A DNA stretch of 64,000 bases, from NCBI GenBank assembly GCA_951812285.1, contig OX638292.1, positions 1,652,551 through 1,716,550 on the forward strand, given 5' to 3'. This document shows positions 1 to 64,000 of the stretch, piece after piece; position 1 is the stretch's first letter; each line of letters begins with the position of its first letter. The notes beneath the pieces were generated by a model that made no database searches, had not been told where the DNA came from, and saw only the letters and a program-made list of their open reading frames with translations. Position numbers and translations under genes: made by a program. The DNA comes from an uncultured Dehalococcoidia bacterium (GTDB lineage: Bacteria; Chloroflexota; Dehalococcoidia; Lucifugimonadales; UBA1127).

Positions 1-3000
1 CTGCCGGCGGGCGTGACCGAAGGCAGTATGGACGAGACGATCGTGGTCATTGGGGACGACGACACTGCCGGGGTGACGATATCGGAGACCTCCCTGGATA
101 TAGAGGAGGGGGACTCGGACACCTACACCGTGGTGCTGGACAGTGAGCCCGTCGGGGACGTCACGGTGACCATCGACGGAGTCGCTGGAACGGAGGCGTC
201 GCTCGACAAGACCACCCTGACGTTCAAATCCGGCAACTGGAACACCGCGCGGACGGTGACCGTCACGGCTGAGCAGGACGACGACGCCGTGGACGAAGAG
301 GAGGTCACCATCACGCATACGGTGACGTCAACTGATGACCCCGACTACGACGGCATCGCCGCCGGCAGCGTGGCCGTGACGGTGACGGACGACGACACCG
401 CCGGAGTGACAATCTCTGAGACATCCCTGGACTTCAACGAGGGCGAATCGGACACCTACACCGTGGTGCTGGACACCGAGCCTGTGGGTGACGTGACGGT
501 GACCATCGGAGGCGTCACGGGCACCGACGTGACTCTCAACAACACCACCCTCACGTTCACCACCGGCAACTGGAACACTGCCCTGACGGTGACCGTCACG
601 GCGGTGCAGGACGACGACGCCGTGGACGAAGAGGAGGTCACCATCACGCATACGGTGACGTCAGCCGACGACGCCGATTACGACGGCGTGAGCGCCGGCA
701 GCGTGGCCGTGACGGTGACGGACGATGACACCGCCGGAGTGACAATCTCTGAGACATCCCTGGACATCATCGAGGGCGAATCGGACACCTATACGGTGGT
801 GCTGGACACCGAGCCTGTGGGTGACGTGACGGTGACCATCGGGGGCGTCACGGGCACCGAAGTGACTCTCAACAACACCACCCTCACATTCACCACCGGC
901 AACTGGAACACCGCGCAGACGGTGACCGTCACGGCGGGGCAGGACGGCGACGGCGTGGATGAAGAGGAGGTCACCATCACGCATACGGTGACCTCCGCAG
1001 ATGACACGGACTATGACGGCATCGCCGCCGGCAGCGTGGTCGTGGCGGTGACGGACGATGATGACGTGCGGGTAAGGGTCAGCTACGGCTCGGCCTCCTA
1101 CACGGTGGCGGAGGGCGACTCCGTCACGGTGAAGGTGGTCCTCGACGCGGATCCCGAAAGGACTGTAGAGGTGCCCATAACAGTCACCCCGCTGGATGGG
1201 GCCTCGGCAGCGGACTTCTCCGGCGTACCGGCCACCGTCGTCTTCAACGCCGGGGACACCGAGAAGACGTTTAGCTTCAGCGCCACGCAGGACACGGTGG
1301 ACGACGACGGCGAGGGTGTGAGACTCACCTTCGGAACGCTTCCCGAAAGGGTGACTTCCACGGGCCCCTCGCAGGCAGTGGTTTCGATAACGGACGACGA
1401 CGTGCCCAACGTCACCGTCAGCTTCGAGCAGGCCTCCTACACCATCGCAGAGGGCGGCAGCGTCACCGTTAAGGTCGTCCTCGACGCCGACCCGGAGCGC
1501 ACGGTCACTGTTCCTATCACGAAGTCCAACCAGGATGGAGCATCCAACTCCGACTACTCCGGAGTGCCGGCCAGCGTCGTCTTCAGCCCAGGGGACACGG
1601 AGGTAACGTTTGACTTCGACGCCACCGACGACGTGGCTAACGACGACGGCGAGAGCGTCAAGCTCGGCTTCGGAAACCTGCCCAGCGGAGTTTCGGGGGG
1701 TACTACGCGGGAAACCGTGGTGTCGATTACGGACGACGACGTTCCTTCGGTCAACGTCAGTTTCGGGTCGGCGTCGTACACGGTGGCGGAAGGCAACAGC
1801 GTCACGGTGAAGGTGGTCCTGTCAGCAGACCCGGAGCGGACGGTGACCGTTCCCCTGACCACGACCAACCAGGGAGGGGCAACGAGCGCCGACTACTCCG
1901 GGGTGCCTGCCAATGTCGTCTTCAACACCGGGGACACCGAGAAGACGTTTAGCTTCAGCGCTGCGGACGACACCGTGGACGACGATGATGAATCGGTGAA
2001 GCTCGGCCTGGGCAACCTGCCCACGGGTGTGAGTGCAGGCACGACGGACGAGACGACCGTCTCGATCACCGACGACGACGTGCCGAGCGTCACCGTCAGC
2101 TTCGAGCAGGCCTCCTACACGGTGGCGGAAGGCAACAGCGTCACGGTGAAGGTGATCCTCTCAGCAGACCCGAAGCGGATGGTGACCATTCCATTGCTCA
2201 GGGTAAACCAGGGAGGAGCCTCGTCTGGCGACTACTCCGGAGTCCCGGCCAGCGTCGTCTTCAGCGCAGGGGACACGGAGGTGACGTTTGACTTCGCCGC
2301 CACCGACGACGCGGCTAACGACGACGGTGAGAGCGTGAGAGTCAGCTTCGGGACCATGCCGGACCAGGTTTCGGCGGGGGCCAACAGCGGAACCACCGTC
2401 TCGATCACCGACGACGACGTGCCCGAAGTCACCGTCAGCTTCGAGCAGGCCTCCTACATCGTCGCCGAGGGAAGCAGCATAGCGGTCAAGATGAAGCTGG
2501 ACGTCGATCCAGAACGCACTCTCACCATCCCTCTCACTAAGGTCGACCAGGGTGGCGCCTCCGCCTCCGACTACAGCGTCCCCAACAGCGTCGTCTTCAA
2601 CACCGGGGACACAGAGAAGACGATTAGCTTCACCGCTGCAGACGACAGCCTGGACGACGATGGCGAGTCGGTGAAGCTGGGCTTCGGGAACCTGCCGACG
2701 GACGTGAGCGCGGGCACGACGGACGAGACGACCGTCTCGATCACCGACGATGACGTGCCCAGCGTCACCGTCAGCTTCGAGCAGGCCTCCTACACCGTCG
2801 CAGAGGGCGGCAGCGTCACCGTTAAGGTCGTCCTCGACGCCGACCCGGAGAGGACGGTCACTGTTCCTATCACCAAGTCCAACCAGGATGGAGCATCCAA
2901 CTCCGACTACTCAGGCGTGCCGGCGAACGTCGTCTTCAACAGCGGCGACACGGAGAAGACCTTCTCCTTCGCGGCCGCGTCCGACAGCAACAACGACGAC

Positions 3001-6000
3001 GGCGAATCGGTCAAACTCGGCTTCGACACCCTGCCAGCCGGTGTCAGCAAAGGCACGACAGACGAGACGACCGTGTCGATCACCGACGATGACGTGCCCA
3101 GCGTTACCGTCAGCTTCGAGCAGGCCTCCTACACCGTCGAAGAGGGCGGCAGAGTCACCGTTAAGGTCGTCCTCGACGCCGACCCGGAGCGGACGGTCAC
3201 TGTTCCTATCACGAAGTCCAACCAGGGAGGAGCATCCAACTCCGACTACTCGGGCGTACCGGCCAATGTCGTCTTCAACAGCGGCGACATGGAGAAGACG
3301 TTCGCCTTCAGCGCCACGCAGGACACGGTGGATGACGACGGCGAGGGTGTGAGACTCACCTTTGGAACGCTTCCCGAAAGGGTGACTTCCGCGGGCCCCT
3401 CGCAGGCAGTGGTTTCGATAACGGACGACGACGTGCCCAGCGTCACCGTCAGCTTCGAGCAGGCCTCCTACACTGTCGCAGAGGGCGGCAGCGTCACCGT
3501 TAAGGTCGTCCTCGACGCCGACCCGGAACAGACGGTCACTATACCTCTGACTAAGGCCAATCAGGACGGCGCCAGCGGCTCCGACTACTCGGGCGTGCCG
3601 GCGAACGTCGTCTTCAACAGCGGCGACACGGAGAAGACGTTCTCCTTTGCGGCAACACAGGATACGGCGAACGACGATGGGGAGTCGGTGAAACTCGGCT
3701 TCGGCACTCTGCCTGCTGGTGTGAGTGCAGGCACGACCGACGAAGCGACCGTGTCGATCACCGACGATGACGTGCCCAGCGTCACCGTCCGCTTCGAGCA
3801 GGGGTCATACACCGTGGCGGAGGGCGGCAGCGTCACCGTTAAGGTCGTCCTCGACGCCGACCCGGAGCGGACGGTCACTATACCTCTGACCGAGACGAAC
3901 CAGGGAGGGGCATCCAACTCCGACTACTCAGGCGTACCGGCCAACGTCGTCTTCAACAGCGGCGACACCGAGAAGACCTTCTCCTTCAACGCCAGCCAGG
4001 ACACTGTGGACGACGACGGGGAAAGTGTGAGGCTTACCTTCGGAGGGCTTCCTGCAAGGGTGACTTCCACCGGCCCGTCCCAGGCGGTTGTTTCGATAAC
4101 GGACGACGACGTTCCTTCGGTCACCGTCAGCTTCGGGTCGGCGTCCTACACGGTGGCGGAGGGCAACTCCGTCACGGTGAAGGTGGTCCTGTCAGCAGAC
4201 CCGGAGCGGACGGTCACTGTTCCCATCACGAAGTCCAATGAGGGAGGGGCGACGAACTCCGACTACTCAGGCGTGCCGGCGAACCTTGTGTTCAACAGCG
4301 GCGACACGGAGGAGACGTTCTCCTTCGCGGCAACACAGGATACGGCGAACGACGACGGGGAGTCGGTGAAGCTGGGCTTCGGCAACCTGCCTACGGGAGT
4401 GAGTGCGGGTGCTACGAATGAATCGACCGTCTCGATAACCGATGACGACGTGCCGTCCGTGACTGTCAGCTTCGGGTCGGCGTCCTATACCGTTGCGGAG
4501 GGAAGCAGCGTCACGATGAAGGTGGTCCTCTCGGCAGTTCCGGAGCGGATGGTGACCATCCCGTTGCTCAAGGTCAACCAAGGAGGGGCTACCTCTTCCG
4601 ACTACTCTGGAGTGCCTGCCAACGTCGTCTTCAACGCGGGGGACACCGAGAAGACGCTTGACTTCGCCGCCACCCAGGACACTGATAACGACGACGGCGA
4701 GAGCGTGAGAATCAGCTTCGGGACCATGCCGGACCAAGTTTCGGCGGGGGCCAACAGCGGAACCACCGTCTCCATAACAGATGACGACGTGCCCAGCGTC
4801 ACCGCCAGCTTCGGGTCGGCGTCCTACACGGTGGCGGAGGGCAACTCCGTCACGGTGAAGGTGGTCCTGTCAGCAGACCCGGAGCAGACGGTGACTGTTC
4901 CTATCACGAAGTCCAATGAGGGAGGGGCCACGAACTCCGACTACTCCGGGGTGCCTGCCAATGTAGTCTTCAACAGCGGTGACACGGAGAAGACGTTCTC
5001 CTTCGCGGCAGCGGACGACACGGTTGATGACGATGGGGAGTCGGTGAAGCTGGGCTTCGGCAACCTGCCTACGGGAGTGTCGGCCGGCGGCACGGACGAG
5101 GCGACGGTGTCTATCACGGACGACGATGTGCCCAGCGTCACCGTCAGTTTCGGGTCGGCCTCCTACACCGTCGCAGAGGGCGGTAGCGTCACCGTCAAGG
5201 TCGTCCTCGACGCCGACCCGGAGCGGACGGTCACTATACCTCTGACCGAGACGAACCAGGGAGGGGCATCCAACTCCGACTACTCGGGCGTACCGGCGAA
5301 CGTCGTCTTCAACAGCGGCGACACGGAGAAGACGTTCGCCTTCGACGCCACCCAGGACACTGTGGACGACGACGGGGAAAGTGTGAGGCTTACCTTCGGA
5401 GGGCTTCCTGCAAGGGTGACTTCCACCGGCCCGTCCCAGGCGGTTGTTTCGATAACGGACGACGACGTTCCTTCGGTCACCGTCAGCTTCGAGCAGGCCT
5501 CCTACACCGTCGCAGAGGGCGGCAGCGTCACCGTTAAGGTCGTCCTCGACGCCGACCCTGAGCGGACGGTCACGATACCTCTGACTAAGGCCAATCAGGA
5601 CGGCGCCAGCGGCTCCGACTACTCAGGCGTACCGGCGAGCGTTGTGTTCAACAGCGGCGACACGGAGGAGACCTTCTCCTTTGCGGCAACACAGGATACG
5701 GCGAACGACGATGGGGAGTCGGTGAAACTCGGCTTCGGCACTCTGCCTGCTGGTGTGAGTGCAGGCACGACCGACGAAGCGACCGTGTCGATCACCGACG
5801 ATGACGTGCCCAGCGTCACCGTCAGCTTCGGGTCGGCGTCCTACACGGTGGCGGAGGGCGGCAGCGTCACCGTTAAGGTCGTCCTCGATGCCGACCCAGA
5901 GCGGACGGTCACTATACCTCTTACCAAGACGAACCAAGGAGGGGCATCCAACTCCGACTACTCAGGCGTACCGGCCAACGTCGTCTTCAACAGCGGCGAC

Positions 6001-9000
6001 ACAGAGAAGACCTTCTCCTTCAACGCCACCCAGGACACTGTGGACGACGACGGGGAAAGTGTGAGGCTTACCTTCGGAGGGCTTCCTGCAAGGGTGACTT
6101 CCACCAGCCCGTCCCAGGCGGTTGTTTCGATAACGGATGACGACGTGCCCAGCGTCACCGTCAGCTTCGGGTCGGCGTCCTACACGGTGGCGGAGGGCAA
6201 CTCCGTTACGGTGAAGGTGGTCCTGTCAGCAGACCCGGAGCGGACGGTCACTGTTCCTATCACGAAGTCCAATGAGGGAGGGGCGACGAACTCCGACTAC
6301 TCCGGAGTGCCCTCAAACGCCATCTTCAACAGCGGCGACACGGAGAAGACCTTCTCCTTCGCGGCCGCGTCCGACAGCGACAACGACGACGGAGAATCGG
6401 TGAAGCTGGGCTTCGGGAACCTGCCCACGGGCGTGAGCGCGGGTGCTACGAATGAATCGACCGTCTCGATAACCGATGACGACGTGCCGTCCGTGACTGT
6501 CAGCTTCGGGTCGGCGTCCTATACCGTCGCAGAGGGCGGCAGCGTCACCGTTAAGGTCGTCCTTGACGCCGACCCGGAGCGGACGGTCACTATACCACTT
6601 ACTGAGGCCAATCAGGACGGCGCCAGCGGCTCCGACTACTCCGGAGTGCCCGCAAACGTCATCTTCAACAGCGGCGACACAGAGAAGACGTTCGCCTTCA
6701 ACGCCACCCAGGACACTGTGGACGACGACGGGGAGTCGGTGAAGCTGGGCTTCGGGAACCTACCCACGGGCGTGAGTTCGGGTGCTACGGTTGAGGCGAC
6801 CGTGTCGATCACCGACGATGACGTGCCCAGCGTCACCGTCAGTTTCGGGTCGGCGTCCTACACGGTGGCGGAGGGCAACAGCGTCACGGTGAAGGTCGTC
6901 CTCGACGCAGACCCGGAGCGGACGGTCACTGTTCCTATCACCAAGTCCAACCAGGGAGGGGCATCCAACTCCGACTACTCAGGCGTACCGGCGAACGTCG
7001 TCTTCAACAGCGGCGACACGGAGAAGACCTTCTCCTTTGCGGCAGCGGACGACACGGTTGATGACGATGGGGAGTCGGTGAAGCTGGGATTCGGGAGCCT
7101 GCCTGCAAGAGTGTCGGCCGGCGGCACGGACGAGGCGACGGTGTCGATCACGGACACTGATGTCCCCGTCGTAACCGTCAGCTTCGCGTCGGCGACCTAC
7201 GACGTAATCGAAGGGGAAAGTGCCACCGTGGCCGTCACGCTGAGCGCTGACCCCGAGCGGACCGTCACCATTCCGCTTAGCAGGACGAACCAGGGCGGGG
7301 CCACCGACCCTGACTACTCCGGGGTTCCTTCCAGCGTCACCTTCAACTCGGGGGACACGCAGAAGACCTTTAACTTTAGCGCAACCGATGATAGCGATGA
7401 CGACGACGGAGAGTCCGTCGAGATCGGCTTCGGCAGCCTCCCGACGGCAGTGTCGCAGGGAGCCACCCCCAAGACGGTGGTAAGCATCGAAGACCATGAC
7501 GGCGGAGGCCCCGGTAGCAACAAGGAGATCCTTGTAGGCGGAGGGAGCGAGATTACCGTCAGCTTCGAGCGGGCAACTTACTCCGTGCGGGAGGGAAGCA
7601 CCACAACCATCAAGGTGATTCTGAGCGCAGACCCTCAGACTAGCTTCAGCATCCCGCTAACCACTACAAGTGGGACCGGGTTGACCTCCAGCGACTACTC
7701 GGGCGTGCCCACCAGCGTGGACTTCGTCTCCGGCGAAACGGAAAAGTCGTTCACTCTTACTGCTGTCCAGGATCAGGATGACGAAGCAAATGAGACCCTG
7801 ACCCTAGGGTTCGGAACGCTCCTGACAGGCTTGATCGACGGGGACAACACGCAGGCCGACGTCACCATAGTCGACTCCATCCGCGTGTCATTTGGATCCG
7901 CAAGCTACCAGGCCTACGAGGGTGGCTTGGGCGCCCAGGTTTTCGTCAAGCTGGACAGCCCGGCTCCGGTCGAGACGGTCATTCCAATCACCTCCACCGG
8001 GATGAACGGCGCCACCAGCGCCGACTGGACCGGCGTGCCCTCCTTCGTGACGTTCGGGCCCGGCGACACCCAGCAGACCTTCGTCCTCATGGCTTACGAC
8101 GACCTGGTGGAGGACGATGGCGAGAGCGTAGAGCTCGGGTTCGGCACGCTCCCGGCTGGAGTGGTCAAGGGATCCCGATCCGTCGCCACGGTAGAGCTGA
8201 TGAACATGGAGGTGCCGAGCTGCGAAACCGCCGTATGGTGCACCACCGTGGAGTTCGCAAACACGGCATCGAGGGATTGGGGCCGGATGGGCTTGGGACT
8301 GGGGTACCACACTACGCAGGAACCCTACCTTCGCTACGCGAGCCTGAGCGACAACCGATTCACCTTCCGGAACAAGGAATACCAGGTCTGGAGCATGTTC
8401 ACGTTCCCTGGGGTGCATCCCGATGTCGGTCCCGGTTCGCCCGGCAGTATCCCGGAATACTCGACGTTCTCAATGCACATTCTGGAGGTGGTGCAAGGCG
8501 AGCTCAAGCATAGGGTCAACGGGAATCACAAGCGAGACTGGACCCTGTACATCGACGGCATTGGCTTGCCGTTCACCGACGTGGTGTCCACGAACCGGTC
8601 CGGAACCTCCTTCGTCTGGCATCACCCGAAGTTGCAGGACCTCTATGCCGACTGGACAGACGGAGACACCTACGAAGTCATGATCGTCGAGGACCCGGTA
8701 AACGACCGGCCCGAGCCGCCGATGACTGTGCCTGTGGCGCCCAAGTACCTGAGGGTCATTCCCGGCGATGGCAGTTTAACCGCTATATGGAAGGAATCCA
8801 TGAACGACGGCAACTCAGACATCTCACACTACCGGCTTCAGTGGAAGCTCAGGACGGCGAGCTGGGGCAACCCGCATGCCGTCGAGGAGGCTATCGTTCA
8901 GCCTCCCAGCGGGAGTCTCACCCAGCTGTTCCACTTCATCTCAGGGCTTAGCAACTACACACTCTACGACGTACGCGCCATCGCGGTGAACGGGGTGGGT

Positions 9001-10692
9001 GACAGCGAGCCATCCGCCGAACACTTCGGCATGCCGCAGAAGAAATCGCTCGACATCACCGAAACCGAGGTGAATGGGAACCAGCTGACCATCACCTACG
9101 AGCGGGCGCTGGATGGCAATTCAATCCCGAACCCGGAGGCATTCCGGGTGTTGGTAAATGGCGGCCCCAGAGAGGTCACCGGCGTGTCCATATCCGGTAG
9201 GTCGGTGACGCTCACGCTGGAGGAGCCGGCCAAGCGGGCCATCAGGGCCTCCGATGTAGTGGAGTTCCGCTACGTGACGCCACCCATTGGATCGCCGGCG
9301 ATCAAGGACACCGCGGGGAATTACGCCTACTCCTGCTATTTCGGCGAGGGTCCCTCGGAGGCCAGAAACGAGACCGACCCAGGGCTGTTGGATCCCGTCA
9401 GCGCGGAGTTCACGATGATGCCGGCGTCCCATGGCGGCCCCGGAGGCGAAGTCGTATTCCAGATCGAGTTCAGCGAGCCAGTTCGGGTCGACATTGGGCC
9501 GAACTACGCCAACCTCCTCGAGGTGGAGGGCGGAGAGGTTACCAGCGCCTGGTGGCTCGATGGAGATACGACCATGTGGAAGATCGTGCTGGAGCCGGCG
9601 TCCAACGACGACGTCAGGATTACACTTCCCGCAGGCCGGGCGTGCGGCGATCAGGGCGCTCCCTGCGGCAGCGGAGCGCGGCGTCTCAGCAACCAGCCCG
9701 AACACACCATTCCTGGTCCGAGCTCGCAGAACCAGAGGTCCAACAGCCCGGCTTCGGGCGGTCCGGCTATTGGAGGCTCTCCGCAGACTGGACAGACGCT
9801 CGCTGCGACCACGTCAGGCATCCAGGACATGGACGGCATGTCGGGCGCCGTCTTCAGCTACCAGTGGGTCCGCCACGAGCTGGGTACCGCAACCGACGCT
9901 GAAATCACTGGGGCAACAGGGCAGACCTACACCGTGTCCGCCCAGGACGAGGGCAAGGCCCTCAAGGTGAGGGTCACTTTCACCGATGATGCGGGCAACG
10001 AGGAGTCGCTTACGAGCTTCGCGGTAATCATTGCTCCGGCTCAAACCCGTGACGTCAAGCTGGTCAATACTGCTGCGACTGGTGCCCCCGGCATAGAGGG
10101 CACGCCGGAAGTTGGGCAGTCCCTGAAGGCCACCACGTCGGGAATTTCGGACGACGACGGCATCTCCAGTGCGGTCTTCGTCTACCAGTGGCTGGCGGGC
10201 AGCGTGGCGATCGATGGCGCCACGGCACTCACCTACGTGGTGGTTCCAGGCGACGTCGGCAAGCAGATCCGAGTGAAGGTCGCTTTCACAGACGATGCGG
10301 GCAACGAGGAGTCGCTGACCAGCGAGGCGACCGACCCGGTAGCAGCGGCTCTTCCTCCGCTTACCGTCAGCCTCGAGAACTCCCCCGCAAGCCACAACGG
10401 CACGGACGCCTTCACGTTCGAAATCCGATTCAGCGAGCACTTCAATTTGAGTTTTGAGACCCTACGTGACCATGCCTTCACGGTGGAGGGGGGCACGGTG
10501 ACGAGGGCCAAGCGGCAGGAGCGAGGCAGCAACATAGGCTGGACGATTACCGTCGAGCCGGATTCCAGCGGCGCCGTGACCGTCGTACTGCCCGCCACCA
10601 CAGACTGCGCGGACGTGGGAGCCATCTGCACGGCAGACGGCAGAATGCTCACGGAAGGGTTCGAGTTCACTGTCTCCGGTCCGGGTGAGTAA
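1..10692 (+). CDS. Giant Calx-beta repeat surface protein (5' end outside window)
   Basis: The reading frame is open from base 1, so the gene starts upstream; at least 3,563 residues are visible, ending at TAA 10690-10692. About three units of 111 residues come first (motif DDDTAGVTISETSLD). Then come 19 units of 113 residues (motif VSF-[EQ/GS]-ASYTVAEG ... SGVPA ... DTEKTFSF ... VSITDDDVP) and two diverged units (to about 8,210). These look like Calx-beta domains, acidic calcium-binding beta sandwiches of secreted adhesins. After a Cys-containing unassigned region (8,215-8,700) come a fibronectin III-like domain (8,720-9,030), a SwmB-like domain (9,037-9,375), an Ig-like region and two similar Ig-like domains (GxPxxGQxLxATTSGI) near 9,760 and 10,090. 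The likely role is a cell-surface or secreted adhesin; no anchor is seen at the C-terminus. No function beyond structure can be read. Confidence 0.9.
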   Translation: MPAGVTEGSMDETIVVIGDDDTAGVTISETSLDIEEGDSDTYTVVLDSEPVGDVTVTIDGVAGTEASLDKTTLTFKSGNWNTARTVTVTAEQDDDAVDEEEVTITHTVTSTDDPDYDGIAAGSVAVTVTDDDTAGVTISETSLDFNEGESDTYTVVLDTEPVGDVTVTIGGVTGTDVTLNNTTLTFTTGNWNTALTVTVTAVQDDDAVDEEEVTITHTVTSADDADYDGVSAGSVAVTVTDDDTAGVTISETSLDIIEGESDTYTVVLDTEPVGDVTVTIGGVTGTEVTLNNTTLTFTTGNWNTAQTVTVTAGQDGDGVDEEEVTITHTVTSADDTDYDGIAAGSVVVAVTDDDDVRVRVSYGSASYTVAEGDSVTVKVVLDADPERTVEVPITVTPLDGASAADFSGVPATVVFNAGDTEKTFSFSATQDTVDDDGEGVRLTFGTLPERVTSTGPSQAVVSITDDDVPNVTVSFEQASYTIAEGGSVTVKVVLDADPERTVTVPITKSNQDGASNSDYSGVPASVVFSPGDTEVTFDFDATDDVANDDGESVKLGFGNLPSGVSGGTTRETVVSITDDDVPSVNVSFGSASYTVAEGNSVTVKVVLSADPERTVTVPLTTTNQGGATSADYSGVPANVVFNTGDTEKTFSFSAADDTVDDDDESVKLGLGNLPTGVSAGTTDETTVSITDDDVPSVTVSFEQASYTVAEGNSVTVKVILSADPKRMVTIPLLRVNQGGASSGDYSGVPASVVFSAGDTEVTFDFAATDDAANDDGESVRVSFGTMPDQVSAGANSGTTVSITDDDVPEVTVSFEQASYIVAEGSSIAVKMKLDVDPERTLTIPLTKVDQGGASASDYSVPNSVVFNTGDTEKTISFTAADDSLDDDGESVKLGFGNLPTDVSAGTTDETTVSITDDDVPSVTVSFEQASYTVAEGGSVTVKVVLDADPERTVTVPITKSNQDGASNSDYSGVPANVVFNSGDTEKTFSFAAASDSNNDDGESVKLGFDTLPAGVSKGTTDETTVSITDDDVPSVTVSFEQASYTVEEGGRVTVKVVLDADPERTVTVPITKSNQGGASNSDYSGVPANVVFNSGDMEKTFAFSATQDTVDDDGEGVRLTFGTLPERVTSAGPSQAVVSITDDDVPSVTVSFEQASYTVAEGGSVTVKVVLDADPEQTVTIPLTKANQDGASGSDYSGVPANVVFNSGDTEKTFSFAATQDTANDDGESVKLGFGTLPAGVSAGTTDEATVSITDDDVPSVTVRFEQGSYTVAEGGSVTVKVVLDADPERTVTIPLTETNQGGASNSDYSGVPANVVFNSGDTEKTFSFNASQDTVDDDGESVRLTFGGLPARVTSTGPSQAVVSITDDDVPSVTVSFGSASYTVAEGNSVTVKVVLSADPERTVTVPITKSNEGGATNSDYSGVPANLVFNSGDTEETFSFAATQDTANDDGESVKLGFGNLPTGVSAGATNESTVSITDDDVPSVTVSFGSASYTVAEGSSVTMKVVLSAVPERMVTIPLLKVNQGGATSSDYSGVPANVVFNAGDTEKTLDFAATQDTDNDDGESVRISFGTMPDQVSAGANSGTTVSITDDDVPSVTASFGSASYTVAEGNSVTVKVVLSADPEQTVTVPITKSNEGGATNSDYSGVPANVVFNSGDTEKTFSFAAADDTVDDDGESVKLGFGNLPTGVSAGGTDEATVSITDDDVPSVTVSFGSASYTVAEGGSVTVKVVLDADPERTVTIPLTETNQGGASNSDYSGVPANVVFNSGDTEKTFAFDATQDTVDDDGESVRLTFGGLPARVTSTGPSQAVVSITDDDVPSVTVSFEQASYTVAEGGSVTVKVVLDADPERTVTIPLTKANQDGASGSDYSGVPASVVFNSGDTEETFSFAATQDTANDDGESVKLGFGTLPAGVSAGTTDEATVSITDDDVPSVTVSFGSASYTVAEGGSVTVKVVLDADPERTVTIPLTKTNQGGASNSDYSGVPANVVFNSGDTEKTFSFNATQDTVDDDGESVRLTFGGLPARVTSTSPSQAVVSITDDDVPSVTVSFGSASYTVAEGNSVTVKVVLSADPERTVTVPITKSNEGGATNSDYSGVPSNAIFNSGDTEKTFSFAAASDSDNDDGESVKLGFGNLPTGVSAGATNESTVSITDDDVPSVTVSFGSASYTVAEGGSVTVKVVLDADPERTVTIPLTEANQDGASGSDYSGVPANVIFNSGDTEKTFAFNATQDTVDDDGESVKLGFGNLPTGVSSGATVEATVSITDDDVPSVTVSFGSASYTVAEGNSVTVKVVLDADPERTVTVPITKSNQGGASNSDYSGVPANVVFNSGDTEKTFSFAAADDTVDDDGESVKLGFGSLPARVSAGGTDEATVSITDTDVPVVTVSFASATYDVIEGESATVAVTLSADPERTVTIPLSRTNQGGATDPDYSGVPSSVTFNSGDTQKTFNFSATDDSDDDDGESVEIGFGSLPTAVSQGATPKTVVSIEDHDGGGPGSNKEILVGGGSEITVSFERATYSVREGSTTTIKVILSADPQTSFSIPLTTTSGTGLTSSDYSGVPTSVDFVSGETEKSFTLTAVQDQDDEANETLTLGFGTLLTGLIDGDNTQADVTIVDSIRVSFGSASYQAYEGGLGAQVFVKLDSPAPVETVIPITSTGMNGATSADWTGVPSFVTFGPGDTQQTFVLMAYDDLVEDDGESVELGFGTLPAGVVKGSRSVATVELMNMEVPSCETAVWCTTVEFANTASRDWGRMGLGLGYHTTQEPYLRYASLSDNRFTFRNKEYQVWSMFTFPGVHPDVGPGSPGSIPEYSTFSMHILEVVQGELKHRVNGNHKRDWTLYIDGIGLPFTDVVSTNRSGTSFVWHHPKLQDLYADWTDGDTYEVMIVEDPVNDRPEPPMTVPVAPKYLRVIPGDGSLTAIWKESMNDGNSDISHYRLQWKLRTASWGNPHAVEEAIVQPPSGSLTQLFHFISGLSNYTLYDVRAIAVNGVGDSEPSAEHFGMPQKKSLDITETEVNGNQLTITYERALDGNSIPNPEAFRVLVNGGPREVTGVSISGRSVTLTLEEPAKRAIRASDVVEFRYVTPPIGSPAIKDTAGNYAYSCYFGEGPSEARNETDPGLLDPVSAEFTMMPASHGGPGGEVVFQIEFSEPVRVDIGPNYANLLEVEGGEVTSAWWLDGDTTMWKIVLEPASNDDVRITLPAGRACGDQGAPCGSGARRLSNQPEHTIPGPSSQNQRSNSPASGGPAIGGSPQTGQTLAATTSGIQDMDGMSGAVFSYQWVRHELGTATDAEITGATGQTYTVSAQDEGKALKVRVTFTDDAGNEESLTSFAVIIAPAQTRDVKLVNTAATGAPGIEGTPEVGQSLKATTSGISDDDGISSAVFVYQWLAGSVAIDGATALTYVVVPGDVGKQIRVKVAFTDDAGNEESLTSEATDPVAAALPPLTVSLENSPASHNGTDAFTFEIRFSEHFNLSFETLRDHAFTVEGGTVTRAKRQERGSNIGWTITVEPDSSGAVTVVLPATTDCADVGAICTADGRMLTEGFEFTVSGPGE
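61..1068 (+). repeat. Three 111-aa (333 bp) Calx-beta-like coding repeats
   Basis: Successive units begin with DDDTAGVTISETSLD and recur every 333 bp. They share long identical stretches, for example the WNTA...TVTVTA and EEEVTITHTVTS segments. They differ in length and motif from the 113-residue array that follows, so two repeat families are fused in one protein. Confidence 0.85.
1069..7490 (+). repeat. Tandem array of 19 coding repeats, 113 aa (339 bp) each
   Basis: The SGVPA motif recurs with exact 339-bp spacing; a single unit near 2,571 is 336 bp because the Gly codon of SGVP is missing. Two strand-A variants (SFEQASYTV and SFGSASYTV) and two C-terminal variants (GTTDETTVSIT and GPSQAVVSIT) are mixed in different orders. 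Several units are nearly identical at DNA level, for example around 3,890-4,120, 5,250-5,480 and 5,930-6,140. This pattern fits repeated unequal exchange between units. Confidence 0.9.
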
Positions 10693-10699
10693 GGCCGTC

Positions 10700-11081
10700 C
10701 ACCAGCTATCGGGGCCACGGGCGCGAGGCATCGGACGCTCCCACCATTGATTTACCCAATGCCTCACAGTCCAGGTCCAGAGAACACCCATTCACCGCCA
10801 CGAATGCTCGGCTGAGCGGCGCTGCCGTCGCTTCGGAAACGGACAGGATGGAAATCGATCCTTCTGTCTATTTAGTCACGGACTACAAATCCTTGAGGCA
10901 GCTCATCAGTCATCAATGAGAATCCCAAGTTACAAGTTACCTGCATTGAGTGTGCGATATCGTCTGCCCTAATGATCACATCCAGGTCATCGTGCGGGCG
11001 CGTCTGTTCCCCCAGCAGAGCGTCAACTCCCCAACCACCCTGGAGCCAAACGTCCATTCCTGCCGTTTCAAGAGCATGGAC
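10700..11081 (-). pseudogene. Lincosamide/aminoglycoside nucleotidyltransferase-type gene remnant
   Basis: Reading leftwards from 11081, the frame gives VHALETAGMDVWLQGGWGVD, then HDDLDVII. This is the G-G-W-(G/A)-hD-hhhG and DxD signature of the LnuA-like nucleotidyltransferase family (Pfam Aminoglyc_resit). After FVVRD comes TAA (10874-10872), yet similarity continues in the same frame (RRIDFHPV ... FSGPGL). Further stops TGA and TAA follow, then INGGSVRCLAPVAP. The frame is kept but holds three stops, and the N-terminal few residues are cut off by the IS relic that ends at 11082. It is a dead gene; no resistance function should be assumed. Confidence 0.75.
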
Positions 11082-11641
11082 TGACCTGCCCCCGATAGCA
11101 GTACCACGTGTTATGTCAATCCGGCAAGAACTGGCCAGTTCCAGGATATCCTCGGTCAGCGCCCTCTCATCTTCCACGAGGCCCGGCTCATATCGCTGTG
11201 TGGACCGGGGATGCCCCAGCACCCCGCAGGCTCGCCGCTCTGAGACTCCGAGCGCCTCCTTGACGTGGTCGACACACTGGCGGCGACGGGAAGGGCTTCG
11301 AAGTTTCCCTCCGCCGCCTCCTTCGGTATCGGGTTGTCCAGCGCCAGGTCGGCGACCGCTCTCTTCAGGCGGCTGTTCTCCGACTCCAGACGCTTGGGAC
11401 GTCTGGTCTGATCGATCCTCAGGCCCCCGTACTCACTGCGCCACCGGTAGAAGGTCTGCTGGGTCACTCCTATCCGGCGGGTGGCCTCGGCGACTGTGCC
11501 GCCCGCCGCTATTGCCACCTCAGCCTCTCTGAGCTTGTTGATCACCTACTCCGGCGTGTGGTTTCTTCTGGCCATCTCGACCCCCTTTCTGACGGCCCAA
11601 GACGAACACTCAGCTTGGACCAGTTCTTGGGGGGCAGGTCA
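11082..11641 (-). mobile_element. Internally deleted IS3-family (IS407-like) element
   Basis: The 560-bp element is bounded by perfect 12-bp inverted repeats (TGACCTGCCCCC at 11082-11093 and its complement at 11630-11641). Inside is an OrfA-type transposase start at 11575 (MARRNHTPE), broken by an in-frame TAG at 11548-11546. OrfA resumes with VINKLREAEVAIAAGGTVAE and the HTH segment ATRRIGVTQQTFYRWRSEYG. Only the first 32 or so codons of OrfB remain (from 11222), and most of OrfB is deleted before the terminal 45 bp. The element cannot make transposase. The flanks (GAC on the left, GTC on the right) show no target duplication, and the sequences on the two sides belong to unrelated genes, so a rearrangement across the element is likely. 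Confidence 0.85.
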
Positions 11642-11642
11642 G

Positions 11643-11900
11643 TCGCCGGATGGGAGCAAAATCATCTTCGGCCTATGGACACGAACCCTGCACATTGCCC
11701 ACATAGATGGTAGTGAGCATTGGAAAGTGGGTCCAGGGCATTTCGCATCCTGGTCGCCGGATGGTTCCAAGATTGCAGCGGTAGAAAGCCCAAGAACAAC
11801 CAGGAGCACCTCATATCCTTGGACCTTCAATCCAGATGTTCATGATCGCGAGATTCTGATAAGGCAGACCCAAGACGGGGAGTTCTTCCTCGGCAGATGA
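11643..11900 (+). pseudogene. TolB/PD40-type beta-propeller fragment
   Basis: The 86 codons directly after the IS end read SPDGSKIIFG ... HIAHIDGSE ... SWSPDGSKIAAVE, two blades of a TolB-like (PD40) beta-propeller, and stop at TGA 11898-11900. No start codon or signal peptide belongs to it: the sequence begins inside a blade at the IS boundary. It is therefore the 3' remnant of a longer gene truncated by the IS relic. Confidence 0.65.
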
Positions 11901-12007
11901 CAATAGTACGAGTTCGGAGTTAGGCAAGAGGCTGGCAATTGACTCTCCCTGCAGTGTTGCCTACAGTTGCGCAACTTGACGAGAGTCCTCAGCGTCGATC
12001 AAGGGGC

Positions 12008-12655
12008 ATGATGCTGCGCTACGCCGCCATCCGGCTGCTCTACGGGGCCATGGCCTTCTTGGTCGTGACAATTATTCTCTTTGGATTCTTCCGGGCGAAT
12101 CCACCCCTGCACTACTTTGGGGGGCGAAGCCGGAACTGCGGCAGCTCAGGAACGGGAGAATGAACAGATTGAGAGGCTAATTGCGTTTGCGAGGTTCGAC
12201 GGAAGATGGGTCGCGGATTACCCTACTCACTTTAGCAACGTCCTTCAGAGCTACAGCTACGAATGGCAAGGTCGGACTGTGTCTGACGTAATCATGTGGC
12301 ACTTGCCTCTCAGCCTCGCCTAAGGGGGAGTGGCAGGGGGAATTGGGATTATCCTTACCGTTGGCCCAGGGGTGATGGGTGCTGCCAAGCCACATTCGCC
12401 ACTTGATTGTGCCGGGAAAACCTTGGTGACAATCGTCCGAGCCACACCCGTTTTTTCATGGCCATTCTGCTCCTGTGGGCCTTCGCGGCGATTCTAGATG
12501 GGGAGCCTCCCGGCTGGCGGGAAGGGTTCCCCGCGTGGTCGTTGCCGGTTGCGGTGTTGGCCCTGTACATTATCGACGTCCTGCCGTTCCTGCGTCCGGC
12601 TATGCTCAATCAATTGACCTCTGAACATGTGAGGTTGGCGCGCTTAAGGGGTTTA
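12008..12655 (+). pseudogene. Broken OppB/DppB-type ABC permease gene
   Basis: ATG 12008 starts MMLRYAAIRLLYGAMAFLVV, a typical first membrane segment of peptide/nickel permeases. A frameshift near 12,115 moves the frame to ENEQIERLIAFARFDGRW ... DVIMWHLPLSLA. A TAA at 12321-12323 interrupts it, and the same frame continues as AGKTLVTIVRATPVF. A second frameshift near 12,450 leads to MAILLLWAFAAILD ... DVLPFLRPAMLNQLTSEHVR. The last part matches the cytoplasmic EAA-loop region. Two frameshifts and one stop make it nonfunctional. An intact distant relative lies at 62888. Confidence 0.7.
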
Positions 12656-12954
12656 CCGGTGGGCCCAGTGAGGGGCTTTCCCCGGACGCGCGGGTCCGTA
12701 ACCTTGGTTGGCCACAAGACATGCCAGAGCGGTACCGCGACCTGACGGCCGATTTCCGGCCGCTCTACGCACCGCGAAATGGCGGGACGCCTCACATCGG
12801 AAACGGCTGTCGGCGTCGGCGAGCTGGTTCAGGGTGAGCGAGCGGACGATTTGGCGCGCGGTGGCGCAGGCGCAGGAGGGGTGAGGGGGTGGGGAGGAAC
12901 CGAGTACAGCACCACCCTTCGTAGGGCAACGCATCGTGAACGAATGCAGCCACC

Positions 12955-14622
12955 CTACGGCGGAGTTGCCACTCCGTACGCGTCAAAACCCCAGCAGGCC
13001 GCCGTTCCGTCTTCCCGCAACCCGCAGGAGTGGGACCCTCCAGTGCTGATGGTTGTGAGGATCTCATCCTCCGGTGGGTTATTCCGTCCATTCCAATAAT
13101 CGCCCCAGCATACCGCGGTCTTATCTTCCCGCAACCCGCAGGAGTGTGAGCCCCCAGTGGCTATTGCGACGAAGGTCTCCTGCTCAGGAGGGCTAGCCTC
13201 ACCTTGGTTGTCGTAGCCCCAGCACACGGCCGAGCCGTCTTGCTGCAAGGCGCAGGTGTGCAGCGCTGCGCTGGCGATGGCAATGAAGGGCATGTGTTCC
13301 GGCGGGCTTGCTTGACCAAAGCCGTCATGGCCCCAGCACACGGCCGAGCCATCTTCCCGCAGGCCGCAGATGTGGTGGTAGCCGCTGCTGATGGCCGTGA
13401 AGGTCTCACCTTCCGGTGGGTTTAGGTCTTTACCTAAGATGGTTTCGCCCCAGCATAGCGTAGACCCGTCTTCCCGCAGACCGCACGTGTGGCTTAACCC
13501 GCTGCTAATGGCCGTGAAGGTCTCACCGCGCGGCGGGTTAGCTTGACCTTTCTCGTCGTTGCCCCAGCATACAGCGGCGCCGTTCTTGCGTAAGGCGCAA
13601 GCGTGGGTGACACCATTGCTAATAGCCTTAAAGGTCACGCCTTCCGGCGGGCTTGTCTGACCAACCCGGTAATCGCCCCAGCACACGGCCGTGCCGTCTT
13701 CCCGCAACCCACAGGTGTGAGAGTTTCCCGCGCTGATGGCGACGAAGTTTTCGGGCGGCGGCGGGTCGCCGCCGAGTTGCTCCGGCGGGCTTGCCTCACC
13801 ACCCGCGTTCCACCCCCAGCAGACCGCCTCGCCGTCTGCCTTCAATGCGCAGGTGTGCTCCCATCCGCTGCTGATGGAGGTAAAGGACTCACCCTCCGGC
13901 GGGGTTGCCTGCCCAACCACCTCCCGCACGAAGTTCACGTTGGAACCCCAGCAAGCCGCCGTGCCGTTTTCCCGCAAAGCGCAGGTGTGGAATGCCCCAC
14001 TGCTGATGGCGGTGAAGGTTTCACCTGCTGGCGGGCTTGCCTTGCCATCATCTCGCTGGCCTCCTGGAATGCCCTCATTGGACCCCCAGCACACTGCCGT
14101 ACCGTCTGCCCGCAATCCGCACGTGTGGTCGGCTCCGCTGCTAATCGCGGTAAAGGTCTCGCCAGCTGGCGGGGTTGCCTGGCCAGCATCTCTTCCCAAC
14201 CTGTTCGTGTTAGACCCCCAACACTGGACCGTGCCGTCTTGTCGCAACCCGCAGGCGTGCGTATCTCCGCTGCTGATGGCCGTAAAGGATTCACCCTCCG
14301 GCGGAGTTGCCTCGCCTCGACGCTCTCTGCCCCAGCACACCGCTGAGCCGTCTTCCCGCAGTCCGCAGGCGTGATCATTTCCGGCGCTGATGGCCGTAAA
14401 GGTCTCACCCTCGGGCGGGCTTGTCTGACCGTCATTGTCCCAGCCCCAGCACACCGGCACCCCGCCCTCCCATAATCCGCAGGTGTACCCCCTTCCGGCG
14501 CTGATGGCCGAGAAGGTCACGGTTGACCCATCGTCGGCGCACGACACCGCAATCACGGTGATCATGAGGGCGGATAGCGCGAGGGCCAGAGATGTAGGGA
14601 TGGATTTCAACGTCTTTGTCAC
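12955..14622 (-). CDS. RCC1-like repeat lipoprotein, 13 repeats
   Basis: The protein has 555 residues. The N-terminus has a hydrophobic signal ending in a lipobox-like VIAVSC, so it is probably a lipid-anchored extracellular protein. The rest is 13 repeats of 38-47 residues with the pattern FTAISSG-xx-HTCGLREDGTAVCWG-x-GQATPPEGE. This resembles the bacterial RCC1/alpha-tubulin-suppressor family, which folds as beta-propellers. Two conserved cysteines per repeat (CGL and CWG) could form disulfides. The start used here is a GTG at 14622 with only a weak ribosome site, so it is the least certain part. The gene stands alone between a decay zone and a repeat cluster. The binding partner is unknown. 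Confidence 0.85.
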   Translation of the reverse strand: MTKTLKSIPTSLALALSALMITVIAVSCADDGSTVTFSAISAGRGYTCGLWEGGVPVCWGWDNDGQTSPPEGETFTAISAGNDHACGLREDGSAVCWGRERRGEATPPEGESFTAISSGDTHACGLRQDGTVQCWGSNTNRLGRDAGQATPPAGETFTAISSGADHTCGLRADGTAVCWGSNEGIPGGQRDDGKASPPAGETFTAISSGAFHTCALRENGTAACWGSNVNFVREVVGQATPPEGESFTSISSGWEHTCALKADGEAVCWGWNAGGEASPPEQLGGDPPPPENFVAISAGNSHTCGLREDGTAVCWGDYRVGQTSPPEGVTFKAISNGVTHACALRKNGAAVCWGNDEKGQANPPRGETFTAISSGLSHTCGLREDGSTLCWGETILGKDLNPPEGETFTAISSGYHHICGLREDGSAVCWGHDGFGQASPPEHMPFIAIASAALHTCALQQDGSAVCWGYDNQGEASPPEQETFVAIATGGSHSCGLREDKTAVCWGDYWNGRNNPPEDEILTTISTGGSHSCGLREDGTAACWGFDAYGVATPP

Positions 14623-14858
14623 CGTTCACTATCCCAGGGTAAGCGAGCGCATGTTGGCGGGCACTGTAGCACATCCTATCGGGATTCCGGGCCCTTCGCC
14701 GAAATGAAGGTTCTCGATTTTGTCATTTTCCTTGGACCGACCAAGGCCCGAGATCCAGTCGGCTGCCATGGGCTCTCGCTAGGTGTCCGACCAGGCGGAT
14801 CCGCTAGAGCGCCACTACCCCGAAGTATCTGAGGGTGTTTGTCAAATTGCCTCGCCGG

Positions 14859-15019
14859 TTCCTGCCTTCGCAGGAATGACGCGGAGCTGGAGGTGGAATG
14901 GTGGAAGCAGTAGGCGGGCGTTCCCCTCCCCACCCATGGATCCCGGCGTCCGCCGGGATGGAGGCTGGGGTGGGGAAGGGCTGCGGTTTGTCGGGGTTCC
15001 TGCCTGCGCAGGAACGACG
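14859..15019. repeat. Intergenic palindromic repeat cluster 1
   Basis: Two kinds of short imperfect palindromes alternate. Type B is TTCCTGCCTTCGCAGGAATG followed by ACG, at 14859-14881 and, with changes, at 14997-15019. Type A has ATCCCGGC-N-TCCGCCGGGAT as its core, at 14936-14964. The same two families recur at 22.6-22.9 kb and 26.4-27.5 kb. They can form hairpins and look like REP/BIME-type elements. Bases 14623-14858 contain no other recognisable feature. Confidence 0.8.
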
Positions 15020-15035
15020 TTGGGGGGTGGGTGGG

Positions 15036-15041
15036 ATATAA
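15036..15041 (+). promoter_or_regulatory. Perfect -10 box TATAAT
   Basis: TATAAT lies 30 nt before the ATG at 15071. No good -35 hexamer is seen at 16-18 bp spacing. The box makes ATG 15041, which overlaps it, an unlikely start. Confidence 0.5.
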
Positions 15042-15070
15042 TGGCGGTAGGAACAACTTTTGAGGCGTGT

Positions 15071-15826
15071 ATGGACTTGGTTTTTGAGCGCGGGGATTCG
15101 GCGGCTCCCAAGGGGCATGCGCTGCTGTATTTTCGGGAGAGCGACGGCGTTGGGAAGCTGTACTCGACGTACGTTGTGGTTCTGCCTATTGCGATTGACC
15201 TTGTGAAGTACATGCCGCCCTTTTTGGCGAACCAGCTTCCCAACGTGAACGCGCAGGAGCTCTCGGCGTTTGCGTTTCCGCCGATGCCGGAGGAGGCGGG
15301 CGGGCTCGGGCAGCTTGAGTCGCTGGCGGAGGCTCGGGGCGACGACCTGCTGTTCGGCGGCGACGTGCCGGCGGGGCAGGTGCAGGACATGCTGATGCGC
15401 GTCAACGACGTGGTGCAGGAGTACGCGGGGCGGTACCAAGGGTACATCGGCGACGCGGCGACGGTCGAGGCGGTGGCGGAGCCGGAGGCGATCAGCGGGC
15501 ACAGCATCAACGAGGTGCTGTTCGAGCTGATGAGCGACCGGGACCGGCTGGGCGAACTCTCGAAGCTGACGGGGCGGCTGCGGTTCGCCGTCGAGGGGAG
15601 CGACGTTCGGCAGGTGCAGGACGCGGAGGACGAGGTGCGGGTGCTGTCGCGGTACCTGCCGGAGCGGTACTACATCGACTCGCTGGTGCGGGCGGCGAAG
15701 GACCCGTCGCGGAACGGCGGGGACCTCGCGCAGCTGTACCTCGAGCGGTGCTACAAGCTGGCGGACGAGGACTACCCGAGCCTGGCGGACATCGAGGAGC
15801 GAATACGGGTGCTGGAAGCTGGGTAG
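15071..15826 (+). CDS. Hypothetical protein, 251 aa
   Basis: I do not recognise the family. ATG 15071 is preceded by GAGG at suitable spacing and by a TATAAT box, so it is preferred over the in-frame ATG at 15041. The protein is soluble and acidic, with no signal peptide or clear membrane segment. The N-terminal half holds a beta-rich stretch (HALLYFRESDGVGKLYSTYV) and a PPFLANQLPN segment. The C-terminal half is helical and charged (LSRYLPERYYIDSLVRAAKD ... YPSLADIEERIRVLE). It precedes the Rieske gene on the same strand, but 129 bp away and with its own ribosome site, so shared function is not implied. Confidence 0.75.
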   Translation: MDLVFERGDSAAPKGHALLYFRESDGVGKLYSTYVVVLPIAIDLVKYMPPFLANQLPNVNAQELSAFAFPPMPEEAGGLGQLESLAEARGDDLLFGGDVPAGQVQDMLMRVNDVVQEYAGRYQGYIGDAATVEAVAEPEAISGHSINEVLFELMSDRDRLGELSKLTGRLRFAVEGSDVRQVQDAEDEVRVLSRYLPERYYIDSLVRAAKDPSRNGGDLAQLYLERCYKLADEDYPSLADIEERIRVLEAG

Positions 15827-15955
15827 CTAGGGAAACTCGTTCTGCCTCCGCTCTTGTTCCCGTTGACGACTGCGTTTCTTCCCATTACTCTCTCCCTAGT
15901 CACCTCGTGCGCGCTGCGCGAGGTGGAATTTCCAGAACCTACGAGGAGGAGTTGG

Positions 15956-17275
15956 ATGCTCACACGCGAAGACAATGAGATGCTCACTCAGGTTGGGCCG
16001 GGGACGCCGATGGGCGAGTTGATGCGGGAGTACTGGATGCCATTTGGGCTCTCGAACGAGCTGCCGGAGGCGGACTGCCCGCCCGTTCGCGTCATGCTGC
16101 TTTGCGAAGAGCTGGTCGCGTTTCGCGACAGCAACGGCAAGGTGGGGCTGATCGACAACAACTGCCCGCACCGCCGGGCGAGCCTCTTCTTCGGCCGGAA
16201 CGAGGAGCAGGGCCTCCGCTGCGTGTACCACGGCTGGAAGTTCGACACCACCGGTTCGTGTGTCGACATGCCGTCGGAGCCGGCGGAGAGCAACTTCAAG
16301 GACAAGGTCAAGATCAAGGCGTACCCCGTCGAAGAGCGCGGCGGCATCATGTGGACGTACATGGGGCCTCGGGCGAACCCGCCGGGGTTGCCGGAGCTGC
16401 CGTCGAATATGATGGAGGACGTGGTGGTGTCGGCGTACATGCGGCCGTGCAACTGGATGCAGGCGCTGGAGGGCGACATAGACACGGTCCACACGCTGTA
16501 CCTGCACCTGGGCCTCACGCAGTACGAGGACACGCCGGTGGGAAGCTGGGCATGGTGGCACCTGCAGAACCGGGCGCCGCACTACGCGGCCGTCGACACG
16601 GACTTCGGGACGATGTACGGGGCGTACCGGCCGGCGATGGAAGGCATGAACTACTGGCGCTTCGCCAACTTCCTGATGCCGTTCTACGCGATGACGCCGC
16701 CCGGCGTGCTGGGGCTTGAGGACAAGTTCCGCGCGTGGGTGCCGATGGACGACACGCACACGCTGGCGATCTCCTCCAACACGAGGTCACCGCTGTTCGG
16801 GCCGAACGGCGAGCGTCCGAAGGGGCAGTGGGCGTCGGGCGCGACGGAGCTGCGCCCGCAGGGCACCGGCTTCTTCGACCGGTTCGTGTGCGTGGCGGAC
16901 ATGGACAACGACTTCCAGATCGACCGCGACGCGCAGAAGACGAAGAGCTTCGCGGGGCTGAAGAGCATCTTCCTGGAGGACCAGGCGGTCACGGTCAGCA
17001 TGGACCCGATCGTCGACCGCGAGAAGGAGCGACTGGGGACGAGCGACCAGATGATCATCCGGACGCGGCGGCGCCTGCTGCGGGCCGCGCGGTCGCTGCA
17101 GGAGGGGGAGACCCCGCCCGGCGTCGACAACCCGGAGGTGTACGCGGTGCGGTCCGGCGGCACGATGCTGCCCATCGGCTGCGACTGGTACGAGGAGACG
17201 AAGAACTTCCGGGCAGGGTGGGTCGAGCACCCGGAGCTCGACCGCGCCATCATCGGCGGCGTGCCGGCGGTGTAG
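15956..17275 (+). CDS. Rieske [2Fe-2S] ring-hydroxylating oxygenase, large subunit
   Basis: The 439-residue protein starts at ATG 15956, just after a strong ribosome site (GAGGAGGA, 15942-15949). The Rieske cluster motif is complete (CPHR ... CVYHGWKFD, about residues 69-92). The mononuclear iron motif D-x2-H-x4-H is also present (EGDIDTVHTLYLH, about residue 170). The overall layout resembles phthalate 4,5-dioxygenase-type oxygenases, which hydroxylate or demethylate aromatic compounds using electrons from a separate reductase. No reductase or ferredoxin partner is encoded nearby, so electrons must come from a remote partner. The substrate cannot be deduced. A strong terminator follows, making this a single-gene unit. 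Confidence 0.92.
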   Translation: MLTREDNEMLTQVGPGTPMGELMREYWMPFGLSNELPEADCPPVRVMLLCEELVAFRDSNGKVGLIDNNCPHRRASLFFGRNEEQGLRCVYHGWKFDTTGSCVDMPSEPAESNFKDKVKIKAYPVEERGGIMWTYMGPRANPPGLPELPSNMMEDVVVSAYMRPCNWMQALEGDIDTVHTLYLHLGLTQYEDTPVGSWAWWHLQNRAPHYAAVDTDFGTMYGAYRPAMEGMNYWRFANFLMPFYAMTPPGVLGLEDKFRAWVPMDDTHTLAISSNTRSPLFGPNGERPKGQWASGATELRPQGTGFFDRFVCVADMDNDFQIDRDAQKTKSFAGLKSIFLEDQAVTVSMDPIVDREKERLGTSDQMIIRTRRRLLRAARSLQEGETPPGVDNPEVYAVRSGGTMLPIGCDWYEETKNFRAGWVEHPELDRAIIGGVPAV

Positions 17276-17313
17276 GGGTTCGAGAGCCTCAGGGCGAACG
17301 GAATAGGTAGAGA

Positions 17314-17349
17314 AGAGGGCCCGGCGGGGTTTCCGCCGGGCCCTCTTTC
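17314..17349. terminator. Strong bidirectional intrinsic terminator
   Basis: A perfect 14-bp stem (AGAGGGCCCGGCGG) with a 5-nt loop lies at 17314-17346, followed by TTCATTT. It sits between the convergent Rieske and CDF genes and could stop transcription from both sides. Confidence 0.85.
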
Positions 17350-17391
17350 ATTTGGCCAGTTGGTGTCGAGCCATCGGTTGGGCGGGGTTGC

Positions 17392-18651
17392 CTAGTCCTG
17401 CGGGGCGAAGCGCGCCTGCAGGTGCTCGACGTGGTGTCGCTCCTCGGTGCATTCGGCCACGGAGAGCTCGACCTGGATTGTGGCGTGGTTGAGGCCGTGG
17501 CTGTACACGATCTTCCGGAGCTGCTTCAGGATGTCCTCCTGCCGGCCGGCCTGGGTGGGGCTCACGAAGACGTGGGCCGTGAAGGCGTCGTAGCCGGAGG
17601 TGATGGTCCAGGCATGGACATCGTGGACGAGAGTGACGCCTTCGACGTCCTCCATCTCGCTGCAGATGTTGTAGATGTCCACGGTATCCGGCGTACCCTC
17701 CAACAGCACCTTGAAGACGCGCATGAAGAGGCCCCAGGAGACCTTGAGGATGAGCAGGCCGATGAGGACGCTCATGATGGGATCGGCGATGTACCACTCG
17801 AAGGTGAGGATGAGGATGCCGGAAATGATGACGCCGACGGAGCCCATGAGGTCGGCGAGCACGTGCTGGAATGCGCCCTCGACGTTGAGGCTCTCGCCCG
17901 CGGCCCGGTGCAGCACCCATGCGGCGGCGATGTTGATGATCAGACCGACGACGCCGACGCTGAACATCAACGGGCCCTCGACCTCCGGGGTGTCGAAGAA
18001 GCGGTGATAGGCCTCGAAGAAGATCCAGCCGGCAATGAGCCAGAGGCTGACGGTATTGGCCAGCGCGGCGAGGACCTCTGTGCGGTAGAAGCCGAAGGTT
18101 GACCCGGCGGCTGCCGGCCGGTTGGCGATCCACATGGCGAAGAGGGCCAGGGCGATCGAGGCGGCGTCGGTGAGCATGTGCGCGGCGTCGGCGAGAAGGG
18201 CGAGGCTGCCGGAGAGGACGCCGCCGACGACCTCGACGAACATGAAGCCACCGATGAGGAAAAGGGCGATTATCAGGCTCTTCTTGCTGGCGCCTCGCAG
18301 GTCATGGGCGTGGTCATGGCCGCCGTGGCCATGGTCGTGGCCCGCGTGATCGTCATGGTCGTGGTCATGCTCATCATGGGCATGGTCGTGGCCTTCATGG
18401 TCATGGGCGTGGTCGTGGCCCTCGTGCTCATGGTCGTGGGCGTGGTCATGCTCGTCGTGGGCGTGATCGTGGCCCTCGTGGTCGTGGGCGTGGTCATGCT
18501 CGTCGTGGGCATGGTCGTGGCCTTCGTGGTCATGGGCGTGGTCATGCTCGTCGTGGGCGTGGTCGTGGCCCTCGTGGTCGTGGGCGTGGTCATGCTCGTG
18601 GTCGTGGCCTTCGTGGTCATGATCGTGATCGTGCCGGTGCTCAGTGGTCAC
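17392..18651 (-). CDS. Cation diffusion facilitator (zinc/divalent metal exporter) with very His-rich N-terminus
   Basis: The protein has 419 residues from GTG 18651, which follows a ribosome site (GGAAGGGAG); an in-frame ATG at 18693 lacks one. Residues 1 to about 117 are a low-complexity HDHxHDHEGHDHAH tract. Six membrane segments follow, with the CDF metal site HxxxD in the second (ADAAHMLTDA) and a second HxxxD (QHVLADLMG) in the fifth. A C-terminal cytoplasmic domain (VEGVTLVHDVHAWT) ends the protein. CDF proteins exchange cytoplasmic Zn2+ or other divalent cations for protons. The upstream gene for a His/Cys-rich peptide points to a metal-handling operon. The His tract is far longer than usual for this family. 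Confidence 0.93.
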   Translation of the reverse strand: MTTEHRHDHDHDHEGHDHEHDHAHDHEGHDHAHDEHDHAHDHEGHDHAHDEHDHAHDHEGHDHAHDEHDHAHDHEHEGHDHAHDHEGHDHAHDEHDHDHDDHAGHDHGHGGHDHAHDLRGASKKSLIIALFLIGGFMFVEVVGGVLSGSLALLADAAHMLTDAASIALALFAMWIANRPAAAGSTFGFYRTEVLAALANTVSLWLIAGWIFFEAYHRFFDTPEVEGPLMFSVGVVGLIINIAAAWVLHRAAGESLNVEGAFQHVLADLMGSVGVIISGILILTFEWYIADPIMSVLIGLLILKVSWGLFMRVFKVLLEGTPDTVDIYNICSEMEDVEGVTLVHDVHAWTITSGYDAFTAHVFVSPTQAGRQEDILKQLRKIVYSHGLNHATIQVELSVAECTEERHHVEHLQARFAPQD

Positions 18652-18760
18652 GACGGCTCCCTTCCGTGCAATAGCGGATGTCCGGCAGGGCATCCCCTAG
18701 CCGGACATCCGACTTGCGTTTCGATCGGGTTACCTATAGCGCCCTTTCGGGACCGACACG

Positions 18761-19018
18761 CTACGCGGCGGCGTGTGCGACGTGGTGGGGGTCGTCCTCG
18801 GCGGCGCAGTGCTCGCCACCGTGCTCGTGGCAGTGGATGTGGCCGTGCTCGTCCATGTCCTCGGGGCCCGTGACGGCCTGGCAGGCCGCGTCACCGTGGG
18901 TGTGGCAGTGGCCGGCGCCGTGCTCGTGGCAGTGCACGCCGTCATGGGCGTGGCAATGCTCGCCAGCATGCTCGTGACAGTGGTCGTCGTGCTCGTGGCT
19001 GTGGTCGTGGGTGGTCAT
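18761..19018 (-). CDS. Small His/Cys-rich metal-binding protein
   Basis: The protein has 85 residues and starts at ATG 19018 after a strong AAGGAGG site. It consists almost wholly of histidine, cysteine and acidic residues, with repeated HCHEH or HCHAH blocks. There is no signal peptide or membrane segment, so it probably acts in the cytoplasm as a metal buffer or chaperone; this is inferred from composition. It precedes the CDF exporter by 109 bp on the same strand. I know no named family. A low-complexity artefact is unlikely because of the good ribosome site and the clear stop. Confidence 0.75.
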   Translation of the reverse strand: MTTHDHSHEHDDHCHEHAGEHCHAHDGVHCHEHGAGHCHTHGDAACQAVTGPEDMDEHGHIHCHEHGGEHCAAEDDPHHVAHAAA

Positions 19019-19092
19019 GCTTTCCTCCTTGCGGTCTTACTCAGTTCAAGCGCGTCTGAGATATGTGAAACGTACCCAACTGAGACTAACCT

Positions 19093-19098
19093 TGTCAA
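19093..19098 (-). promoter_or_regulatory. Candidate -35 box (TTGACA) of the metal operon
   Basis: A perfect TTGACA on the minus strand lies about 75 nt before the start of the His/Cys-rich gene. The matching -10 region is poor, so activation by a metal regulator is possible but not shown. Confidence 0.35.
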
Positions 19099-19391
19099 CC
19101 CGCTACGAGTGAATGATACAAGGTCTACTGATGCCCATCCAACCACATCAAAAGCCGGTATTTCAACCCCCCCTCTTCCAAGGGGTTTCCGCAGCATTCA
19201 TCCTCTTCAGCGACATTGCGGGGCGCCCAGGACAATGTCCCGCGCCCACTGATACGAATTCTCAATCCACAGAGGCCAAGGGTCAGAAAACTCATGATTG
19301 AGGGGCCTCGGAAGGCGGCGAAACGAGGGGATGGTGGCGAATTTTCGGTCTGCTGCCCCCTCCGAATGCTCAACTCAGGCCGGGGTTGCCC
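19099..19391. other. Intergenic stretch without recognised feature
   Basis: The spacer between the divergent metal operon and the two-UGA gene contains no convincing ORF, repeat or RNA. It is somewhat lower in GC than its surroundings. Confidence 0.5.
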
Positions 19392-19397
19392 TATAAT
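19392..19397 (+). promoter_or_regulatory. -10 box TATAAT of the two-UGA thioredoxin-fold gene
   Basis: A perfect TATAAT lies 30 nt before ATG 19427; the -35 region is not evident. Confidence 0.5.
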
Positions 19398-19426
19398 AAG
19401 GATAGCTTGTGTCGACGGAGGTGACG

Positions 19427-20821
19427 ATGAAGCGAAGTTGGATCTGGGCCATGGGCACGGGACGGTGGTCCGCGCTCCTTGCGCTGGCGGCGGCCCTCGG
19501 GCTGCTGGCGGCTGTGGCGTGCGGCGGCGAGTCGGACGACGAGGCCGAGCCGGACAGCGGCGCGTCGACGACCGAGACGACCACCGGCAGCGACACGATG
19601 ACGGCGACGACTGACGCCGCGCCGGAGCCGAGCACGCCCATCGGGCACGAGGTCGGCATGCTGGCGCCGGACTTCACGGTGGAGACGATCGCGGGCGAGA
19701 CCTTCACCCTGTCGGAAGTGACGGGAGCCGGTTCGCCGGTGCTCCTCTACTTCTTCACGACTTGGTGACCGACATGCAATGCCGAGTTTCGGCATCTGCG
19801 GTCAATCTACCCCGACTACCAGGATGACGTCGTGCTGATCGGCGTGGGCATTGACCCGGGCGAGTCAGAGTCGAGGATCAGTGGGTGGGCAGAGAGGAAC
19901 AGTTTCTTCTGGCCCCTTGCTCCCGTAAGCGCGGACCCGGTCAGGGACTACAGAATCAGCCAACAGTCGGCGGCTGTGGGCATCGACGCCTTGGGCGAGA
20001 TTGTCCTGCGCAAGAACGGCGGGCTGCAGGGCGAAGACAAGTGGCGTGACTGGCTGGACACCCTCGGCGGGCCAAGGTCGTCGGCTGCGGTGACGGCTCC
20101 GTCTACGGACGCCTCGCTCTCAGGGACGTTGCCGACTTCGGGCGTCATCGAGGCACAGCCAACGATCGCTTTGGCGCCCACGGCAGCGCCCGCGCCGACT
20201 ACGGCGCCGGTGGCAGCACCGACCGCCGTTACCGCCCCGACGGATGCACCCGCGCCTGTCGTGGCTCCGGCGCCGACGATAACGCCGTCGCCGATTCCGA
20301 CCGCGACACCTCGGCCCGCGCCGACGGCCACGCCGCGGCCAACGGCCACTTCGGTGCCGCCCACGGCGACGCCCAACGTACCCGTCGGGCACAACGTGGG
20401 GCAGCGGGCGCCGGACTTCACCGTCACGGCGGTCAACGGGGAGACTGTCACGCTGTCGGAGGTGACGGCGTCCGGGAAGGCGGTGATCGTCTACTTCTTT
20501 GCGACTTGGTGACCGACCTGCAATGCGGAGGTTCCGCATCTGCAGAGCGTTTACTCAGCGAACAGCGATGACGTGTTGATGGTGGGCATCAGCTATGACG
20601 CACTATCGACGCAGTCCGAACTGACTAGGTACTCGAACAACCGGGGACTGAGCTTCCCGATCGCGGCGTACGAGCGGAGCATCGTCGCGGATGGCTATCG
20701 CATTACGGCTCAGTCGAGCGCGGTGGGCATCGACGCGAACGGGGTCATCCAACTGCGAAAGGGCTACGGATTGCAGAATCGCAACGAGTGGCAGGGATGG
20801 GTGGACACGCTGGTGGGCTAG
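19427..20821 (+). CDS. Two-domain thioredoxin-fold lipoprotein with two selenocysteines (UGA at 19766 and 20510)
   Basis: One frame runs from ATG 19427 (ribosome site GGAGGTG) to TAG 20819-20821 if two UGA codons are read as selenocysteine, giving 464 residues with Sec114 and Sec362. The N-terminus is a lipoprotein signal with Cys32 (AAVAC). Domain 1 (about 70-210) and domain 2 (about 320-464) are TlpA/ResA/AhpC-TSA-like: APDFTV ... LYFFTTW-U-PTCNAEF and APDFTV ... VYFFATW-U-PTCNAEV. Each UGA sits where the first Cys of WCxxC belongs. A Pro/Ala/Thr-rich linker joins them. The usual cis-Pro before strand 4 is missing (QQSAAVGID, AQSSAVGID). The likely role is extracytoplasmic thiol or peroxide redox chemistry. 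Hairpins follow both UGAs. Gene callers would give three fragments. Confidence 0.88.
19766..19804 (+). promoter_or_regulatory. Bacterial SECIS element 1
   Basis: Directly after UGA 19766-19768, a perfect 7-bp stem ATGCCGA/TCGGCAT (19779-19785, 19789-19795) closes a loop GUU. GCA/UGC pairs extend it across a bulged C. The loop G is the 18th nucleotide after the UGA. In addition, TGACCG at the codon is complementary to CGGTCA at 19799-19804. This fits the bSECIS pattern of a hairpin with an apical G about 16-25 nt downstream that recruits SelB. Confidence 0.8.
20510..20545 (+). promoter_or_regulatory. Bacterial SECIS element 2
   Basis: After UGA 20510-20512, stem ATGCGGA/TCCGCAT (20523-20529, 20533-20539) closes loop GGU. 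Outer pairs CTGCA/TGCAG (20518-20522, 20541-20545) flank a single bulged C. The loop G-G lies at nucleotides 18-19 after the UGA, close to the known E. coli fdhF geometry. Confidence 0.82.
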
Positions 20822-20857
20822 GGGCGAGCTTTCGCTCGCACGTAACCGCGATGACGA

Positions 20858-20886
20858 GGGGCTGCTGACGCGGCCCCTTTCTTGTT
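20858..20886 (+). terminator. Intrinsic terminator after the two-UGA gene
   Basis: GGGGC (20858-20862) and GCCCC (20873-20877, followed by TTTCTTGTT) form a short terminator. A second hairpin, GCGAGC-TTTC-GCTCGC, precedes it at 20824-20839. Confidence 0.6.
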
Positions 20887-20909
20887 GTCCATTCCTGTGG
20901 GGCTATTTC

Positions 20910-22283
20910 CTACGCACGTGCCAGCAACGGTCGCAGGTCACGGACGTTGGCTACGTCCTCTATGTGGAGGACGCGGTCTATGAGCTGCTCGGTGGCGTCA
21001 TCGCCGAGGACCGGGGCGATGAGGTCGCGAGCCTTCTCGCAGACGCGGGCCGTGTCGAGGGGGTTCTGGGCCGTGCCGGGCGCGTACTTGGTGTGGTGGG
21101 TGAGGGTGCGGCCGTCGGTGGTGGTGATCTCAATGATGGCCTGGCGCGGGGCCTCGGGCATGACGAGGCTGGGCTCGGGCCGGAGGGTTACGCGCTCTTT
21201 CATAGCGAGCACCTCGGCGTCGGCCATGCGCTCGTAGGAGTGGGTGGAGGTGAAGGAGACGCCGCCGTCGACGAGGGCGAGGGCGATGCAGTGCTGAATG
21301 TTGACGTCCGGCATGGAGCGGTTGTTGACGACGCCCGCGCCGTCGGTGGGGAGCCGGGCGAGGACGCTGGCGACGTCGGCGCCAGTGACGTTGTGCTCGC
21401 CGGTGATGGTGAAGAGGGCGTCGAGGGCGGACTGGATGGGGTAGCCGACGGCGTAGGGCTTGATGGCGGTCGAGGAGACGGAGAAGACCTCGCCGAGGCC
21501 GTCGGTGATGCGGCTGGGTTCCGGCGACTGGGAGAAGGCCAGCAGCAGGTTGTGCTCGCCGTCGAGGATGTTGGGGACGCCGGAGAAGCCCATCTGGACC
21601 ATGGTGGCGGCGGTGACGCCGTTGCGGGCACCCATGCCAGCGAAGTCAAAGGCCTTCTCGACGTGCTCCTCGTCGCCGACCCAGGCCCAGAGGCCGGAGG
21701 CCTGCTGCGAGGCGTAGGAGAGCACGTAGCGCATCTGCATGGGATCGAGGCGGGCGAGGGAGGCGGCGGCGCCCGTCGCGCCGAAGGTTGCGCCGAAGCC
21801 CTCTGCGCTGTGGTGCGCTGCGCGGAGCTTGTCGGCGTCGACGGCGAGGAGGATGCGGCAGGCGACGTCGTAGCCGAGAGCGACGGCGCGGAGGAGCTCG
21901 GCGCCGGACGCGCCCTCGCGCTCGGCCATGGCCCACGCGGCGGGGACGACGCTGCAGCCGGGGTGGGCCTTGGACGGCGGGTCGAAGTCGTCGGTCTCGT
22001 CGGCGTGGCCCATCATGCCGTTGGCGAGGGCCGCGTTGGCGGCGGAGGTGACGACGTCGGTGGTCATGACCATGGACTCAGGGACGCCGCCGAGGGTCCG
22101 GACGTACTTCTCGGCCATCTGGCCGGGCAGCAGCGTGCTGCCGGAGACGATGGCGGCGAGGCTGTCGAGGAGGCGGTGCTTGGCTTCGCGGTCGACGTCG
22201 GCTGGCAGGGCGCGGTCGCGGGCCGCGGCCATGTAGTCGGCGAGGATGCCGGTGGTGTTGCCGTTGGCGGGTGCCTGGGTCAT
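20910..22283 (-). CDS. MmgE/PrpD family protein
   Basis: The protein has 457 residues from ATG 22283, preceded by AAGGGAG. Family features include KHRLLDSLAAIVSGS near the N-terminus, the MMGHADETDDF segment and the helical C-terminal domain. The family includes 2-methylcitrate dehydratase (PrpD) and relatives acting on other small carboxylates. The genomic context holds no prpB or prpC, so 2-methylcitrate is not implied and the substrate is unknown. The protein is cytoplasmic and the gene is monocistronic, being converging with the two-UGA gene and separated from Era by a repeat cluster. Confidence 0.88.
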   Translation of the reverse strand: MTQAPANGNTTGILADYMAAARDRALPADVDREAKHRLLDSLAAIVSGSTLLPGQMAEKYVRTLGGVPESMVMTTDVVTSAANAALANGMMGHADETDDFDPPSKAHPGCSVVPAAWAMAEREGASGAELLRAVALGYDVACRILLAVDADKLRAAHHSAEGFGATFGATGAAASLARLDPMQMRYVLSYASQQASGLWAWVGDEEHVEKAFDFAGMGARNGVTAATMVQMGFSGVPNILDGEHNLLLAFSQSPEPSRITDGLGEVFSVSSTAIKPYAVGYPIQSALDALFTITGEHNVTGADVASVLARLPTDGAGVVNNRSMPDVNIQHCIALALVDGGVSFTSTHSYERMADAEVLAMKERVTLRPEPSLVMPEAPRQAIIEITTTDGRTLTHHTKYAPGTAQNPLDTARVCEKARDLIAPVLGDDATEQLIDRVLHIEDVANVRDLRPLLARA

Positions 22284-22349
22284 AGCGCTCCCTTCGGGTG
22301 AGTGATGCTGGGACGCGGGTAGTATACCCGGCTTGGCCTCGCGGGGTGC

Positions 22350-22389
22350 AAACGAAAGGGGCCGGCGCACAATCGTGCCGACCGGCCCC
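22350..22389 (-). terminator. Intrinsic terminator of a short minus-strand transcript
   Basis: On the minus strand GGGGCCGG (22389-22382) pairs with CCGGCCCC (22365-22358), with inner pairs GGCAC/GTGCG, followed by TTTCGTTT. It lies 65 bp upstream of the PrpD start and just after the small frame ending at 22401. Confidence 0.7.
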
Positions 22390-22400
22390 TCCCTCGCCGC

Positions 22401-22520
22401 CTATGTTGTTGTGTTGACGTGCCGTTGCCGGTGAGGCTTATCGCGGGCGCCCCCATCCCCTCCATGGGGGCGCCTGCGCCTCTCCACGCTTTTGGTGTTG
22501 GCGATCGCCTGCCCGAACAC
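22401..22520 (-). CDS. Candidate leaderless 39-aa basic peptide under a LexA-type box
   Basis: A GTG at 22520 lies about 12 nt after a good -10 box and opens a 39-codon frame (MFGQAIANTKSVERRRRPHG ... HVNTTT) ending in TAG 22401-22403. A terminator follows immediately. The peptide is strongly basic (RRRR and several His). The promoter, frame and terminator form a compact unit of about 175 nt. Alternatively the transcript is a noncoding RNA. I recognise no homologue. Confidence 0.35.
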   Translation of the reverse strand: MFGQAIANTKSVERRRRPHGGDGGARDKPHRQRHVNTTT

Positions 22521-22560
22521 TAGTTCTTACAAGATTAGAACATGCATTCCGGTCTGTCAA
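22515..22560 (-). promoter_or_regulatory. Promoter TTGACA-17-TAATCT with overlapping LexA-type operator
   Basis: On the minus strand, TTGACA (22560-22555) and TAATCT (22537-22532) are 17 bp apart. Across the predicted start point lies GAACACTAGTTC (22515-22526), a perfect GAAC-N4-GTTC palindrome. This is the operator type used by LexA of Gram-positive bacteria and reported for Chloroflexi-type LexA. The site would repress this promoter until DNA damage. Confidence 0.55.
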
Positions 22561-22621
22561 TGGGGGGGATTTTGGGGCAGGTTGGCCGGTGCGATATGTG
22601 AGGGGCGCGACGGGCCCCTCC

Positions 22622-22852
22622 CCTGGATCCCGGCATTCGCCGGGATGGAGGCGGGAGGGGTTGGGGGTGCGAGGAGGAGCGTTGGTGGGGGCGCCCCGCG
22701 CTGCCGCCCCTCTGGATTCCTGCCTTCGCAGGAATGACGAAGGAGGGCAGGAATGACGAAGGAGGGCAGGAATGACGCGGAGGGGGGCGGGAATGGCGGG
22801 GAGGGCGTGGGAGTGTAGGGGCTTGTCGGGGTTGCTGCCTTCGCAGGAACAA
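22622..22852. repeat. Intergenic palindromic repeat cluster 2
   Basis: One type A unit (22622-22651), one type B unit (22712-22739), two partial type B half units (GCAGGAATGACG, 22745-22780) and a diverged type B unit (22829-22852) fill the space downstream of Era. No gene is visible here. Confidence 0.8.
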
Positions 22853-22866
22853 CGGGGTGGGGGTGG

Positions 22867-23838
22867 CTAGTAGCCTACTTCTTCCAGGAAGGCGGGGTCG
22901 TCGCGCCATTCTGTCCAGACTTGGACCCAGACATCGAGGTAGATGGGGCGGTTGAAGAGGTCTTCCATCTGGAGGCGGGCGGCGGTGGCGACTTCTTTCA
23001 TGGCGGCGCCGCCTTTGCCGATGAGGATTCGGCGCTGGGAGGCGCGGTTGACGTAGATGACGACGCGAATGTAGTCCTTGGTGCGCTCCTCGCCGTCGGC
23101 CTCGAGGAACTCCTCTACCTCTACGGCGGTGTCGTAGGGGACCTCCTGGCCGAAGCGGCGGAAGAGCTGCTCGCGGACCATCTCTGAGGCGAGGAAGCGC
23201 TCGGAGCGGTCAGTGAGCTCGTCGGCGTCGTACTCGGCGGCGCGCTGGGGGAGGCGGTCGACGAGGAGCTTGAGGAGGAGGTCGGTGCCGTCGGCGTTGA
23301 GGGCGCTGATGGGCACGATCTCCATCGACGGGGCGATCTCGTGGTAGGCCTGGATGACGGGAAGCAGGTGGGGCTTGCTGACCCTGTCGACCTTGTTGAG
23401 GGCGAGGACGGCGGGGGTGCCCTCAGCGGCGAGGGCCTTGAGGAGGGACTTCTCGGTCTCGCCGGGCGGCCTGGGCTCGGCGACGAGGAGGGCGAGGTCG
23501 GCGGCGAGCATCGCCTCCTGGACGTGGCCGAGCATGCGGCGGTCGAGGGCGTCGCGGGTGCGGCGCATGTAGCCGGGGGTGTCCCAGAAGACGATCTGGT
23601 AGTCGTCGTGGGTGAGGATGCCGAGGAGCTGCTGGCGGGTGGTCTGCGGGCGCGGCGAGGTGATGGCCAGCTTCTCCTGCAGGAGGGTGTTCAGCAGCGT
23701 CGACTTGCCGGCGTTGGGACGGCCGAGGATGGTGACGAAGCCCATCCGGTGCGGCGCGGCCTTCACCCCGCGCCTCTTGCGCGCAGCGGCCTTAGCTGCA
23801 GGCTTTGCGGGCGTCCCGGCCGCTTTCGACGTTGACAT
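22867..23838 (-). CDS. era: GTPase Era
   Basis: The protein has 323 residues. A Lys/Ala-rich N-terminal extension of about 30 residues precedes the GTPase domain. G1 is GRPNAGKST, the switch region is SPRPQTTRQQ, G3 is DTPG and G4 is NKVD. The C-terminal KH RNA-binding domain contains RASQRRILIGKGG. Era binds the 3' end of 16S rRNA and helps 30S subunit assembly. A gene for a 72-residue DUF4177-like protein ends 21 bp upstream on the same strand, so the two are probably cotranscribed. The N-terminal extension is longer than in E. coli Era. Confidence 0.95.
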   Translation of the reverse strand: MSTSKAAGTPAKPAAKAAARKRRGVKAAPHRMGFVTILGRPNAGKSTLLNTLLQEKLAITSPRPQTTRQQLLGILTHDDYQIVFWDTPGYMRRTRDALDRRMLGHVQEAMLAADLALLVAEPRPPGETEKSLLKALAAEGTPAVLALNKVDRVSKPHLLPVIQAYHEIAPSMEIVPISALNADGTDLLLKLLVDRLPQRAAEYDADELTDRSERFLASEMVREQLFRRFGQEVPYDTAVEVEEFLEADGEERTKDYIRVVIYVNRASQRRILIGKGGAAMKEVATAARLQMEDLFNRPIYLDVWVQVWTEWRDDPAFLEEVGY

Positions 23839-23859
23839 TGCTGTGACGCGCCGGGCCGG

Positions 23860-24078
23860 CTAGGGCTTCTCGCGCTTGAGGTAGGCGATTGTGGTGCCGG
23901 AGGCGACGCCCGCCTCGTCCGGGTCCGTCTCGTCTATGTACTCGGTCTCGGTGACGGTGACGAGCTCCCATCCGTCCTCGCCCAACTCGTTCAGGAGAAC
24001 CTCGTACTCGGTGACGCGGTCCTCATCGTCCTCGACCACGTCGCCCAGCTCAATCACGCGGTATTCCCACCTTGCCAT
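23860..24078 (-). CDS. Small DUF4177-like protein
   Basis: The protein has 72 residues beginning MARWEYRVIELGD. The pattern WEYRVIEL ... LNELGEDGWELVTVTETEY ... TTIAYLKREKP matches the small DUF4177 family (a single alpha/beta unit ending in a basic strand). The function is unknown. It is acidic and cytoplasmic. It lies directly upstream of era in the same direction, which suggests one transcript. Confidence 0.75.
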   Translation of the reverse strand: MARWEYRVIELGDVVEDDEDRVTEYEVLLNELGEDGWELVTVTETEYIDETDPDEAGVASGTTIAYLKREKP

Positions 24079-24167
24079 GTCGTGCTCCTATGTATCTTCT
24101 AGGCGGGCCGCAAGCCCGCTCGTCAACCGGGCGCCGGCCACCGCATGCGGCCGATGCCGTTCCTATT

Positions 24168-25310
24168 TTACAGGCTGTTGGCCATCTGGAAGGCCTTGCC
24201 CTCCATCTTTATGTCAGGGGCGTAGATCAGGTCGGTCTGCTGGAGCTCGCGGACGTTGAAGGCGCCGACCATGCCCATGCAAGCCCGGAGCGCGCCGGTG
24301 AGGTTCATCGTGCCGTCGGTGCGGGACGAGGGGCCGAAGAGCACCTCTTCCAGCGTGCCCTTGGTGCCGACGCGGATGCGCGTGCCGCGGGGCAGCGCCG
24401 GGTCGGGGGTCGCCATGCCCCAGTTGTAGCCGCGGCCGGGGGCCTCGACGGACTGGGCGAAGGGGGTGCCGAGCATGACGCCGTCGGCGCCGGCGACCAT
24501 CGACTTGCAGAAGTCGCCGCCGGTGCGGATGCCGCCGTCGGTGATGACGGACACGTAGCGGCCGGTGCGGTGGAGGTACTCCTCGCGGGCAGCGGCGCAG
24601 TCCATCGTCGCGGTGACCTGGGGGACGCCGATGCCGACGACTTCGCGGCTGGTGCAGGCGGCGCCGGGGCCGATGCCGACGAGGAGGCCGCTGATGCCGT
24701 TCTCCATGAGCTCGAGGGCGACGTCGTAGCCTACGCAGTTGCCGACGATGACGGGGCGGCGGATCTGGTCGACGAGCTCGGAGAAGATGAGGCCGCGGTA
24801 GCTCTTGGAGATGTGGCGGGCCGTCGTCACGGTGGACTGGACGACGACGACGTCGGCGCCGGCCTCGACGGCGATGGGGGCGAGCCGCTTGGCGCGCTGG
24901 GGGGTGATGGCGACGGCGCAGGGGACGTCGCCAGACTTGATCTCCTGGACGCGCTGGGCCACGAGCTCGTCCTGCACGGGTTGCTGGTAGAGGCGCTGCA
25001 GGAGCGCGGTGGCCTCCTCGATGGGCGTCTCCGCGACCTCGGCGAGCTTGTCCGCGGCGTCGGGGTAGCGGGTCCAGAGGCCCTCAAGGTTGAGGACGGC
25101 GAGGCCGCCGAGCTTGCCCATCTTGATGGCAAAGTCGGGGGACACGACGGCGTCCATGGCGGAAGCGAGGACCGGGATGGGGAAGCTGTGCTCACCGAGG
25201 GTGAGGCTCATGTCTGCCTGCTCTGGGTTGATGGTCACCTGACCGGGGACAATAGCTACTTCGTCGAAGCCGTAACTGCGGCGTATCTCCTTGAAAAGGG
25301 GCGCCCCCAT
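24168..25310 (-). CDS. guaB3: GuaB3-type IMP dehydrogenase-related protein
   Basis: The protein has 380 residues from ATG 25310 (ribosome site AAAGGAAG). It has the IMPDH/GMPR TIM barrel: VLASAMDAVVSPDFAIKMGK near the N-terminus, the catalytic Cys loop GIGPGAACTSREVVGIG, and the phosphate-binding region ITDGGIRTGGDFCKSMVAGA. The CBS pair found in classical GuaB is absent, as in the GuaB3 branch of actinobacteria and cyanobacteria. It probably takes part in guanine nucleotide synthesis by oxidising IMP to XMP with NAD+. The gene-symbol assignment rests on the missing CBS domain and overall pattern. Confidence 0.85.
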   Translation of the reverse strand: MGAPLFKEIRRSYGFDEVAIVPGQVTINPEQADMSLTLGEHSFPIPVLASAMDAVVSPDFAIKMGKLGGLAVLNLEGLWTRYPDAADKLAEVAETPIEEATALLQRLYQQPVQDELVAQRVQEIKSGDVPCAVAITPQRAKRLAPIAVEAGADVVVVQSTVTTARHISKSYRGLIFSELVDQIRRPVIVGNCVGYDVALELMENGISGLLVGIGPGAACTSREVVGIGVPQVTATMDCAAAREEYLHRTGRYVSVITDGGIRTGGDFCKSMVAGADGVMLGTPFAQSVEAPGRGYNWGMATPDPALPRGTRIRVGTKGTLEEVLFGPSSRTDGTMNLTGALRACMGMVGAFNVRELQQTDLIYAPDIKMEGKAFQMANSL

Positions 25311-25433
25311 AGGCCACTTCCTTTCTGCGGCGAATGGTTTCGGGGAGTTTAGCAACGGGGTTTTTCGCCGTCAATTTGCTTTACGTGCGCATTAGAACGA
25401 GTTTTGGGACGGCTGCGTGCGGGGATATAAGAC

Positions 25434-25458
25434 AGGGGCCCGTCCGCAGGACAGGCCC
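25434..25458 (-). terminator. Intrinsic terminator downstream of the FAH-family gene
   Basis: GGGGCC/GGCCCC (25434-25439, 25453-25458) form a stem. On the minus strand it is followed by TGTCTTAT. It lies 52 bp after the FAH-family stop codon. Confidence 0.6.
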
Positions 25459-25510
25459 CTTCCGCCGTAACGCTTTCAGCCGTATGTGGCTTATACAATC
25501 CCAAGGCCGA

Positions 25511-26275
25511 TTACTCGCTCACCACCGGGTTTCGGAGGGTGCCGATGCCGGGGATCTCGACCTCCACCACGTCGCCGGGGTTGAGCTGGCTCGTCTGGCC
25601 GGGGGTGCCGGTGTAGATGACGTCGCCGGGGTCGAGGGTGACGTAGCGGCTGATCTCGCTGATGACGGTGGGGATGTCGAAGATGAGGTCCTCAGCGTGG
25701 GCGTGGTTGTGGGTCTTCTCGCCGTTCACGGACACCTGGATGGTGAAGTCGAAGGGGTCGATGTCGGTGCTGATGTAGGGACCGAGGGGGCCGAAGGTGT
25801 CGGCGCCCTTGGCGCGCCACCACTGCATGTCCTTCTCGGGGCCGTTCTGCCAATCGCGGGCGCTGACGTCGTTGCCGATGGTGTAGCCGAGAACGTACTC
25901 GAGGGCCTCATCGCGGGAGACCTTGCTGCAGGTCTTGCTAATGATGGCAACGAGCTCGCCCTCCTCGTCGACGCGGCCGGCGCCGTCGGGCAGGACGATG
26001 TCCTCGCCGTCGGCGATGATGCAGTTGTAGGGCTTGTAGAAGCCCTCCACGCGCTTGGGGGCGGGGCGCTCGCCGAGGTGGGTGCTGTAGTTGAGGGCGA
26101 TGGCGATGACCTTGCCGGGCTGCACGGGGGGAAGGAGCTGCACTTCGTCGAGGGTGTGGGTGTGGTCGGTTACCTCATAGTCCTCAAAGGGAGTTGTGGT
26201 GATCTGCTTGACCTGACCGTCTTCCACCACGCCATAGGCGACCTCGCCGTGGGCGTAGTACCGAGCAAACTGCAT
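25511..26275 (-). CDS. Fumarylacetoacetate hydrolase (FAH) family protein
   Basis: The protein has 254 residues from ATG 26275 with a GGAGG site; the longer frame upstream runs into intergenic repeats and is rejected. FAH-fold motifs include IAIALNYSTHLGE, the metal-binding EGELVAIISK strand, GYTIGNDVSARDWQ and the C-terminal GDVIYTGTPGQT with PGDVVEVEIPGIG. Family members hydrolyse or decarboxylate oxo-acids such as ureidoglycolate-like, fumarylpyruvate or homoprotocatechuate intermediates, using Mg2+. The exact substrate is unknown. The gene is monocistronic with its own promoter and terminator. Confidence 0.9.
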   Translation of the reverse strand: MQFARYYAHGEVAYGVVEDGQVKQITTTPFEDYEVTDHTHTLDEVQLLPPVQPGKVIAIALNYSTHLGERPAPKRVEGFYKPYNCIIADGEDIVLPDGAGRVDEEGELVAIISKTCSKVSRDEALEYVLGYTIGNDVSARDWQNGPEKDMQWWRAKGADTFGPLGPYISTDIDPFDFTIQVSVNGEKTHNHAHAEDLIFDIPTVISEISRYVTLDPGDVIYTGTPGQTSQLNPGDVVEVEIPGIGTLRNPVVSE

Positions 26276-26316
26276 CTTCCCTCCTTCAATGCATGGCGGC
26301 GAATGTGTTGCAGAAG

Positions 26317-26345
26317 AGTATAACGAATTTCGTTGCGGATGCCCA
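26317..26345 (-). promoter_or_regulatory. Promoter of the FAH-family gene
   Basis: On the minus strand TGGGCA (26345-26340), 17 bp and TATACT (26322-26317) lie 42-70 nt before ATG 26275. Confidence 0.5.
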
Positions 26346-26429
26346 AGGGGGAATTGGGTGAATTTTGGGAATTGGGGGAAACCGGGGGAGGGGGATTGCG
26401 ACGGTGGTCGGTTGTGGGGTTGCCCCGCC

Positions 26430-27470
26430 CATGGATCCCGGCCTCCGCCGGGATGGAGGCGGAGGGGATGGGGGATTGCGACGGAGGTTGGTTGTGGGGT
26501 TGCCCCGCCCATGGATCCCGGCTTCCGCCGGGATGGAGGCGGAAGAGGGGGGAAGGGCGACGGGGGTTGGTTGTGGGGTGGGCTGCCGCCCCGGGCCCTC
26601 TCCTTTCCATTGGATTTGACATTCGTTGCGTTATGTCCGTAGCTGGTGGGGAGGTTGTTTGCCCTTTGTTTTGAAGGGAAGGTGTGGCAAAACAGCTATG
26701 AGTCGAAATATTTTGCAAAAGGGCCACCTGCTCAGGTAGTCGTGGTACGCCGGCTGGGACACGCGTCATCGGAGGACGCAGCGTCGGGCGGGCGTTGATG
26801 GGCCGAGTGAGGTTGTCGGGCTTTGCCTGCATGAGAGGAGGGTAACCGAGGCGGGGGTTCTTGCGCGAGGGGCCCGTGTCATAGGGGGTGCGCGGGTCGG
26901 GTTCACGGCTGTGCGGGCACGGTGGGTGGGGGGTATGGGATACGCGACGGGGGTCGGTTGTGGGGTTGCCCCGCCCCCCGCCCCTCTGGATTCCTGCCTT
27001 CGCAGGAATGACGAGACGGGTAGGGGGATGTCGGCGGGGTCGGTCGCGGGCTGCCCCTCCCATGGATCCCGGCCTCCGCCGGGATGGAGGCGGATGGGGG
27101 TGGGGGATTGCGTCGGGGGGTGGTTGTGGGGTTGCCCTGCCCCCGACCCCTCTGGATTCCTGCCTTCGCAGGAATGACGAGAAAGGAGGAGAGGGGGATG
27201 CCGGGGGGGTCGGTCGCGGGATGCCCCTCCCATGGATCCCGGCCTCCGCCGGGATGGAGGCGGAGGGGGTGGGGGATTGCGACGGGGGTCGGTTGTGGGG
27301 TTGCCCCGCACCCCGCCCCTCTGGATTTCTGCCTTCGCAGGAATGACGCGGATGACGAACGAGAGTGAGGGATGACGAGAGGGGAGCTGAGGGGGATGGG
27401 TGGGAATGGCGTCGGGGGTTGGTCGCGGGATTGCCCCGCCCCTGGATCCCGGCCTCCGCCGGGATGGAGG
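26430..27470. repeat. 1-kb intergenic array of alternating palindromic repeats (cluster 3)
   Basis: This gene-free stretch holds five type A units (26430-26460, 26510-26540, 27061-27090, 27231-27260, 27441-27470) and three type B units (26987-27013, 27152-27179, 27320-27348). They alternate and are joined by similar G-rich spacers (GGGATTGCGACGGGGGTCGG variants). The longer superunit of about 80 bp is itself repeated. Bases 26541-26986 hold no gene. The frames that cross the array are low-complexity Pro/Gly/Arg sequences and look non-coding. Confidence 0.85.
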
Positions 27471-27501
27471 TGGAGGGGGTGGGGGAACGATGGGTCGGGG
27501 G

Positions 27502-28158
27502 CTAGATGCCGGTGATGCGGATGGAGGAGTGGGCTTTGTAGATTCGGTTGATGTTGATGAGGAGCGAGGTGAGGTGCTCGACGTAGCGGGAGTTGACGAG
27601 GGCGCCGCCGTTGACGGCGCGGACGCCCTTGATGGACTCGGCGAGCTGCATGACTTTGGCCTTGGCGTCGGGGTCATCGCCGCAGACGACGACGTCGCAG
27701 TCGAGACCTCGCAGGGGGATGAGGAGGTCGATGGCGCTGAGGTTGTGGAAGGCGCCGACGACGTGGGACTCGGGGAGGAGATCGCGGGCCTCCTCGGCGG
27801 CGGAGCCGGCGGCGACGGGGAGGGCCTGCGCCGAGCCCTTCACGAAGGCGAGGGGCGCGACGACGTTGACGATGACCTTGCCTCGCAGGTGCGGCTCAAG
27901 CTGGTTCAGGGTCTGCTCCTGCGCGAAGTAGGGGACGGCGATGAAAACGATGTCGCCCATCTTGGCGGCGTCCTCGTTGGAGCCTCCCATGACGCTGGTG
28001 TCGGGGTAGTTCTTGGGCAGGAGCGCGCGCACGTCGGAGGCGGAGTCCACGCCGCGCTGGGGGTCGCGGGAGCCGAGGAAGATTTGCTCGCCGATGATGG
28101 CGAATCGCAGTGCGAGACCTCGGCCCTCGGGCCCGGTGCCGCCGATGAAGGAGATCAT
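27502..28158 (-). CDS. F420-dependent NADP oxidoreductase (F420:NADPH reductase)
   Basis: The protein has 218 residues from ATG 28158. The N-terminus is a Rossmann motif (MISFIGGTGPEGRGLALRFA) followed by the NADP-binding turn LGSRDP. FIAVPYFAQEQTL, VNVVAPL and HVVGAFHNLSA follow the NpdG/Fno pattern, in which reduced F420 and NADP+ exchange hydride. This implies an F420-using cell and fits the luciferase-like F420 oxidoreductase at 42477. No F420 biosynthesis gene is in the window. Confidence 0.88.
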   Translation of the reverse strand: MISFIGGTGPEGRGLALRFAIIGEQIFLGSRDPQRGVDSASDVRALLPKNYPDTSVMGGSNEDAAKMGDIVFIAVPYFAQEQTLNQLEPHLRGKVIVNVVAPLAFVKGSAQALPVAAGSAAEEARDLLPESHVVGAFHNLSAIDLLIPLRGLDCDVVVCGDDPDAKAKVMQLAESIKGVRAVNGGALVNSRYVEHLTSLLININRIYKAHSSIRITGI

Positions 28159-28329
28159 GGATGCCGCTCCGATGCGTGTCTTCATGTGGCGTATGGGACA
28201 CCACCACATTGAACTAGCATATCAGATTCGGTACCACCCACCTAATGAATACACGCTGACGTTATGGCACGTGCCGGCGCCGGAGGCCACGGAGGATGCC
28301 GCGGGCGCAAGGCTGAATGAACGGCCCGG

Positions 28330-28340
28330 TATGGTATCCT
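28330..28340 (+). promoter_or_regulatory. Possible leaderless promoter (TATGGTATCCT)
   Basis: Overlapping -10-like hexamers TATGGT and TATCCT end 7 nt before ATG 28348, which has no ribosome site. This spacing fits a leaderless mRNA for the first CitE-like gene. Confidence 0.4.
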
Positions 28341-28347
28341 GCCTGCT

Positions 28348-29307
28348 ATGGAAACGGCTTTGGCCATACGTGACGCGCTGGTACGACGGTCGCTGCTGGT
28401 AGTGTCGCCGGTGGACGGGGACGCGCTGGAGCGGGCGGTTCGCGCGGGCGCGGATGCCGTGGTCCTCGACACGGCGCGGGGGCCTGCGGCGCACCGGCGC
28501 GAGGAGACGAGGCGCGGACTGGGCGAGGCGGTTGCGTCGGTCGCGCAGACGGGCGCGGAGGTCCTGCTGTGGACGGACGCCGGCGGCGTGGAGGCGGACC
28601 TGGCGGCCTGTGAGGGCGGTGTGTCCGGCGTGCTCGCGACGGCGGAATCGGAGGCGGATGTTGCCTCGGTGGACGCGGCGCTGGGCGCGTGGGAGGCGAC
28701 ACGGGGCGTGGAAGCGGGCTCGGTGAACATCGAAGTTGTGCTGGCATCCGGGGCTGCGGTGCGAGGGTGCGGCGACATTGCCGGGGGGTGCTCGCGCGTT
28801 GTGGCGCTCGTGATGGACGAGGTCGCGCTGGTGCGGGGCGCGGGGGAGAACGCGGCGGCGAGGCGTGAGCTGGCGGCGTACTTCCGCGGCGCGATGGTGG
28901 TCGCGGCGAAGGCGCGCGGGGTGCAGGCGCACGGGGCCGTCGCGCCGGGGTCGGGGGCGCTGGCGGCGGGGTACGCGACCGCGGGGCGTCGCATTGGGCT
29001 TCGCGGGGCGCTGTGCTTCGACGCGGATGTGGTGTCGCTCGTCAACGCGGGGTTCAGCCCGACGGAGGCGGAAGTCGAGTCGGCGCGGCGGGTGCTGTCG
29101 GCGATGGAGGACGCGGTTGCGAGCGGCCGGGGCGCGATCGCGGCGGCGGCGGGGACGATGGCGGACCTGGCGAACGTGCGGCAGGCGCGGGCGGTCGTCG
29201 AGCGGGCGGATGCCATTCGGCGTCGACACGAAAAGCCTGAGGCCGAGGACACGGCGTCGACCGCGGAACCATCGACGGAGGAAGGGAGCGCACCGCCTTG
29301 GCGCTAG
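28348..29307 (+). CDS. CitE/HpcH-HpaI aldolase-like protein, first of three
   Basis: The protein has 319 residues. The fold pattern of the CitE/malyl-CoA lyase family is visible (RRSLLVVSPVDGDALERAV, ADAVVLDT, VNIEVVLASGAAV, ALCFDADVVSLVNAGFSPTE). However, the signature D-L-E-D after the second strand is replaced by DTARG, and the E of the VES motif region is altered. Metal and substrate binding may therefore be lost or changed. The C-terminus ends in an acidic Ser/Thr/Glu tail. The next gene overlaps it by 10 bp, so the three paralogues form one operon. The function is uncertain. Confidence 0.75.
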   Translation: METALAIRDALVRRSLLVVSPVDGDALERAVRAGADAVVLDTARGPAAHRREETRRGLGEAVASVAQTGAEVLLWTDAGGVEADLAACEGGVSGVLATAESEADVASVDAALGAWEATRGVEAGSVNIEVVLASGAAVRGCGDIAGGCSRVVALVMDEVALVRGAGENAAARRELAAYFRGAMVVAAKARGVQAHGAVAPGSGALAAGYATAGRRIGLRGALCFDADVVSLVNAGFSPTEAEVESARRVLSAMEDAVASGRGAIAAAAGTMADLANVRQARAVVERADAIRRRHEKPEAEDTASTAEPSTEEGSAPPWR

Positions 29308-30881
29308 CGGACTACCTCCAGCCGCATGAGCGCGTGGCCGCCGAGTGCGGGCACGTGGCGGCCACCAACCTGCGGCTCATCCACCACGTCGCGCGTTCCG
29401 GCGCGCCGTTGTTCCGCGAGCTGCCGTACTCCATGGTGCAGAGCATCCGGCTGGCGCAACGTCCACGCAACACGACGGTCGCGCTGGGCGCGGTCATCGC
29501 TGTGCTGAGCCTGCTGGCGGGAGTGGGGTCGCCGCTGCAGATAGGCGCCGCGGGGATGGGCGCGGCCGCCGTGCTGCTGGGCATCGTGTTTGGGGACCTC
29601 ACGCTTGTGATCACGACAGACACGGGAGGCGAGAAACCGACACGCTGGCCGCTGCGCGAGGTGGGGCGGCGGGAGAGCCAGGAGCTGGTTGCCGTTGCGC
29701 GCGCCGCGATGAGCGGGGAGTACGACTTTGTGGCCGAGCCGGTTGCCGCGCCGCCGGCGCCGAGCGTCGTGGCCCGGTCCGTGCTGCTGCTGCCGGCCGA
29801 CGACGCCGCGCTGACGCTGGCGGCGTTGAGCGGCGACGCCGACGTCCTGTGCCTCGACCTGACGACGCTGGTACACGCGTCGCGGCGGGCGGAGGCGCGG
29901 GAGCTGGTCGCGAGCGCGGTGGCGGCGGCGCGGCGGGCCGAGCGTCGGGTGTGGGTGCGGGTGAGCCTCGACGAGGCGGAGGCCGACGTGGCTGCGTGCG
30001 CGTGGCCGGGGCTCGAGGCTGTTGTGGCGAGGGTGGAGTCGGCGGAGGACGTGTCGCGGCTGGACTCGGCGCTCAACGAGGTTGAGGCCGAGCGGGGGTT
30101 GCCGGAGCGGGTGCGGATTGTGGTGCAGGTGGACTCGGCCGCGGGGGTGTGGGCGCTGCGGGAAACGCTGGGGGCGTCGCCGCGCGTGTCCGGCGTGATT
30201 GTGGCGGCGCACGATGCGCTCGACCTGCTGGGGAGGCCGGACGCGCGGGCGACGTGGGGGACGCTGCGGCCGCCGGTGTTGCCGGAGCCGGCGCACGTGC
30301 GCGGGCGCATCGGCGCGACGGCTGCGGAGGCGGGCGTGCCGGTGTATGCGAGCCTTGCGACGGGCAACGCGCCGGGGGGGATCGTAGACGCGCTGCGGTA
30401 CGACGCGGTGCAGCGGCTGGCGGAGGCGGCGGTCGTGGCGCGGGCGCACGGCTACCACGGGGCGGTGACGCTGCACGCGGAGGCCATCGCGGCGTGCAAT
30501 GCGGCGTTCCCGGGAACGCCTGCGGCGGTCGCGCCGGCGGCGGCACCCGCGCCGTTGGCGCTGCAGCCTGTTGTGCCGTCGCACTTCGGCATTGGCGTGG
30601 TGCGGGCGGCGGAGGCGCCGGTGGCCTCGGCGGCGGACGCCTCGGCGGATGGAGCGGACGACGAGCCGGTGTCCCCAAGCGTTACGTCAACTTCTGCACC
30701 TTCGGCCGCGCCGCCTACAGCTCCGGTCGTGTGGCAGCCCGTCGTGCCGTCGCACTTCGGCATCCGGGTGCCGCCGCGGGAGCCGGGCGCCGACGGGGTG
30801 GGCGTCGAGGAGGCGTCGGCCGCGGAAGCGCCGACTGCGGATGCGCCATCCGTGGATGCGCCATCCGTGGAGGAGAGCTAG
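29298..30881 (+). CDS. Membrane PH-like domain fused to a degenerate CitE-like domain
   Basis: The protein has 527 residues from TTG 29298 (ribosome site GGAAGGGAG), overlapping the previous stop. Residues 1-55 look like a bacterial PH-type domain (TNLRLIHHVARSGAPLFREL). Two membrane segments follow (about 55-100: TVALGAVIAVLSLLAGVG and MGAAAVLLGIVFG), then the end of the PH-like fold (LTLVITTDTG). Residues about 150-415 form a CitE-like barrel with weakened motifs (DVLCLDLTTL, RIVVQVDSAAGVWAL). The tail carries the decapeptide QPVVPSHFGI twice, about 60 residues apart, with low-complexity linkers. An enzyme-like domain tethered to the membrane without the catalytic acid pair suggests a binding or regulatory role. 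Confidence 0.7.
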   Translation: MALADYLQPHERVAAECGHVAATNLRLIHHVARSGAPLFRELPYSMVQSIRLAQRPRNTTVALGAVIAVLSLLAGVGSPLQIGAAGMGAAAVLLGIVFGDLTLVITTDTGGEKPTRWPLREVGRRESQELVAVARAAMSGEYDFVAEPVAAPPAPSVVARSVLLLPADDAALTLAALSGDADVLCLDLTTLVHASRRAEARELVASAVAAARRAERRVWVRVSLDEAEADVAACAWPGLEAVVARVESAEDVSRLDSALNEVEAERGLPERVRIVVQVDSAAGVWALRETLGASPRVSGVIVAAHDALDLLGRPDARATWGTLRPPVLPEPAHVRGRIGATAAEAGVPVYASLATGNAPGGIVDALRYDAVQRLAEAAVVARAHGYHGAVTLHAEAIAACNAAFPGTPAAVAPAAAPAPLALQPVVPSHFGIGVVRAAEAPVASAADASADGADDEPVSPSVTSTSAPSAAPPTAPVVWQPVVPSHFGIRVPPREPGADGVGVEEASAAEAPTADAPSVDAPSVEES

Positions 30882-30884
30882 CGT

Positions 30885-31880
30885 ATGCCGCCTGTTCGAC
30901 GATCCATGCTGTTTACGCCGGCCAACGTCGCGCGCTTTGTGGAGGGCGTGTGGCGGCATTCGGCGGACGTGGTGGTGCTCGACCTGGAGGACTCCGTCGC
31001 GCCGGAGGAGAAGGCGTCGGCTCGGGCGGGCGTTCGCGAGGCGATCGCGCTGGTGCAGCGAGGGGGAGCGGAGGCGGCGCTGCGGGTCAACCACGACGCC
31101 GTCGAGGCGGACTGCGACGCGGGGGTGTGGCCGGGGCTGAGCGCGATCGTGCTGCCCAAGGCCGAGACGGCAGAGCAGGTGATCGGGCTCGACGCGGTGC
31201 TGTCGCGGCTGGAGGCTGCGCGGGGGATGGCAGCCGGCGGCGTGGAGATCATGCCGATGGTGGAGTCGGCGGTTGGGGTGCAGAACGCGCACGCCATCGC
31301 GTCGGCGAGCGCGCGGGTGCGGGCGTTCGGCGTGCTGGGCGAGGCGGACCTGTCGGCGGACCTGGGCACCTCCTTCAGCGACCTGCACGAGATGGATGTG
31401 CTGGGCTACGCGCGGGGCGAGGTTGGGCTTGCGGCGCGGGCGCTCGGCAAGACGGTCAACGGGCGCGCGTGGACGCCGGGGCGGTCGACGATTGCCGACT
31501 ACGGCGACGCGGCGGCGCTGGAGCGCTCGATGCGGGCGTCGTGGGAGGCGGGGTGCCGGAGCACGTTCTGCGTGCACCCGTCGCAGGTTGCCGCGGCGAA
31601 CCGGGGGCTTCGGCCGACGGAGGCGGACGTGGTGCTGTGCGCCGAGGCCGTGCGCACATACACGGAGGCTTGGCGCGAGGGGCGGCCGTACGGCGTGCGG
31701 CAGGGCGTCATCATCGACGGGCGCATCGCGCGGGCGGCGCTGGGGACGATCGCGTACTCGCTGGACTGCGCGGCGAAGGACGCGGCCAAGCTGATTCGGC
31801 GTCGGGAGATTGAGCTCGCGCAAGCGGTGGCGGACGCGGTAGCGGACGCTTCATCAGCGGAGGGCGCGACTTCCTGCTGA
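30885..31880 (+). CDS. HpcH/HpaI aldolase / CitE-like lyase
   Basis: The protein has 331 residues and starts 4 bp after the previous stop, with GGAGAG as ribosome site. Unlike its two upstream paralogues it keeps the full signature: RRSMLFTPANVARFVEG, VVVLDLEDSVAPEEKA (Asp-Leu-Glu-Asp), LRVN, IVLPKAE, and PMVESAVGVQNA. A CVHPSQ segment (normally binding CoA) follows. The family cleaves or forms carbon-carbon bonds of beta-hydroxyacyl-CoA or citryl-type substrates with Mg2+. It is likely the catalytic member of the operon. Its 3' end overlaps the convergent SDR gene by 27 bp. Confidence 0.88.
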   Translation: MPPVRRSMLFTPANVARFVEGVWRHSADVVVLDLEDSVAPEEKASARAGVREAIALVQRGGAEAALRVNHDAVEADCDAGVWPGLSAIVLPKAETAEQVIGLDAVLSRLEAARGMAAGGVEIMPMVESAVGVQNAHAIASASARVRAFGVLGEADLSADLGTSFSDLHEMDVLGYARGEVGLAARALGKTVNGRAWTPGRSTIADYGDAAALERSMRASWEAGCRSTFCVHPSQVAAANRGLRPTEADVVLCAEAVRTYTEAWREGRPYGVRQGVIIDGRIARAALGTIAYSLDCAAKDAAKLIRRREIELAQAVADAVADASSAEGATSC

Positions 31881-33362
31881 GGCCGACTCGCGCAATTCGG
31901 CGACGACCGCAGCTGCCTCGGAACGCTTCGCGATTGCATTGACCATGCCACGGAAGATCCATGCGTGCAGCGGGTAGAGCGCGTACCAGTAGACGAGGCC
32001 CATCAGGCCGTGAGGGATGAAGGCGGCGGTCTGCTCAAGGCGTGACGTTCCGTCCGCCTCGGCGTGGACCTCGTACTGGAGCCACGCTCGGCCGGGGGTC
32101 TTCATCTCGGCGCGGAGGCGCATGAGGCGGCCGGGCTCGAGCGCCTCGACACGCCAGAAGTCGAGGGCGTCGCCGACGCGGATGTCGTCGGGGTGACGGC
32201 GGCCGCGACGGAGGCCCGCGCCGCCGATGAGGCGGTCGAGGATACCTCGGAGGCGCCAGAGCCAGTTGGCGAAGTACCAGCCCCGTCGGCCGCCGATGCC
32301 GGTGAACGTTCGGTAGACGGCGGCGGGCGGGGCGGCGACGGGCATCGTGCGGTGCTCGAGAATCATGCCCGATTGCGTCTCGGTCCACACGTCGTGCGAC
32401 GAGGCGTGGGTGCGCCCGTGGGCGTCGCTCCATGACGTCTCGATGTTGCCGTGATGGAGGTCGTCGATGACGGCGGCGAGGGCGCCCTGGTAGTCGAGCG
32501 GGCGGATGTCGGGGAAGAGCTCGGCGGCAGTCGTGTCGGTGACGACGACATCGTTGCGGAGGCCGTCGATGAGGGGGGCGCCGATGCTGGCAGGAATGGG
32601 CGTGACGAGGTGGACCCAGTACGAGGAGAGCCTCGGCGTGAGGACGGGGACGGGCAGGAGCACGCGATTGAGGCCGCGGGCGCGGGCGTAGCCGAGCATC
32701 ATGCCGCCGTAGGTGGTGACGTCGCGGCCGCCGATCTCGACGACCCTGCCGACGCTGGCCGGGCGGTCGAGGGCGGCGACGAGGTAGTCGAGCAGGTCGC
32801 TGACGGCGATGGGCTGGACGCGGGAGTAGATCCAGCGGGGGCAGACCATGACGGGCAGGCGCTCGACGAGGTAGCGGACCATCTCGAACGAGATGCTGCC
32901 CGTGCCGACGATGACGGCGGCGCGGTACTCGGTCACGGGGACGCCGGCCTCGCGGAGGGCGTTACCGGTCTCCTGGCGCGAGCGGAGGTGCTCGGAGAGC
33001 CTGGCGGTCGGATCACCGAGGCCGCCGAGGTAGATGATGCGGCCGACGCCGGCGTCGCGGGCGGCCTCGGCGAAGGCGCGGGCCGCGCGGACGTCCGTTT
33101 CGCGGAAGCCATTGCCCCTGGCCATACTGTGCACGAGGTAGTAGGCGCAGTCGACGCCCTGGAGCGCGGGGGCCAGCGTCGACGGTTCGAGGACGTCGCC
33201 GACGGCGATCTCGACGTCGGGCGCCCATGGGCGCGCCTCGACGCGGGTGCGGCTGCGAGCGAGGACGCGGACGGCGTGGCCGTCGCGGAGGAGCCTCGGG
33301 GTGAGGCGACCGCCGATGTAGCCTGTGGCGCCGGTGACGAGGACTCGGTGCGGCTTCTCCAT
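31854..33362 (-). CDS. NAD(P)-binding SDR (NmrA-like) protein with C-terminal DUF2867 domain
   Basis: The protein has 502 residues from ATG 33362 (ribosome site GGGAGGCG). The N-terminal atypical short-chain dehydrogenase domain has VLVTGATGYIGGRLTPRLL and the YYLVHSMARG segment. The C-terminal part from about residue 330 (TFTGIGGRRGWYFANWLWRL ... GDALDFWRVEALEPGRLMRL) is DUF2867, a SRPBCC-like fold. The same fusion occurs widely in bacteria (YbjT relatives). It is probably a membrane-associated quinone- or lipid-related reductase, but the substrate is unknown. Confidence 0.85.
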   Translation of the reverse strand: MEKPHRVLVTGATGYIGGRLTPRLLRDGHAVRVLARSRTRVEARPWAPDVEIAVGDVLEPSTLAPALQGVDCAYYLVHSMARGNGFRETDVRAARAFAEAARDAGVGRIIYLGGLGDPTARLSEHLRSRQETGNALREAGVPVTEYRAAVIVGTGSISFEMVRYLVERLPVMVCPRWIYSRVQPIAVSDLLDYLVAALDRPASVGRVVEIGGRDVTTYGGMMLGYARARGLNRVLLPVPVLTPRLSSYWVHLVTPIPASIGAPLIDGLRNDVVVTDTTAAELFPDIRPLDYQGALAAVIDDLHHGNIETSWSDAHGRTHASSHDVWTETQSGMILEHRTMPVAAPPAAVYRTFTGIGGRRGWYFANWLWRLRGILDRLIGGAGLRRGRRHPDDIRVGDALDFWRVEALEPGRLMRLRAEMKTPGRAWLQYEVHAEADGTSRLEQTAAFIPHGLMGLVYWYALYPLHAWIFRGMVNAIAKRSEAAAVVAELRESASAGSRALR

Positions 33363-33623
33363 CGCGAGCGCCTCCCTTGCGTGCTCGGACGGCACGCTGG
33401 GTTTGGGCCTGTATATGGAGAAACGTTTGAGGGAGGCTTGGGGGTGGGGGTCAGTCCGGAGAATGCGGCGCATACGCGTGGAGCTGCGCGGGGATGCTAC
33501 AATGGATCTAGGGGCTGGTCACTGTTTATCGGGGGCTGGCCCTCTTTGTTGTTCCAGAAGACCGGACCAGCCGCCGAGGCTCCTGGTTTCGGCGCTCGAT
33601 GAGAATTGACGTCCGCTCTCCCG

Positions 33624-34013
33624 CTAAGCGTTGACCCCGGCGGGGTCTGCGCTTTCTTGCGGCTCGGCCAGGTGCAGGAGCAGCCTGACGATGTTCTCCA
33701 CGTCGGGGCGGCTCTCATCAATCGTCTCGGCCGCCATGAAGTTGTTGTAGAAGTTGCCGTGGAACATCTCGGCGGCGGAAAAGCCCAACCGCAGCAGCTG
33801 ATAATCCGGAGAGTCGGTCAGTTGGTTGATGACCGTCCGGTACGCCTTGTGAGAGTTGCACTTCAGGCCACGCTTTTCGGCTACCGCCTTGATTGCATGC
33901 GTGGTCGCTCCCCACAGCTTCTTCGACGCCTGAAGGTTGTCTCCGGCGGCAAATTCCTCGATGGACTTGGCGAGGAAATCACGAGCTATTTGTGCATGAG
34001 ATGCTTTCGGCAT
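33624..34013 (-). CDS. Small HEPN-like (PaREP1-type) protein
   Basis: The protein is all-helical with 129 residues. The pattern LAKSIEEFAAGDNLQASKKL-WGATTHAIKAVAEKRGL resembles PaREP1-type proteins of the HEPN superfamily, which are often mobile and toxin-like. The characteristic R-x4-6-H RNase motif is not obvious, so nuclease activity is not claimed. No antitoxin or nucleotidyltransferase partner is adjacent. GC and codon use are lower than in neighbours, which suggests recent arrival. The family assignment is moderate. Confidence 0.6.
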   Translation of the reverse strand: MPKASHAQIARDFLAKSIEEFAAGDNLQASKKLWGATTHAIKAVAEKRGLKCNSHKAYRTVINQLTDSPDYQLLRLGFSAAEMFHGNFYNNFMAAETIDESRPDVENIVRLLLHLAEPQESADPAGVNA

Positions 34014-34106
34014 TAAATGTACGCTCTTTGCAAATATTGCCCATCTTGCACCAAATTATGCCGGAGCGCTATAGGGCGGTCCGCCAACAATATGGCCTCC
34101 CGCCGT

Positions 34107-35432
34107 CTACAACAGGCCGTCTGTGCGGAGGGCTGAGAAGGCTTGCTCGAAGCCGGCGAGGGTGGTTTGGACGTCGGCTTCCGTGTGGGCGGCGGAGACG
34201 AGGCCGGAGGGGCGGCCGCTCATGAGGTCTACGCCGGCGTTGATGGCTGCGAGACGCATTGCGGAGATTATGTTCGGCGGCGTTGGTTTCTGGCTCTCGG
34301 ACGGGCGCAGGTGCTCGGCGTCGGAGCACTGGCACTGGGTGCCGAGGCGCACCTGGAAGATGGAGGCCACGCCGTAGCAGCAGCCCGGCACTTCCATTCG
34401 CGTCATGATGTCGTTGAGGCCGGCGCGGAGCGTTGCGGCACGGGCGTCGGCGGTGGCGTTGGGCTCGCCCGTGGCGACAATCTGGAGGGCGGCGGCCCCC
34501 GCGGAGGCCGAGATGGGGTTGGCGTTGAACGTGCCGGGGTGGGCGACACGGTTGTCGCCGACGCCCTCGTGGTGGGCGATCATGTCAATGATGTCGGCGC
34601 GACCGCAGACGGCGCCGCCGGGCAGACCGCCCGCGAGGATCTTCGCGAGGGTGGTGACGTCGGGCGTGACGCCGTACAACCCCTGCGCGCCGCCGGGGGA
34701 GACGCGGAAGCCGGTCACCACTTCGTCGAATATCAGCAGCACACCGTGCTTCTGCGTCAGGTCGCGCAGGGCGTGGAGGAACTCAGGGTAGACGGGCGCG
34801 TGGCCCATGCTCGCGCCCGTGGGCTCGAGGATGACGGCGGCGATGTCGTCGTGGGACTCGAGGGCCTGCTCGACCAGCGCCGGGTCGTTGGGGGGCACGA
34901 CGTAGGAGAGCGCGGCGACCTCGGGCGCGATGCCGCCCATGTTGCGAGACGAGCCGACGGCGAGGAGGTCGTTCCAGCCGTGGAAGTGGTCCGTGAACCG
35001 GAGGACGTGGGTCTTGCCGGTGTAGGCGCGCGCCAGCCGCAGGGCGAGCATGGTCGCCTCCGTGCCGGAGGACGTGAAGCGCACGCGCTCGGCTGAGGGC
35101 ACCAATCGCAGCACCCAGCGGGCCCACTCCATCTCCTCGAGGTGGCTGGCGCCGCGGTGCGTGCCGTGCGACAGGGCCTCGGTCACGGCCTGGATCACCT
35201 CGGGGCGCCCGTGGCCGAGCAGGAGCGCGCCGTGGCCCATGACGTAGTCGATGTACTCATTGCCGTCAACGTCCCACTTGCGGCTGCCCGCGGTATGGGT
35301 CACGACGAGGGGAAAGGGTGTCACGTAGCGGGTGTCGTGGGTGACGCCATCGGGGAAGATGCCGACGGCCTCCTCATGGAGCGCCGCGGACCCCGGGTGC
35401 TTTTGCGCGAAGAGTTCATGAATGGTCGACAT
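34107..35432 (-). CDS. Glutamate-1-semialdehyde aminomutase-like class III aminotransferase
   Basis: The protein has 441 residues from ATG 35432 (GAGGGGGA upstream). It has a PLP fold type I class III layout: GNEYIDYVMGHGALLLGHGR, FTSSGTEATMLALRLARAYT, HFHGWND, LIFDEVVTGFR, and the PLP lysine in TTLAKILAGGLPGGAVCG. HPGTFNANPISASAG matches GSAM-like enzymes. The C-terminal segment has an unusual Cys-rich stretch (GTQCQCSDAEH). A heme role (HemL) is possible, but no hem gene lies nearby and the family includes other omega-aminotransferases. It is divergent from threonine synthase with 96 bp between starts. Confidence 0.85.
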   Translation of the reverse strand: MSTIHELFAQKHPGSAALHEEAVGIFPDGVTHDTRYVTPFPLVVTHTAGSRKWDVDGNEYIDYVMGHGALLLGHGRPEVIQAVTEALSHGTHRGASHLEEMEWARWVLRLVPSAERVRFTSSGTEATMLALRLARAYTGKTHVLRFTDHFHGWNDLLAVGSSRNMGGIAPEVAALSYVVPPNDPALVEQALESHDDIAAVILEPTGASMGHAPVYPEFLHALRDLTQKHGVLLIFDEVVTGFRVSPGGAQGLYGVTPDVTTLAKILAGGLPGGAVCGRADIIDMIAHHEGVGDNRVAHPGTFNANPISASAGAAALQIVATGEPNATADARAATLRAGLNDIMTRMEVPGCCYGVASIFQVRLGTQCQCSDAEHLRPSESQKPTPPNIISAMRLAAINAGVDLMSGRPSGLVSAAHTEADVQTTLAGFEQAFSALRTDGLL

Positions 35433-35528
35433 GGCGTTCCCCCTCGATGGCATGAGTGGATGCCGCTTCCAAAGCGGGCACGGCCCTATGCTATCATGCC
35501 CTGTCCGAATTTCGCTTGGGATGTCGAA

Positions 35529-36701
35529 ATGCGCAATTTCCTGACTCACCTGGAATGCACGGCCTGCGGGCAGCGCCATGACGCCGACGTGTTGCAGACG
35601 CTCTGCACAAGCTGCGGCAAGGTGCTCTATGCGAGGTACGACCTGGCTGCGGCGGCGAAGGCGGTCTCGCCCGCCGACATCGGGCCGCGGGAGTCGACGA
35701 TGTGGCGGTACCGCGAGGTGCTGCCCGTCCGCGACGGCGCCTTCGAGGTGACGCTTGGCGAGGGCGGGACGCCGTTGCTGCGCGCCGAGCAGCTTGGCGC
35801 GGCGCTGGGGTGCACGGAGCTGTACATCAAGGACGAGGGGAAGAACCCGACGGCCACGTTCAAGGCGCGGGGCATGGCGGCAGCGGTCTCGCGGGCCAAG
35901 GAGCTGGGGGCCGAGCGGCTGGTCGTGCCGAGCGCGGGGAACGCGGCGGGCGCGATGGCGGCGTACGCGGCGCGGGCGGGGATGCCGGCGTTCGTCTTCA
36001 TGCCGGACACGACGCCGCAGTCGAACATCCTGGAGTCGCGGATTGCGGGAGCGGACGTCGAGCTCGTCGCGGGGCACATTGGCGACGCGGGACGGGCTGC
36101 GCGGGAGCGGGCAGCGGTCTCGCCGATGTTCGACATGTCGACGATGAAGGAGCCGTACCGCGTCGAGGGCAAGAAGACGCTGGGGTACGAGATCGCCGAG
36201 GCGCTGGGGTGGGAGCTGCCGGACGTCATCGTGTACCCGACGGGCGGCGGCACGGGGCTGCTCGGGATGTGGAAGGCGTTCGGCGAGATGGAGGAGCTGG
36301 GGTGGATCGCCGCGGGACGGCGCCCCCGGATGATCGCCGTGCAGATGGTGGGGTGCGCGCCCATCGTGGCGGCGTTCCACGCGGGGCAGGAATCGATCTC
36401 GCCGTGGGAGAACGCCGAGACGGTGGCCGCGGGGCTGCGGGTGCCGGGGCCGGTGGCCGACTACCTCATCCTGCAGTGCCTGCGCGAGAGCGGGGGGACG
36501 GCGCTGACCGTGACCGACGAGGAGGCGCTGGCCGCGGTGCCGGAGATGGCCGCGGCCGAGGGCGTGTTCGCCTGCCCGGAGGGGGCCGCGACGCTGGCCG
36601 CGCTGCGCAAGCTGCTCGCGACGGGCGAGGTGGACGGCTCGGAGCGGGTCGTGCTGCTGAACACGGGCAGCGGGCTCAAGTACCTGGACGTGCTGGGGTA
36701 G
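35529..36701 (+). CDS. thrC: Threonine synthase
   Basis: The protein has 390 residues from ATG 35529. An N-terminal zinc ribbon (CTACGQ ... CTSCGK, about residues 9-36) precedes a fold-type II PLP domain. The PLP lysine lies in KNPTATFKARG, the phosphate loop in PSAGNAAGA and the Gly-rich loop in VYPTGGGTGLLGM. It converts O-phosphohomoserine to threonine and phosphate in the cytoplasm. The start is not backed by a strong ribosome site; ATG 35496 is an alternative, but it lies within a likely -10 region (TATGCTATCAT). It is a single-gene unit. Confidence 0.9.
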   Translation: MRNFLTHLECTACGQRHDADVLQTLCTSCGKVLYARYDLAAAAKAVSPADIGPRESTMWRYREVLPVRDGAFEVTLGEGGTPLLRAEQLGAALGCTELYIKDEGKNPTATFKARGMAAAVSRAKELGAERLVVPSAGNAAGAMAAYAARAGMPAFVFMPDTTPQSNILESRIAGADVELVAGHIGDAGRAARERAAVSPMFDMSTMKEPYRVEGKKTLGYEIAEALGWELPDVIVYPTGGGTGLLGMWKAFGEMEELGWIAAGRRPRMIAVQMVGCAPIVAAFHAGQESISPWENAETVAAGLRVPGPVADYLILQCLRESGGTALTVTDEEALAAVPEMAAAEGVFACPEGAATLAALRKLLATGEVDGSERVVLLNTGSGLKYLDVLG

Positions 36702-36809
36702 CGCCTGGCTCGCGCCCCTACTCGCGGGGGCGCGTAGCTGCTATACTGACGGGTACTGCAATCTGATAGACGGCTTATTACGTCAAGTTTAAGGAGAATC
36801 AGCGACAGT

Positions 36810-37073
36810 ATGGGAACCTTCAAGCATCCGGCGCGGTCCGTCTGGCACACCTCAGTCTGCTCGCGGTGCAACCGCGTTATCCAGCGGGTGCTGCTGCCCG
36901 GACTGCAGAAGCGCACGACCTACCGCGTTTGCGACCGGTGCCTCTCCGAGGGGAGCCAGGCGCAGGGGCAGGCCGCAGCAGCAGCCGGGGCCGCCGCTCC
37001 TGCCGGCGGTCGCAGGCCTCGAGGGCGCGGGGGGCGACGCCCGGCGCCGGCAGCTCCCGCAGCAGCCGAGTAG
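36810..37073 (+). CDS. Small zinc-ribbon protein with basic Ala/Arg/Gly tail
   Basis: The protein has 87 residues with AAGGAG before ATG 36810 and a TATACT box at 36742-36747. Residues 15-50 contain two Cys pairs (CSRC and CDRC), a likely zinc ribbon. Residues 51-87 are an Ala/Pro/Arg/Gly-rich disordered tail (RRPRGRGGRRP). Such small proteins often bind nucleic acid or ribosomes. I do not recognise a named family. It is followed by a strong hairpin terminator. Confidence 0.65.
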   Translation: MGTFKHPARSVWHTSVCSRCNRVIQRVLLPGLQKRTTYRVCDRCLSEGSQAQGQAAAAAGAAAPAGGRRPRGRGGRRPAPAAPAAAE

Positions 37074-37094
37074 ACTCGACGCATCGACTCGCAA

Positions 37095-37126
37095 GACCGC
37101 CCGGGGCGCAACCGCAACGGGCGGTC
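37095..37126 (+). terminator. Hairpin terminator of the zinc-ribbon gene
   Basis: A perfect 9-bp stem GACCGCCCG/CGGGCGGTC with a 14-nt loop lies 22 bp after the stop. The T-run is weak. Confidence 0.6.
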
Positions 37127-37316
37127 TAACTGTTGCCGCGCAGGTCCTCTCCTGCCCTCATTCTCGTATCCAAAGTGGCTACCACCTATTCCGTTTTCTC
37201 CTCGCTGCCTCTGTCCCATCTTGTCGCCATGACCATTTGGGATTGGCTCGCCGTCAGGGGGTTTGGCGCATGCGTGCTACGTGGTGTACTGTTGCCCCGG
37301 CAGGGAGAGCAGGGAG

Positions 37317-38384
37317 ATGCGGCACATACTCCACGCTGACATGGACGCTTTCTACGCGTCCGTCGAACAGATGGACAACCCGGAGCTGGCTGGCAAACCG
37401 GTGCTGGTGGGCGGGTCGCCGACGTCCCGGGGGGTCGTGGCGGCCGCGTCGTACGAGGCGCGGCGGTTTGGGGTGCACTCGGCGATGCCGATGAGCGTCG
37501 CGGTGCGGCAGTGCCCGCACGCGGTCATCGTGCGGCCGCGCTTCGACCGGTACCGCGAGGTGTCGGAACAGATCCGCGAGATCTTCCGCCACGTGACGCC
37601 GCTGGTTGAGCCGCTGTCGCTGGACGAGGCGTACCTCGACGTGACGGAGGTCGTGACGCCGGACCGCAGCTCCGAGTCGATCGCGCGAGAGATCAAGTCG
37701 CGGGTGCGGCTGGACGTAGGGCTGACGATCTCCGTCGGGGTCTCGACGTGCAAGTCGGTGGCGAAGGTGGCGTCGGACTTCGACAAGCCGGATGGGCTGA
37801 CCGTCGTGCCGCCGGGGAGTGAGGGGGCGTTCCTCGCGCCGCTGGCCGTCCGGAAGCTGTGGGGCATCGGGCCGAAGACGGCGGCGCGGCTGGAGACGGA
37901 GGGCGTGCATACGATCGGGCAGCTTGCGGCAAGGCCCGAGGAGTGGTTTACGCGGTGGTTCGGCAAGCGGGGGCCGGAGATGCGGCTCATGGCGAACGGG
38001 CAGGACGAGCACCCCGTGGTGACGGAGCGGGAGACCAAGTCTGTCAGCGCGGAGACGACGCTGGCGGAGGACGTGTCGGAGCTGGAGGAGCTGCGAGCCA
38101 TCGTGCGGCGGGTGAGCGAGCGGGTGGCGCGGCACCTGGAGGGCAGCGGCCTGCAGGGGCGGACGGTGACGCTCAAGCTGCGGCTGTCGGACTTCACGAC
38201 GTTCACGCGGCAGGTCACGCTGGCTGCGCCGGTGAGCGAGGCGTCGCAGATCGACGAGGTCGCGCAGGGGATACTCGAGCGGGAGGCGACACCGGGGCGG
38301 TGGTTCCGGCTGATCGGCGTCGGGGTGTCGCACTTCGGGCCGGCGCCGGAGAACCCGCAGCTGGCGTTGTTTGGGGATGAGTGA
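37317..38384 (+). CDS. dinB: DNA polymerase IV (Y-family, DinB)
   Basis: The protein has 355 residues from ATG 37317 (GGGAG upstream). Y-family motifs are intact: ILHADMDAFYASVE with the first catalytic Asp, the YEARRFGVHSAMP finger motif, and the LSLDEAYLDVT catalytic acid pair. A helix-hairpin-helix (WGIGPKTAARL) and the little-finger domain follow. The C-terminus ends QLALFGDE, a QLxLF sliding-clamp binding motif. It carries out translesion synthesis. No clear LexA palindrome is seen upstream. Confidence 0.95.
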   Translation: MRHILHADMDAFYASVEQMDNPELAGKPVLVGGSPTSRGVVAAASYEARRFGVHSAMPMSVAVRQCPHAVIVRPRFDRYREVSEQIREIFRHVTPLVEPLSLDEAYLDVTEVVTPDRSSESIAREIKSRVRLDVGLTISVGVSTCKSVAKVASDFDKPDGLTVVPPGSEGAFLAPLAVRKLWGIGPKTAARLETEGVHTIGQLAARPEEWFTRWFGKRGPEMRLMANGQDEHPVVTERETKSVSAETTLAEDVSELEELRAIVRRVSERVARHLEGSGLQGRTVTLKLRLSDFTTFTRQVTLAAPVSEASQIDEVAQGILEREATPGRWFRLIGVGVSHFGPAPENPQLALFGDE

Positions 38385-38465
38385 GGGTGAGGTGGCTTGC
38401 GGTAAGTTGCCTTGACGATTAGAGCCGGAATTGATAAGGTATGACTAACTAGTCCGCAGGGGCTA

Positions 38466-38504
38466 AAACAGGAGGGGCAGGCGACGGCCTGCCTCGACCT
38501 GTTT
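38466..38504 (-). terminator. Terminator overlapping the DUF3800 stop codon
   Basis: On the minus strand AACAGG ... GGCAGGC-N4-GCCTGCC ... CCTGTT forms a two-part hairpin followed by TTAG. Its 5' arm overlaps the TAA at 38505-38503. Confidence 0.55.
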
Positions 38505-39267
38505 ATTGGAGCAGCATTCTACTGCCAGTGCCAGCTTTCACCTCAACTGCTTCGTTGACTCTTCTGCCGAATGGACCAATGGGGCTGGTGAGCGGCCTGC
38601 CTGACTCTTCGATTGCAAGCCTGGTTTGCTCGGTTACGATCATATCGGCAATTTGCAGGCCGGCCACATTGTGCACCTTCGTCCTAAAGAGCAATTCATC
38701 GCGATAAAAGGTTCGGCTGAATTGCGCCGCACCTATCGACCCACACCCCGCCATCCTGAGATTGGTGAAAGTGTCCTGCGCCTCCCAATCTGACCTGGCG
38801 CTGCGAGACTCAACCAGGACATCGGCGGTGGCGTCCTGCTGTGACAGCAGCCAAGCGGCTACGCGACACAACAAGGCGGACATACACTTGTCATAGGGCC
38901 TTGCACGTACAAATCCGTGGGAATCCAAATGTGCTTTCTTGTCAAAGACCGTAGTGAAGACGTTCATCGGGCAAGACCTCAGGAATTCCACCAGCTGCTC
39001 TTCCCACTCACTCCGGCGGTCCTCGTCCTCAAGCACTCCGAAGAGAGACCGTGATTGGATAAGGTCCTTCCTATGTAAGACCAAGGGAAAGTCGACGTCA
39101 TGGGGGAAGTGCCTACGCTTGAGGGCTTCCAAGGCTAGGGGAATTGCCGGATCATACTCAGCCTTACGGAAGACGACGCCTGTGAGACCAAGGTAGCGTC
39201 TCCCCGGGTTGTTCAGCCCCCGATAGGAATGATCGCCGGACTCGTCAATGTATATGCGGAAGGTCAT
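38503..39267 (-). CDS. DUF3800 domain protein
   Basis: The protein has 254 residues from ATG 39267. The family signature is at the N-terminus (FRIYIDESGDH), with the acidic cluster LHRKDL and a C-terminal QIADMIVTEQTR. DUF3800 proteins have an RNase H-like fold and often sit in mobile or defence islands; their activity is mostly unknown. GC is clearly lower than in the neighbours, suggesting transfer. No partner gene lies next to it. The start at ATG 39267 leaves the conserved beta strand intact. Confidence 0.85.
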   Translation of the reverse strand: MTFRIYIDESGDHSYRGLNNPGRRYLGLTGVVFRKAEYDPAIPLALEALKRRHFPHDVDFPLVLHRKDLIQSRSLFGVLEDEDRRSEWEEQLVEFLRSCPMNVFTTVFDKKAHLDSHGFVRARPYDKCMSALLCRVAAWLLSQQDATADVLVESRSARSDWEAQDTFTNLRMAGCGSIGAAQFSRTFYRDELLFRTKVHNVAGLQIADMIVTEQTRLAIEESGRPLTSPIGPFGRRVNEAVEVKAGTGSRMLLQ

Positions 39268-39424
39268 GACGCAAATATTGCGGATGGAACAGAATGACGT
39301 CAAGTTAATTCACGACCCCTTTGCGGAGGATTTCTCTCGCCATTCAGGTGCACCGCATTCAGGCGCCTCAAGTATCTGTGCCGCACATGCGTGGCTCTGC
39401 CCCTCGCGTTCAGCCTACCGGCAG

Positions 39425-39453
39425 TTGAGCCCTCGCGTGCGACGCTGTAGCAT
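39425..39453 (+). promoter_or_regulatory. Promoter of ispH
   Basis: TTGAGC (39425-39430), 17 bp and TAGCAT (39448-39453) lie upstream, with ribosome site GGAGGG before ATG 39471. Confidence 0.6.
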
Positions 39454-39470
39454 GGTGGCAGGAGGGCGGT

Positions 39471-40379
39471 ATGGAGGTCATTCTGGGGTCACCTCGGGGG
39501 TTCTGCGCTGGGGTGGTGCGGGCCATCGACATTGTGGAGCTGGCGTTGCAGCGGTACGGGAGCCCCGTGTACGTGCGGCATGAGATTGTGCACAACCCGT
39601 TCGTTGTTGAGGAGCTGCGGGAGAAGGGCGCGATCTTCGTCGAGGAGCTGGACGAGGTGCCGGACGGGCAGATGGTAATCTTCAGCGCCCACGGGGTCTC
39701 GCCCGAGGTGCGCAGCGAGGCGGACCGGCGCAGCCTGCGGGTCCTGGACGCAACGTGCCCGCTCGTGACCAAGGTGCACCTGGAGGCCATCAAGTACGGG
39801 GGGCAGGAGTACACGATATTGCTGGTGGGGCACCGCGACCACCCGGAGACGATCGGCACGTCCGGCGAGGCACCGGACCAGACCATCATCGTGGAGACCG
39901 TCGAGGACGCGCAGACCGTGCAGGTGCCGGACCCGGAGCGGGTCGCGGCGCTGACGCAGACGACGCTGAGCGTCGACGACACGAGGGAGATCGTGGACGC
40001 GCTGCGGGAGCGGTTCCCGAACCTGCTCATCCGCAACGACATCTGCTATGCGACCACGAACCGGCAGATGGCGGCGAAGTCGCTGGCGGCGGACACCGAC
40101 GTGGTGCTGGTCATCGGCGCGAGCAACAGCTCGAATTGCAACCGCCTCCGCGAGGTCGTGGAGGCGATGGGCGTACCAGCGCACCTGGTGAACGGGCCGG
40201 ACGACCTGCCGGAGGACGCCGTGGTGGGCGCCAAGCGGGTGGGTATCGTCTCAGGCGCGTCGACGCCGGAGAGTCTCGTCGAGGCGGTGGTGGCGAAGCT
40301 GGAGCCGTCCAGCATCGTTGCGCGGGACGTCATCGACGAGGACGTCACCTTCGTGCTGCCGCGCGAGCTGCGCGACTAG
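39471..40379 (+). CDS. ispH: 4-Hydroxy-3-methylbut-2-enyl diphosphate reductase
   Basis: The protein has 302 residues and catalyses the last step of the MEP isoprenoid pathway, making IPP and DMAPP with a [4Fe-4S] cluster. The three cluster cysteines are visible in SPRGFCAGVVRAID (Cys12), VLDATCPLVTKVH (about Cys95) and NDICYATTNRQ (about Cys190). The HEIVHNPFVVEEL and SAHGVSP motifs hold the active-site His residues. GASNSSNCNRL and SGASTPESLV bind diphosphate. It is transcribed alone from a good promoter. Confidence 0.95.
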   Translation: MEVILGSPRGFCAGVVRAIDIVELALQRYGSPVYVRHEIVHNPFVVEELREKGAIFVEELDEVPDGQMVIFSAHGVSPEVRSEADRRSLRVLDATCPLVTKVHLEAIKYGGQEYTILLVGHRDHPETIGTSGEAPDQTIIVETVEDAQTVQVPDPERVAALTQTTLSVDDTREIVDALRERFPNLLIRNDICYATTNRQMAAKSLAADTDVVLVIGASNSSNCNRLREVVEAMGVPAHLVNGPDDLPEDAVVGAKRVGIVSGASTPESLVEAVVAKLEPSSIVARDVIDEDVTFVLPRELRD

Positions 40380-40469
40380 CCGATACCCAGCGAACTGCAG
40401 CAAGAAGCCGCCGAACAACCCTGGATTTCCCATGGGACGAACGGCGGCTTACACTTGCCCGATTCTCGG

Positions 40470-41489
40470 CTACCAGTCGGGCGCGGCCTCGTAGATCTGC
40501 TGGATGAACTCCCACGTCTTGACGGCGTCGCCGAAGTGGGCGTTGGGCTGCTCGCCCGACTGCAGGCAGTCGATGAAGTAGCGGTGCTGGTGCCAGAAGC
40601 CGAGGTAGTGCTCCGGGTTGCTGCCGAGGTCCTGGCTGAACACCTTCGAATCGTAGACCTCGAGTTCGCCGCTGTCCTCGACGTAGGTGCTCTGCCGGTC
40701 CGCGTCGATGGTTGCGGTGGCGTTCTTGCCGAAGATCTCCGTGCGGAAGAAGCCGGCGGCCGTGGCGCCGGGGACGATCTGCGCGCCGCCGCTGACGATG
40801 CTGTAGTGGAGCTGACCCACGATGCCGCTGGAAAACTCAACCTGGGCCATGATGTGGTTCGCGACGGGGCCGGGCGTGTACACCGTGCGGACGTTGCTTG
40901 CGATCCCCACGATGTCGCCGCCGCCGAGCCAGCGGAGGTGGTCGACGGAGTGCATGCCGTCGCTGGTGAAGATGTCGAGCAGGCCCACGCCGCCGGTGTG
41001 CTGGCTGAAGTCGCGGGTCGACTTGAGGTTGGCGACGGTAACGGCGTGGATGGGCCCGCGCTCCTCGACTCGCGCCTTGAGGGCGGCCACCGACGGCACG
41101 TGGCGGCGCTGGAAGCCGACCATCGTGGTGCAATCGTTCAGCTCGGCGTAGTGGGCGAGGAGCTTGATGCCATGCAGGGTCACGCTCGGCGGCTTCTCGA
41201 TGAAGACGTTGCGCCCCTGACTGAGGACGTACTGCGTCGGCTCGAAGACGTCCTGGGGCGGCATGATGACGTAGACGACCTCCGGGTCCACCTCGTCGAG
41301 CATCTTCTTGTAGTCGTTGTAGACCTTGGGAACCTCCCAGCGGGCGGCAGTCTCCTCGGCCTTCTCCGGGACGAGGTCGCACAGGGCGGCCAACTCGACG
41401 TCGGGCTGGGTGGCGACGGACGGGTAGTGGCGCCAATTGGCCTGCCGGCCGGCGCCGATGAACGCGGCGCGAATCCTTGAACTTGCCAT
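40470..41489 (-). CDS. Gfo/Idh/MocA family oxidoreductase
   Basis: The protein has 339 residues from ATG 41489. An N-terminal Rossmann fold (IRAAFIGAGRQANWRHYPSV) is followed by VYVIMPPQDVFEP and FIEKPPSVTLHGIKLL, the E-K-P motif with the catalytic Lys. The C-terminal domain carries TSDGMHSVDHLRWLGG. Members oxidise or reduce sugars, inositols or similar alcohols with NAD(P). The substrate is unknown. The gene is divergent from the deiodinase-like selenoprotein gene, with back-to-back promoters. Confidence 0.9.
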   Translation of the reverse strand: MASSRIRAAFIGAGRQANWRHYPSVATQPDVELAALCDLVPEKAEETAARWEVPKVYNDYKKMLDEVDPEVVYVIMPPQDVFEPTQYVLSQGRNVFIEKPPSVTLHGIKLLAHYAELNDCTTMVGFQRRHVPSVAALKARVEERGPIHAVTVANLKSTRDFSQHTGGVGLLDIFTSDGMHSVDHLRWLGGGDIVGIASNVRTVYTPGPVANHIMAQVEFSSGIVGQLHYSIVSGGAQIVPGATAAGFFRTEIFGKNATATIDADRQSTYVEDSGELEVYDSKVFSQDLGSNPEHYLGFWHQHRYFIDCLQSGEQPNAHFGDAVKTWEFIQQIYEAAPDW

Positions 41490-41553
41490 GGGGCCCCCTT
41501 TCTGTGTGCCGCGCGACGAACGCACGCAATGCAGTCCCAAGCGGTGAGATGCG

Positions 41554-41583
41554 AGTATAGGAGTCGGGCGCGCGGGGGGTCAA
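41554..41583 (-). promoter_or_regulatory. Promoter of the Gfo/Idh/MocA gene
   Basis: On the minus strand TTGACC (41583-41578), 18 bp and TATACT (41559-41554) precede the gene. Confidence 0.6.
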
Positions 41584-41601
41584 GGAATGGGCGTCGCTCG
41601 C

Positions 41602-41629
41602 TTGACACTGCATTGCGCGGGCTTATGCT
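41602..41629 (+). promoter_or_regulatory. Promoter of the deiodinase-like selenoprotein gene
   Basis: TTGACA (41602-41607), 16 bp and TATGCT (41624-41629) lie 46-73 nt before ATG 41675. Confidence 0.65.
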
Positions 41630-41674
41630 AGTCGCAAGCTGGGAGAGCGCCAAACAGCGTCGAGGAGGCGAGTT

Positions 41675-42343
41675 ATGTCAGAGTGGTTGGGGCGCGAGTA
41701 CAACTACGACATCTGGCGGCCGTCGCAGGCCGAGTTCCAACTGCTGAAGGAGATTCACCACGCGGGCGACGTCGCGCCGGACTTCACGCTGCCGCTGCTC
41801 GATGGCGGCGAATTGAGCCTGTCGGACCTGAAGGGCAAACCGGTCGTGATGGAGTTTGGCTCGATCACCTGACCGCCGTGCCAGGGGGAGTTCCCCCTCA
41901 TGGACCAGCTGGCCCGCGACTACGCGGACCGGGCGCACTTCCTCTTCGTCTACGTGCGGGAGGCGCACCCGGACGACTTCCCACAGTGGCCGGAGCACAA
42001 GAGCATCGAGCAAAAGTTCGAGCAGGCGCGGCTGATGCAGGAGAAGCACGGGACGCCGCGCACCATCGTCATCGACGACATCGAGGGCGGCGTGCACCGC
42101 GCGTGGGGCGGGATGCCGAACATGAGCTGGATCATCGACCACACGGGGCGGGTGTTCTTCAAGGCCGGGTGGACGGTGGAGGCGGACCTGCGCGCGGGGC
42201 TGGAGGACTACTTCGACCTGCGGGAGCGCATGCGCGAGGGCTCGACGGCGCGGTACTACAAGGAGATCATCACGGCGACGCCGCGGATGCGCGAGGGTGG
42301 CATGATGCGGCCGCAGCGCGAGCCCGCGGAGAGTGGCGGATAG
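41675..42343 (+). CDS. Deiodinase-like thioredoxin-fold selenoprotein (UGA at 41870)
   Basis: ATG 41675 follows GAGGAGG. One frame runs to TAG 42341-42343 if UGA 41870-41872 encodes Sec66, giving 222 residues. The sequence around it reads VVMEFGSIT-U-PPCQGEFP. This matches iodothyronine deiodinases (NFGSCTUPPF), and FLFVYVREAHPDD parallels their VVYIEEAHxSD segment. The peroxiredoxin-like start (DVAPDFTLPLLDGGELSLSD) and a later GMPNMSWIIDHTGRV with cis-Pro complete a thioredoxin fold. A Cys (UPPC) could resolve a selenenylsulfide, which vertebrate deiodinases lack. There is no signal peptide, so it is cytoplasmic. A true iodothyronine substrate is unlikely; reductive dehalogenation or peroxide reduction is possible. 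Confidence 0.88.
41870..41903 (+). promoter_or_regulatory. Bacterial SECIS element 3
   Basis: After UGA 41870-41872, AGGGGG (41883-41888) pairs with CCCCCT (41893-41898) around loop AGUU. CCA/UGG can add outer pairs. The loop G is again nucleotide 18 after the UGA. Confidence 0.78.
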
Positions 42344-42371
42344 CAAGGCTGCGCTCACCCTGAGTAATAGG

Positions 42372-42412
42372 GCCGCCCCGTTCATCTAACAATGAACGGG
42401 GCGGCATTCTTT
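42372..42412 (+). terminator. Strong intrinsic terminator
   Basis: A perfect 14-bp stem GCCGCCCCGTTCAT/ATGAACGGGGCGGC with a 6-nt loop is followed by ATTCTTTG. It closes the selenoprotein unit and may also serve the convergent LLM gene. Confidence 0.85.
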
Positions 42413-42476
42413 GTGCGAATTCGGTTGCGCGTGTGACCGGGCGATTCGCGAATTGCCCCTACGATGCCGGTTGGAT

Positions 42477-43349
42477 TCAGGCGACGCTGTCCGCCACTTC
42501 CTTGAAGCGGCGGATCACGTCGATGTGCTGGTCGACTGACGTGTATCCGGCGCCCATGGTGACGGCGTCGAGCTGGGTTGCGCCTGTTTCCTTCCACCAT
42601 TCGACCGCGGCCGCCCACTCGCTCTCGGGTATGCGGGCCGGGTTGGTGCGGGCGCAGATCTCGATGTCGGCCGGGTCGCGGCCCGCCTCCCTGGAGTAGT
42701 CGCACATCTTCTGGATGTGCTGGCGGCCAGCGTCGTCCATCTGGGCCTGCGGGAGCCAGCCGTCGGCGAGCGTGGCCACGCGACGGAGCACCGGGTCGGC
42801 GCCGCCACCCATCCAGATGGGGATGGGGCGCTGCACTGGCATGGGGTTCAGGCCCGCCCCGGACACGGTATGCCACCGCCCCTCGAAGTCTACGGACTCT
42901 TCGGTCCACAGCTTTCGCAGCAGGGCGACCTGCTCCTCCACGCGGCGACCGCGGTTGTGGAATTCCTGGCCGAGGGCCTCGTACTCGACGCGGTTCCAGC
43001 CGAGGCCGACGCCGAGGCGCATCCGGCCGTTGCTCAGCACGTCGACCGCCGCCGCCTGCTTGGCGACGAGGGCCGTCTGCCGCTGCGGCAGGATGATGAT
43101 GCCGGTGGTCAGCTTGATGGCGGAGGTCACTGCCGCGAGGTAGCCGAAGAGCACAAAGGGCTCGTGGAAGGCGGAGTCCATGGTGTAGAGGCCGCCCCAG
43201 TCGGGGTGCTTGGCCGGGTCGGCGCCAAGGACGTGGTCGTAGGCGAGGATGTGCTCGTAGCCGAGCTCCTCCGAGGACTGCGCGAATTCGCGGATGGCGC
43301 CCGCGTCGTCGCCGATCTCCGTCTGCGGGAAAATCACGCCAAGCTTCAT
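42477..43349 (-). CDS. LLM-class F420-dependent oxidoreductase
   Basis: The protein has 290 residues from ATG 43349 with GAGGTG upstream. It is a luciferase-like TIM barrel: KLGVIFPQTEIGDDAGAIR, the EHILAYDHVLG strand with the conserved DH, TTGIIILPQRQTALVAKQAA, RLGVGLGWNRVEYEALG and IPIWMGGGAD. The pattern fits the F420-dependent branch rather than FMN luciferases. The F420 reductase gene at 27502 supports this. The substrate is unknown. The MFS gene lies 35 bp upstream, so the two probably form an operon, perhaps for uptake and reduction of an organic compound. Confidence 0.88.
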   Translation of the reverse strand: MKLGVIFPQTEIGDDAGAIREFAQSSEELGYEHILAYDHVLGADPAKHPDWGGLYTMDSAFHEPFVLFGYLAAVTSAIKLTTGIIILPQRQTALVAKQAAAVDVLSNGRMRLGVGLGWNRVEYEALGQEFHNRGRRVEEQVALLRKLWTEESVDFEGRWHTVSGAGLNPMPVQRPIPIWMGGGADPVLRRVATLADGWLPQAQMDDAGRQHIQKMCDYSREAGRDPADIEICARTNPARIPESEWAAAVEWWKETGATQLDAVTMGAGYTSVDQHIDVIRRFKEVADSVA

Positions 43350-43384
43350 GGAAGGCACCTCGAATGCAGAGTGGGTGCGGGGGT

Positions 43385-44659
43385 CTACTTCGCGCCGACG
43401 GCCGGGCCGCTGCGGGTCAGGACGCCGGGAAGCAGCAGCGAGGCGAGCGTCCCGATCGCATAGAAGATGGCACCGTACAGGAAGAAGACGCTGAGGCCGT
43501 AGATCTCGGTCAGGACGCCGATGACGATTGGCGACATGGCGCCGAACATGGCGTTCACCCCCCAGAGCAGCCCGATCATGCTGCCCTCGAGGTGGAGGCC
43601 CTCGGCCATGTCCATGGAGCCCGCCTGGGTCAGCGAGTTGACGGAGAACATGAAGACGCCCGCCAACGCGACAAGTCCCGCGAGGGCGAGGCCATCGTTG
43701 TAGACAATCATCAGGGAGACGATGACGGTGCTGCAGGCCATGATCATGAAGATGACGCGGCCTCGGCCCCAGGAGTCGGACAGGCGCCCGAAGACGGGGC
43801 CGGTGAAGATGGCGATGGCCGTCAGCAGCGAGACGTACAAGCCGATGGCCCACGCGTCCATCTCGAGCTCCCGGCGCAGGTAGATGGGCAGGAAGAGGAG
43901 CACCGCGCCGTCGGCGATGCCGCGGACGCCGCCTACGAAGAGTAGGGCGATGAAGGACTTGTAGCGGAAGAGCCGGCCTATGTCGCTCAATTGCTCGCCG
44001 AGGGTGCGGTCGCCGCCCTGGACGGCGACGCGCTTGGCGCCGCCGATGCTGCGCAGGTAGACCATGATGAAGACGGCCACGCCGAATGCGAGCGGGAAGA
44101 CGCCCCACAGGATCGCCTGCCAGGCGATGATGCCTAGAAGGAGGCCGAAGACGGCGGGGGCGATGGTCTCGCCGACGTTGCCTGCAGAGCGGTGGAGCGA
44201 GATGTAGAAGCCCCGGCGCTCCGGGAATCGCTGCGACAGGATGCCGAGGGCCGGCGGGTGCCAGATGGAGCCGGCGGCGGCGGCGAAGCCGAGGGAGATG
44301 ATGATGACGTAGTAGTTGGGGAAGACGCCGATGAGCAGGTAGCCGAAGCCCATGAGGCCGATGCTGCCTGCGAGGATGGGGCCTCGGAGGTGCTGGACGC
44401 GGTCGGTGATGACGCCGCCGCCCATGCTGGCGACGCCGCTGGAGATGCGGCGGACGGCCTCCATGACGCCGGCCGCGATGTAGCCGATGCCGAGGGACTC
44501 CATCATGAAGGGCAGCAGCACGAGGAAGCCGCGGGAGTAGACGTGCTGCATGGTGTGCGTGGCGATGAGGGCCCACGCGACGAAGAGGTCGCTCTGGCCG
44601 CGCTCGGAGCGTGGGCGCTCCTGGACGGCAACGGGGCGGGCGATGTCGGCTTGGGCCAT
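43385..44659 (-). CDS. Major facilitator superfamily transporter
   Basis: The protein has 424 residues and about 12 hydrophobic segments. The first segments read VAWALIATHTMQHVYSRGFL. The motif A-type loop is GGGVITDRVQHLRG and the second-half counterpart is FGRLSDSWGRGRV. The cytoplasmic central loop carries KRVAVQGGDRTLGEQLSD. It is likely a proton-coupled carrier or exporter of a small organic compound and may act with the downstream oxidoreductase. ATG 44659 is preceded by CGGAGA. Confidence 0.88.
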   Translation of the reverse strand: MAQADIARPVAVQERPRSERGQSDLFVAWALIATHTMQHVYSRGFLVLLPFMMESLGIGYIAAGVMEAVRRISSGVASMGGGVITDRVQHLRGPILAGSIGLMGFGYLLIGVFPNYYVIIISLGFAAAAGSIWHPPALGILSQRFPERRGFYISLHRSAGNVGETIAPAVFGLLLGIIAWQAILWGVFPLAFGVAVFIMVYLRSIGGAKRVAVQGGDRTLGEQLSDIGRLFRYKSFIALLFVGGVRGIADGAVLLFLPIYLRRELEMDAWAIGLYVSLLTAIAIFTGPVFGRLSDSWGRGRVIFMIMACSTVIVSLMIVYNDGLALAGLVALAGVFMFSVNSLTQAGSMDMAEGLHLEGSMIGLLWGVNAMFGAMSPIVIGVLTEIYGLSVFFLYGAIFYAIGTLASLLLPGVLTRSGPAVGAK

Positions 44660-44723
44660 TCGGGTCTCCGTGGGAAGTGTCCGTGGCTAACGTGACGATG
44701 CTACGGGCGCGGGCGTGGGGGTG

Positions 44724-45551
44724 TCAAGGTGCACGGTAGAGTATGCGACCAACGGAACTAAGTAGTCCGAATAAGCCATTTCCTCCCGAATCTGTACTTA
44801 GTAGCGCAACTATCTCGCCGAACTTGTTTGAGACAGAGACACTTCCAGAACCATCAGATCCATTTCGGAGGCCGACGGTTTCTTGACCTGCTCTGTTGTA
44901 GATGGATACCACCCCTTGGTTTTGAAAAGATCTGAGACTCACTTTTGAGTTGCCTTCCATATCATCCACATTGATTGATCCATTGAGCGAAAAGTTGGCA
45001 ATTCCATCAACATTTAGTGCAAGAAGACTTGCGATTACTTCCCCTTGCCGATCGCTAAGGAATAGGCCTCGAGTCGAGGAGGATGTTATTGCTACCGCAA
45101 CTTCCCCTTGCGAATCTCTTACCAAGATGTCGCCATTTACAGTCAAATCTCCATCCACTATTCCATCAAACCCACCCGGTGGCCCCTGAGGCCCGCGAGG
45201 GCCCTTCGGGCCTCCTACTCCTTCGGAGCCTTGAAGGCCCCTCTCACCCTGTTCTCCCCGCTCGCCTTGCGGACCACGCTCACCTTGGGGGCCGGGCGGA
45301 CCTTGCTTTACAAGGTCCACGCGGGCCGCGATCAACTCATCAAGTCTGGCCACGTATACATCTTCCAACCCTTGGGCCTCGGCCGAAAGGTCCGTCTGTA
45401 AGCCGATTAGCAGTTGTTTGGCGAGTTCAACCCTCGCTGCATCAACTCTCTCCTGCACCAACTGGTTAACCTCGGCCTCACTCAGCCCGCTTTGGCATCC
45501 CGCAACAATGGCTGTCAATATAATTGCCATGAGCATGATTCGACGGGGCAT
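44724..45551 (-). CDS. Collagen-like (Gly-X-Y) lipoprotein
   Basis: The protein has 275 residues. The signal MPRRIMLMAIILTAIVAGC ends in a lipobox, so it is lipid-anchored outside the cytoplasmic membrane. A coiled-coil region (EVNQLVQERVDAARVELAKQ, to about residue 80) is followed by about 15 collagen triplets (GPPGPQGERGPQGERGEQ and so on). The C-terminal domain is beta-rich (about residues 130-275). It has repeated DGDLTVNGDILV and SDRQGEVIAS strands, reminiscent of phage tail or peptidase-type trimerisation domains. It probably forms trimers at the cell surface. GC is lower than in neighbours. Confidence 0.85.
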   Translation of the reverse strand: MPRRIMLMAIILTAIVAGCQSGLSEAEVNQLVQERVDAARVELAKQLLIGLQTDLSAEAQGLEDVYVARLDELIAARVDLVKQGPPGPQGERGPQGERGEQGERGLQGSEGVGGPKGPRGPQGPPGGFDGIVDGDLTVNGDILVRDSQGEVAVAITSSSTRGLFLSDRQGEVIASLLALNVDGIANFSLNGSINVDDMEGNSKVSLRSFQNQGVVSIYNRAGQETVGLRNGSDGSGSVSVSNKFGEIVALLSTDSGGNGLFGLLSSVGRILYRAP

Positions 45552-45737
45552 GACACACTCCTCATCCGTGCTTTTCTTAACCTCTGAGACTCATGGAATG
45601 TTGCCTAGAAGTCTTGAAAGGACGAGGGAGGATAACACAACTATGCCTATCGGATAGCACTGGATTATTACTCAATGACTGAGCCCATGGGCATCAGCCG
45701 GCATAGGTCAACAATCCACACAACAGGCCGCGGGCGT

Positions 45738-45762
45738 GCTTCGACAGGCTCAGCACGAACGG
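45738..45762. repeat. Short dispersed repeat GCTTCGACAGGCTCAGCACG-AACGG
   Basis: This 25-bp motif is a widely dispersed intergenic element in many high-GC genomes, often paired with an inverted copy. Only one copy is seen here, next to the end of hisB. Confidence 0.4.
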
Positions 45763-45770
45763 ACGGCGAG

Positions 45771-46373
45771 CTACCCGCTGATGGTGCCCTTTGTGCTGGG
45801 GACTTCTCCTGCCTGGCGGGGGTCCAGGGTGATGGCGGCTCGGAGGGCTCGGGCCAGGGCTTTGAAGAGGGCTTCTGCTTTGTGGTGGGCGTTCTGGCCG
45901 GTGAGGACGGTGGCGTGGAGGTTGAAGCGGCCCTCCATGGCGATGGACTCGAGGGAGTGGCGGACTAGATCCGCGGGGAGGGACTCTACCATCTCGGCGT
46001 CTATGGCGGTGTCTACGATGGCGTAGCTTCGGCCGCTGAGGTCGACGGCGACCTGGACGAGGGTCTCGTCGAAGGGGACCATGGAGTGGCCCATGCGCAT
46101 GATGCCGCGTCCGTCGCCGAGGGCTTCGTGGAGGGCGCGGCCGACGGCGATGGAGACGTCCTCGACGGTGTGGTGCCAGCCGGTCTGGGCGGCGTCGCCG
46201 GAGGCCTCGATCGTGAGGTCCATGAGCGAGTGGCGGGAGAGCTGCGAAAGCAGGTGGTCAAAGAAACCGTTGCCCGTGCTGACGTTGTACTGGCCCGTGC
46301 CGTCGAGGTTGAGCTCGACGCGCACATTCGTCTCGCGGGTCTCGCGCTTTACCGTGGCTGTTCGTGCGTCCAT
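45771..46373 (-). CDS. hisB: Imidazoleglycerol-phosphate dehydratase
   Basis: The protein has 200 residues from ATG 46373. It catalyses dehydration of imidazole glycerol phosphate in histidine synthesis. Manganese-binding His motifs are present: GFFDHLLSQLSRHS, TGWHHTVEDVSIAVG and QNAHHKAEALFKALARAL. The fold is a duplicated half-domain. The monofunctional length (about 200) means no phosphatase domain is fused. It is the last visible gene of the hisZ-G-D-C-B run, 8 bp after hisC. Confidence 0.95.
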   Translation of the reverse strand: MDARTATVKRETRETNVRVELNLDGTGQYNVSTGNGFFDHLLSQLSRHSLMDLTIEASGDAAQTGWHHTVEDVSIAVGRALHEALGDGRGIMRMGHSMVPFDETLVQVAVDLSGRSYAIVDTAIDAEMVESLPADLVRHSLESIAMEGRFNLHATVLTGQNAHHKAEALFKALARALRAAITLDPRQAGEVPSTKGTISG

Positions 46374-46381
46374 TGCGACAC

Positions 46382-47476
46382 CTACTTCATGAGTTCTGTC
46401 AGGGCGTTGATGAGGGCGTCCGTTTCCTCGGGCTTGCCGGCGGAGATGCGGAGGCACTCTGTCAGCCGGTCCTCGTTGAAGCGACGGACGAAGACGCCGC
46501 GCTTGGCGAGCTTCGCCTGGAGCTCGGGGGCGCGGCCGTCGGGGACCTCGCAGAGCAGGAAATTCGCCTTCGACGGGTAGCAGTGGAGGCCGAGGGAGTC
46601 CTCGAGCAGCCCGCGCATGCGCTCCCGCTCCTCGACCAGCATGCGTACCCGCTGCAGGAGCATGTCGGTGTCCTGCAGGGAGGCGCCGAGGGCCACCTGC
46701 GCCGCCACGCTGACGTTGTACGGCTGCTTGATGCCCATGACATGCTCGACCAGCCGCGGGTGCATGATGCCGTAGCCGAGCCGCACTCCCGCGAGGCCGG
46801 CCCACTTGCTCAGGCTGCGCAGCACGACGAGGTTTGGGTATTCTTCCACCAAGTGTGCCGAGGTGAAGCCGCAGAACTCGTGGTAGGTCTCGTCCACGAC
46901 GACCATCAGGCCGAGGTCAAGCAGCGCGAGGATGTCCGTCTCGGGCGACAGCGTGCCGGTCGGGTTGTTGGGGTTGCAGAGGAAGACGAGCTTGGCGCGG
47001 CCGTCGGCGGTGGCGGCGCGGACGGCGTCCATGTCGACGGCGAAGGAGGCATCGCGCGGGGCATCCACCACTTCGACGCCCGCGAGCTTGAGCGTTACGG
47101 AGTACATGCCGAATGTGGGCGTCAGGTTGATGGCCGTGTCGCCGGGGTCCATGGTCAGGCGGACGACGAGGTCGATGAGCTCGTCGCAGCCGGCGCCGGC
47201 GATGACGGACTCGGGCTCCACGCCCGCGTAGGCGGCGAGGGCAGCGCGCACCTCGCGCTGGAACGGGTCGGGGTAGATGTTGTAGCCGGAGAATGCGCCC
47301 AACGCCTCGGCAACGCGCGGGGATGGGCCGTAGGGGTTCTCGCTGGCGTCCATCTTGACGATGCCGGCGGGGTCGATGCCCTCGCGCTTGGCGAGTTCCT
47401 CCGGCGGCTCGACGGCCTTGTAGGGGTCGAGCGCGCGGACGAGGGGCCGCACGAGACGGTCAACACTGTCGTTCAT
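46382..47476 (-). CDS. hisC: Histidinol-phosphate aminotransferase
   Basis: The protein has 364 residues with PLP fold type I. Visible motifs are MDASENPYGPSP near the N-terminus, GAGCDELIDLV, FLCNPNNPTG, VVDETYHEF and the PLP lysine in RSLSKWAGLAGVRLGYG. It transfers the amino group from glutamate to imidazole acetol phosphate. ATG 47476 overlaps the hisD stop by 4 bp, so the two are translationally coupled. Confidence 0.95.
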   Translation of the reverse strand: MNDSVDRLVRPLVRALDPYKAVEPPEELAKREGIDPAGIVKMDASENPYGPSPRVAEALGAFSGYNIYPDPFQREVRAALAAYAGVEPESVIAGAGCDELIDLVVRLTMDPGDTAINLTPTFGMYSVTLKLAGVEVVDAPRDASFAVDMDAVRAATADGRAKLVFLCNPNNPTGTLSPETDILALLDLGLMVVVDETYHEFCGFTSAHLVEEYPNLVVLRSLSKWAGLAGVRLGYGIMHPRLVEHVMGIKQPYNVSVAAQVALGASLQDTDMLLQRVRMLVEERERMRGLLEDSLGLHCYPSKANFLLCEVPDGRAPELQAKLAKRGVFVRRFNEDRLTECLRISAGKPEETDALINALTELMK

Positions 47477-48810
47477 TGTGCATTCCTTGGTGTTCGGTCG
47501 AGTCGCATGCGGGCGGCGCGGGCGTGGCCCTCGAGGCCCTCAGCCTCGGCCAGACGCGCGGCGTCCTCGCCGAGGGCGTGGAAGACCTCTTCGTCCAGGG
47601 CGATGACGGAGGTGACCTTGAGGAACTGGTGAACGCCGAGCGGGCTGTTGAAGCGCGCGGTGCCGCCCGTGGGCATGACGTGGCTGGGTCCGGCAATGTA
47701 GTCGCCGGCGACCTCCGGCGAGGCCTCGCCGAGGAAGACGCCGCCCGCGTTGCGGATGCCGCCGAGCAGCCTGCGCGGCTCCTCGACGAGGAGGCACATG
47801 TGCTCCGGGCCGTAGAGGTTGGCGAGGGAGACGGCCTGATCGAGGTCGTCCACGAGGACGGCGACGCCCTGGTTCGCGACGGCGGCGGAGGCGATTTCGC
47901 GCTTGGGGAGTGTGCGGAGCTGGCGATCGATCTCGGCGCGGACGCCGTCGAGCGTCGAGGCGTCGGTGGTGATGAACACGGGTGAGGCGAGCTCGTCGTG
48001 CTCGGCCTGCGCGAGCAGGTCGGCGGCGCAGACGGCGGGGTCGACAGAGGCGTCGGCGATGACGAGGGTCTCAGTGGGGCCAAAAAGGCCGTCGACGGCG
48101 ACCTCGCCGTAGACTATCTGTTTGGCGAGCGTTACGAAGATGTTGCCGGGGCCGCAGACGATGTCCACCTTGGGAACCGACTCCGTCCCGTAGGCCATCG
48201 CGGCGATGGCCTGGGCGCCGCCTATCTGGAAAACACGGTCGACGCCGGCGACGTAGGCGGCCGCGAGGACGGCCTGGTTGGGGCCGACGCCGTGGCGCGC
48301 GGGCGTCGCAAGGACGACCTCCTCGACACCGGCGACGCGGGCCGGGACGGCGGTCATGAGCACCGTCGAGGGGTAGGCGGCCTGTCCGCCGGGGGCGTAG
48401 ACGCCGGCGCGGGCCATGGGCGTGAACTGTTCGCCGAGGCCGGTGGCTGCGTCCATCCACGACTTGGGGAGGCAGGCCTCGTGGAAGGAGCGAATGCGGT
48501 CGGCGGCGGTGTGGAGGGCGGCGCGGAGATCGGGCGCGGTGTCGTCATAGGCCTGCCGGAGCGCGGACGCGGGGGCCTCGAGGGGCTCAGGGGCGCCGCC
48601 GTCTAGCATCTCGGCGTAGCGGCGGACGGCGGCGTCGCCGCCTTCGCGGACGTCGTCGAGGACGCGCTGGACGGCCTGCCGGGGAGTCAGGCGCTCGCCG
48701 AAGCGGGCCTCGATGCCGTCGAGCACCTCCGGCGATGCGGCGTCCCAGACGCGCTGCGCGCCGCGTTCGAGAGCCTTTCGGCCAGCTTCATATCCCTTGA
48801 CTACGCGCAT
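47473..48810 (-). CDS. hisD: Histidinol dehydrogenase
   Basis: The protein has 445 residues and oxidises histidinol to histidine in two NAD+-dependent steps. Signature regions are AGVYAPGGQAAYPSTVLMTA, VDIVCGPGNIFVTLAKQ, the zinc-binding AQAEHDELASPV (Gln and His), and GPSHVMPTGGTARF with the catalytic His region. Length is normal. It lies 30 bp after hisG and overlaps hisC by 4 bp. Confidence 0.95.
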   Translation of the reverse strand: MRVVKGYEAGRKALERGAQRVWDAASPEVLDGIEARFGERLTPRQAVQRVLDDVREGGDAAVRRYAEMLDGGAPEPLEAPASALRQAYDDTAPDLRAALHTAADRIRSFHEACLPKSWMDAATGLGEQFTPMARAGVYAPGGQAAYPSTVLMTAVPARVAGVEEVVLATPARHGVGPNQAVLAAAYVAGVDRVFQIGGAQAIAAMAYGTESVPKVDIVCGPGNIFVTLAKQIVYGEVAVDGLFGPTETLVIADASVDPAVCAADLLAQAEHDELASPVFITTDASTLDGVRAEIDRQLRTLPKREIASAAVANQGVAVLVDDLDQAVSLANLYGPEHMCLLVEEPRRLLGGIRNAGGVFLGEASPEVAGDYIAGPSHVMPTGGTARFNSPLGVHQFLKVTSVIALDEEVFHALGEDAARLAEAEGLEGHARAARMRLDRTPRNAQ

Positions 48811-48840
48811 AACTCGACTATCGCTCCAGAATCGTCGCTG

Positions 48841-49902
48841 CTAGGAGGCATCGGCAGCCGATACGGCCGCTGCCAGCCGCTCGTACGCCTCGCACTGGGC
48901 GAAGAACAGGTACGTGGGCTGCGAGATGGTGATGCCGTTGCCGCCGAAGCCCCGGAGGTGCTCGACGGCGTCCAAGGCGCGGGCCTTCTCGACGAGGATT
49001 GTCACGCTGTACAGGTCCTGGCCGTTGGGCTCGAAGACGGGCGCTACGGTGGGGCCCTCGAGGCCGGACAGGTCGCGCTGCTCGAGGATGAGGGCGGCGA
49101 CGGCCTCGGCGGACGGGCCGCGGACGTTGGCGGCGACGCGGCAGAAGTCCTGCGCCCGGAGATAGCCCTCGGCGCGCTCCAGCACGGCCTTCACGAGCGC
49201 CATCTTGCCGCCGGACTCGCGGAGAGCGCGCTTGTTGGCGATGAAGCAGGACTGCGAGGTGAGGATTGTGCCGTCCACGAGCATCTTGAGGCGGTTCTCG
49301 CGGAGGGTCGTGCCGGTGGCGGTGATGTCGGCGATGAGGTCGGCCTGCCCGATGGCGGGGGCCACCTCCAGCGTACCGCTCGAGGGGACCAGCTTCAGGT
49401 AGTTGATTCCCTTGGAGAAGAGGAAGCGCTGGGTCAATCGGGGGTACTTGGTCGCGACCCGGAGCTCGCGGCCGCGCTCCCGGAACTCGAGGGCGATGTC
49501 GGCGAGGTCGGCGGTCGTCGTTACGTCAAGCCAGGTCTCGGGCACGGCGAGGGCGAGCTCGCAGCCGCCGAAGCGGAGGTCGTCCATGACGACGGTGGCG
49601 TCACCGTCCTCCTGCGTGGACTCAAGGACGCGGTCGAGGCCGGTGATGCCGCAGTCGGCGGTGCCGTCCTCCACCTTGCTGGGGATGTCGGAGGCGCGCT
49701 GAAAGAGCGTGCTCACGCCCGAGACGCCGGAGAGCTGGCCGGTGTAGCCTCGGCTGCTGCTGCGCCGGTTGGGCATGCCGCAGTTGCGCAGGAAGTCCAG
49801 CGTCGGGTCGTAGAGCGCCCCGTCGCTGGGGATTGCGAGCCGCAGTTCCTCGCGATCGGAGGCGCCGTTAGAGCCAGGTGCGTTCACTTGCCCCATCCTC
49901 AT
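48841..49902 (-). CDS. hisG: ATP phosphoribosyltransferase, long form
   Basis: The protein has up to 353 residues and catalyses the first committed step of histidine synthesis. The catalytic domain has LRLAIPSDGALYDPTLDFLR, ADCGITGLDRV, RVATKYPRLTQRFL and the PRPP loop ADLIADITATGTTLREN. After about residue 255 comes a complete regulatory domain of the plant-like type (VAANVRGPSAEAVAALI ... EGPTVAPV ... ITISQPTYLFF). Such long forms normally bind histidine themselves. The start could be ATG 49902 or 49896; neither has a clear ribosome site, and the gene overlaps hisZ by about 30 bp. Confidence 0.92.
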   Translation of the reverse strand: MRMGQVNAPGSNGASDREELRLAIPSDGALYDPTLDFLRNCGMPNRRSSSRGYTGQLSGVSGVSTLFQRASDIPSKVEDGTADCGITGLDRVLESTQEDGDATVVMDDLRFGGCELALAVPETWLDVTTTADLADIALEFRERGRELRVATKYPRLTQRFLFSKGINYLKLVPSSGTLEVAPAIGQADLIADITATGTTLRENRLKMLVDGTILTSQSCFIANKRALRESGGKMALVKAVLERAEGYLRAQDFCRVAANVRGPSAEAVAALILEQRDLSGLEGPTVAPVFEPNGQDLYSVTILVEKARALDAVEHLRGFGGNGITISQPTYLFFAQCEAYERLAAAVSAADAS

Positions 49903-51262
49903 CCACTGTTACGATTGCGGCGAATCCCTGCCTGCGGGCGCTGTCCTCGTCAACCTCGCCGTTCAGGGCGACGGCGGCCGCCTCGCCGCCGAGGCGCAGC
50001 GACGCCGCGGTGCGCAGCGCGGCGGCCACGGCGTCCGGCGTGCGCGGGGCGACGAGGGCCCGCTTGCCATCACTCGATTCGTCCGGAAGCGCGCCCGCTT
50101 CCGCAAGCTCGTCCAGCACGCTCTCGAGGCTGTAGGCGAAACCGAGGGCGGGGACGTCGTCCGAGCCGCCAAGCGCCTTGATCAGGCCGTCATACCGGCC
50201 ACCGCTGCCGAGCCGTACCGCGCCACCGCGACCGCCCCACACCTCGAACAGGGGGCCGGTGTAGTAGGCGAGGCCTCCGGCGAGTCCGAGATCGACCGAG
50301 ACCTCGACGTCATTGGCGTCGTGGAGCGCGAGGGCCGCTACGCAGGCGTCCAGCGAGTCAAGCGGAGAGGGATCGAGGTCGTACGACGACGCCAGCGACC
50401 GGGCGCGCTCGACGGTGTCCCGGGCGGCTCCGTTGAGCTGCGCGAGGGCGCCGGTGAACTGCATCGCGCGCTCGAGCTGGCCGGGATCATCGGACGCCTG
50501 CAGCTTGCGTGCGAGGCGCTCGAGGATCTCGGTCGCGCTGCGGGCGCCGAAGGTAGATGCTCCTGAGGCGTCGACGGCGGCGAGGTGTTGGCCGAGCGCG
50601 GCCATGCCCTGTCGCTCGCCCTGCACGAGCAGGCCGAGCTCCTCGGCGCGGGCGCGGACGGCGTCGAGGTGTTCCTCGCCGTCGCGGAGGTGCCCGATGA
50701 CGTTCAGGAGGTAGTGGGTCGCGCGCTCGGAGAGCGCGAACTGCCGCAGGAGGCCGAGCACCGCACCGACATCGCCGACGACGAGCCGGAGCGGACGGAG
50801 GCCGAGCGAGGTGAGCGCGCCGCAAGCCGTCGCCATCACCTCTGCCTCGGCGGCGGGACCGCCCGCGCCGATGAGCTCGGCGCCGACCTGCGTGTACTGG
50901 CGGCCGTGGCCGGACTCGCCGGCGGTGTAGCGGAAGACGGGGCCCGCGTACTGCCATCGCACGGGCAGCGGGAGCGAGCCGTTCTGCTGCAGGAAGAGGC
51001 GGATCACCTGCGACGTGAACTCGGGTCGAAGGCTCACCTGGTGGCCGCCGGGCTCGACAAAGCTGTACATCTGCGACGCGAGCTCGCCGCCGGACTTGCG
51101 GAGGAAGATGTCGGTGGGCTCGAGCACGGGGGTGTCGACGGTGCGGTAGCCGCACAGCGCGAGCGCCGCCTGCAGCTCATTCTGCACACGCAGCTTCCGG
51201 CGATTCTCCTCCTCGAAGAGGTCGCGCATGCCCAAGAGGGGGTGCTTGCCCTGCGCCGCCAC
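49868..51262 (-). CDS. hisZ: HisZ-like ATP phosphoribosyltransferase regulatory subunit
   Basis: The protein has 464 residues from GTG 51262 (ribosome site GGAGGA); the longer frame from ATG 51319 overlaps the promoter. It is a histidyl-tRNA synthetase-like fold: GMRDLFEEENRR, LEPTDIFLRKSG, the motif-2-type SLRPEFTSQVIR, GLAYYTGPLFEVW and GGRYDGLI. The tRNA synthetase signature RGLDYYTG is changed to GGLAYYTG as in HisZ. A shortened anticodon-domain-like tail follows. HisZ normally activates short HisG, yet here hisG is long, which is unusual. A degenerate HisS remains possible but is less likely. Confidence 0.8.
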   Translation of the reverse strand: MAAQGKHPLLGMRDLFEEENRRKLRVQNELQAALALCGYRTVDTPVLEPTDIFLRKSGGELASQMYSFVEPGGHQVSLRPEFTSQVIRLFLQQNGSLPLPVRWQYAGPVFRYTAGESGHGRQYTQVGAELIGAGGPAAEAEVMATACGALTSLGLRPLRLVVGDVGAVLGLLRQFALSERATHYLLNVIGHLRDGEEHLDAVRARAEELGLLVQGERQGMAALGQHLAAVDASGASTFGARSATEILERLARKLQASDDPGQLERAMQFTGALAQLNGAARDTVERARSLASSYDLDPSPLDSLDACVAALALHDANDVEVSVDLGLAGGLAYYTGPLFEVWGGRGGAVRLGSGGRYDGLIKALGGSDDVPALGFAYSLESVLDELAEAGALPDESSDGKRALVAPRTPDAVAAALRTAASLRLGGEAAAVALNGEVDEDSARRQGFAAIVTVDEDGASERTWL

Positions 51263-51317
51263 AAATCCTCCGCAATTGTTGCGTCGTTGTGCCCCGTGCG
51301 GAGCACATACGGTATCC

Positions 51318-51323
51318 ATTGTA
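51318..51323 (-). promoter_or_regulatory. -10 box TACAAT of the his operon
   Basis: TACAAT on the minus strand lies about 56 nt before GTG 51262, giving a leader of about 50 nt. No obvious attenuator His-codon run is seen. Confidence 0.45.
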
Positions 51324-51383
51324 GCTTAGGAAGGGCAGGGCCTCAAACGCAGGGGCGCGCGTGGGGTGAGTTTGGGTGCGAAG

Positions 51384-51839
51384 TCAGTCGGTGCTGACCG
51401 TGACCTCGCCGATACGGCCGTCGTAGTGCATGACGACGTGCTGCAGGAAGGCGCGGCCGAGGATGACGGACCATTGCTGTTCGACGCCATAGGAGACCCC
51501 GAGCAACCGACCCTCAATTGTCCAATCCAGGTCTGGAATGAACAATTGGCCCCTGAAAACGTTTGCGGCTACTGGTCCTTGTGCCGCTGTTACGACGGAG
51601 TCACCGACCCTGGGCAGGTTTAGCCTGATTGCCAAGTTCTCATCCACACAATTCGCATCGGCGCCGGTGTCAATCATCGCCAAGGCGGGAGTTGCGGGCA
51701 CATTTCCGGGGGCAGATCCCGTTGAACCCACGCCAAAGTCATAGCCAACTAGAACGGGCAGAGTCGGCCCATGCAACAGAAGAGCGGCCCATGACGGCAA
51801 TCCCGGGAGAAGCGGAACCCTAAGCCTGGCGGTCGGCAT
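51384..51839 (-). CDS. Retropepsin-like aspartic protease
   Basis: The protein has 151 residues. The catalytic motif ALAMIDTGADANCVDENLA contains D-T-G-A, and a WSVILGRAFL segment near the C-terminus matches the ILG-R-hhL of retropepsin-like proteases. One domain means it must dimerise to form an active site. There is no signal peptide. The gene overlaps the upstream DUF5678-like gene by 20 bp, so they are translationally coupled. Such pairs recur in bacteria; the cellular role is unknown. Confidence 0.8.
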   Translation of the reverse strand: MPTARLRVPLLPGLPSWAALLLHGPTLPVLVGYDFGVGSTGSAPGNVPATPALAMIDTGADANCVDENLAIRLNLPRVGDSVVTAAQGPVAANVFRGQLFIPDLDWTIEGRLLGVSYGVEQQWSVILGRAFLQHVVMHYDGRIGEVTVSTD

Positions 51840-52122
51840 CCAAGAGTCCGTGGGTAATGAGGGTGGGTATGACGTAGGTCCTTACTGGAGCACCCACCTG
51901 GCGGCAGAGAAACTCTGCTGCACCAAAGCGGAGGGCGCCGTCTGCGCAAGCTTCGTCCTCTGAGCCGTAAACTCCGGCGAGTTCAGCGTTGAAGATGACG
52001 ACCCACTTGCGCCAGTAGTCTCGCTCCAATGATTCCTTAATCAGATCGTATGCAGCGACTTCCCGCTCAAAGCCACGCAGCGGTTGTGTGTCAGTGGAGG
52101 GCTTTTTCTCTCGCATAGCCAT
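51820..52122 (-). CDS. DUF5678-like small protein paired with the aspartic protease
   Basis: The protein has 100 residues from ATG 52122 (AAGGAT upstream); a longer frame begins at 52167. The core YWRKWVVIFNAELAGVYGSEDEACADGALRFG resembles DUF5678, a small fold in which a W-V-A/V-h strand precedes a helix. C-terminal QVGAPVRTYVIPTL follows. It is encoded directly upstream of a retropepsin-like protease and may be its substrate, cofactor or inhibitor; this is inference from the pairing. Confidence 0.7.
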   Translation of the reverse strand: MAMREKKPSTDTQPLRGFEREVAAYDLIKESLERDYWRKWVVIFNAELAGVYGSEDEACADGALRFGAAEFLCRQVGAPVRTYVIPTLITHGLLDADRQA

Positions 52123-52203
52123 CGGTGGATCCTTCGCCAGTCCGGGCCGTCTTTCGAACCAATTCACGTGTGTTTCAACTTGGACAAGTGAATTGTTGCA
52201 GGA

Positions 52204-52232
52204 ATTATGCCCGTTTTACTTGAGTTTGTAAA
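52204..52232 (-). promoter_or_regulatory. Promoter of the DUF5678-like/protease pair
   Basis: On the minus strand TTTACA (52232-52227), 17 bp and CATAAT (52209-52204) precede ATG 52122 by about 82 nt. Confidence 0.6.
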
Positions 52233-52261
52233 GAGTTCCTGTGGGCAATTATTTTGCGTTC

Positions 52262-53059
52262 TCATGCTTCCGCCGCCACCGTCACCTCGCCCGCGTTGAG
52301 CGCGACCGTTGTGCCGTTGTCGCGGCGGAGGACGAGGTCTCCGTCGGGGGTGACGTCGAGGGCGACGCCTTCGGCGATGGGGCTGCCGTCGCCGGCCCAG
52401 GCGATGCGTACGCGTTGGCCGAGGGTGTCCAGGGTCTTTCGCCATTGGTTGAAGAGCAGATCGTCGTTTGCTTGCGACGCGTAGAGGGCGTCCAGGGAGC
52501 GGAGGAGGGCTTGCAGGACGGCGAGGCGGTCGACGGGGCGGCCTAGGGCCGCGGCTAGGCTGGTGGCCTCGGCGGGCGGTGGCAGCGACGGCGTGGGGTC
52601 GTGGTTTACATTGAGGCCGATGCCGAGGATGGCGTGGCCGGCATCGTCGCCCGGTGTGCGGGCCTCGATGAGGATGCCGGCGACTTTCTTGCCGTTGACA
52701 CGGACGTCGTTGGGCCACTTGACCGTCGCGGAGAGGCCGGTCGTGGCGTGGATGGCCTCGACGAGGGCGACGCTGGCCGCCATGTTGAGGCTGCGCATGC
52801 GCTCGAGAGGGGGACGTAGCACGATGGAGAGGGAGAGGTTCTGGCCGGGCTGCGAGACCCATTCCCGGTTGAATCGGCCTCGGCCCCGCGTTTGCTGCTC
52901 GGCGAGGACGACCGTGCCCTCGGGGGCGCCACGCTCGGCGGCGCGACGGGCGGCGTCCATGGTGCTCGGGATGGAACGGTGGCAGCGGACGCGGGCGCCG
53001 ACGACGGCGGTCGCGAGGCCGCGCTTGACGTCGCGGGCGGTGAGGGTGTCGGGGGTCAT
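52262..53059 (-). CDS. birA: Biotin--[acetyl-CoA-carboxylase] ligase
   Basis: The protein has 265 residues. The catalytic domain has RSIPSTMDAARRAA, the biotinyl-AMP loop TRGRGRFNREW, VKWPNDVRVNGKKVAGILIE and GIGLNVNHD. The C-terminal beta domain is RRDNGTTVALNAGEV. The DNA-binding N-terminal HTH of bifunctional BirA is missing, so it biotinylates carboxylases but does not repress. It is followed on the same strand by the protease pair and preceded by the RNase P RNA gene. Confidence 0.95.
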   Translation of the reverse strand: MTPDTLTARDVKRGLATAVVGARVRCHRSIPSTMDAARRAAERGAPEGTVVLAEQQTRGRGRFNREWVSQPGQNLSLSIVLRPPLERMRSLNMAASVALVEAIHATTGLSATVKWPNDVRVNGKKVAGILIEARTPGDDAGHAILGIGLNVNHDPTPSLPPPAEATSLAAALGRPVDRLAVLQALLRSLDALYASQANDDLLFNQWRKTLDTLGQRVRIAWAGDGSPIAEGVALDVTPDGDLVLRRDNGTTVALNAGEVTVAAEA

Positions 53060-53080
53060 CGCGCTCGCCCGGACGGAGAA

Positions 53081-53473
53081 GGGGCCGGTGGGCCTGTAAG
53101 CCGAGTTCTGTACCCGTCTGCCATGAGTTTACGCCCCAAAGGGCTTCCTCCTTATGGGCAAACGGGCGGTGGCCATCCCTCTAGCCCCGCTGTTGCCAGC
53201 GGAGTCGTGCGGCCAACCCGGGGGCGAGCCGGGCGCTCTTGGCCCCCCTATTTGGCCTTGCTCCGGGTGGGGCTTGCCCGCCGCCGTGTCACCACGGGCG
53301 GCCGGGAGCTCTTACCTCCCGATTTCACCCTTACTCCAGCAAGCCGGAGCGGTATGTTTCTGTGGCGCTTTCCGTCGGGTTACCCCGCCTGGGCGTTACC
53401 CAGCACCCTGCCCGTGAGGAGCTCGGACTTTCCTCTCCGACGAATCGGAGCGGCCACCCAGCCCACCGGCCCC
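53081..53473 (-). ncRNA. rnpB: RNase P RNA (type A)
   Basis: About 393 nt. The ends pair as helix P1 (GGGGCCGGTGGGC with GCCCACCGGCCCC; 53473-53461 and 53093-53081). The universal 5' core GAGGAAAGTCCGAGCTC is present on the minus strand near 53,440, followed by ACGGGCAGGGTGCTGGGTAA, the ACAGAAACATACCGC segment, AAGGGTGAAATCGG and the 3' core TACAGAACTCGGCTTACAGG. This RNA is the catalytic part that removes the 5' leader of tRNAs. Frames in this region are not coding. Confidence 0.95.
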
Positions 53474-53480
53474 AGAATCC

Positions 53481-53486
53481 ATTCTA
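53481..53486 (-). promoter_or_regulatory. -10 box TAGAAT of rnpB
   Basis: TAGAAT on the minus strand ends 7 nt before the P1 helix, exactly where a transcription start is expected. Confidence 0.6.
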
Positions 53487-53512
53487 GCAGGGGTGAGCGT
53501 TGGACGTCCGAA

Positions 53513-53956
53513 TCACTCGAAAAGCGCGTAGCTGAGGGCGATGGCCGCCACCTGCGCCGCGAGACCTCCCGCAAGGGCGACGACCCCGGTTAGCAGCGGC
53601 CCTTGCCGGCCGCCCTGCACCGCCTTCTGGATGGCGTGGGCGGAGCATCCGGCGATGACGATGGTCAGGAAGACCTCGCCGTTGCTGTAGGTGCCCGAGG
53701 CGATGTCCGCCAGCCCCAGCAGGTATGCCCAGATGGCCACCATTGCCGCGAACCACACGCTGAGAATACCGACGGCGGCCCATACCCCGGCGAAGGTCCA
53801 CCGGGGGATGATCAGGAAGGCCAGGAGAGGCGGAACTATCTGAATGATGTGCCGCCCGAGGGTGTCGCTGACGATTCCCACTGCGATGAGGGCGACGGCG
53901 ACGACGAGGAGGCAAACGGCCACCTGCTTGATCTCGAGCGATAACTGCGGATTCAA
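53513..53956 (-). CDS. Small membrane protein, unknown function
   Basis: The protein has 147 residues with four predicted membrane helices (about 10-30, 34-55, 60-82 and 115-140). A short SGTYSNGE loop and a polar loop (AIQKAVQGGRQGP) separate helices. No family was recognised. It is between the zinc-ribbon coiled-coil gene and rnpB on the same strand; the 39-bp gap to the former suggests one transcript. Confidence 0.65.
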   Translation of the reverse strand: MNPQLSLEIKQVAVCLLVVAVALIAVGIVSDTLGRHIIQIVPPLLAFLIIPRWTFAGVWAAVGILSVWFAAMVAIWAYLLGLADIASGTYSNGEVFLTIVIAGCSAHAIQKAVQGGRQGPLLTGVVALAGGLAAQVAAIALSYALFE

Positions 53957-53995
53957 ACCTGACCTCGGTATCGGGATCTGCGTGGAGACTCGGGG

Positions 53996-54694
53996 CTACC
54001 CCGGATAGAGGAAGCGCCCGCAGTTGGGGCACCGGACAGGGTCGTGGGTGGAGCGCATCATCTGGAGCTCGTGTGAGGGTACGGCAATGATGCAGCCGCC
54101 GCACATGCCCCGCTCGACACGGGCGATGGCCTGTCCCCTGCTCGCCTCAAGGCTGCGGAAGCCCTTCAGCTCGGCGGCGGAGAGCGCGGCCTCCGCCTCG
54201 GTGCGCGCTGCGGCCATGTCGTCGGCGTGCTGCTGCAGGCGGCGCTGCTCGGCCTGGAGCGATGGCAGGGAACTTCGCCACTTGGACTCGGCCTCCCGGT
54301 AGGCGGCCTCAAGGTCGGCTGCGCGGGCCTGCGCGGTTTCCGCCTGCTCCATCTTAGCCAGTAGCTGCTCTTCCAGATTGCCCTCCCGCTCCTTGAAATG
54401 CGCAATCTCCCGCTGGAGGGCGAGCAGGTCCTTGGAGGCTGCGGTGCTGCCGCTGTAGAGCCGCTGTTCGAGCCCCTTCAGGCGCTCGATGGTGTCCTGC
54501 ATCTCGCCGTCGAGCTTGGCCTGCTCGGCTTCCAGGGCGGCGAGGCCCCGCTGGGCGCGGACGGCGAGGGCGTGGGCGTGGAGCGCGTTTTCGTCCCGTT
54601 CTATCCGTGCTGCGATGTCAGCAAGGTCGGTCTTGCTCCTTTTGAGGGCCAGCTCCAGTTCCTGGAGCCTGTAGAGGGCCTCGATGGTTGCCAT
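53996..54694 (-). CDS. Coiled-coil protein with C-terminal C4 zinc ribbon (DUF164/CdsZ-type)
   Basis: The protein has 232 residues. Residues 1-180 form a long antiparallel coiled coil rich in Glu, Lys, Leu and Ala. The C-terminus has the zinc ribbon MCGGCIIAVPSHELQMMRS ... VRCPNCGRFLY, with two Cys pairs about 23 residues apart. This matches the bacterial zf-RING_7/DUF164 family found near housekeeping genes. It is probably a nucleic-acid-binding or scaffold protein in the cytoplasm. Confidence 0.88.
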   Translation of the reverse strand: MATIEALYRLQELELALKRSKTDLADIAARIERDENALHAHALAVRAQRGLAALEAEQAKLDGEMQDTIERLKGLEQRLYSGSTAASKDLLALQREIAHFKEREGNLEEQLLAKMEQAETAQARAADLEAAYREAESKWRSSLPSLQAEQRRLQQHADDMAAARTEAEAALSAAELKGFRSLEASRGQAIARVERGMCGGCIIAVPSHELQMMRSTHDPVRCPNCGRFLYPG

Positions 54695-55165
54695 AGGCGT
54701 CGCTCACAGAGAGATTGTGGGGTGCGGGAAATAGGGCAACATTCTAGGAAGCGACCCTACGCGTGTCAACGAGTAGACGACGGGCGGGAGGACCCTGGAT
54801 AGACGATCACCTCGGCTGGCGAAAGGGGCATTTTCGAGCGTGGTCATACCCTCGCAACCCAAACGTCCGTTACAGCACTTAACGGGAAGTGCACGCGCGG
54901 GCAGCGGCGAGGAATCGCGGGCTTGTTCATCGAGCCTTTCCGTACCGAGACGCCGGCAAATTGATGCTGATGCTGATGCTGATGCGTTTCATTTTGTACA
55001 GGGGGTTGGTACCATAGAGAGCAACACAGCCATGACGTTGAGTGTGGAACCGTTGGGCCTTGAGCCGGCGACGGTGTTGCGCCGCCCGCCTGATCCGACC
55101 TTATCCAGCCTCCCGTTGTCCTGCGTTGAACCCACTCTGCCCCGGATTACAGAAGGGGAACAGTT
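54695..55165. other. Intergenic region between divergent genes
   Basis: This 471-bp stretch holds a short GATGCT tandem run (about four copies, 54963-54985). I see no convincing gene or RNA in it. It should contain promoters for both divergent genes, but no clear pair of boxes stands out. Confidence 0.5.
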
Positions 55166-56554
55166 ATGAAGAGGGTCTTGGTCGCAGTTTCAATTCTGCT
55201 GCTCACTGCGGGACTCATAGCCTGCACGGATGAGGCTCCAGAGACGGACACGGCGCCTGCGCCTACACCCCTTCCTACGTCGGCGCCCGCGACACCCGCA
55301 CCGGCGCCGACGGCCGAGCCAGCGTCGCCAACGGCTACGCCTCGACCGACGGTTGCCGCGCCAACGGCTGCACCGGCCGCAACCGTCGGGCCGCCGCCCA
55401 CGCCGGCCCCGCCGCCAAAGCCCTCTCTCAGCGAAATTCTGGACACTGCAAGGGCGGCCATAGTGCAGGTGGAGTCCTCCGGCGGGTTGGGATCCGGCTT
55501 CGTCTTCGACGAATTGGGATACGTCATGACCGCGGAGCACGTTGTGGGCGCCGACGCATCGGTGACCATCACGCACTCCAACGGCGAGGACGAGGTCGGC
55601 CTGGTTGTCGGCCGGGACGAGCTTCGCGACCTGGCTGTAGTGAAGATCAGCGGCGGCTCACACCTCACTGCGCTTCCGTTCGGTAACCTCGAGGACGTGT
55701 CGAAGGGCGACGAGGTATTGTCCACGGGGTTCACGCCCTTCAACGAGGCCACGACATCGACGGTGGGCATCGTGTCGGAGGTACTGCCGCACGATGAAGA
55801 GCAGTACGCGTACCTGCAGACCGACGCGACGTTCCACCAGGGGCAGAGCGGCGGCCCGGTGCTGACCGACGAGGGGCTCGTCGTGGGCGTGATCAGCCGC
55901 TCGCCGGCGACGACCAGCCCGCTGGTGACGCTGGGCTGGGCCATCGGCATGGACGACGAGACCAAGGAGCTCATCCGCCGGCTGCAGGAGGGCGAGGTCA
56001 ACCTGGTGCCGGTCCAACCCGGACCGGGGCACTCGTACCGCAACCCGGCGCCGCTGAACTACCCCGTCCGCGTGGTGAGCCGCTACTTCGACGGCAGCCC
56101 GCTGGCGCACGACATCACGATAGTGGAGGTCATCCGCGGAGAGCCGGCCTGGGAGATCATCCAGCAGGCGTACCGCTTCAACCTGCCGGCGTTCCCGGGC
56201 ACTGAGTACATGCTCGCCTGGGTGCGCATCGACTACACTCAGGGACCCGAGGGCCACACGGACTGGGTGAACCAGCTCGACTTCGGCCTGCTCTCCAGCG
56301 ACGGGCATGACTACATCATCCCCTTCAACGTCCGGCCGCCGCAGCCCTTCCTGAGCGCAAGGCTGTACCCGGGGGCCAGGATAGAGGCGTGGACGATCTG
56401 GCGGGTGGACGTCAATGACCCCAACCCGCTGCTGGTGTTCGGGCTGGACTCCTTCTACCGCGCCGGCAAGGCGTACTTCTCGACCGCTCCCGAGCTGGAA
56501 GAGGAGGCCGCAGAGGAAGCGGCAGAGGACACTGGAGTATCGGATAGCACATAG
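55166..56554 (+). CDS. Secreted trypsin-like (DegP/HtrA-type) serine protease lipoprotein
   Basis: The protein has 462 residues. The signal ends in a lipobox-like AGLIAC. A Pro/Ala/Thr-rich linker (about residues 25-85) leads to the protease domain with an intact triad: His in MTAEHVVGAD, Asp in RDLAVVKI and Ser in QGQSGGPVL. There is no PDZ domain. The C-terminal 180 residues (NYPVRVVSRYFDGSP ... GLLSSDGHDYIIP) form a beta-rich domain like the DUF4352 type. It degrades or processes extracytoplasmic proteins. It heads the export and peptide-uptake cluster. Confidence 0.88.
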   Translation: MKRVLVAVSILLLTAGLIACTDEAPETDTAPAPTPLPTSAPATPAPAPTAEPASPTATPRPTVAAPTAAPAATVGPPPTPAPPPKPSLSEILDTARAAIVQVESSGGLGSGFVFDELGYVMTAEHVVGADASVTITHSNGEDEVGLVVGRDELRDLAVVKISGGSHLTALPFGNLEDVSKGDEVLSTGFTPFNEATTSTVGIVSEVLPHDEEQYAYLQTDATFHQGQSGGPVLTDEGLVVGVISRSPATTSPLVTLGWAIGMDDETKELIRRLQEGEVNLVPVQPGPGHSYRNPAPLNYPVRVVSRYFDGSPLAHDITIVEVIRGEPAWEIIQQAYRFNLPAFPGTEYMLAWVRIDYTQGPEGHTDWVNQLDFGLLSSDGHDYIIPFNVRPPQPFLSARLYPGARIEAWTIWRVDVNDPNPLLVFGLDSFYRAGKAYFSTAPELEEEAAEEAAEDTGVSDST

Positions 56555-56669
56555 GGATGCGGCGTTTGGCCACATCCCTAGCATTGCCCTGACAACAGAA
56601 CACACAGCGTGGTGAGCAGGCGGCGTCGCATGTGATTGACGGGGCCGGGCCACCTTCAAGGAGAAGCAG

Positions 56670-57443
56670 ATGTTCAAGTCGACTTCGCTGGGAACGCTGA
56701 GCCTCACTCTCGTGCTGATCGCGCTTGCGCTGGGCATCGGAGTCGGCATCGGGTACGTGGCATTCGAACCGCGGTCCACCGAGGCGGCGTCCAACCTGGA
56801 CGCGAGCCAGGAACGGGTTGCACGGTTGGAAGCGTCTATAGCCGAGAAGGACTCGCGGTACCAGGAACTCCTTGACCAGGTGGCCGACTTCAAGGAGGAG
56901 ATCGCGCTCACCACTGCGACGAACGAGAACCTCATGGATGAAATTGAGCGACAGGGCGTGGCACTTGCGGCCGCAGAGGATGCACAGCGGGGCCTGCAAG
57001 TCGATCTCACGTCGACACAAGGGCAGGTGAGCGAGCTGGAGACGCAGATAGGCGCCGAAGCGGCGTTGACCGCACAGCTCTCCGACTTCAAGGAGGCGAT
57101 CACGCCGCTGGTAAACGATCGGCTGCTGCTGGTCGAGCTGCGGAAGGACACGCCCGACACGCTGGAGGAGGCGACGGAGTACTGGGAGACGTTGAAGGAC
57201 CTTGCCGTGGCCGCCGATCCCACGCTGGGGACGAAGGTGGACAGGGTCATCAACTTCCTGCCGACGTACTTCGAGTGGTTTGAAGGGGACTACGACAACA
57301 CGTGCGAATCGCTGCAGGCGTTCTTCGACACCGGGGCCGTGGAGTTCGGCACCCTCTCTGGCGACCTGCAGAGCGACATCTTCCTGCTCTTCATCAACCG
57401 GATCGACGTCGCGACCTCTCTCATCGACGAATTGGGGGGGTAA
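56670..57443 (+). CDS. Membrane-anchored coiled-coil protein
   Basis: The protein has 257 residues with AAGGAG upstream of ATG 56670. One N-terminal membrane segment (LSLTLVLIALALGIGVGIGY) is followed by a coiled coil (about residues 40-130, Glu/Gln-rich). A globular C-terminal domain follows, with one conserved Cys (NTCESLQAFFDTG). It is unrecognised at family level. It may anchor or space the cluster's secreted proteins. It is 115 bp after the protease gene and 56 bp before the next gene. Confidence 0.7.
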   Translation: MFKSTSLGTLSLTLVLIALALGIGVGIGYVAFEPRSTEAASNLDASQERVARLEASIAEKDSRYQELLDQVADFKEEIALTTATNENLMDEIERQGVALAAAEDAQRGLQVDLTSTQGQVSELETQIGAEAALTAQLSDFKEAITPLVNDRLLLVELRKDTPDTLEEATEYWETLKDLAVAADPTLGTKVDRVINFLPTYFEWFEGDYDNTCESLQAFFDTGAVEFGTLSGDLQSDIFLLFINRIDVATSLIDELGG

Positions 57444-57499
57444 CGCTGGACCGGGCAACGCCGGCACGATAACCAAGCAGACTGAAAGGGGATCAAGGC

Positions 57500-60028
57500 A
57501 TGAAGCGGAACATCAGGCTGGTCGTGGGGTTGCTGGCCCTCATTCTGCTGCAGACGGCGGCGCCGCACGCAGCCCTTGCCGAGGGGCCCGAGAACGACGC
57601 CAACACCCAGACCGACCCGGAGGAACTGGAACGCCGCGTGCCCCAAGTCGTGAGTCCGTTCTTCAACGAGGTTGAGAATTACGTCAACGTCGCGCCCTTC
57701 ACCTACTTGACGCCCTTCACGGACATCCTCTCCAGCTCCGTCGGCATCATGGCTCGCGGGCTGGACCCGCGGGGGCCGCTGACCTACCAGCACAAGGCCC
57801 GGAACAACTACGGGCCACCCCCCGGCCTCGCCTGGGAGAACATCCCAGAGGTCTTCATGGCCCCGGCCGCACCGCCGACCGCCCCGGTCTCGCAGGGCGC
57901 GGGGCTGGTGCCGTTCCGGGACCCGGCTCCGGCGTTCAGCCGTAACATCCTGATCCCGCGCGACTTCTCCAACGCGCCCATCCAGACGGAGCCGCACATC
58001 GCCGTGAACCCGAACGACCCGGACCACCTGGTCATGGGCGCAGTCGACTACAACTTCCCCAACATCAGCATCTATGTCTCCATCGACGGGGGCGTGACGT
58101 GGGAGGGCCCCTCGCAGCCGCCATTCCTCGCCGAGGACATCGGCGCCGGGGGCGACCCGGTGGTCGCATTCGACCGGGAGGGGAACGTCTACGTCATCTT
58201 CATCTCCATCGGCGTGGAGGAGTTCACCGTCGGGCCCGCCGCGGACGCGGCCACGGTGTCCAGCATCGGCATCACCAAGTCGGAGGACGGCGGCCGCACG
58301 TGGAATGAGCCCATCTCCACCTACCGCAGCACCATCGACAAGAACCTTGCCCCGAGCCGGAGCGGCCGCCTCGAGGGCGACATCAGCCTCGGGTTCCTGG
58401 ACAAGCCTTGGGTGACGATTGGCCCCAGCGCCGAGGACCCGGACAAGGACATCATCTACGTCACCTACACGCACTTTGAGTCCGTGTACCCCATCGTCTT
58501 CCCGTTCTCCGGCAACTTCCCGTTCTTCGGCGTTCCGGTGCTGGAGACGTCCATCCAAGTCGTGAGCTCGGACGACGGCGGCAGGAGCTGGACCCAACCC
58601 GTGGTGGTCAGCCCCGTCGTGCGGAGGGTTTTCGCAGCGGGAGGAGGCTCCGAGCCCGACGCGTCCGAGGAGGGCTCCTCCGACGTGGAACTGCAGGACG
58701 CCCCGGGGGAGGCCACCGGCTCGCAACGCGTGCTTCAGGGCTCGCAGCCGCAGGTCGCGAGCGACGGCACTGTCTACGTGACGTGGCTCGACAGCACGGA
58801 CGACGACTCGCAGGAGGGGCTCGCCGAGAACTACATCGCCCGCTCGGAGGACGACGGCAAGACCTTCGGCAAGCCCGTACGCACGACCGTCTTCAATGAG
58901 ACGGGGTTCTCGCCGCGCAACGGCTTCTTCCGCTACTGGGGATCGTCGTTCCCGCAGATTGCGACAGGGCCAGCGGACGAGGTGTACATCGTGTACGTCG
59001 GTCGACCGCCGGACTCGAGCGTCGACGACGGCGACGTCTATTTCACGCGTTCGCTGGACCGAGGCGAGACGTGGAGCCGCGCCAGGCAACTTAACGGCGA
59101 CGAGACGCACCACTTGCAGTTCTTCCCCAGCATCGCCACGTCGCCCAACGGCGACCTGCACGTGATGTGGGGCGACTTCCGCGACGACCGGGCGCAGACG
59201 CGCTATCACATCTACTACACGACCTCCACGAACCAGGGAAGCACATGGGGCTTCCGCGACGAGGAGCTGGACATCGACACGCCGGACACGCGGGTGACCG
59301 ACTTCCACTCCAACGCCAACAAGGGCTTCCCGGGCGGCGTCTTCATTGGGGACTACTTCTCCATCGCCGCCTCCGACAAGGACGTGTACATGGTGTGGGC
59401 GGATACGCGGCTGGGCGAGTTCGGCCCGACGAACCAGAAGATCGGGTTCACGCGCCGCGCGTCGATCCAGTCGCCCGAGGTGTTCCTGAACCCGCCGGCG
59501 GGCCCGGGCGGACAGCCCGTGACGCTGCAGGGCTTCAACTTCCAGCCCGACATCAACGTCCTCATCCGCGTCGGCGGGGTGTCGGTCGCCTCAGAGCGCA
59601 CGAACGACCTCGGACGGTTTACGAGCCAGGTGTTCATACCGATCTCAGGCGAGGGCGCGCACGCCATCGACGTGTTCGACGAGTCGGGCAACTTCGCGAC
59701 GTCGTCCTTCTTCATGGAATTCGGCTTCGACAACATCCAGGATACGCAGGAAGACCTCGTGGACCGGATGGGGGCGCTGGAGACGCAACTGCAAGGGTTA
59801 GGTGCGCTCGCGGCTGGGGCCGTCCCGGCGGCGCCGGCAGCGACGGCGGAGGCAGCGCAGGCGCCAGCGCCGGAGGTCGTCATACCGGAGATTCCGGCGC
59901 CGATCATCGAGGACACGCAGGCTCCGTGGTGGCTGCTGATCGTCGCGGTGGCGGGGACGGCGGTCGTCGTGGGCGGCTTGGCGTTCCTCGCGGCGCGAAA
60001 CACCTCGTCGAAACCGAGCGAATCGTAG
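57500..60028 (+). CDS. Secreted sialidase-fold (BNR/Asp-box) protein with TIG-like domain and C-terminal membrane anchor
   Basis: The protein has 842 residues and an N-terminal signal peptide (LLALILLQTAAPHAALA). From about residue 150 to 650 it carries Asp-box repeats: SIDGGVTWEG, SEDGGRTWNE, SDDGGRSWTQ, SEDDGKTFGK, SLDRGETWSRA and STNQGSTWG. These mark a six-bladed propeller. A TIG/IPT-like domain follows (PPAGPGGQPVTLQGFNFQPD). The C-terminus has an Ala/Pro-rich spacer and one membrane helix (WWLLIVAVAGTAVVVGGLAF). The sialidase catalytic Arg triad and the Tyr/Glu pair cannot be confirmed by eye, so it may be a binding protein rather than a glycosidase. Confidence 0.8.
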   Translation: MKRNIRLVVGLLALILLQTAAPHAALAEGPENDANTQTDPEELERRVPQVVSPFFNEVENYVNVAPFTYLTPFTDILSSSVGIMARGLDPRGPLTYQHKARNNYGPPPGLAWENIPEVFMAPAAPPTAPVSQGAGLVPFRDPAPAFSRNILIPRDFSNAPIQTEPHIAVNPNDPDHLVMGAVDYNFPNISIYVSIDGGVTWEGPSQPPFLAEDIGAGGDPVVAFDREGNVYVIFISIGVEEFTVGPAADAATVSSIGITKSEDGGRTWNEPISTYRSTIDKNLAPSRSGRLEGDISLGFLDKPWVTIGPSAEDPDKDIIYVTYTHFESVYPIVFPFSGNFPFFGVPVLETSIQVVSSDDGGRSWTQPVVVSPVVRRVFAAGGGSEPDASEEGSSDVELQDAPGEATGSQRVLQGSQPQVASDGTVYVTWLDSTDDDSQEGLAENYIARSEDDGKTFGKPVRTTVFNETGFSPRNGFFRYWGSSFPQIATGPADEVYIVYVGRPPDSSVDDGDVYFTRSLDRGETWSRARQLNGDETHHLQFFPSIATSPNGDLHVMWGDFRDDRAQTRYHIYYTTSTNQGSTWGFRDEELDIDTPDTRVTDFHSNANKGFPGGVFIGDYFSIAASDKDVYMVWADTRLGEFGPTNQKIGFTRRASIQSPEVFLNPPAGPGGQPVTLQGFNFQPDINVLIRVGGVSVASERTNDLGRFTSQVFIPISGEGAHAIDVFDESGNFATSSFFMEFGFDNIQDTQEDLVDRMGALETQLQGLGALAAGAVPAAPAATAEAAQAPAPEVVIPEIPAPIIEDTQAPWWLLIVAVAGTAVVVGGLAFLAARNTSSKPSES

Positions 60029-60125
60029 GCAGGCCAGTCTGAAAAGGTGAATAATGGTGGGGATGCGGGGCTGGACGGAGCCGCGTCCCCACGACGATGT
60101 TGAAAGCAGAAGAGGAGGAGGCCCC

Positions 60126-62738
60126 ATGCAGGCCCGTCGCTTCCGGCTGTTGCTCACCCTGAGCGTTGTCATGCTCCTTGCGCTCGCGCTGGGCGCGGGG
60201 ATTGCGTACGCCGCCGGCCCGGAGCAGGCGCAGAAGGGCCCTGCGGTGGACAAGGTCTACTTCAAGGCCTTCCACGTCGACCGCGCCCCGCTGGACCTGG
60301 AGCAGGGCAACATGGACCTCTACCTCTTCGGCCTCAAGACCGCGGCGGCCACCGAGCTGCGGGGCCGCGACGACCTGCAGATCTTCGAGGCGCCTGCGAC
60401 GACCAACTCGCTCATCCTGAACCCGGCGGACGCGCCCGAAGGACAGCTCAACCCCTTCTCGATTCGCGACGTCCGCTGGGCGGTGCAACACCTGGTGAAC
60501 CGGGAGTTCGTGGCGGGCGAGATCTACCGCGGCATGGCCGACCCGATGGTGACGCACGTCAGCCCGACGGACTTCGACCAGCTCACGGTATTCGATCTCA
60601 TCCGCGACCTGAACATCCGCTACGACCCGGAGTACGCGAGGGGGCTCATCAGCGACGCCATGACGGGCGCCGGGGCCGAGATGGTCGACGGCGTGTGGAA
60701 CTACAACGGCCAGCCCATCCGGATCAAGTTCATCATCCGCATCGAGGACGAGCGGCGAGAGATCGGCGACCTCGTCCGCGCGGAGCTGCGGGAGGCCGGC
60801 TTCCACGTCGACCCCGTGTACCAGAACTTCGCGCCGGCCATCCTGACGGTCTATGCGTCCAATCCGCAGGCCTTCCAGTGGCACATGTACACGGAGGGCT
60901 GGGGCCGCTCCGCCCCCAACCGGTACGACTACTCCTCCATAAACCAGTTCACGGCGCCGTGGACGGGCGGCATGCCGGGCTGGCGTGAGGCCGGCTTCTG
61001 GCAGTACGAGAACGATGAGCTCGACGAGATTGGCCAGCGCATCTTCACCGGCGACTTCAGCAACGAGGCAGAGCGCAACGAACTCTACCAGCGCGCCACC
61101 CGTATCGCCGTTGAGGACTCGGTGAGGGTGTGGGTCGCGACGGTGCAGAACAGCTTCGCGGCCAACAGCGAGCTGACGGGCGTCACGCAGGACCTCGTCG
61201 CCGGGCCCAAGGCGCCGTGGACGCTACGGGAGGCCGAGGTGCCGGGGCAGAGCGAACTCACCGTCGGGCACCTGTGGGTTTGGACGGAGCGCACGACGTG
61301 GAACCCCATCGGGGGATTCGGCGACGTCTACAGCACCGACATCTGGCGGAACCTGAGCGACCCGCCCATCTGGAACCACCCGTTCTCCGGTGTGCCACAG
61401 CCAATGCGGGCCTCGTTCGAGGTGGAGACTGCGGGGCCGTTGGGCAAGCTGCCGTTGCCCGCGGACGCGGTCATGGTCGACCCGCCGACGGACACGTGGC
61501 AGAACGTGGCCGCCGGGACGCAGGCGACCAGCAAGGTGACGCTCGACTACAGCAAGTACTTCTCGGCGGAGTGGCACCACGGCATCGACATCACGATGGC
61601 GGACGTCCTCTACTCCATCTACCAGGGCTTCGACATGGCCTACGACGAGGAGAAGTCGAAGGTGGAGCGGGCGCTGGCCGTGACGGCGCGCCCATTCCTT
61701 GAGACATTCAAGGGCATCCGCGTGCTGGACGAGAACCGGCTGGAGGTCTACGTGGACTTCTGGCACTTCGAGGAGAACTACATCGCGTCCTACGCCAGCC
61801 CGTCGAGCGTGTCCATGCCGTGGGAAGTGTTGGCGGCGATGGACGACCTCGTGTTCAACCAGCGTCGAGCCGCCTACAGCGACACCGCCGCGGCCCGATT
61901 CGACGTGCCGTGGATCAGCTTGGTGCAGGACCGCGACGCGCGGCTGGTGCGCACGACGCTGCTCGGCTTCCAGCGCGAGGACACGGTGCCGGAGAGCGTC
62001 TTCACGGTGAACGGGCGGTCATTCGTCACAGCGGATGAGAAGCAGGACCGTTACCAGGCGGTGCTCGACTGGTTCAGCGAGCACAACCTGATGGTCATCA
62101 GCAACGGCCCGTTCATGCTCACTCGCTACGACCCGCCGGCGCAGTTTGCGGAGCTGACGGCCAACCGGCACCCGGACTACCCCTTCTCCAAGGGCGACTT
62201 CAGCTTCGGCGAGGCCGAGCTCGTGCGGCTGTCCGACACGCCGTCGGCGCTGCAGATCGGCGCGGCAAACACGCTGTCGGTGCAGGTGGACGGGCCGGGC
62301 ACGGTTGGCCTGCAGTACACGCTCTTCGACCCGGCGGAGAACCGGGTGCTGGCGATGGGGCAGGCGGCGCCGGGCGCGGGCGGCGCGTTCACCATCGCGC
62401 TGGACCAGGCTGTTGGCGACAACTTGCAACCGGGGCTCTACCAGCTCTACCTCGGCGGCTACAGCGACGCCGTCTCCAGCATGACTCAGCGCCGCATCGA
62501 CCTCGAGGCATCGCTGGACGCAGTGGTGACGACGCCGAGCACGTCGGGGACTACGACGACCACGACTGACACGGCACAGCCCGAGACGTCGACCGACACA
62601 TCGCAGCCCGAGGCGCAGACGCCAACGCAGCAGGACACTGGCGGCGGTTGCGGCCGCGGCGAGCAGGCGGAGTCGGTGTACGCGCTCGCGGGGCTCGCGC
62701 TGTTGGGGCTGGTGTTCCGGCGGCGGTTCTGGCGGTAG
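60126..62738 (+). CDS. Family-5 substrate-binding protein with swapped halves and C-terminal sorting-like tail
   Basis: The protein has 870 residues from ATG 60126 (AGGAGGAG upstream) and a signal peptide. Residues about 35-390 match the C-terminal half of DppA-like proteins: DVRWAVQHLVNREFVAGEIY, YDPEYARGLI and NELYQRATRIAVEDS. Residues about 396-720 match the N-terminal half: ITMADVLYSIYQGF (ADDVVFS-type), GIRVLDENRLEVYV and ISNGPFMLTRYDP. This is the reverse of normal order. A beta-rich domain and a Thr-rich linker follow. The end GGGCGRGEQ, hydrophobic stretch and RRRFWR resemble a MYXO-CTERM-like sorting signal. It is encoded before two permeases, so it likely binds peptides or similar solutes. 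Confidence 0.82.
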   Translation: MQARRFRLLLTLSVVMLLALALGAGIAYAAGPEQAQKGPAVDKVYFKAFHVDRAPLDLEQGNMDLYLFGLKTAAATELRGRDDLQIFEAPATTNSLILNPADAPEGQLNPFSIRDVRWAVQHLVNREFVAGEIYRGMADPMVTHVSPTDFDQLTVFDLIRDLNIRYDPEYARGLISDAMTGAGAEMVDGVWNYNGQPIRIKFIIRIEDERREIGDLVRAELREAGFHVDPVYQNFAPAILTVYASNPQAFQWHMYTEGWGRSAPNRYDYSSINQFTAPWTGGMPGWREAGFWQYENDELDEIGQRIFTGDFSNEAERNELYQRATRIAVEDSVRVWVATVQNSFAANSELTGVTQDLVAGPKAPWTLREAEVPGQSELTVGHLWVWTERTTWNPIGGFGDVYSTDIWRNLSDPPIWNHPFSGVPQPMRASFEVETAGPLGKLPLPADAVMVDPPTDTWQNVAAGTQATSKVTLDYSKYFSAEWHHGIDITMADVLYSIYQGFDMAYDEEKSKVERALAVTARPFLETFKGIRVLDENRLEVYVDFWHFEENYIASYASPSSVSMPWEVLAAMDDLVFNQRRAAYSDTAAARFDVPWISLVQDRDARLVRTTLLGFQREDTVPESVFTVNGRSFVTADEKQDRYQAVLDWFSEHNLMVISNGPFMLTRYDPPAQFAELTANRHPDYPFSKGDFSFGEAELVRLSDTPSALQIGAANTLSVQVDGPGTVGLQYTLFDPAENRVLAMGQAAPGAGGAFTIALDQAVGDNLQPGLYQLYLGGYSDAVSSMTQRRIDLEASLDAVVTTPSTSGTTTTTTDTAQPETSTDTSQPEAQTPTQQDTGGGCGRGEQAESVYALAGLALLGLVFRRRFWR

Positions 62739-62887
62739 GGAGCTCATTCGACAGGAACTCAGCAGGGGCGGCTCCTTCGGGGCCGTCCCTTTCTTTGACC
62801 CGCACTCGCGCTTTGCCCCGTTGCCTTCGGTATACTGGTGCGAGCGGCACTGCGCCGCGCCGATCCTGAACCTGACGGAGGAGCCCA

Positions 62888-63943
62888 TTGGCCCTCGTCC
62901 GCACCCTTAGCCTCCGCGCGGCCACGCTCCTGGGCGTGCTGCTCACGGTGCTCGTCCTGCTGGTGGTGACGCTGGGCTCCACCGGCTTCTCCGACCGCAT
63001 CCTGACGGCCGTCATCAATGAGGAGATCCGCGCCCTGCGCACGGCGCAGGCAACGCAGGCCCGCGACACGGACGCCCTCGAGGAGGCGCTGGAAGTGCGG
63101 CGGCAGGAGCTCATCGAGTTCTATGACCTGGACAAGGCGTGGTGGGAGCGGATGCCGGCGACGGTCTTCCGCGTCATCACGCTGGACCTCGGCGAGGCGC
63201 GCACGCTGCGGAGCTCCGAGGGCAGCCGACGGGTGTCCGACATCGTGCTGGAGCGGCTGCCGAACACTGCGATCCTGCTGACAACGAGCCTCGTCATCAC
63301 GGCGGTGATCGGGCTGGCCGTGGGCGTGAAGATGGCGACGCGCGTCGGCACGCGCCTCGACCGGACTGTGTCGTTTGGGGCGGCTATATCGTTCGCGCTG
63401 CCGGCGTGGTGGACGGGCATCCTGCTGATCCTGTTGCTCTCGTTCCAGTTCAACATCCTGCCAAGCGGGGGCATGTTCAGCACGCCGCCGCCGGAGGGCG
63501 ACATTGCGCGCTTCTTCGACTTGCTGAAGCACGCGATCCTGCCCATCATCACGCTCGTGCTGGTGAGCGTCGGCCCGTACCTGTACGCGGTGCGGACGAT
63601 GACGCTGAACGTGGCGCAGGAGGACCACGTGCTGGTCGCGCGGGCCAAGGGCCTCGCCGAAAGCGCCGTGATGCGGCAGCACATCCTTCGCGTCGCGGCG
63701 CCGCCCATCGTCACGGGGCTCATCCTGAGCCTTGTCGGCTCGCTCGGCGGCTCCATCCTCGTCGAGACGGTGTTCAACTGGAACGGCATGGGCCGCCTCT
63801 ACTTCGAGGCGGTGGCGGGCACGCCGGACGAGGGGCTGATCGTCGCGCTCACTTTCATCTTCACGCTGATGTACGTGGTGGCGCGATTCGTGCTGGAGGT
63901 GCTCTACCTCCTGCTTGACCCGAGGGTACGGTACAGCGGATGA
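62888..63943 (+). CDS. ABC transporter permease, OppB/DppB family
   Basis: The protein has 351 residues, starting at TTG 62888 after CGGAGGAG. Six membrane segments are visible. A long extracytoplasmic loop with coiled-coil character (EEALEVRRQELIEFYDLDKAW) follows the first. The cytoplasmic EAA-type loop is DHVLVARAKGLAESAVMRQH, which contacts the ATPase. It imports dipeptides, oligopeptides or nickel-type solutes together with the substrate-binding protein upstream. ATG of the next permease overlaps its TGA by 4 bp. Confidence 0.92.
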   Translation: MALVRTLSLRAATLLGVLLTVLVLLVVTLGSTGFSDRILTAVINEEIRALRTAQATQARDTDALEEALEVRRQELIEFYDLDKAWWERMPATVFRVITLDLGEARTLRSSEGSRRVSDIVLERLPNTAILLTTSLVITAVIGLAVGVKMATRVGTRLDRTVSFGAAISFALPAWWTGILLILLLSFQFNILPSGGMFSTPPPEGDIARFFDLLKHAILPIITLVLVSVGPYLYAVRTMTLNVAQEDHVLVARAKGLAESAVMRQHILRVAAPPIVTGLILSLVGSLGGSILVETVFNWNGMGRLYFEAVAGTPDEGLIVALTFIFTLMYVVARFVLEVLYLLLDPRVRYSG

Positions 63944-64000
63944 ACGCAACGTTTAGCGGAGCGGTGCGGGTGCTCGTGGGGAGCTCCATCGGGAAGGCGG
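63940..64000 (+). CDS. Start of second ABC permease (cut by window end)
   Basis: ATG 63940 overlaps the previous TGA (ATGA), the usual coupling of DppB and DppC-type genes. Only 20 codons (MNATFSGAVRVLVGSSIGKA) are in the window, so the DppC assignment rests on position. Confidence 0.5.
   Translation, partial: MNATFSGAVRVLVGSSIGKA

Follow-up and report, generated by a model that had tools for sequence, protein, structure and literature searches.

A predicted lipid-anchored selenoprotein with two in-frame UGA codons in tandem thioredoxin-fold domains from a Dehalococcoidia bacterium

Introduction

Most prokaryotic selenoprotein families contain a single selenocysteine (Sec), according to a 2026 catalogue (PMC13188914). 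Table 1 of this catalogue lists a peroxiredoxin-like (Prx-like) thiol:disulfide oxidoreductase of the Pfam family PF00578 with the motifs UxxC/UxxU and one to two Sec, and from this combination its two-Sec form is read as UxxU within one motif (PMC13188914). The same table contains TlpA/thiol-disulfide isomerase-like proteins (cd02966, motifs UxxC and UGC) with one Sec, as well as fusions with two or three Sec, namely HUGP/GUXX-star, methyltransferase/UXPK-star and arsenite methyltransferase/AhpD, the last with three (PMC13188914). For the bacterial SECIS (bSECIS), the model given there demands a loop of 3-9 nt with a G within its first two positions, a spacing of 16-37 nt and an MFE of -7.5 or lower (PMC13188914).

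In this study, we analysed a gene in a stretch of 64,000 nucleotides (the window) from the genome of an uncultured Dehalococcoidia bacterium of the phylum Chloroflexota (contig OX638292.1). A previous interpretation made from the letters of the window, hereafter the sequence-only reading, had proposed that this gene encodes one lipoprotein with two Sec in tandem thioredoxin-fold domains. We compared the locus with its relatives in the genus, order, class and phylum and in protein databases.

Results

Two UGA codons in one frame of a two-domain gene

Translation with TGA read as Sec (U) gave 464 residues in one continuous frame with the codons TGA, TGA and TAG at the proposed places. U occurs only at residues 114 and 362, each within T-W-U-P-T-C, so that both UGAs take the place of the first Cys of a W-C-x-x-C motif (W-U-P-T-C), exactly as had been proposed. 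In the plain ORF list the gene is cut, one ORF (19409-19768) stopping at UGA 1 and another (19832-20512) at UGA 2. The features of the gene are the following.

19417..19421, + strand: GGAGG, ribosome-binding-site-like, 5 bases upstream of the ATG in the sequence
19427..20821, + strand: whole gene, 464 residues with TGA as Sec, stop TAG
19427..19522, + strand: predicted lipoprotein signal, LLAAVAC, Cys32 (lipobox pattern; helix 12-30 in the model)
19634..20068, + strand: thioredoxin-fold domain 1, residues 70-214 (two PF00578 stretches in the protein; pLDDT of the full-length model mostly >90)
19766..19768, + strand: UGA 1, Sec114 with partner Cys117 (kept in G003 and G004; Cys homologues align)
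19779..19795, + strand: SECIS-like hairpin 1, 7 bp, loop GUU, 17 nt after the UGA
20069..20383, + strand: linker rich in Pro, Thr and Ala (residues 215-319), predicted to be unstructured (pLDDT low across most of 215-320)
20384..20818, + strand: thioredoxin-fold domain 2, residues 320-464
20510..20512, + strand: UGA 2, Sec362 with partner Cys365 (kept in G004)
20523..20539, + strand: SECIS-like hairpin 2, loop GGU, 17 nt after the UGA

Both thioredoxin-fold domains sit C-terminal of the single predicted lipobox and are joined by the linker of about 105 residues, rich in Pro, Thr and Ala. The lipobox pattern, a predicted signal for lipidation, was found in 70 of the 81 family frames. Pfam PF00578 hits the protein in two stretches, the best of which (residues 324-442) spans U362.

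Conservation of the UGAs and Sec machinery

A six-frame search of six family genomes recovered the gene in two members of the same genus. In G004 the protein is complete, 70% identical and contains both UGAs; in G003, where the contig ends before domain 2, the N-terminal 300 residues are present at 79% identity and UGA 1 is kept. In the codon alignment, TGA stands opposite TGA at 114 and 362. Between the window's own genome (G000) and G004, dN/dS (Nei-Gojobori) was 0.245 after UGA 1 and 0.399 after UGA 2; between G000 and G003 it was 0.184 after UGA 1. UGA conservation and dN/dS below 1 thus indicate that the sequence after each UGA is kept as protein. A chance frame is excluded by the conserved UGAs, dN/dS, the PF00578 match and the folding of the post-UGA sequence described below.

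The genome, a single contig of 2.86 Mb that is 94% complete, contains selA (541 bits), selB and selD (380 bits), all over their cut-offs. Its tRNA-Sec scores 72.9 bits with the Rfam tRNA-Sec model and is called tRNA-Sec with anticodon TCA by ARAGORN. Hence selB and tRNA-Sec, on whose presence the sequence-only reading had made itself depend, were found together with selA and selD. The selD gene of this genome has one in-frame TGA itself. TGA as an ordinary sense codon was dropped as unneeded, given the Sec machinery and the SECIS; the five window genes whose stops were inspected end in TAA or TAG and speak neither for nor against it.

A compact SECIS-type hairpin follows each UGA

The proposed SECIS-like hairpin 3' of each UGA was confirmed in that both agree with the published bSECIS model and the pairing covaries in relatives. 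Their consensus is AUGCSGA-GKU-UCSGCAU, with 7 pairs and a 3-base loop starting with G. Between these two copies within one gene a single pair differs, being C-G in hairpin 1 and G-C in hairpin 2. Post-UGA 41-mers fold with -17.2 and -19.2 kcal/mol, values matched by 0/200 and 1/200 shuffles; 51-mers including the UGA reach -18.2 and -19.3 kcal/mol, matched by 3/200 and 7/200.

In an alignment of 81 Sec domain sequences (78 distinct) the covariation score was 0.323 versus 0.110 for shuffled alignments, and it was reached in none of 500 shuffles; slid versions of the pairing scored 0.045 to 0.089. All seven pairs changed on both sides, as they do in 5 of the 500 shuffles. Pairs 17-27, 18-26 and 19-25 are the sole ones formed in 78/78; the outer pairs are open in 28/78, 24/78 and 19/78, and pair 20-24 in 51/78. 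In a wider set these three core pairs are formed in 91/93 Sec domains versus 2/39 Cys domains. As most members of the Cys set are more distant, amino-acid difference accounts for part of this gap, but the closest two, L136 and L094, are also without the full core. The core followed by a loop that starts with G and then G/U occurs in 89/93 Sec domains versus 62 of 8115 coding positions in nine window ORFs, and GNGUU surrounds the loop in 80/93. The aligned set of 81 represents a compact, covarying bacterial SECIS. A Rfam scan of 18800-23000 returned three matches, all unrelated and all under their gathering scores.

Relatives in genomes and protein databases

Single-Sec relatives are common in the order. 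At 1e-12, 124 of 250 genomes of the order match; the strongest matches mostly have at least one internal TGA and many weaker ones have none. A class sample gave matches in 55 of 393 genomes at 1e-22, and up to 6e-36 each listed match has one TGA except that of G245, which is a Cys form; beyond this value none has a TGA. In the phylum, 3/400 genomes match at 1e-30, namely G000 and two outside the class, with one TGA per domain.

The family set comprises 84 distinct domains with E 1e-15 or better from L024 and the loci L044 to L134. The U site holds U in 81/84 and C in 3/84, proportions that are no census since the set was chosen by similarity to the query, and the second Cys is present in 84/84. 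One of the three C domains, L048, is an ordinary WCGPC thioredoxin with IP at the cis-Pro site and was excluded from the tree and from alignment A1.

A profile search of 5.8 billion proteins found 1767 at 1e-10, of which the best 120 were listed. The top 36 of these, P0028 to P0063, carry C at the U site in 36/36 (WCPxC in 33/36) and the second Cys in 36/36, with Ser (28) or Ala (8) at the cis-Pro site. The search for Cys homologues therefore found Cys, and not unrelated residues, opposite U. ORF callers cut such a gene at its UGAs, so that it is nearly invisible in databases: only one of 62 related database proteins shows a source name, P0183 ('hypothetical protein ... partial'), which was found within the frame of L045.

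Fold and family membership

In the predicted structure both domains are ResA-like, and the CxxC active site of the ResA/TlpA kind is present as UxxC. ResA L-P aligns with Q-S here, i.e. the cis-proline is replaced. At this site the 84 domains have S in 66, A in 16, P in 1 and G in 1, the P being that of the outlier L048. With Ser or Ala in place of cis-proline, the activity may differ from that of ResA. The label 'TlpA-like' given by the sequence-only reading thus holds for the fold and fails for the cis-proline.

Membership in two known families was considered and rejected. ResA is set aside by the lack of cis-proline and by 121.2 bits with NCBIfam NF002854 against a cut-off of 170; among the best 25 of 35 matched NCBIfam families, none was over its cut-off. 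Peroxiredoxins are set aside by the Thr of the PxxxTxxU/C motif, which is mostly absent at U-3, where the 84 domains have A in 66, T in 12, S in 5 and E in 1 (Thr alone of this motif was counted).

The doubled form and its origin

Among the genomes searched, both UGAs lie in one frame in G000, in G004 and in the distant G023 of the same order, the gene of which (L069) has 38% identity and two WUPTC. A third double gene was not found with P0091 as query, which matched 2/250 order genomes at 1e-30, G023 and G162, the latter with a single-domain gene. The view of a one-off protein was set aside, since doubling is also seen in G023, a second lineage, and further cases are suggested by database fragments.

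In the tree, domains 1 and 2 from the window's genus lie next to each other, though without strong support (93/63), which is in line with the internal duplication that the sequence-only reading had claimed. G005, a member of this genus, has a single-domain gene that adjoins these doubles with support 100/98, and the two domains of G023 pair together (100/99) elsewhere in the tree. One clade of all double-Sec domains was rejected (AU test, p = 1.6e-5), although gene conversion could mislead this test. Two or three separate adjacent Sec genes were present in 17 genomes (among fetched loci, some of them fetched for that reason), which makes tandem genes that fuse a likely path. Tandem duplication followed by fusion is thus the probable origin of the doubled form, and it probably took place more than once.

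We profiled 60 of the 62 related database proteins (P0012 and P0014 were left out). Altogether 41/60 start in the back half of one domain and end one residue before the U site of the next. Thirty of the 41 resemble the window's gene, including P0152, which is the window's own piece. Seven form another type (P0078, P0084, P0091, P0092, P0096, P0148 and P0174), three (P0188, P0189 and P0192) have a PF05901 (Excalibur) stretch in the linker between two presumed Sec sites, and the first half of P0200 belongs to another type. The seven P0084-type and three PF05901-type fragments suggest two further double lineages, their stops being read from the protein ends. The other 19/60 consist of 10 that lose the frame or contig in the linker, six N-terminal pieces ending at the U site, P0167 and two ordinary proteins; P0193 is an N-terminal piece ending FFFATF. 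P0167 is a tandem with Cys in domain 1; its end coincides exactly with the U site of the second domain, and it is possibly a Cys/Sec hybrid.

Gene neighbourhood, candidate electron donors and other loci

The divergent neighbour of the Sec gene is also found beside the gene in G003 and G004.

17392..18693, - strand: CDF-type cation efflux gene

The CDF gene is not among the seven ORFs scanned around the G023 gene or the nine around the G005 gene, and among the neighbouring ORFs scanned no partner gene is common to both double lineages. A small His/Cys-rich ORF (18761-19018, - strand), possibly metal-binding, separates the Sec gene from the cation exporter. In the own genome (94% complete) there was no match to DsbD_TM/CcdA (PF02683; control matches in 10/14 genomes) or to VKOR (PF07884; control matches in 3/14 genomes), so that the classic donors were not found.

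ARAGORN calls a tRNA-Cys at 21922-22014 (+ strand) inside the MmgE/PrpD gene of the opposite strand; since the Rfam scan shows no tRNA there, this call is likely false. A second candidate selenoprotein is located at 41561-42343 (+ strand), with TGA at 41870-41872 in TUPPC and matches to the Pfam families T4_deiodinase and AhpC-TSA. Other members of the genus have comparable frames with one TGA, e.g. L062 of G004, also with TUPPC. Elsewhere in the genome, L017 (G000:C1:1882742-1882827) is tRNA-like with anticodon CUA and a long variable arm, and its 50.9 bits are over the Rfam tRNA-Sec cut-off. ARAGORN calls it tRNA-Pyl; its acceptor/T pairs, read from the sequence as 8/4, are as in allo-tRNAs. 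The stop of the Sec gene is TAG, the codon that matches the CUA anticodon of L017. A 3559-residue protein with 20 Calx-beta stretches is encoded at 13-10692 (+ strand) of the window.

Discussion

With a probability of about 0.72, the two in-frame UGAs, each with a SECIS-type hairpin, encode a lipid-anchored two-headed selenoenzyme that likely exchanges electrons with extracellular disulfides. Its predicted role is that of a two-headed extracytoplasmic selenol/thiol oxidoreductase. The proposed double-Sec thioredoxin-fold protein, with its lipid anchor as a prediction, is supported by the machinery, SECIS covariation, Cys homologues, post-UGA selection and the tree. In such a mechanism, SelB and tRNA-Sec would insert Sec at the two UGAs of a single mRNA. 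Cys32 would be lipidated and the flexible linker would place both heads on the outer membrane face. There, the selenolates of Sec114 and Sec362 might each attack a disulfide of the substrate, or a peroxide, after which Cys117 and Cys365, as resolving residues, would close a selenenylsulfide that is then reduced by a donor. Two heads per anchor would potentially mean twice as many active sites locally, along with greater reach and avidity.

Other functions have to be weighed against this one. The main competitor is a double-Sec peroxidase, in which the selenolates would reduce H2O2 or lipid hydroperoxides on the outer membrane face, leaving a selenenic acid for the second Cys to resolve. The Thr that peroxiredoxins have in PxxxTxxU is not conserved here; we regard this function as unlikely, though it deserves to be taken seriously. 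Considerably less probable is a role in metal handling, with Sec/Cys pairs that lack cis-proline binding a soft metal (Cu, Zn, Hg or similar) together with the cation exporter. Sco-type proteins bind soft metals, and the protein reaches 25.2 bits with Pfam SCO1-SenC against a cut-off of 22.8, although none of its stretches passes singly. The divergent CDF exporter in G000, G003 and G004 and the His/Cys-rich ORF between it and the Sec gene point in the same direction; however, the exporter gene is missing from the ORFs scanned at G023 and G005, and fold and motif are those of ResA.

At the level of the gene, the UGAs could be real stops of a decayed or fragmentary gene that makes only an N-terminal stub. 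ORF lists do cut such loci at the UGAs, and database fragments begin after the UGA 1 site and finish at the UGA 2 site, as real stops would have it. Against this stand the conservation in two genomes with dN/dS below 1 on both sides, the SECIS covariation, the Sec machinery and the Cys homologues, which together leave real stops a very slight chance. A single old origin of the doubled form, with gene conversion mimicking separate duplications, concerns the history of the protein. Tandem copies are able to convert each other, and both lineages belong to one order and have the linker type in common. However, the AU test argues against one double-Sec clade, and the single-domain gene of G005 branches beside the doubles of its genus and is flanked, like the window gene, by genes of the Rieske/LigXa_C and MmgE/PrpD types. 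We consider a single origin improbable, but far from negligible, and favour repeated tandem duplication and fusion.

It is tempting to speculate further that the two-headed selenoenzymes form a recurrent class, in which UGA and SECIS were duplicated together in at least two Chloroflexota lineages, perhaps four in all, and in which the heads cooperate, one docking the donor and one the substrate, in an extracytoplasmic pathway free of DsbD/CcdA and VKOR. This wider view is tentative and has the odds against it. A two-Sec chain has to come through recoding twice, and the one-headed and two-headed relatives together with the Cys-first tandem P0167 make the cost and gain of the second Sec testable. 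The lack of cis-proline, and of either donor in the search made for them, points towards an extracytoplasmic redox route of Chloroflexota that has yet to be studied.

Of the known systems, ResA, the thiol-disulfide oxidoreductase of Bacillus (4nmu, 1st9), is close in fold and has Cys, one domain and a cis-proline, whereas the protein described here has predicted Sec, two domains and Ser/Ala. ResA works with CcdA, and this partner was not found in the own genome (PF02683). A tandem protein of this kind did not appear in the literature titles or abstract openings searched, and a tandem of Sec thioredoxin domains is not in Table 1 of the catalogue (PMC13188914). The claim of the sequence-only reading that no such family had been described therefore needs to be divided: single-domain PF00578 proteins with UxxC are already described, and it is the tandem double that is missing from that table (PMC13188914). 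As far as the catalogue describes them, its cd02966 selenoproteins likewise have Sec in a TlpA-type domain, but one Sec only (PMC13188914). Its fusion selenoproteins also carry several Sec per chain; they combine domains that are unlike by name, whereas here the same domain was duplicated with its UGA and SECIS (PMC13188914). The PF00578 Prx-like selenoprotein, as entered there, shares Sec for Cys at the first CxxC position and a thioredoxin fold of the AhpC/TSA Pfam family, and the present protein differs from it in having two whole UxxC domains behind one predicted lipobox (PMC13188914).
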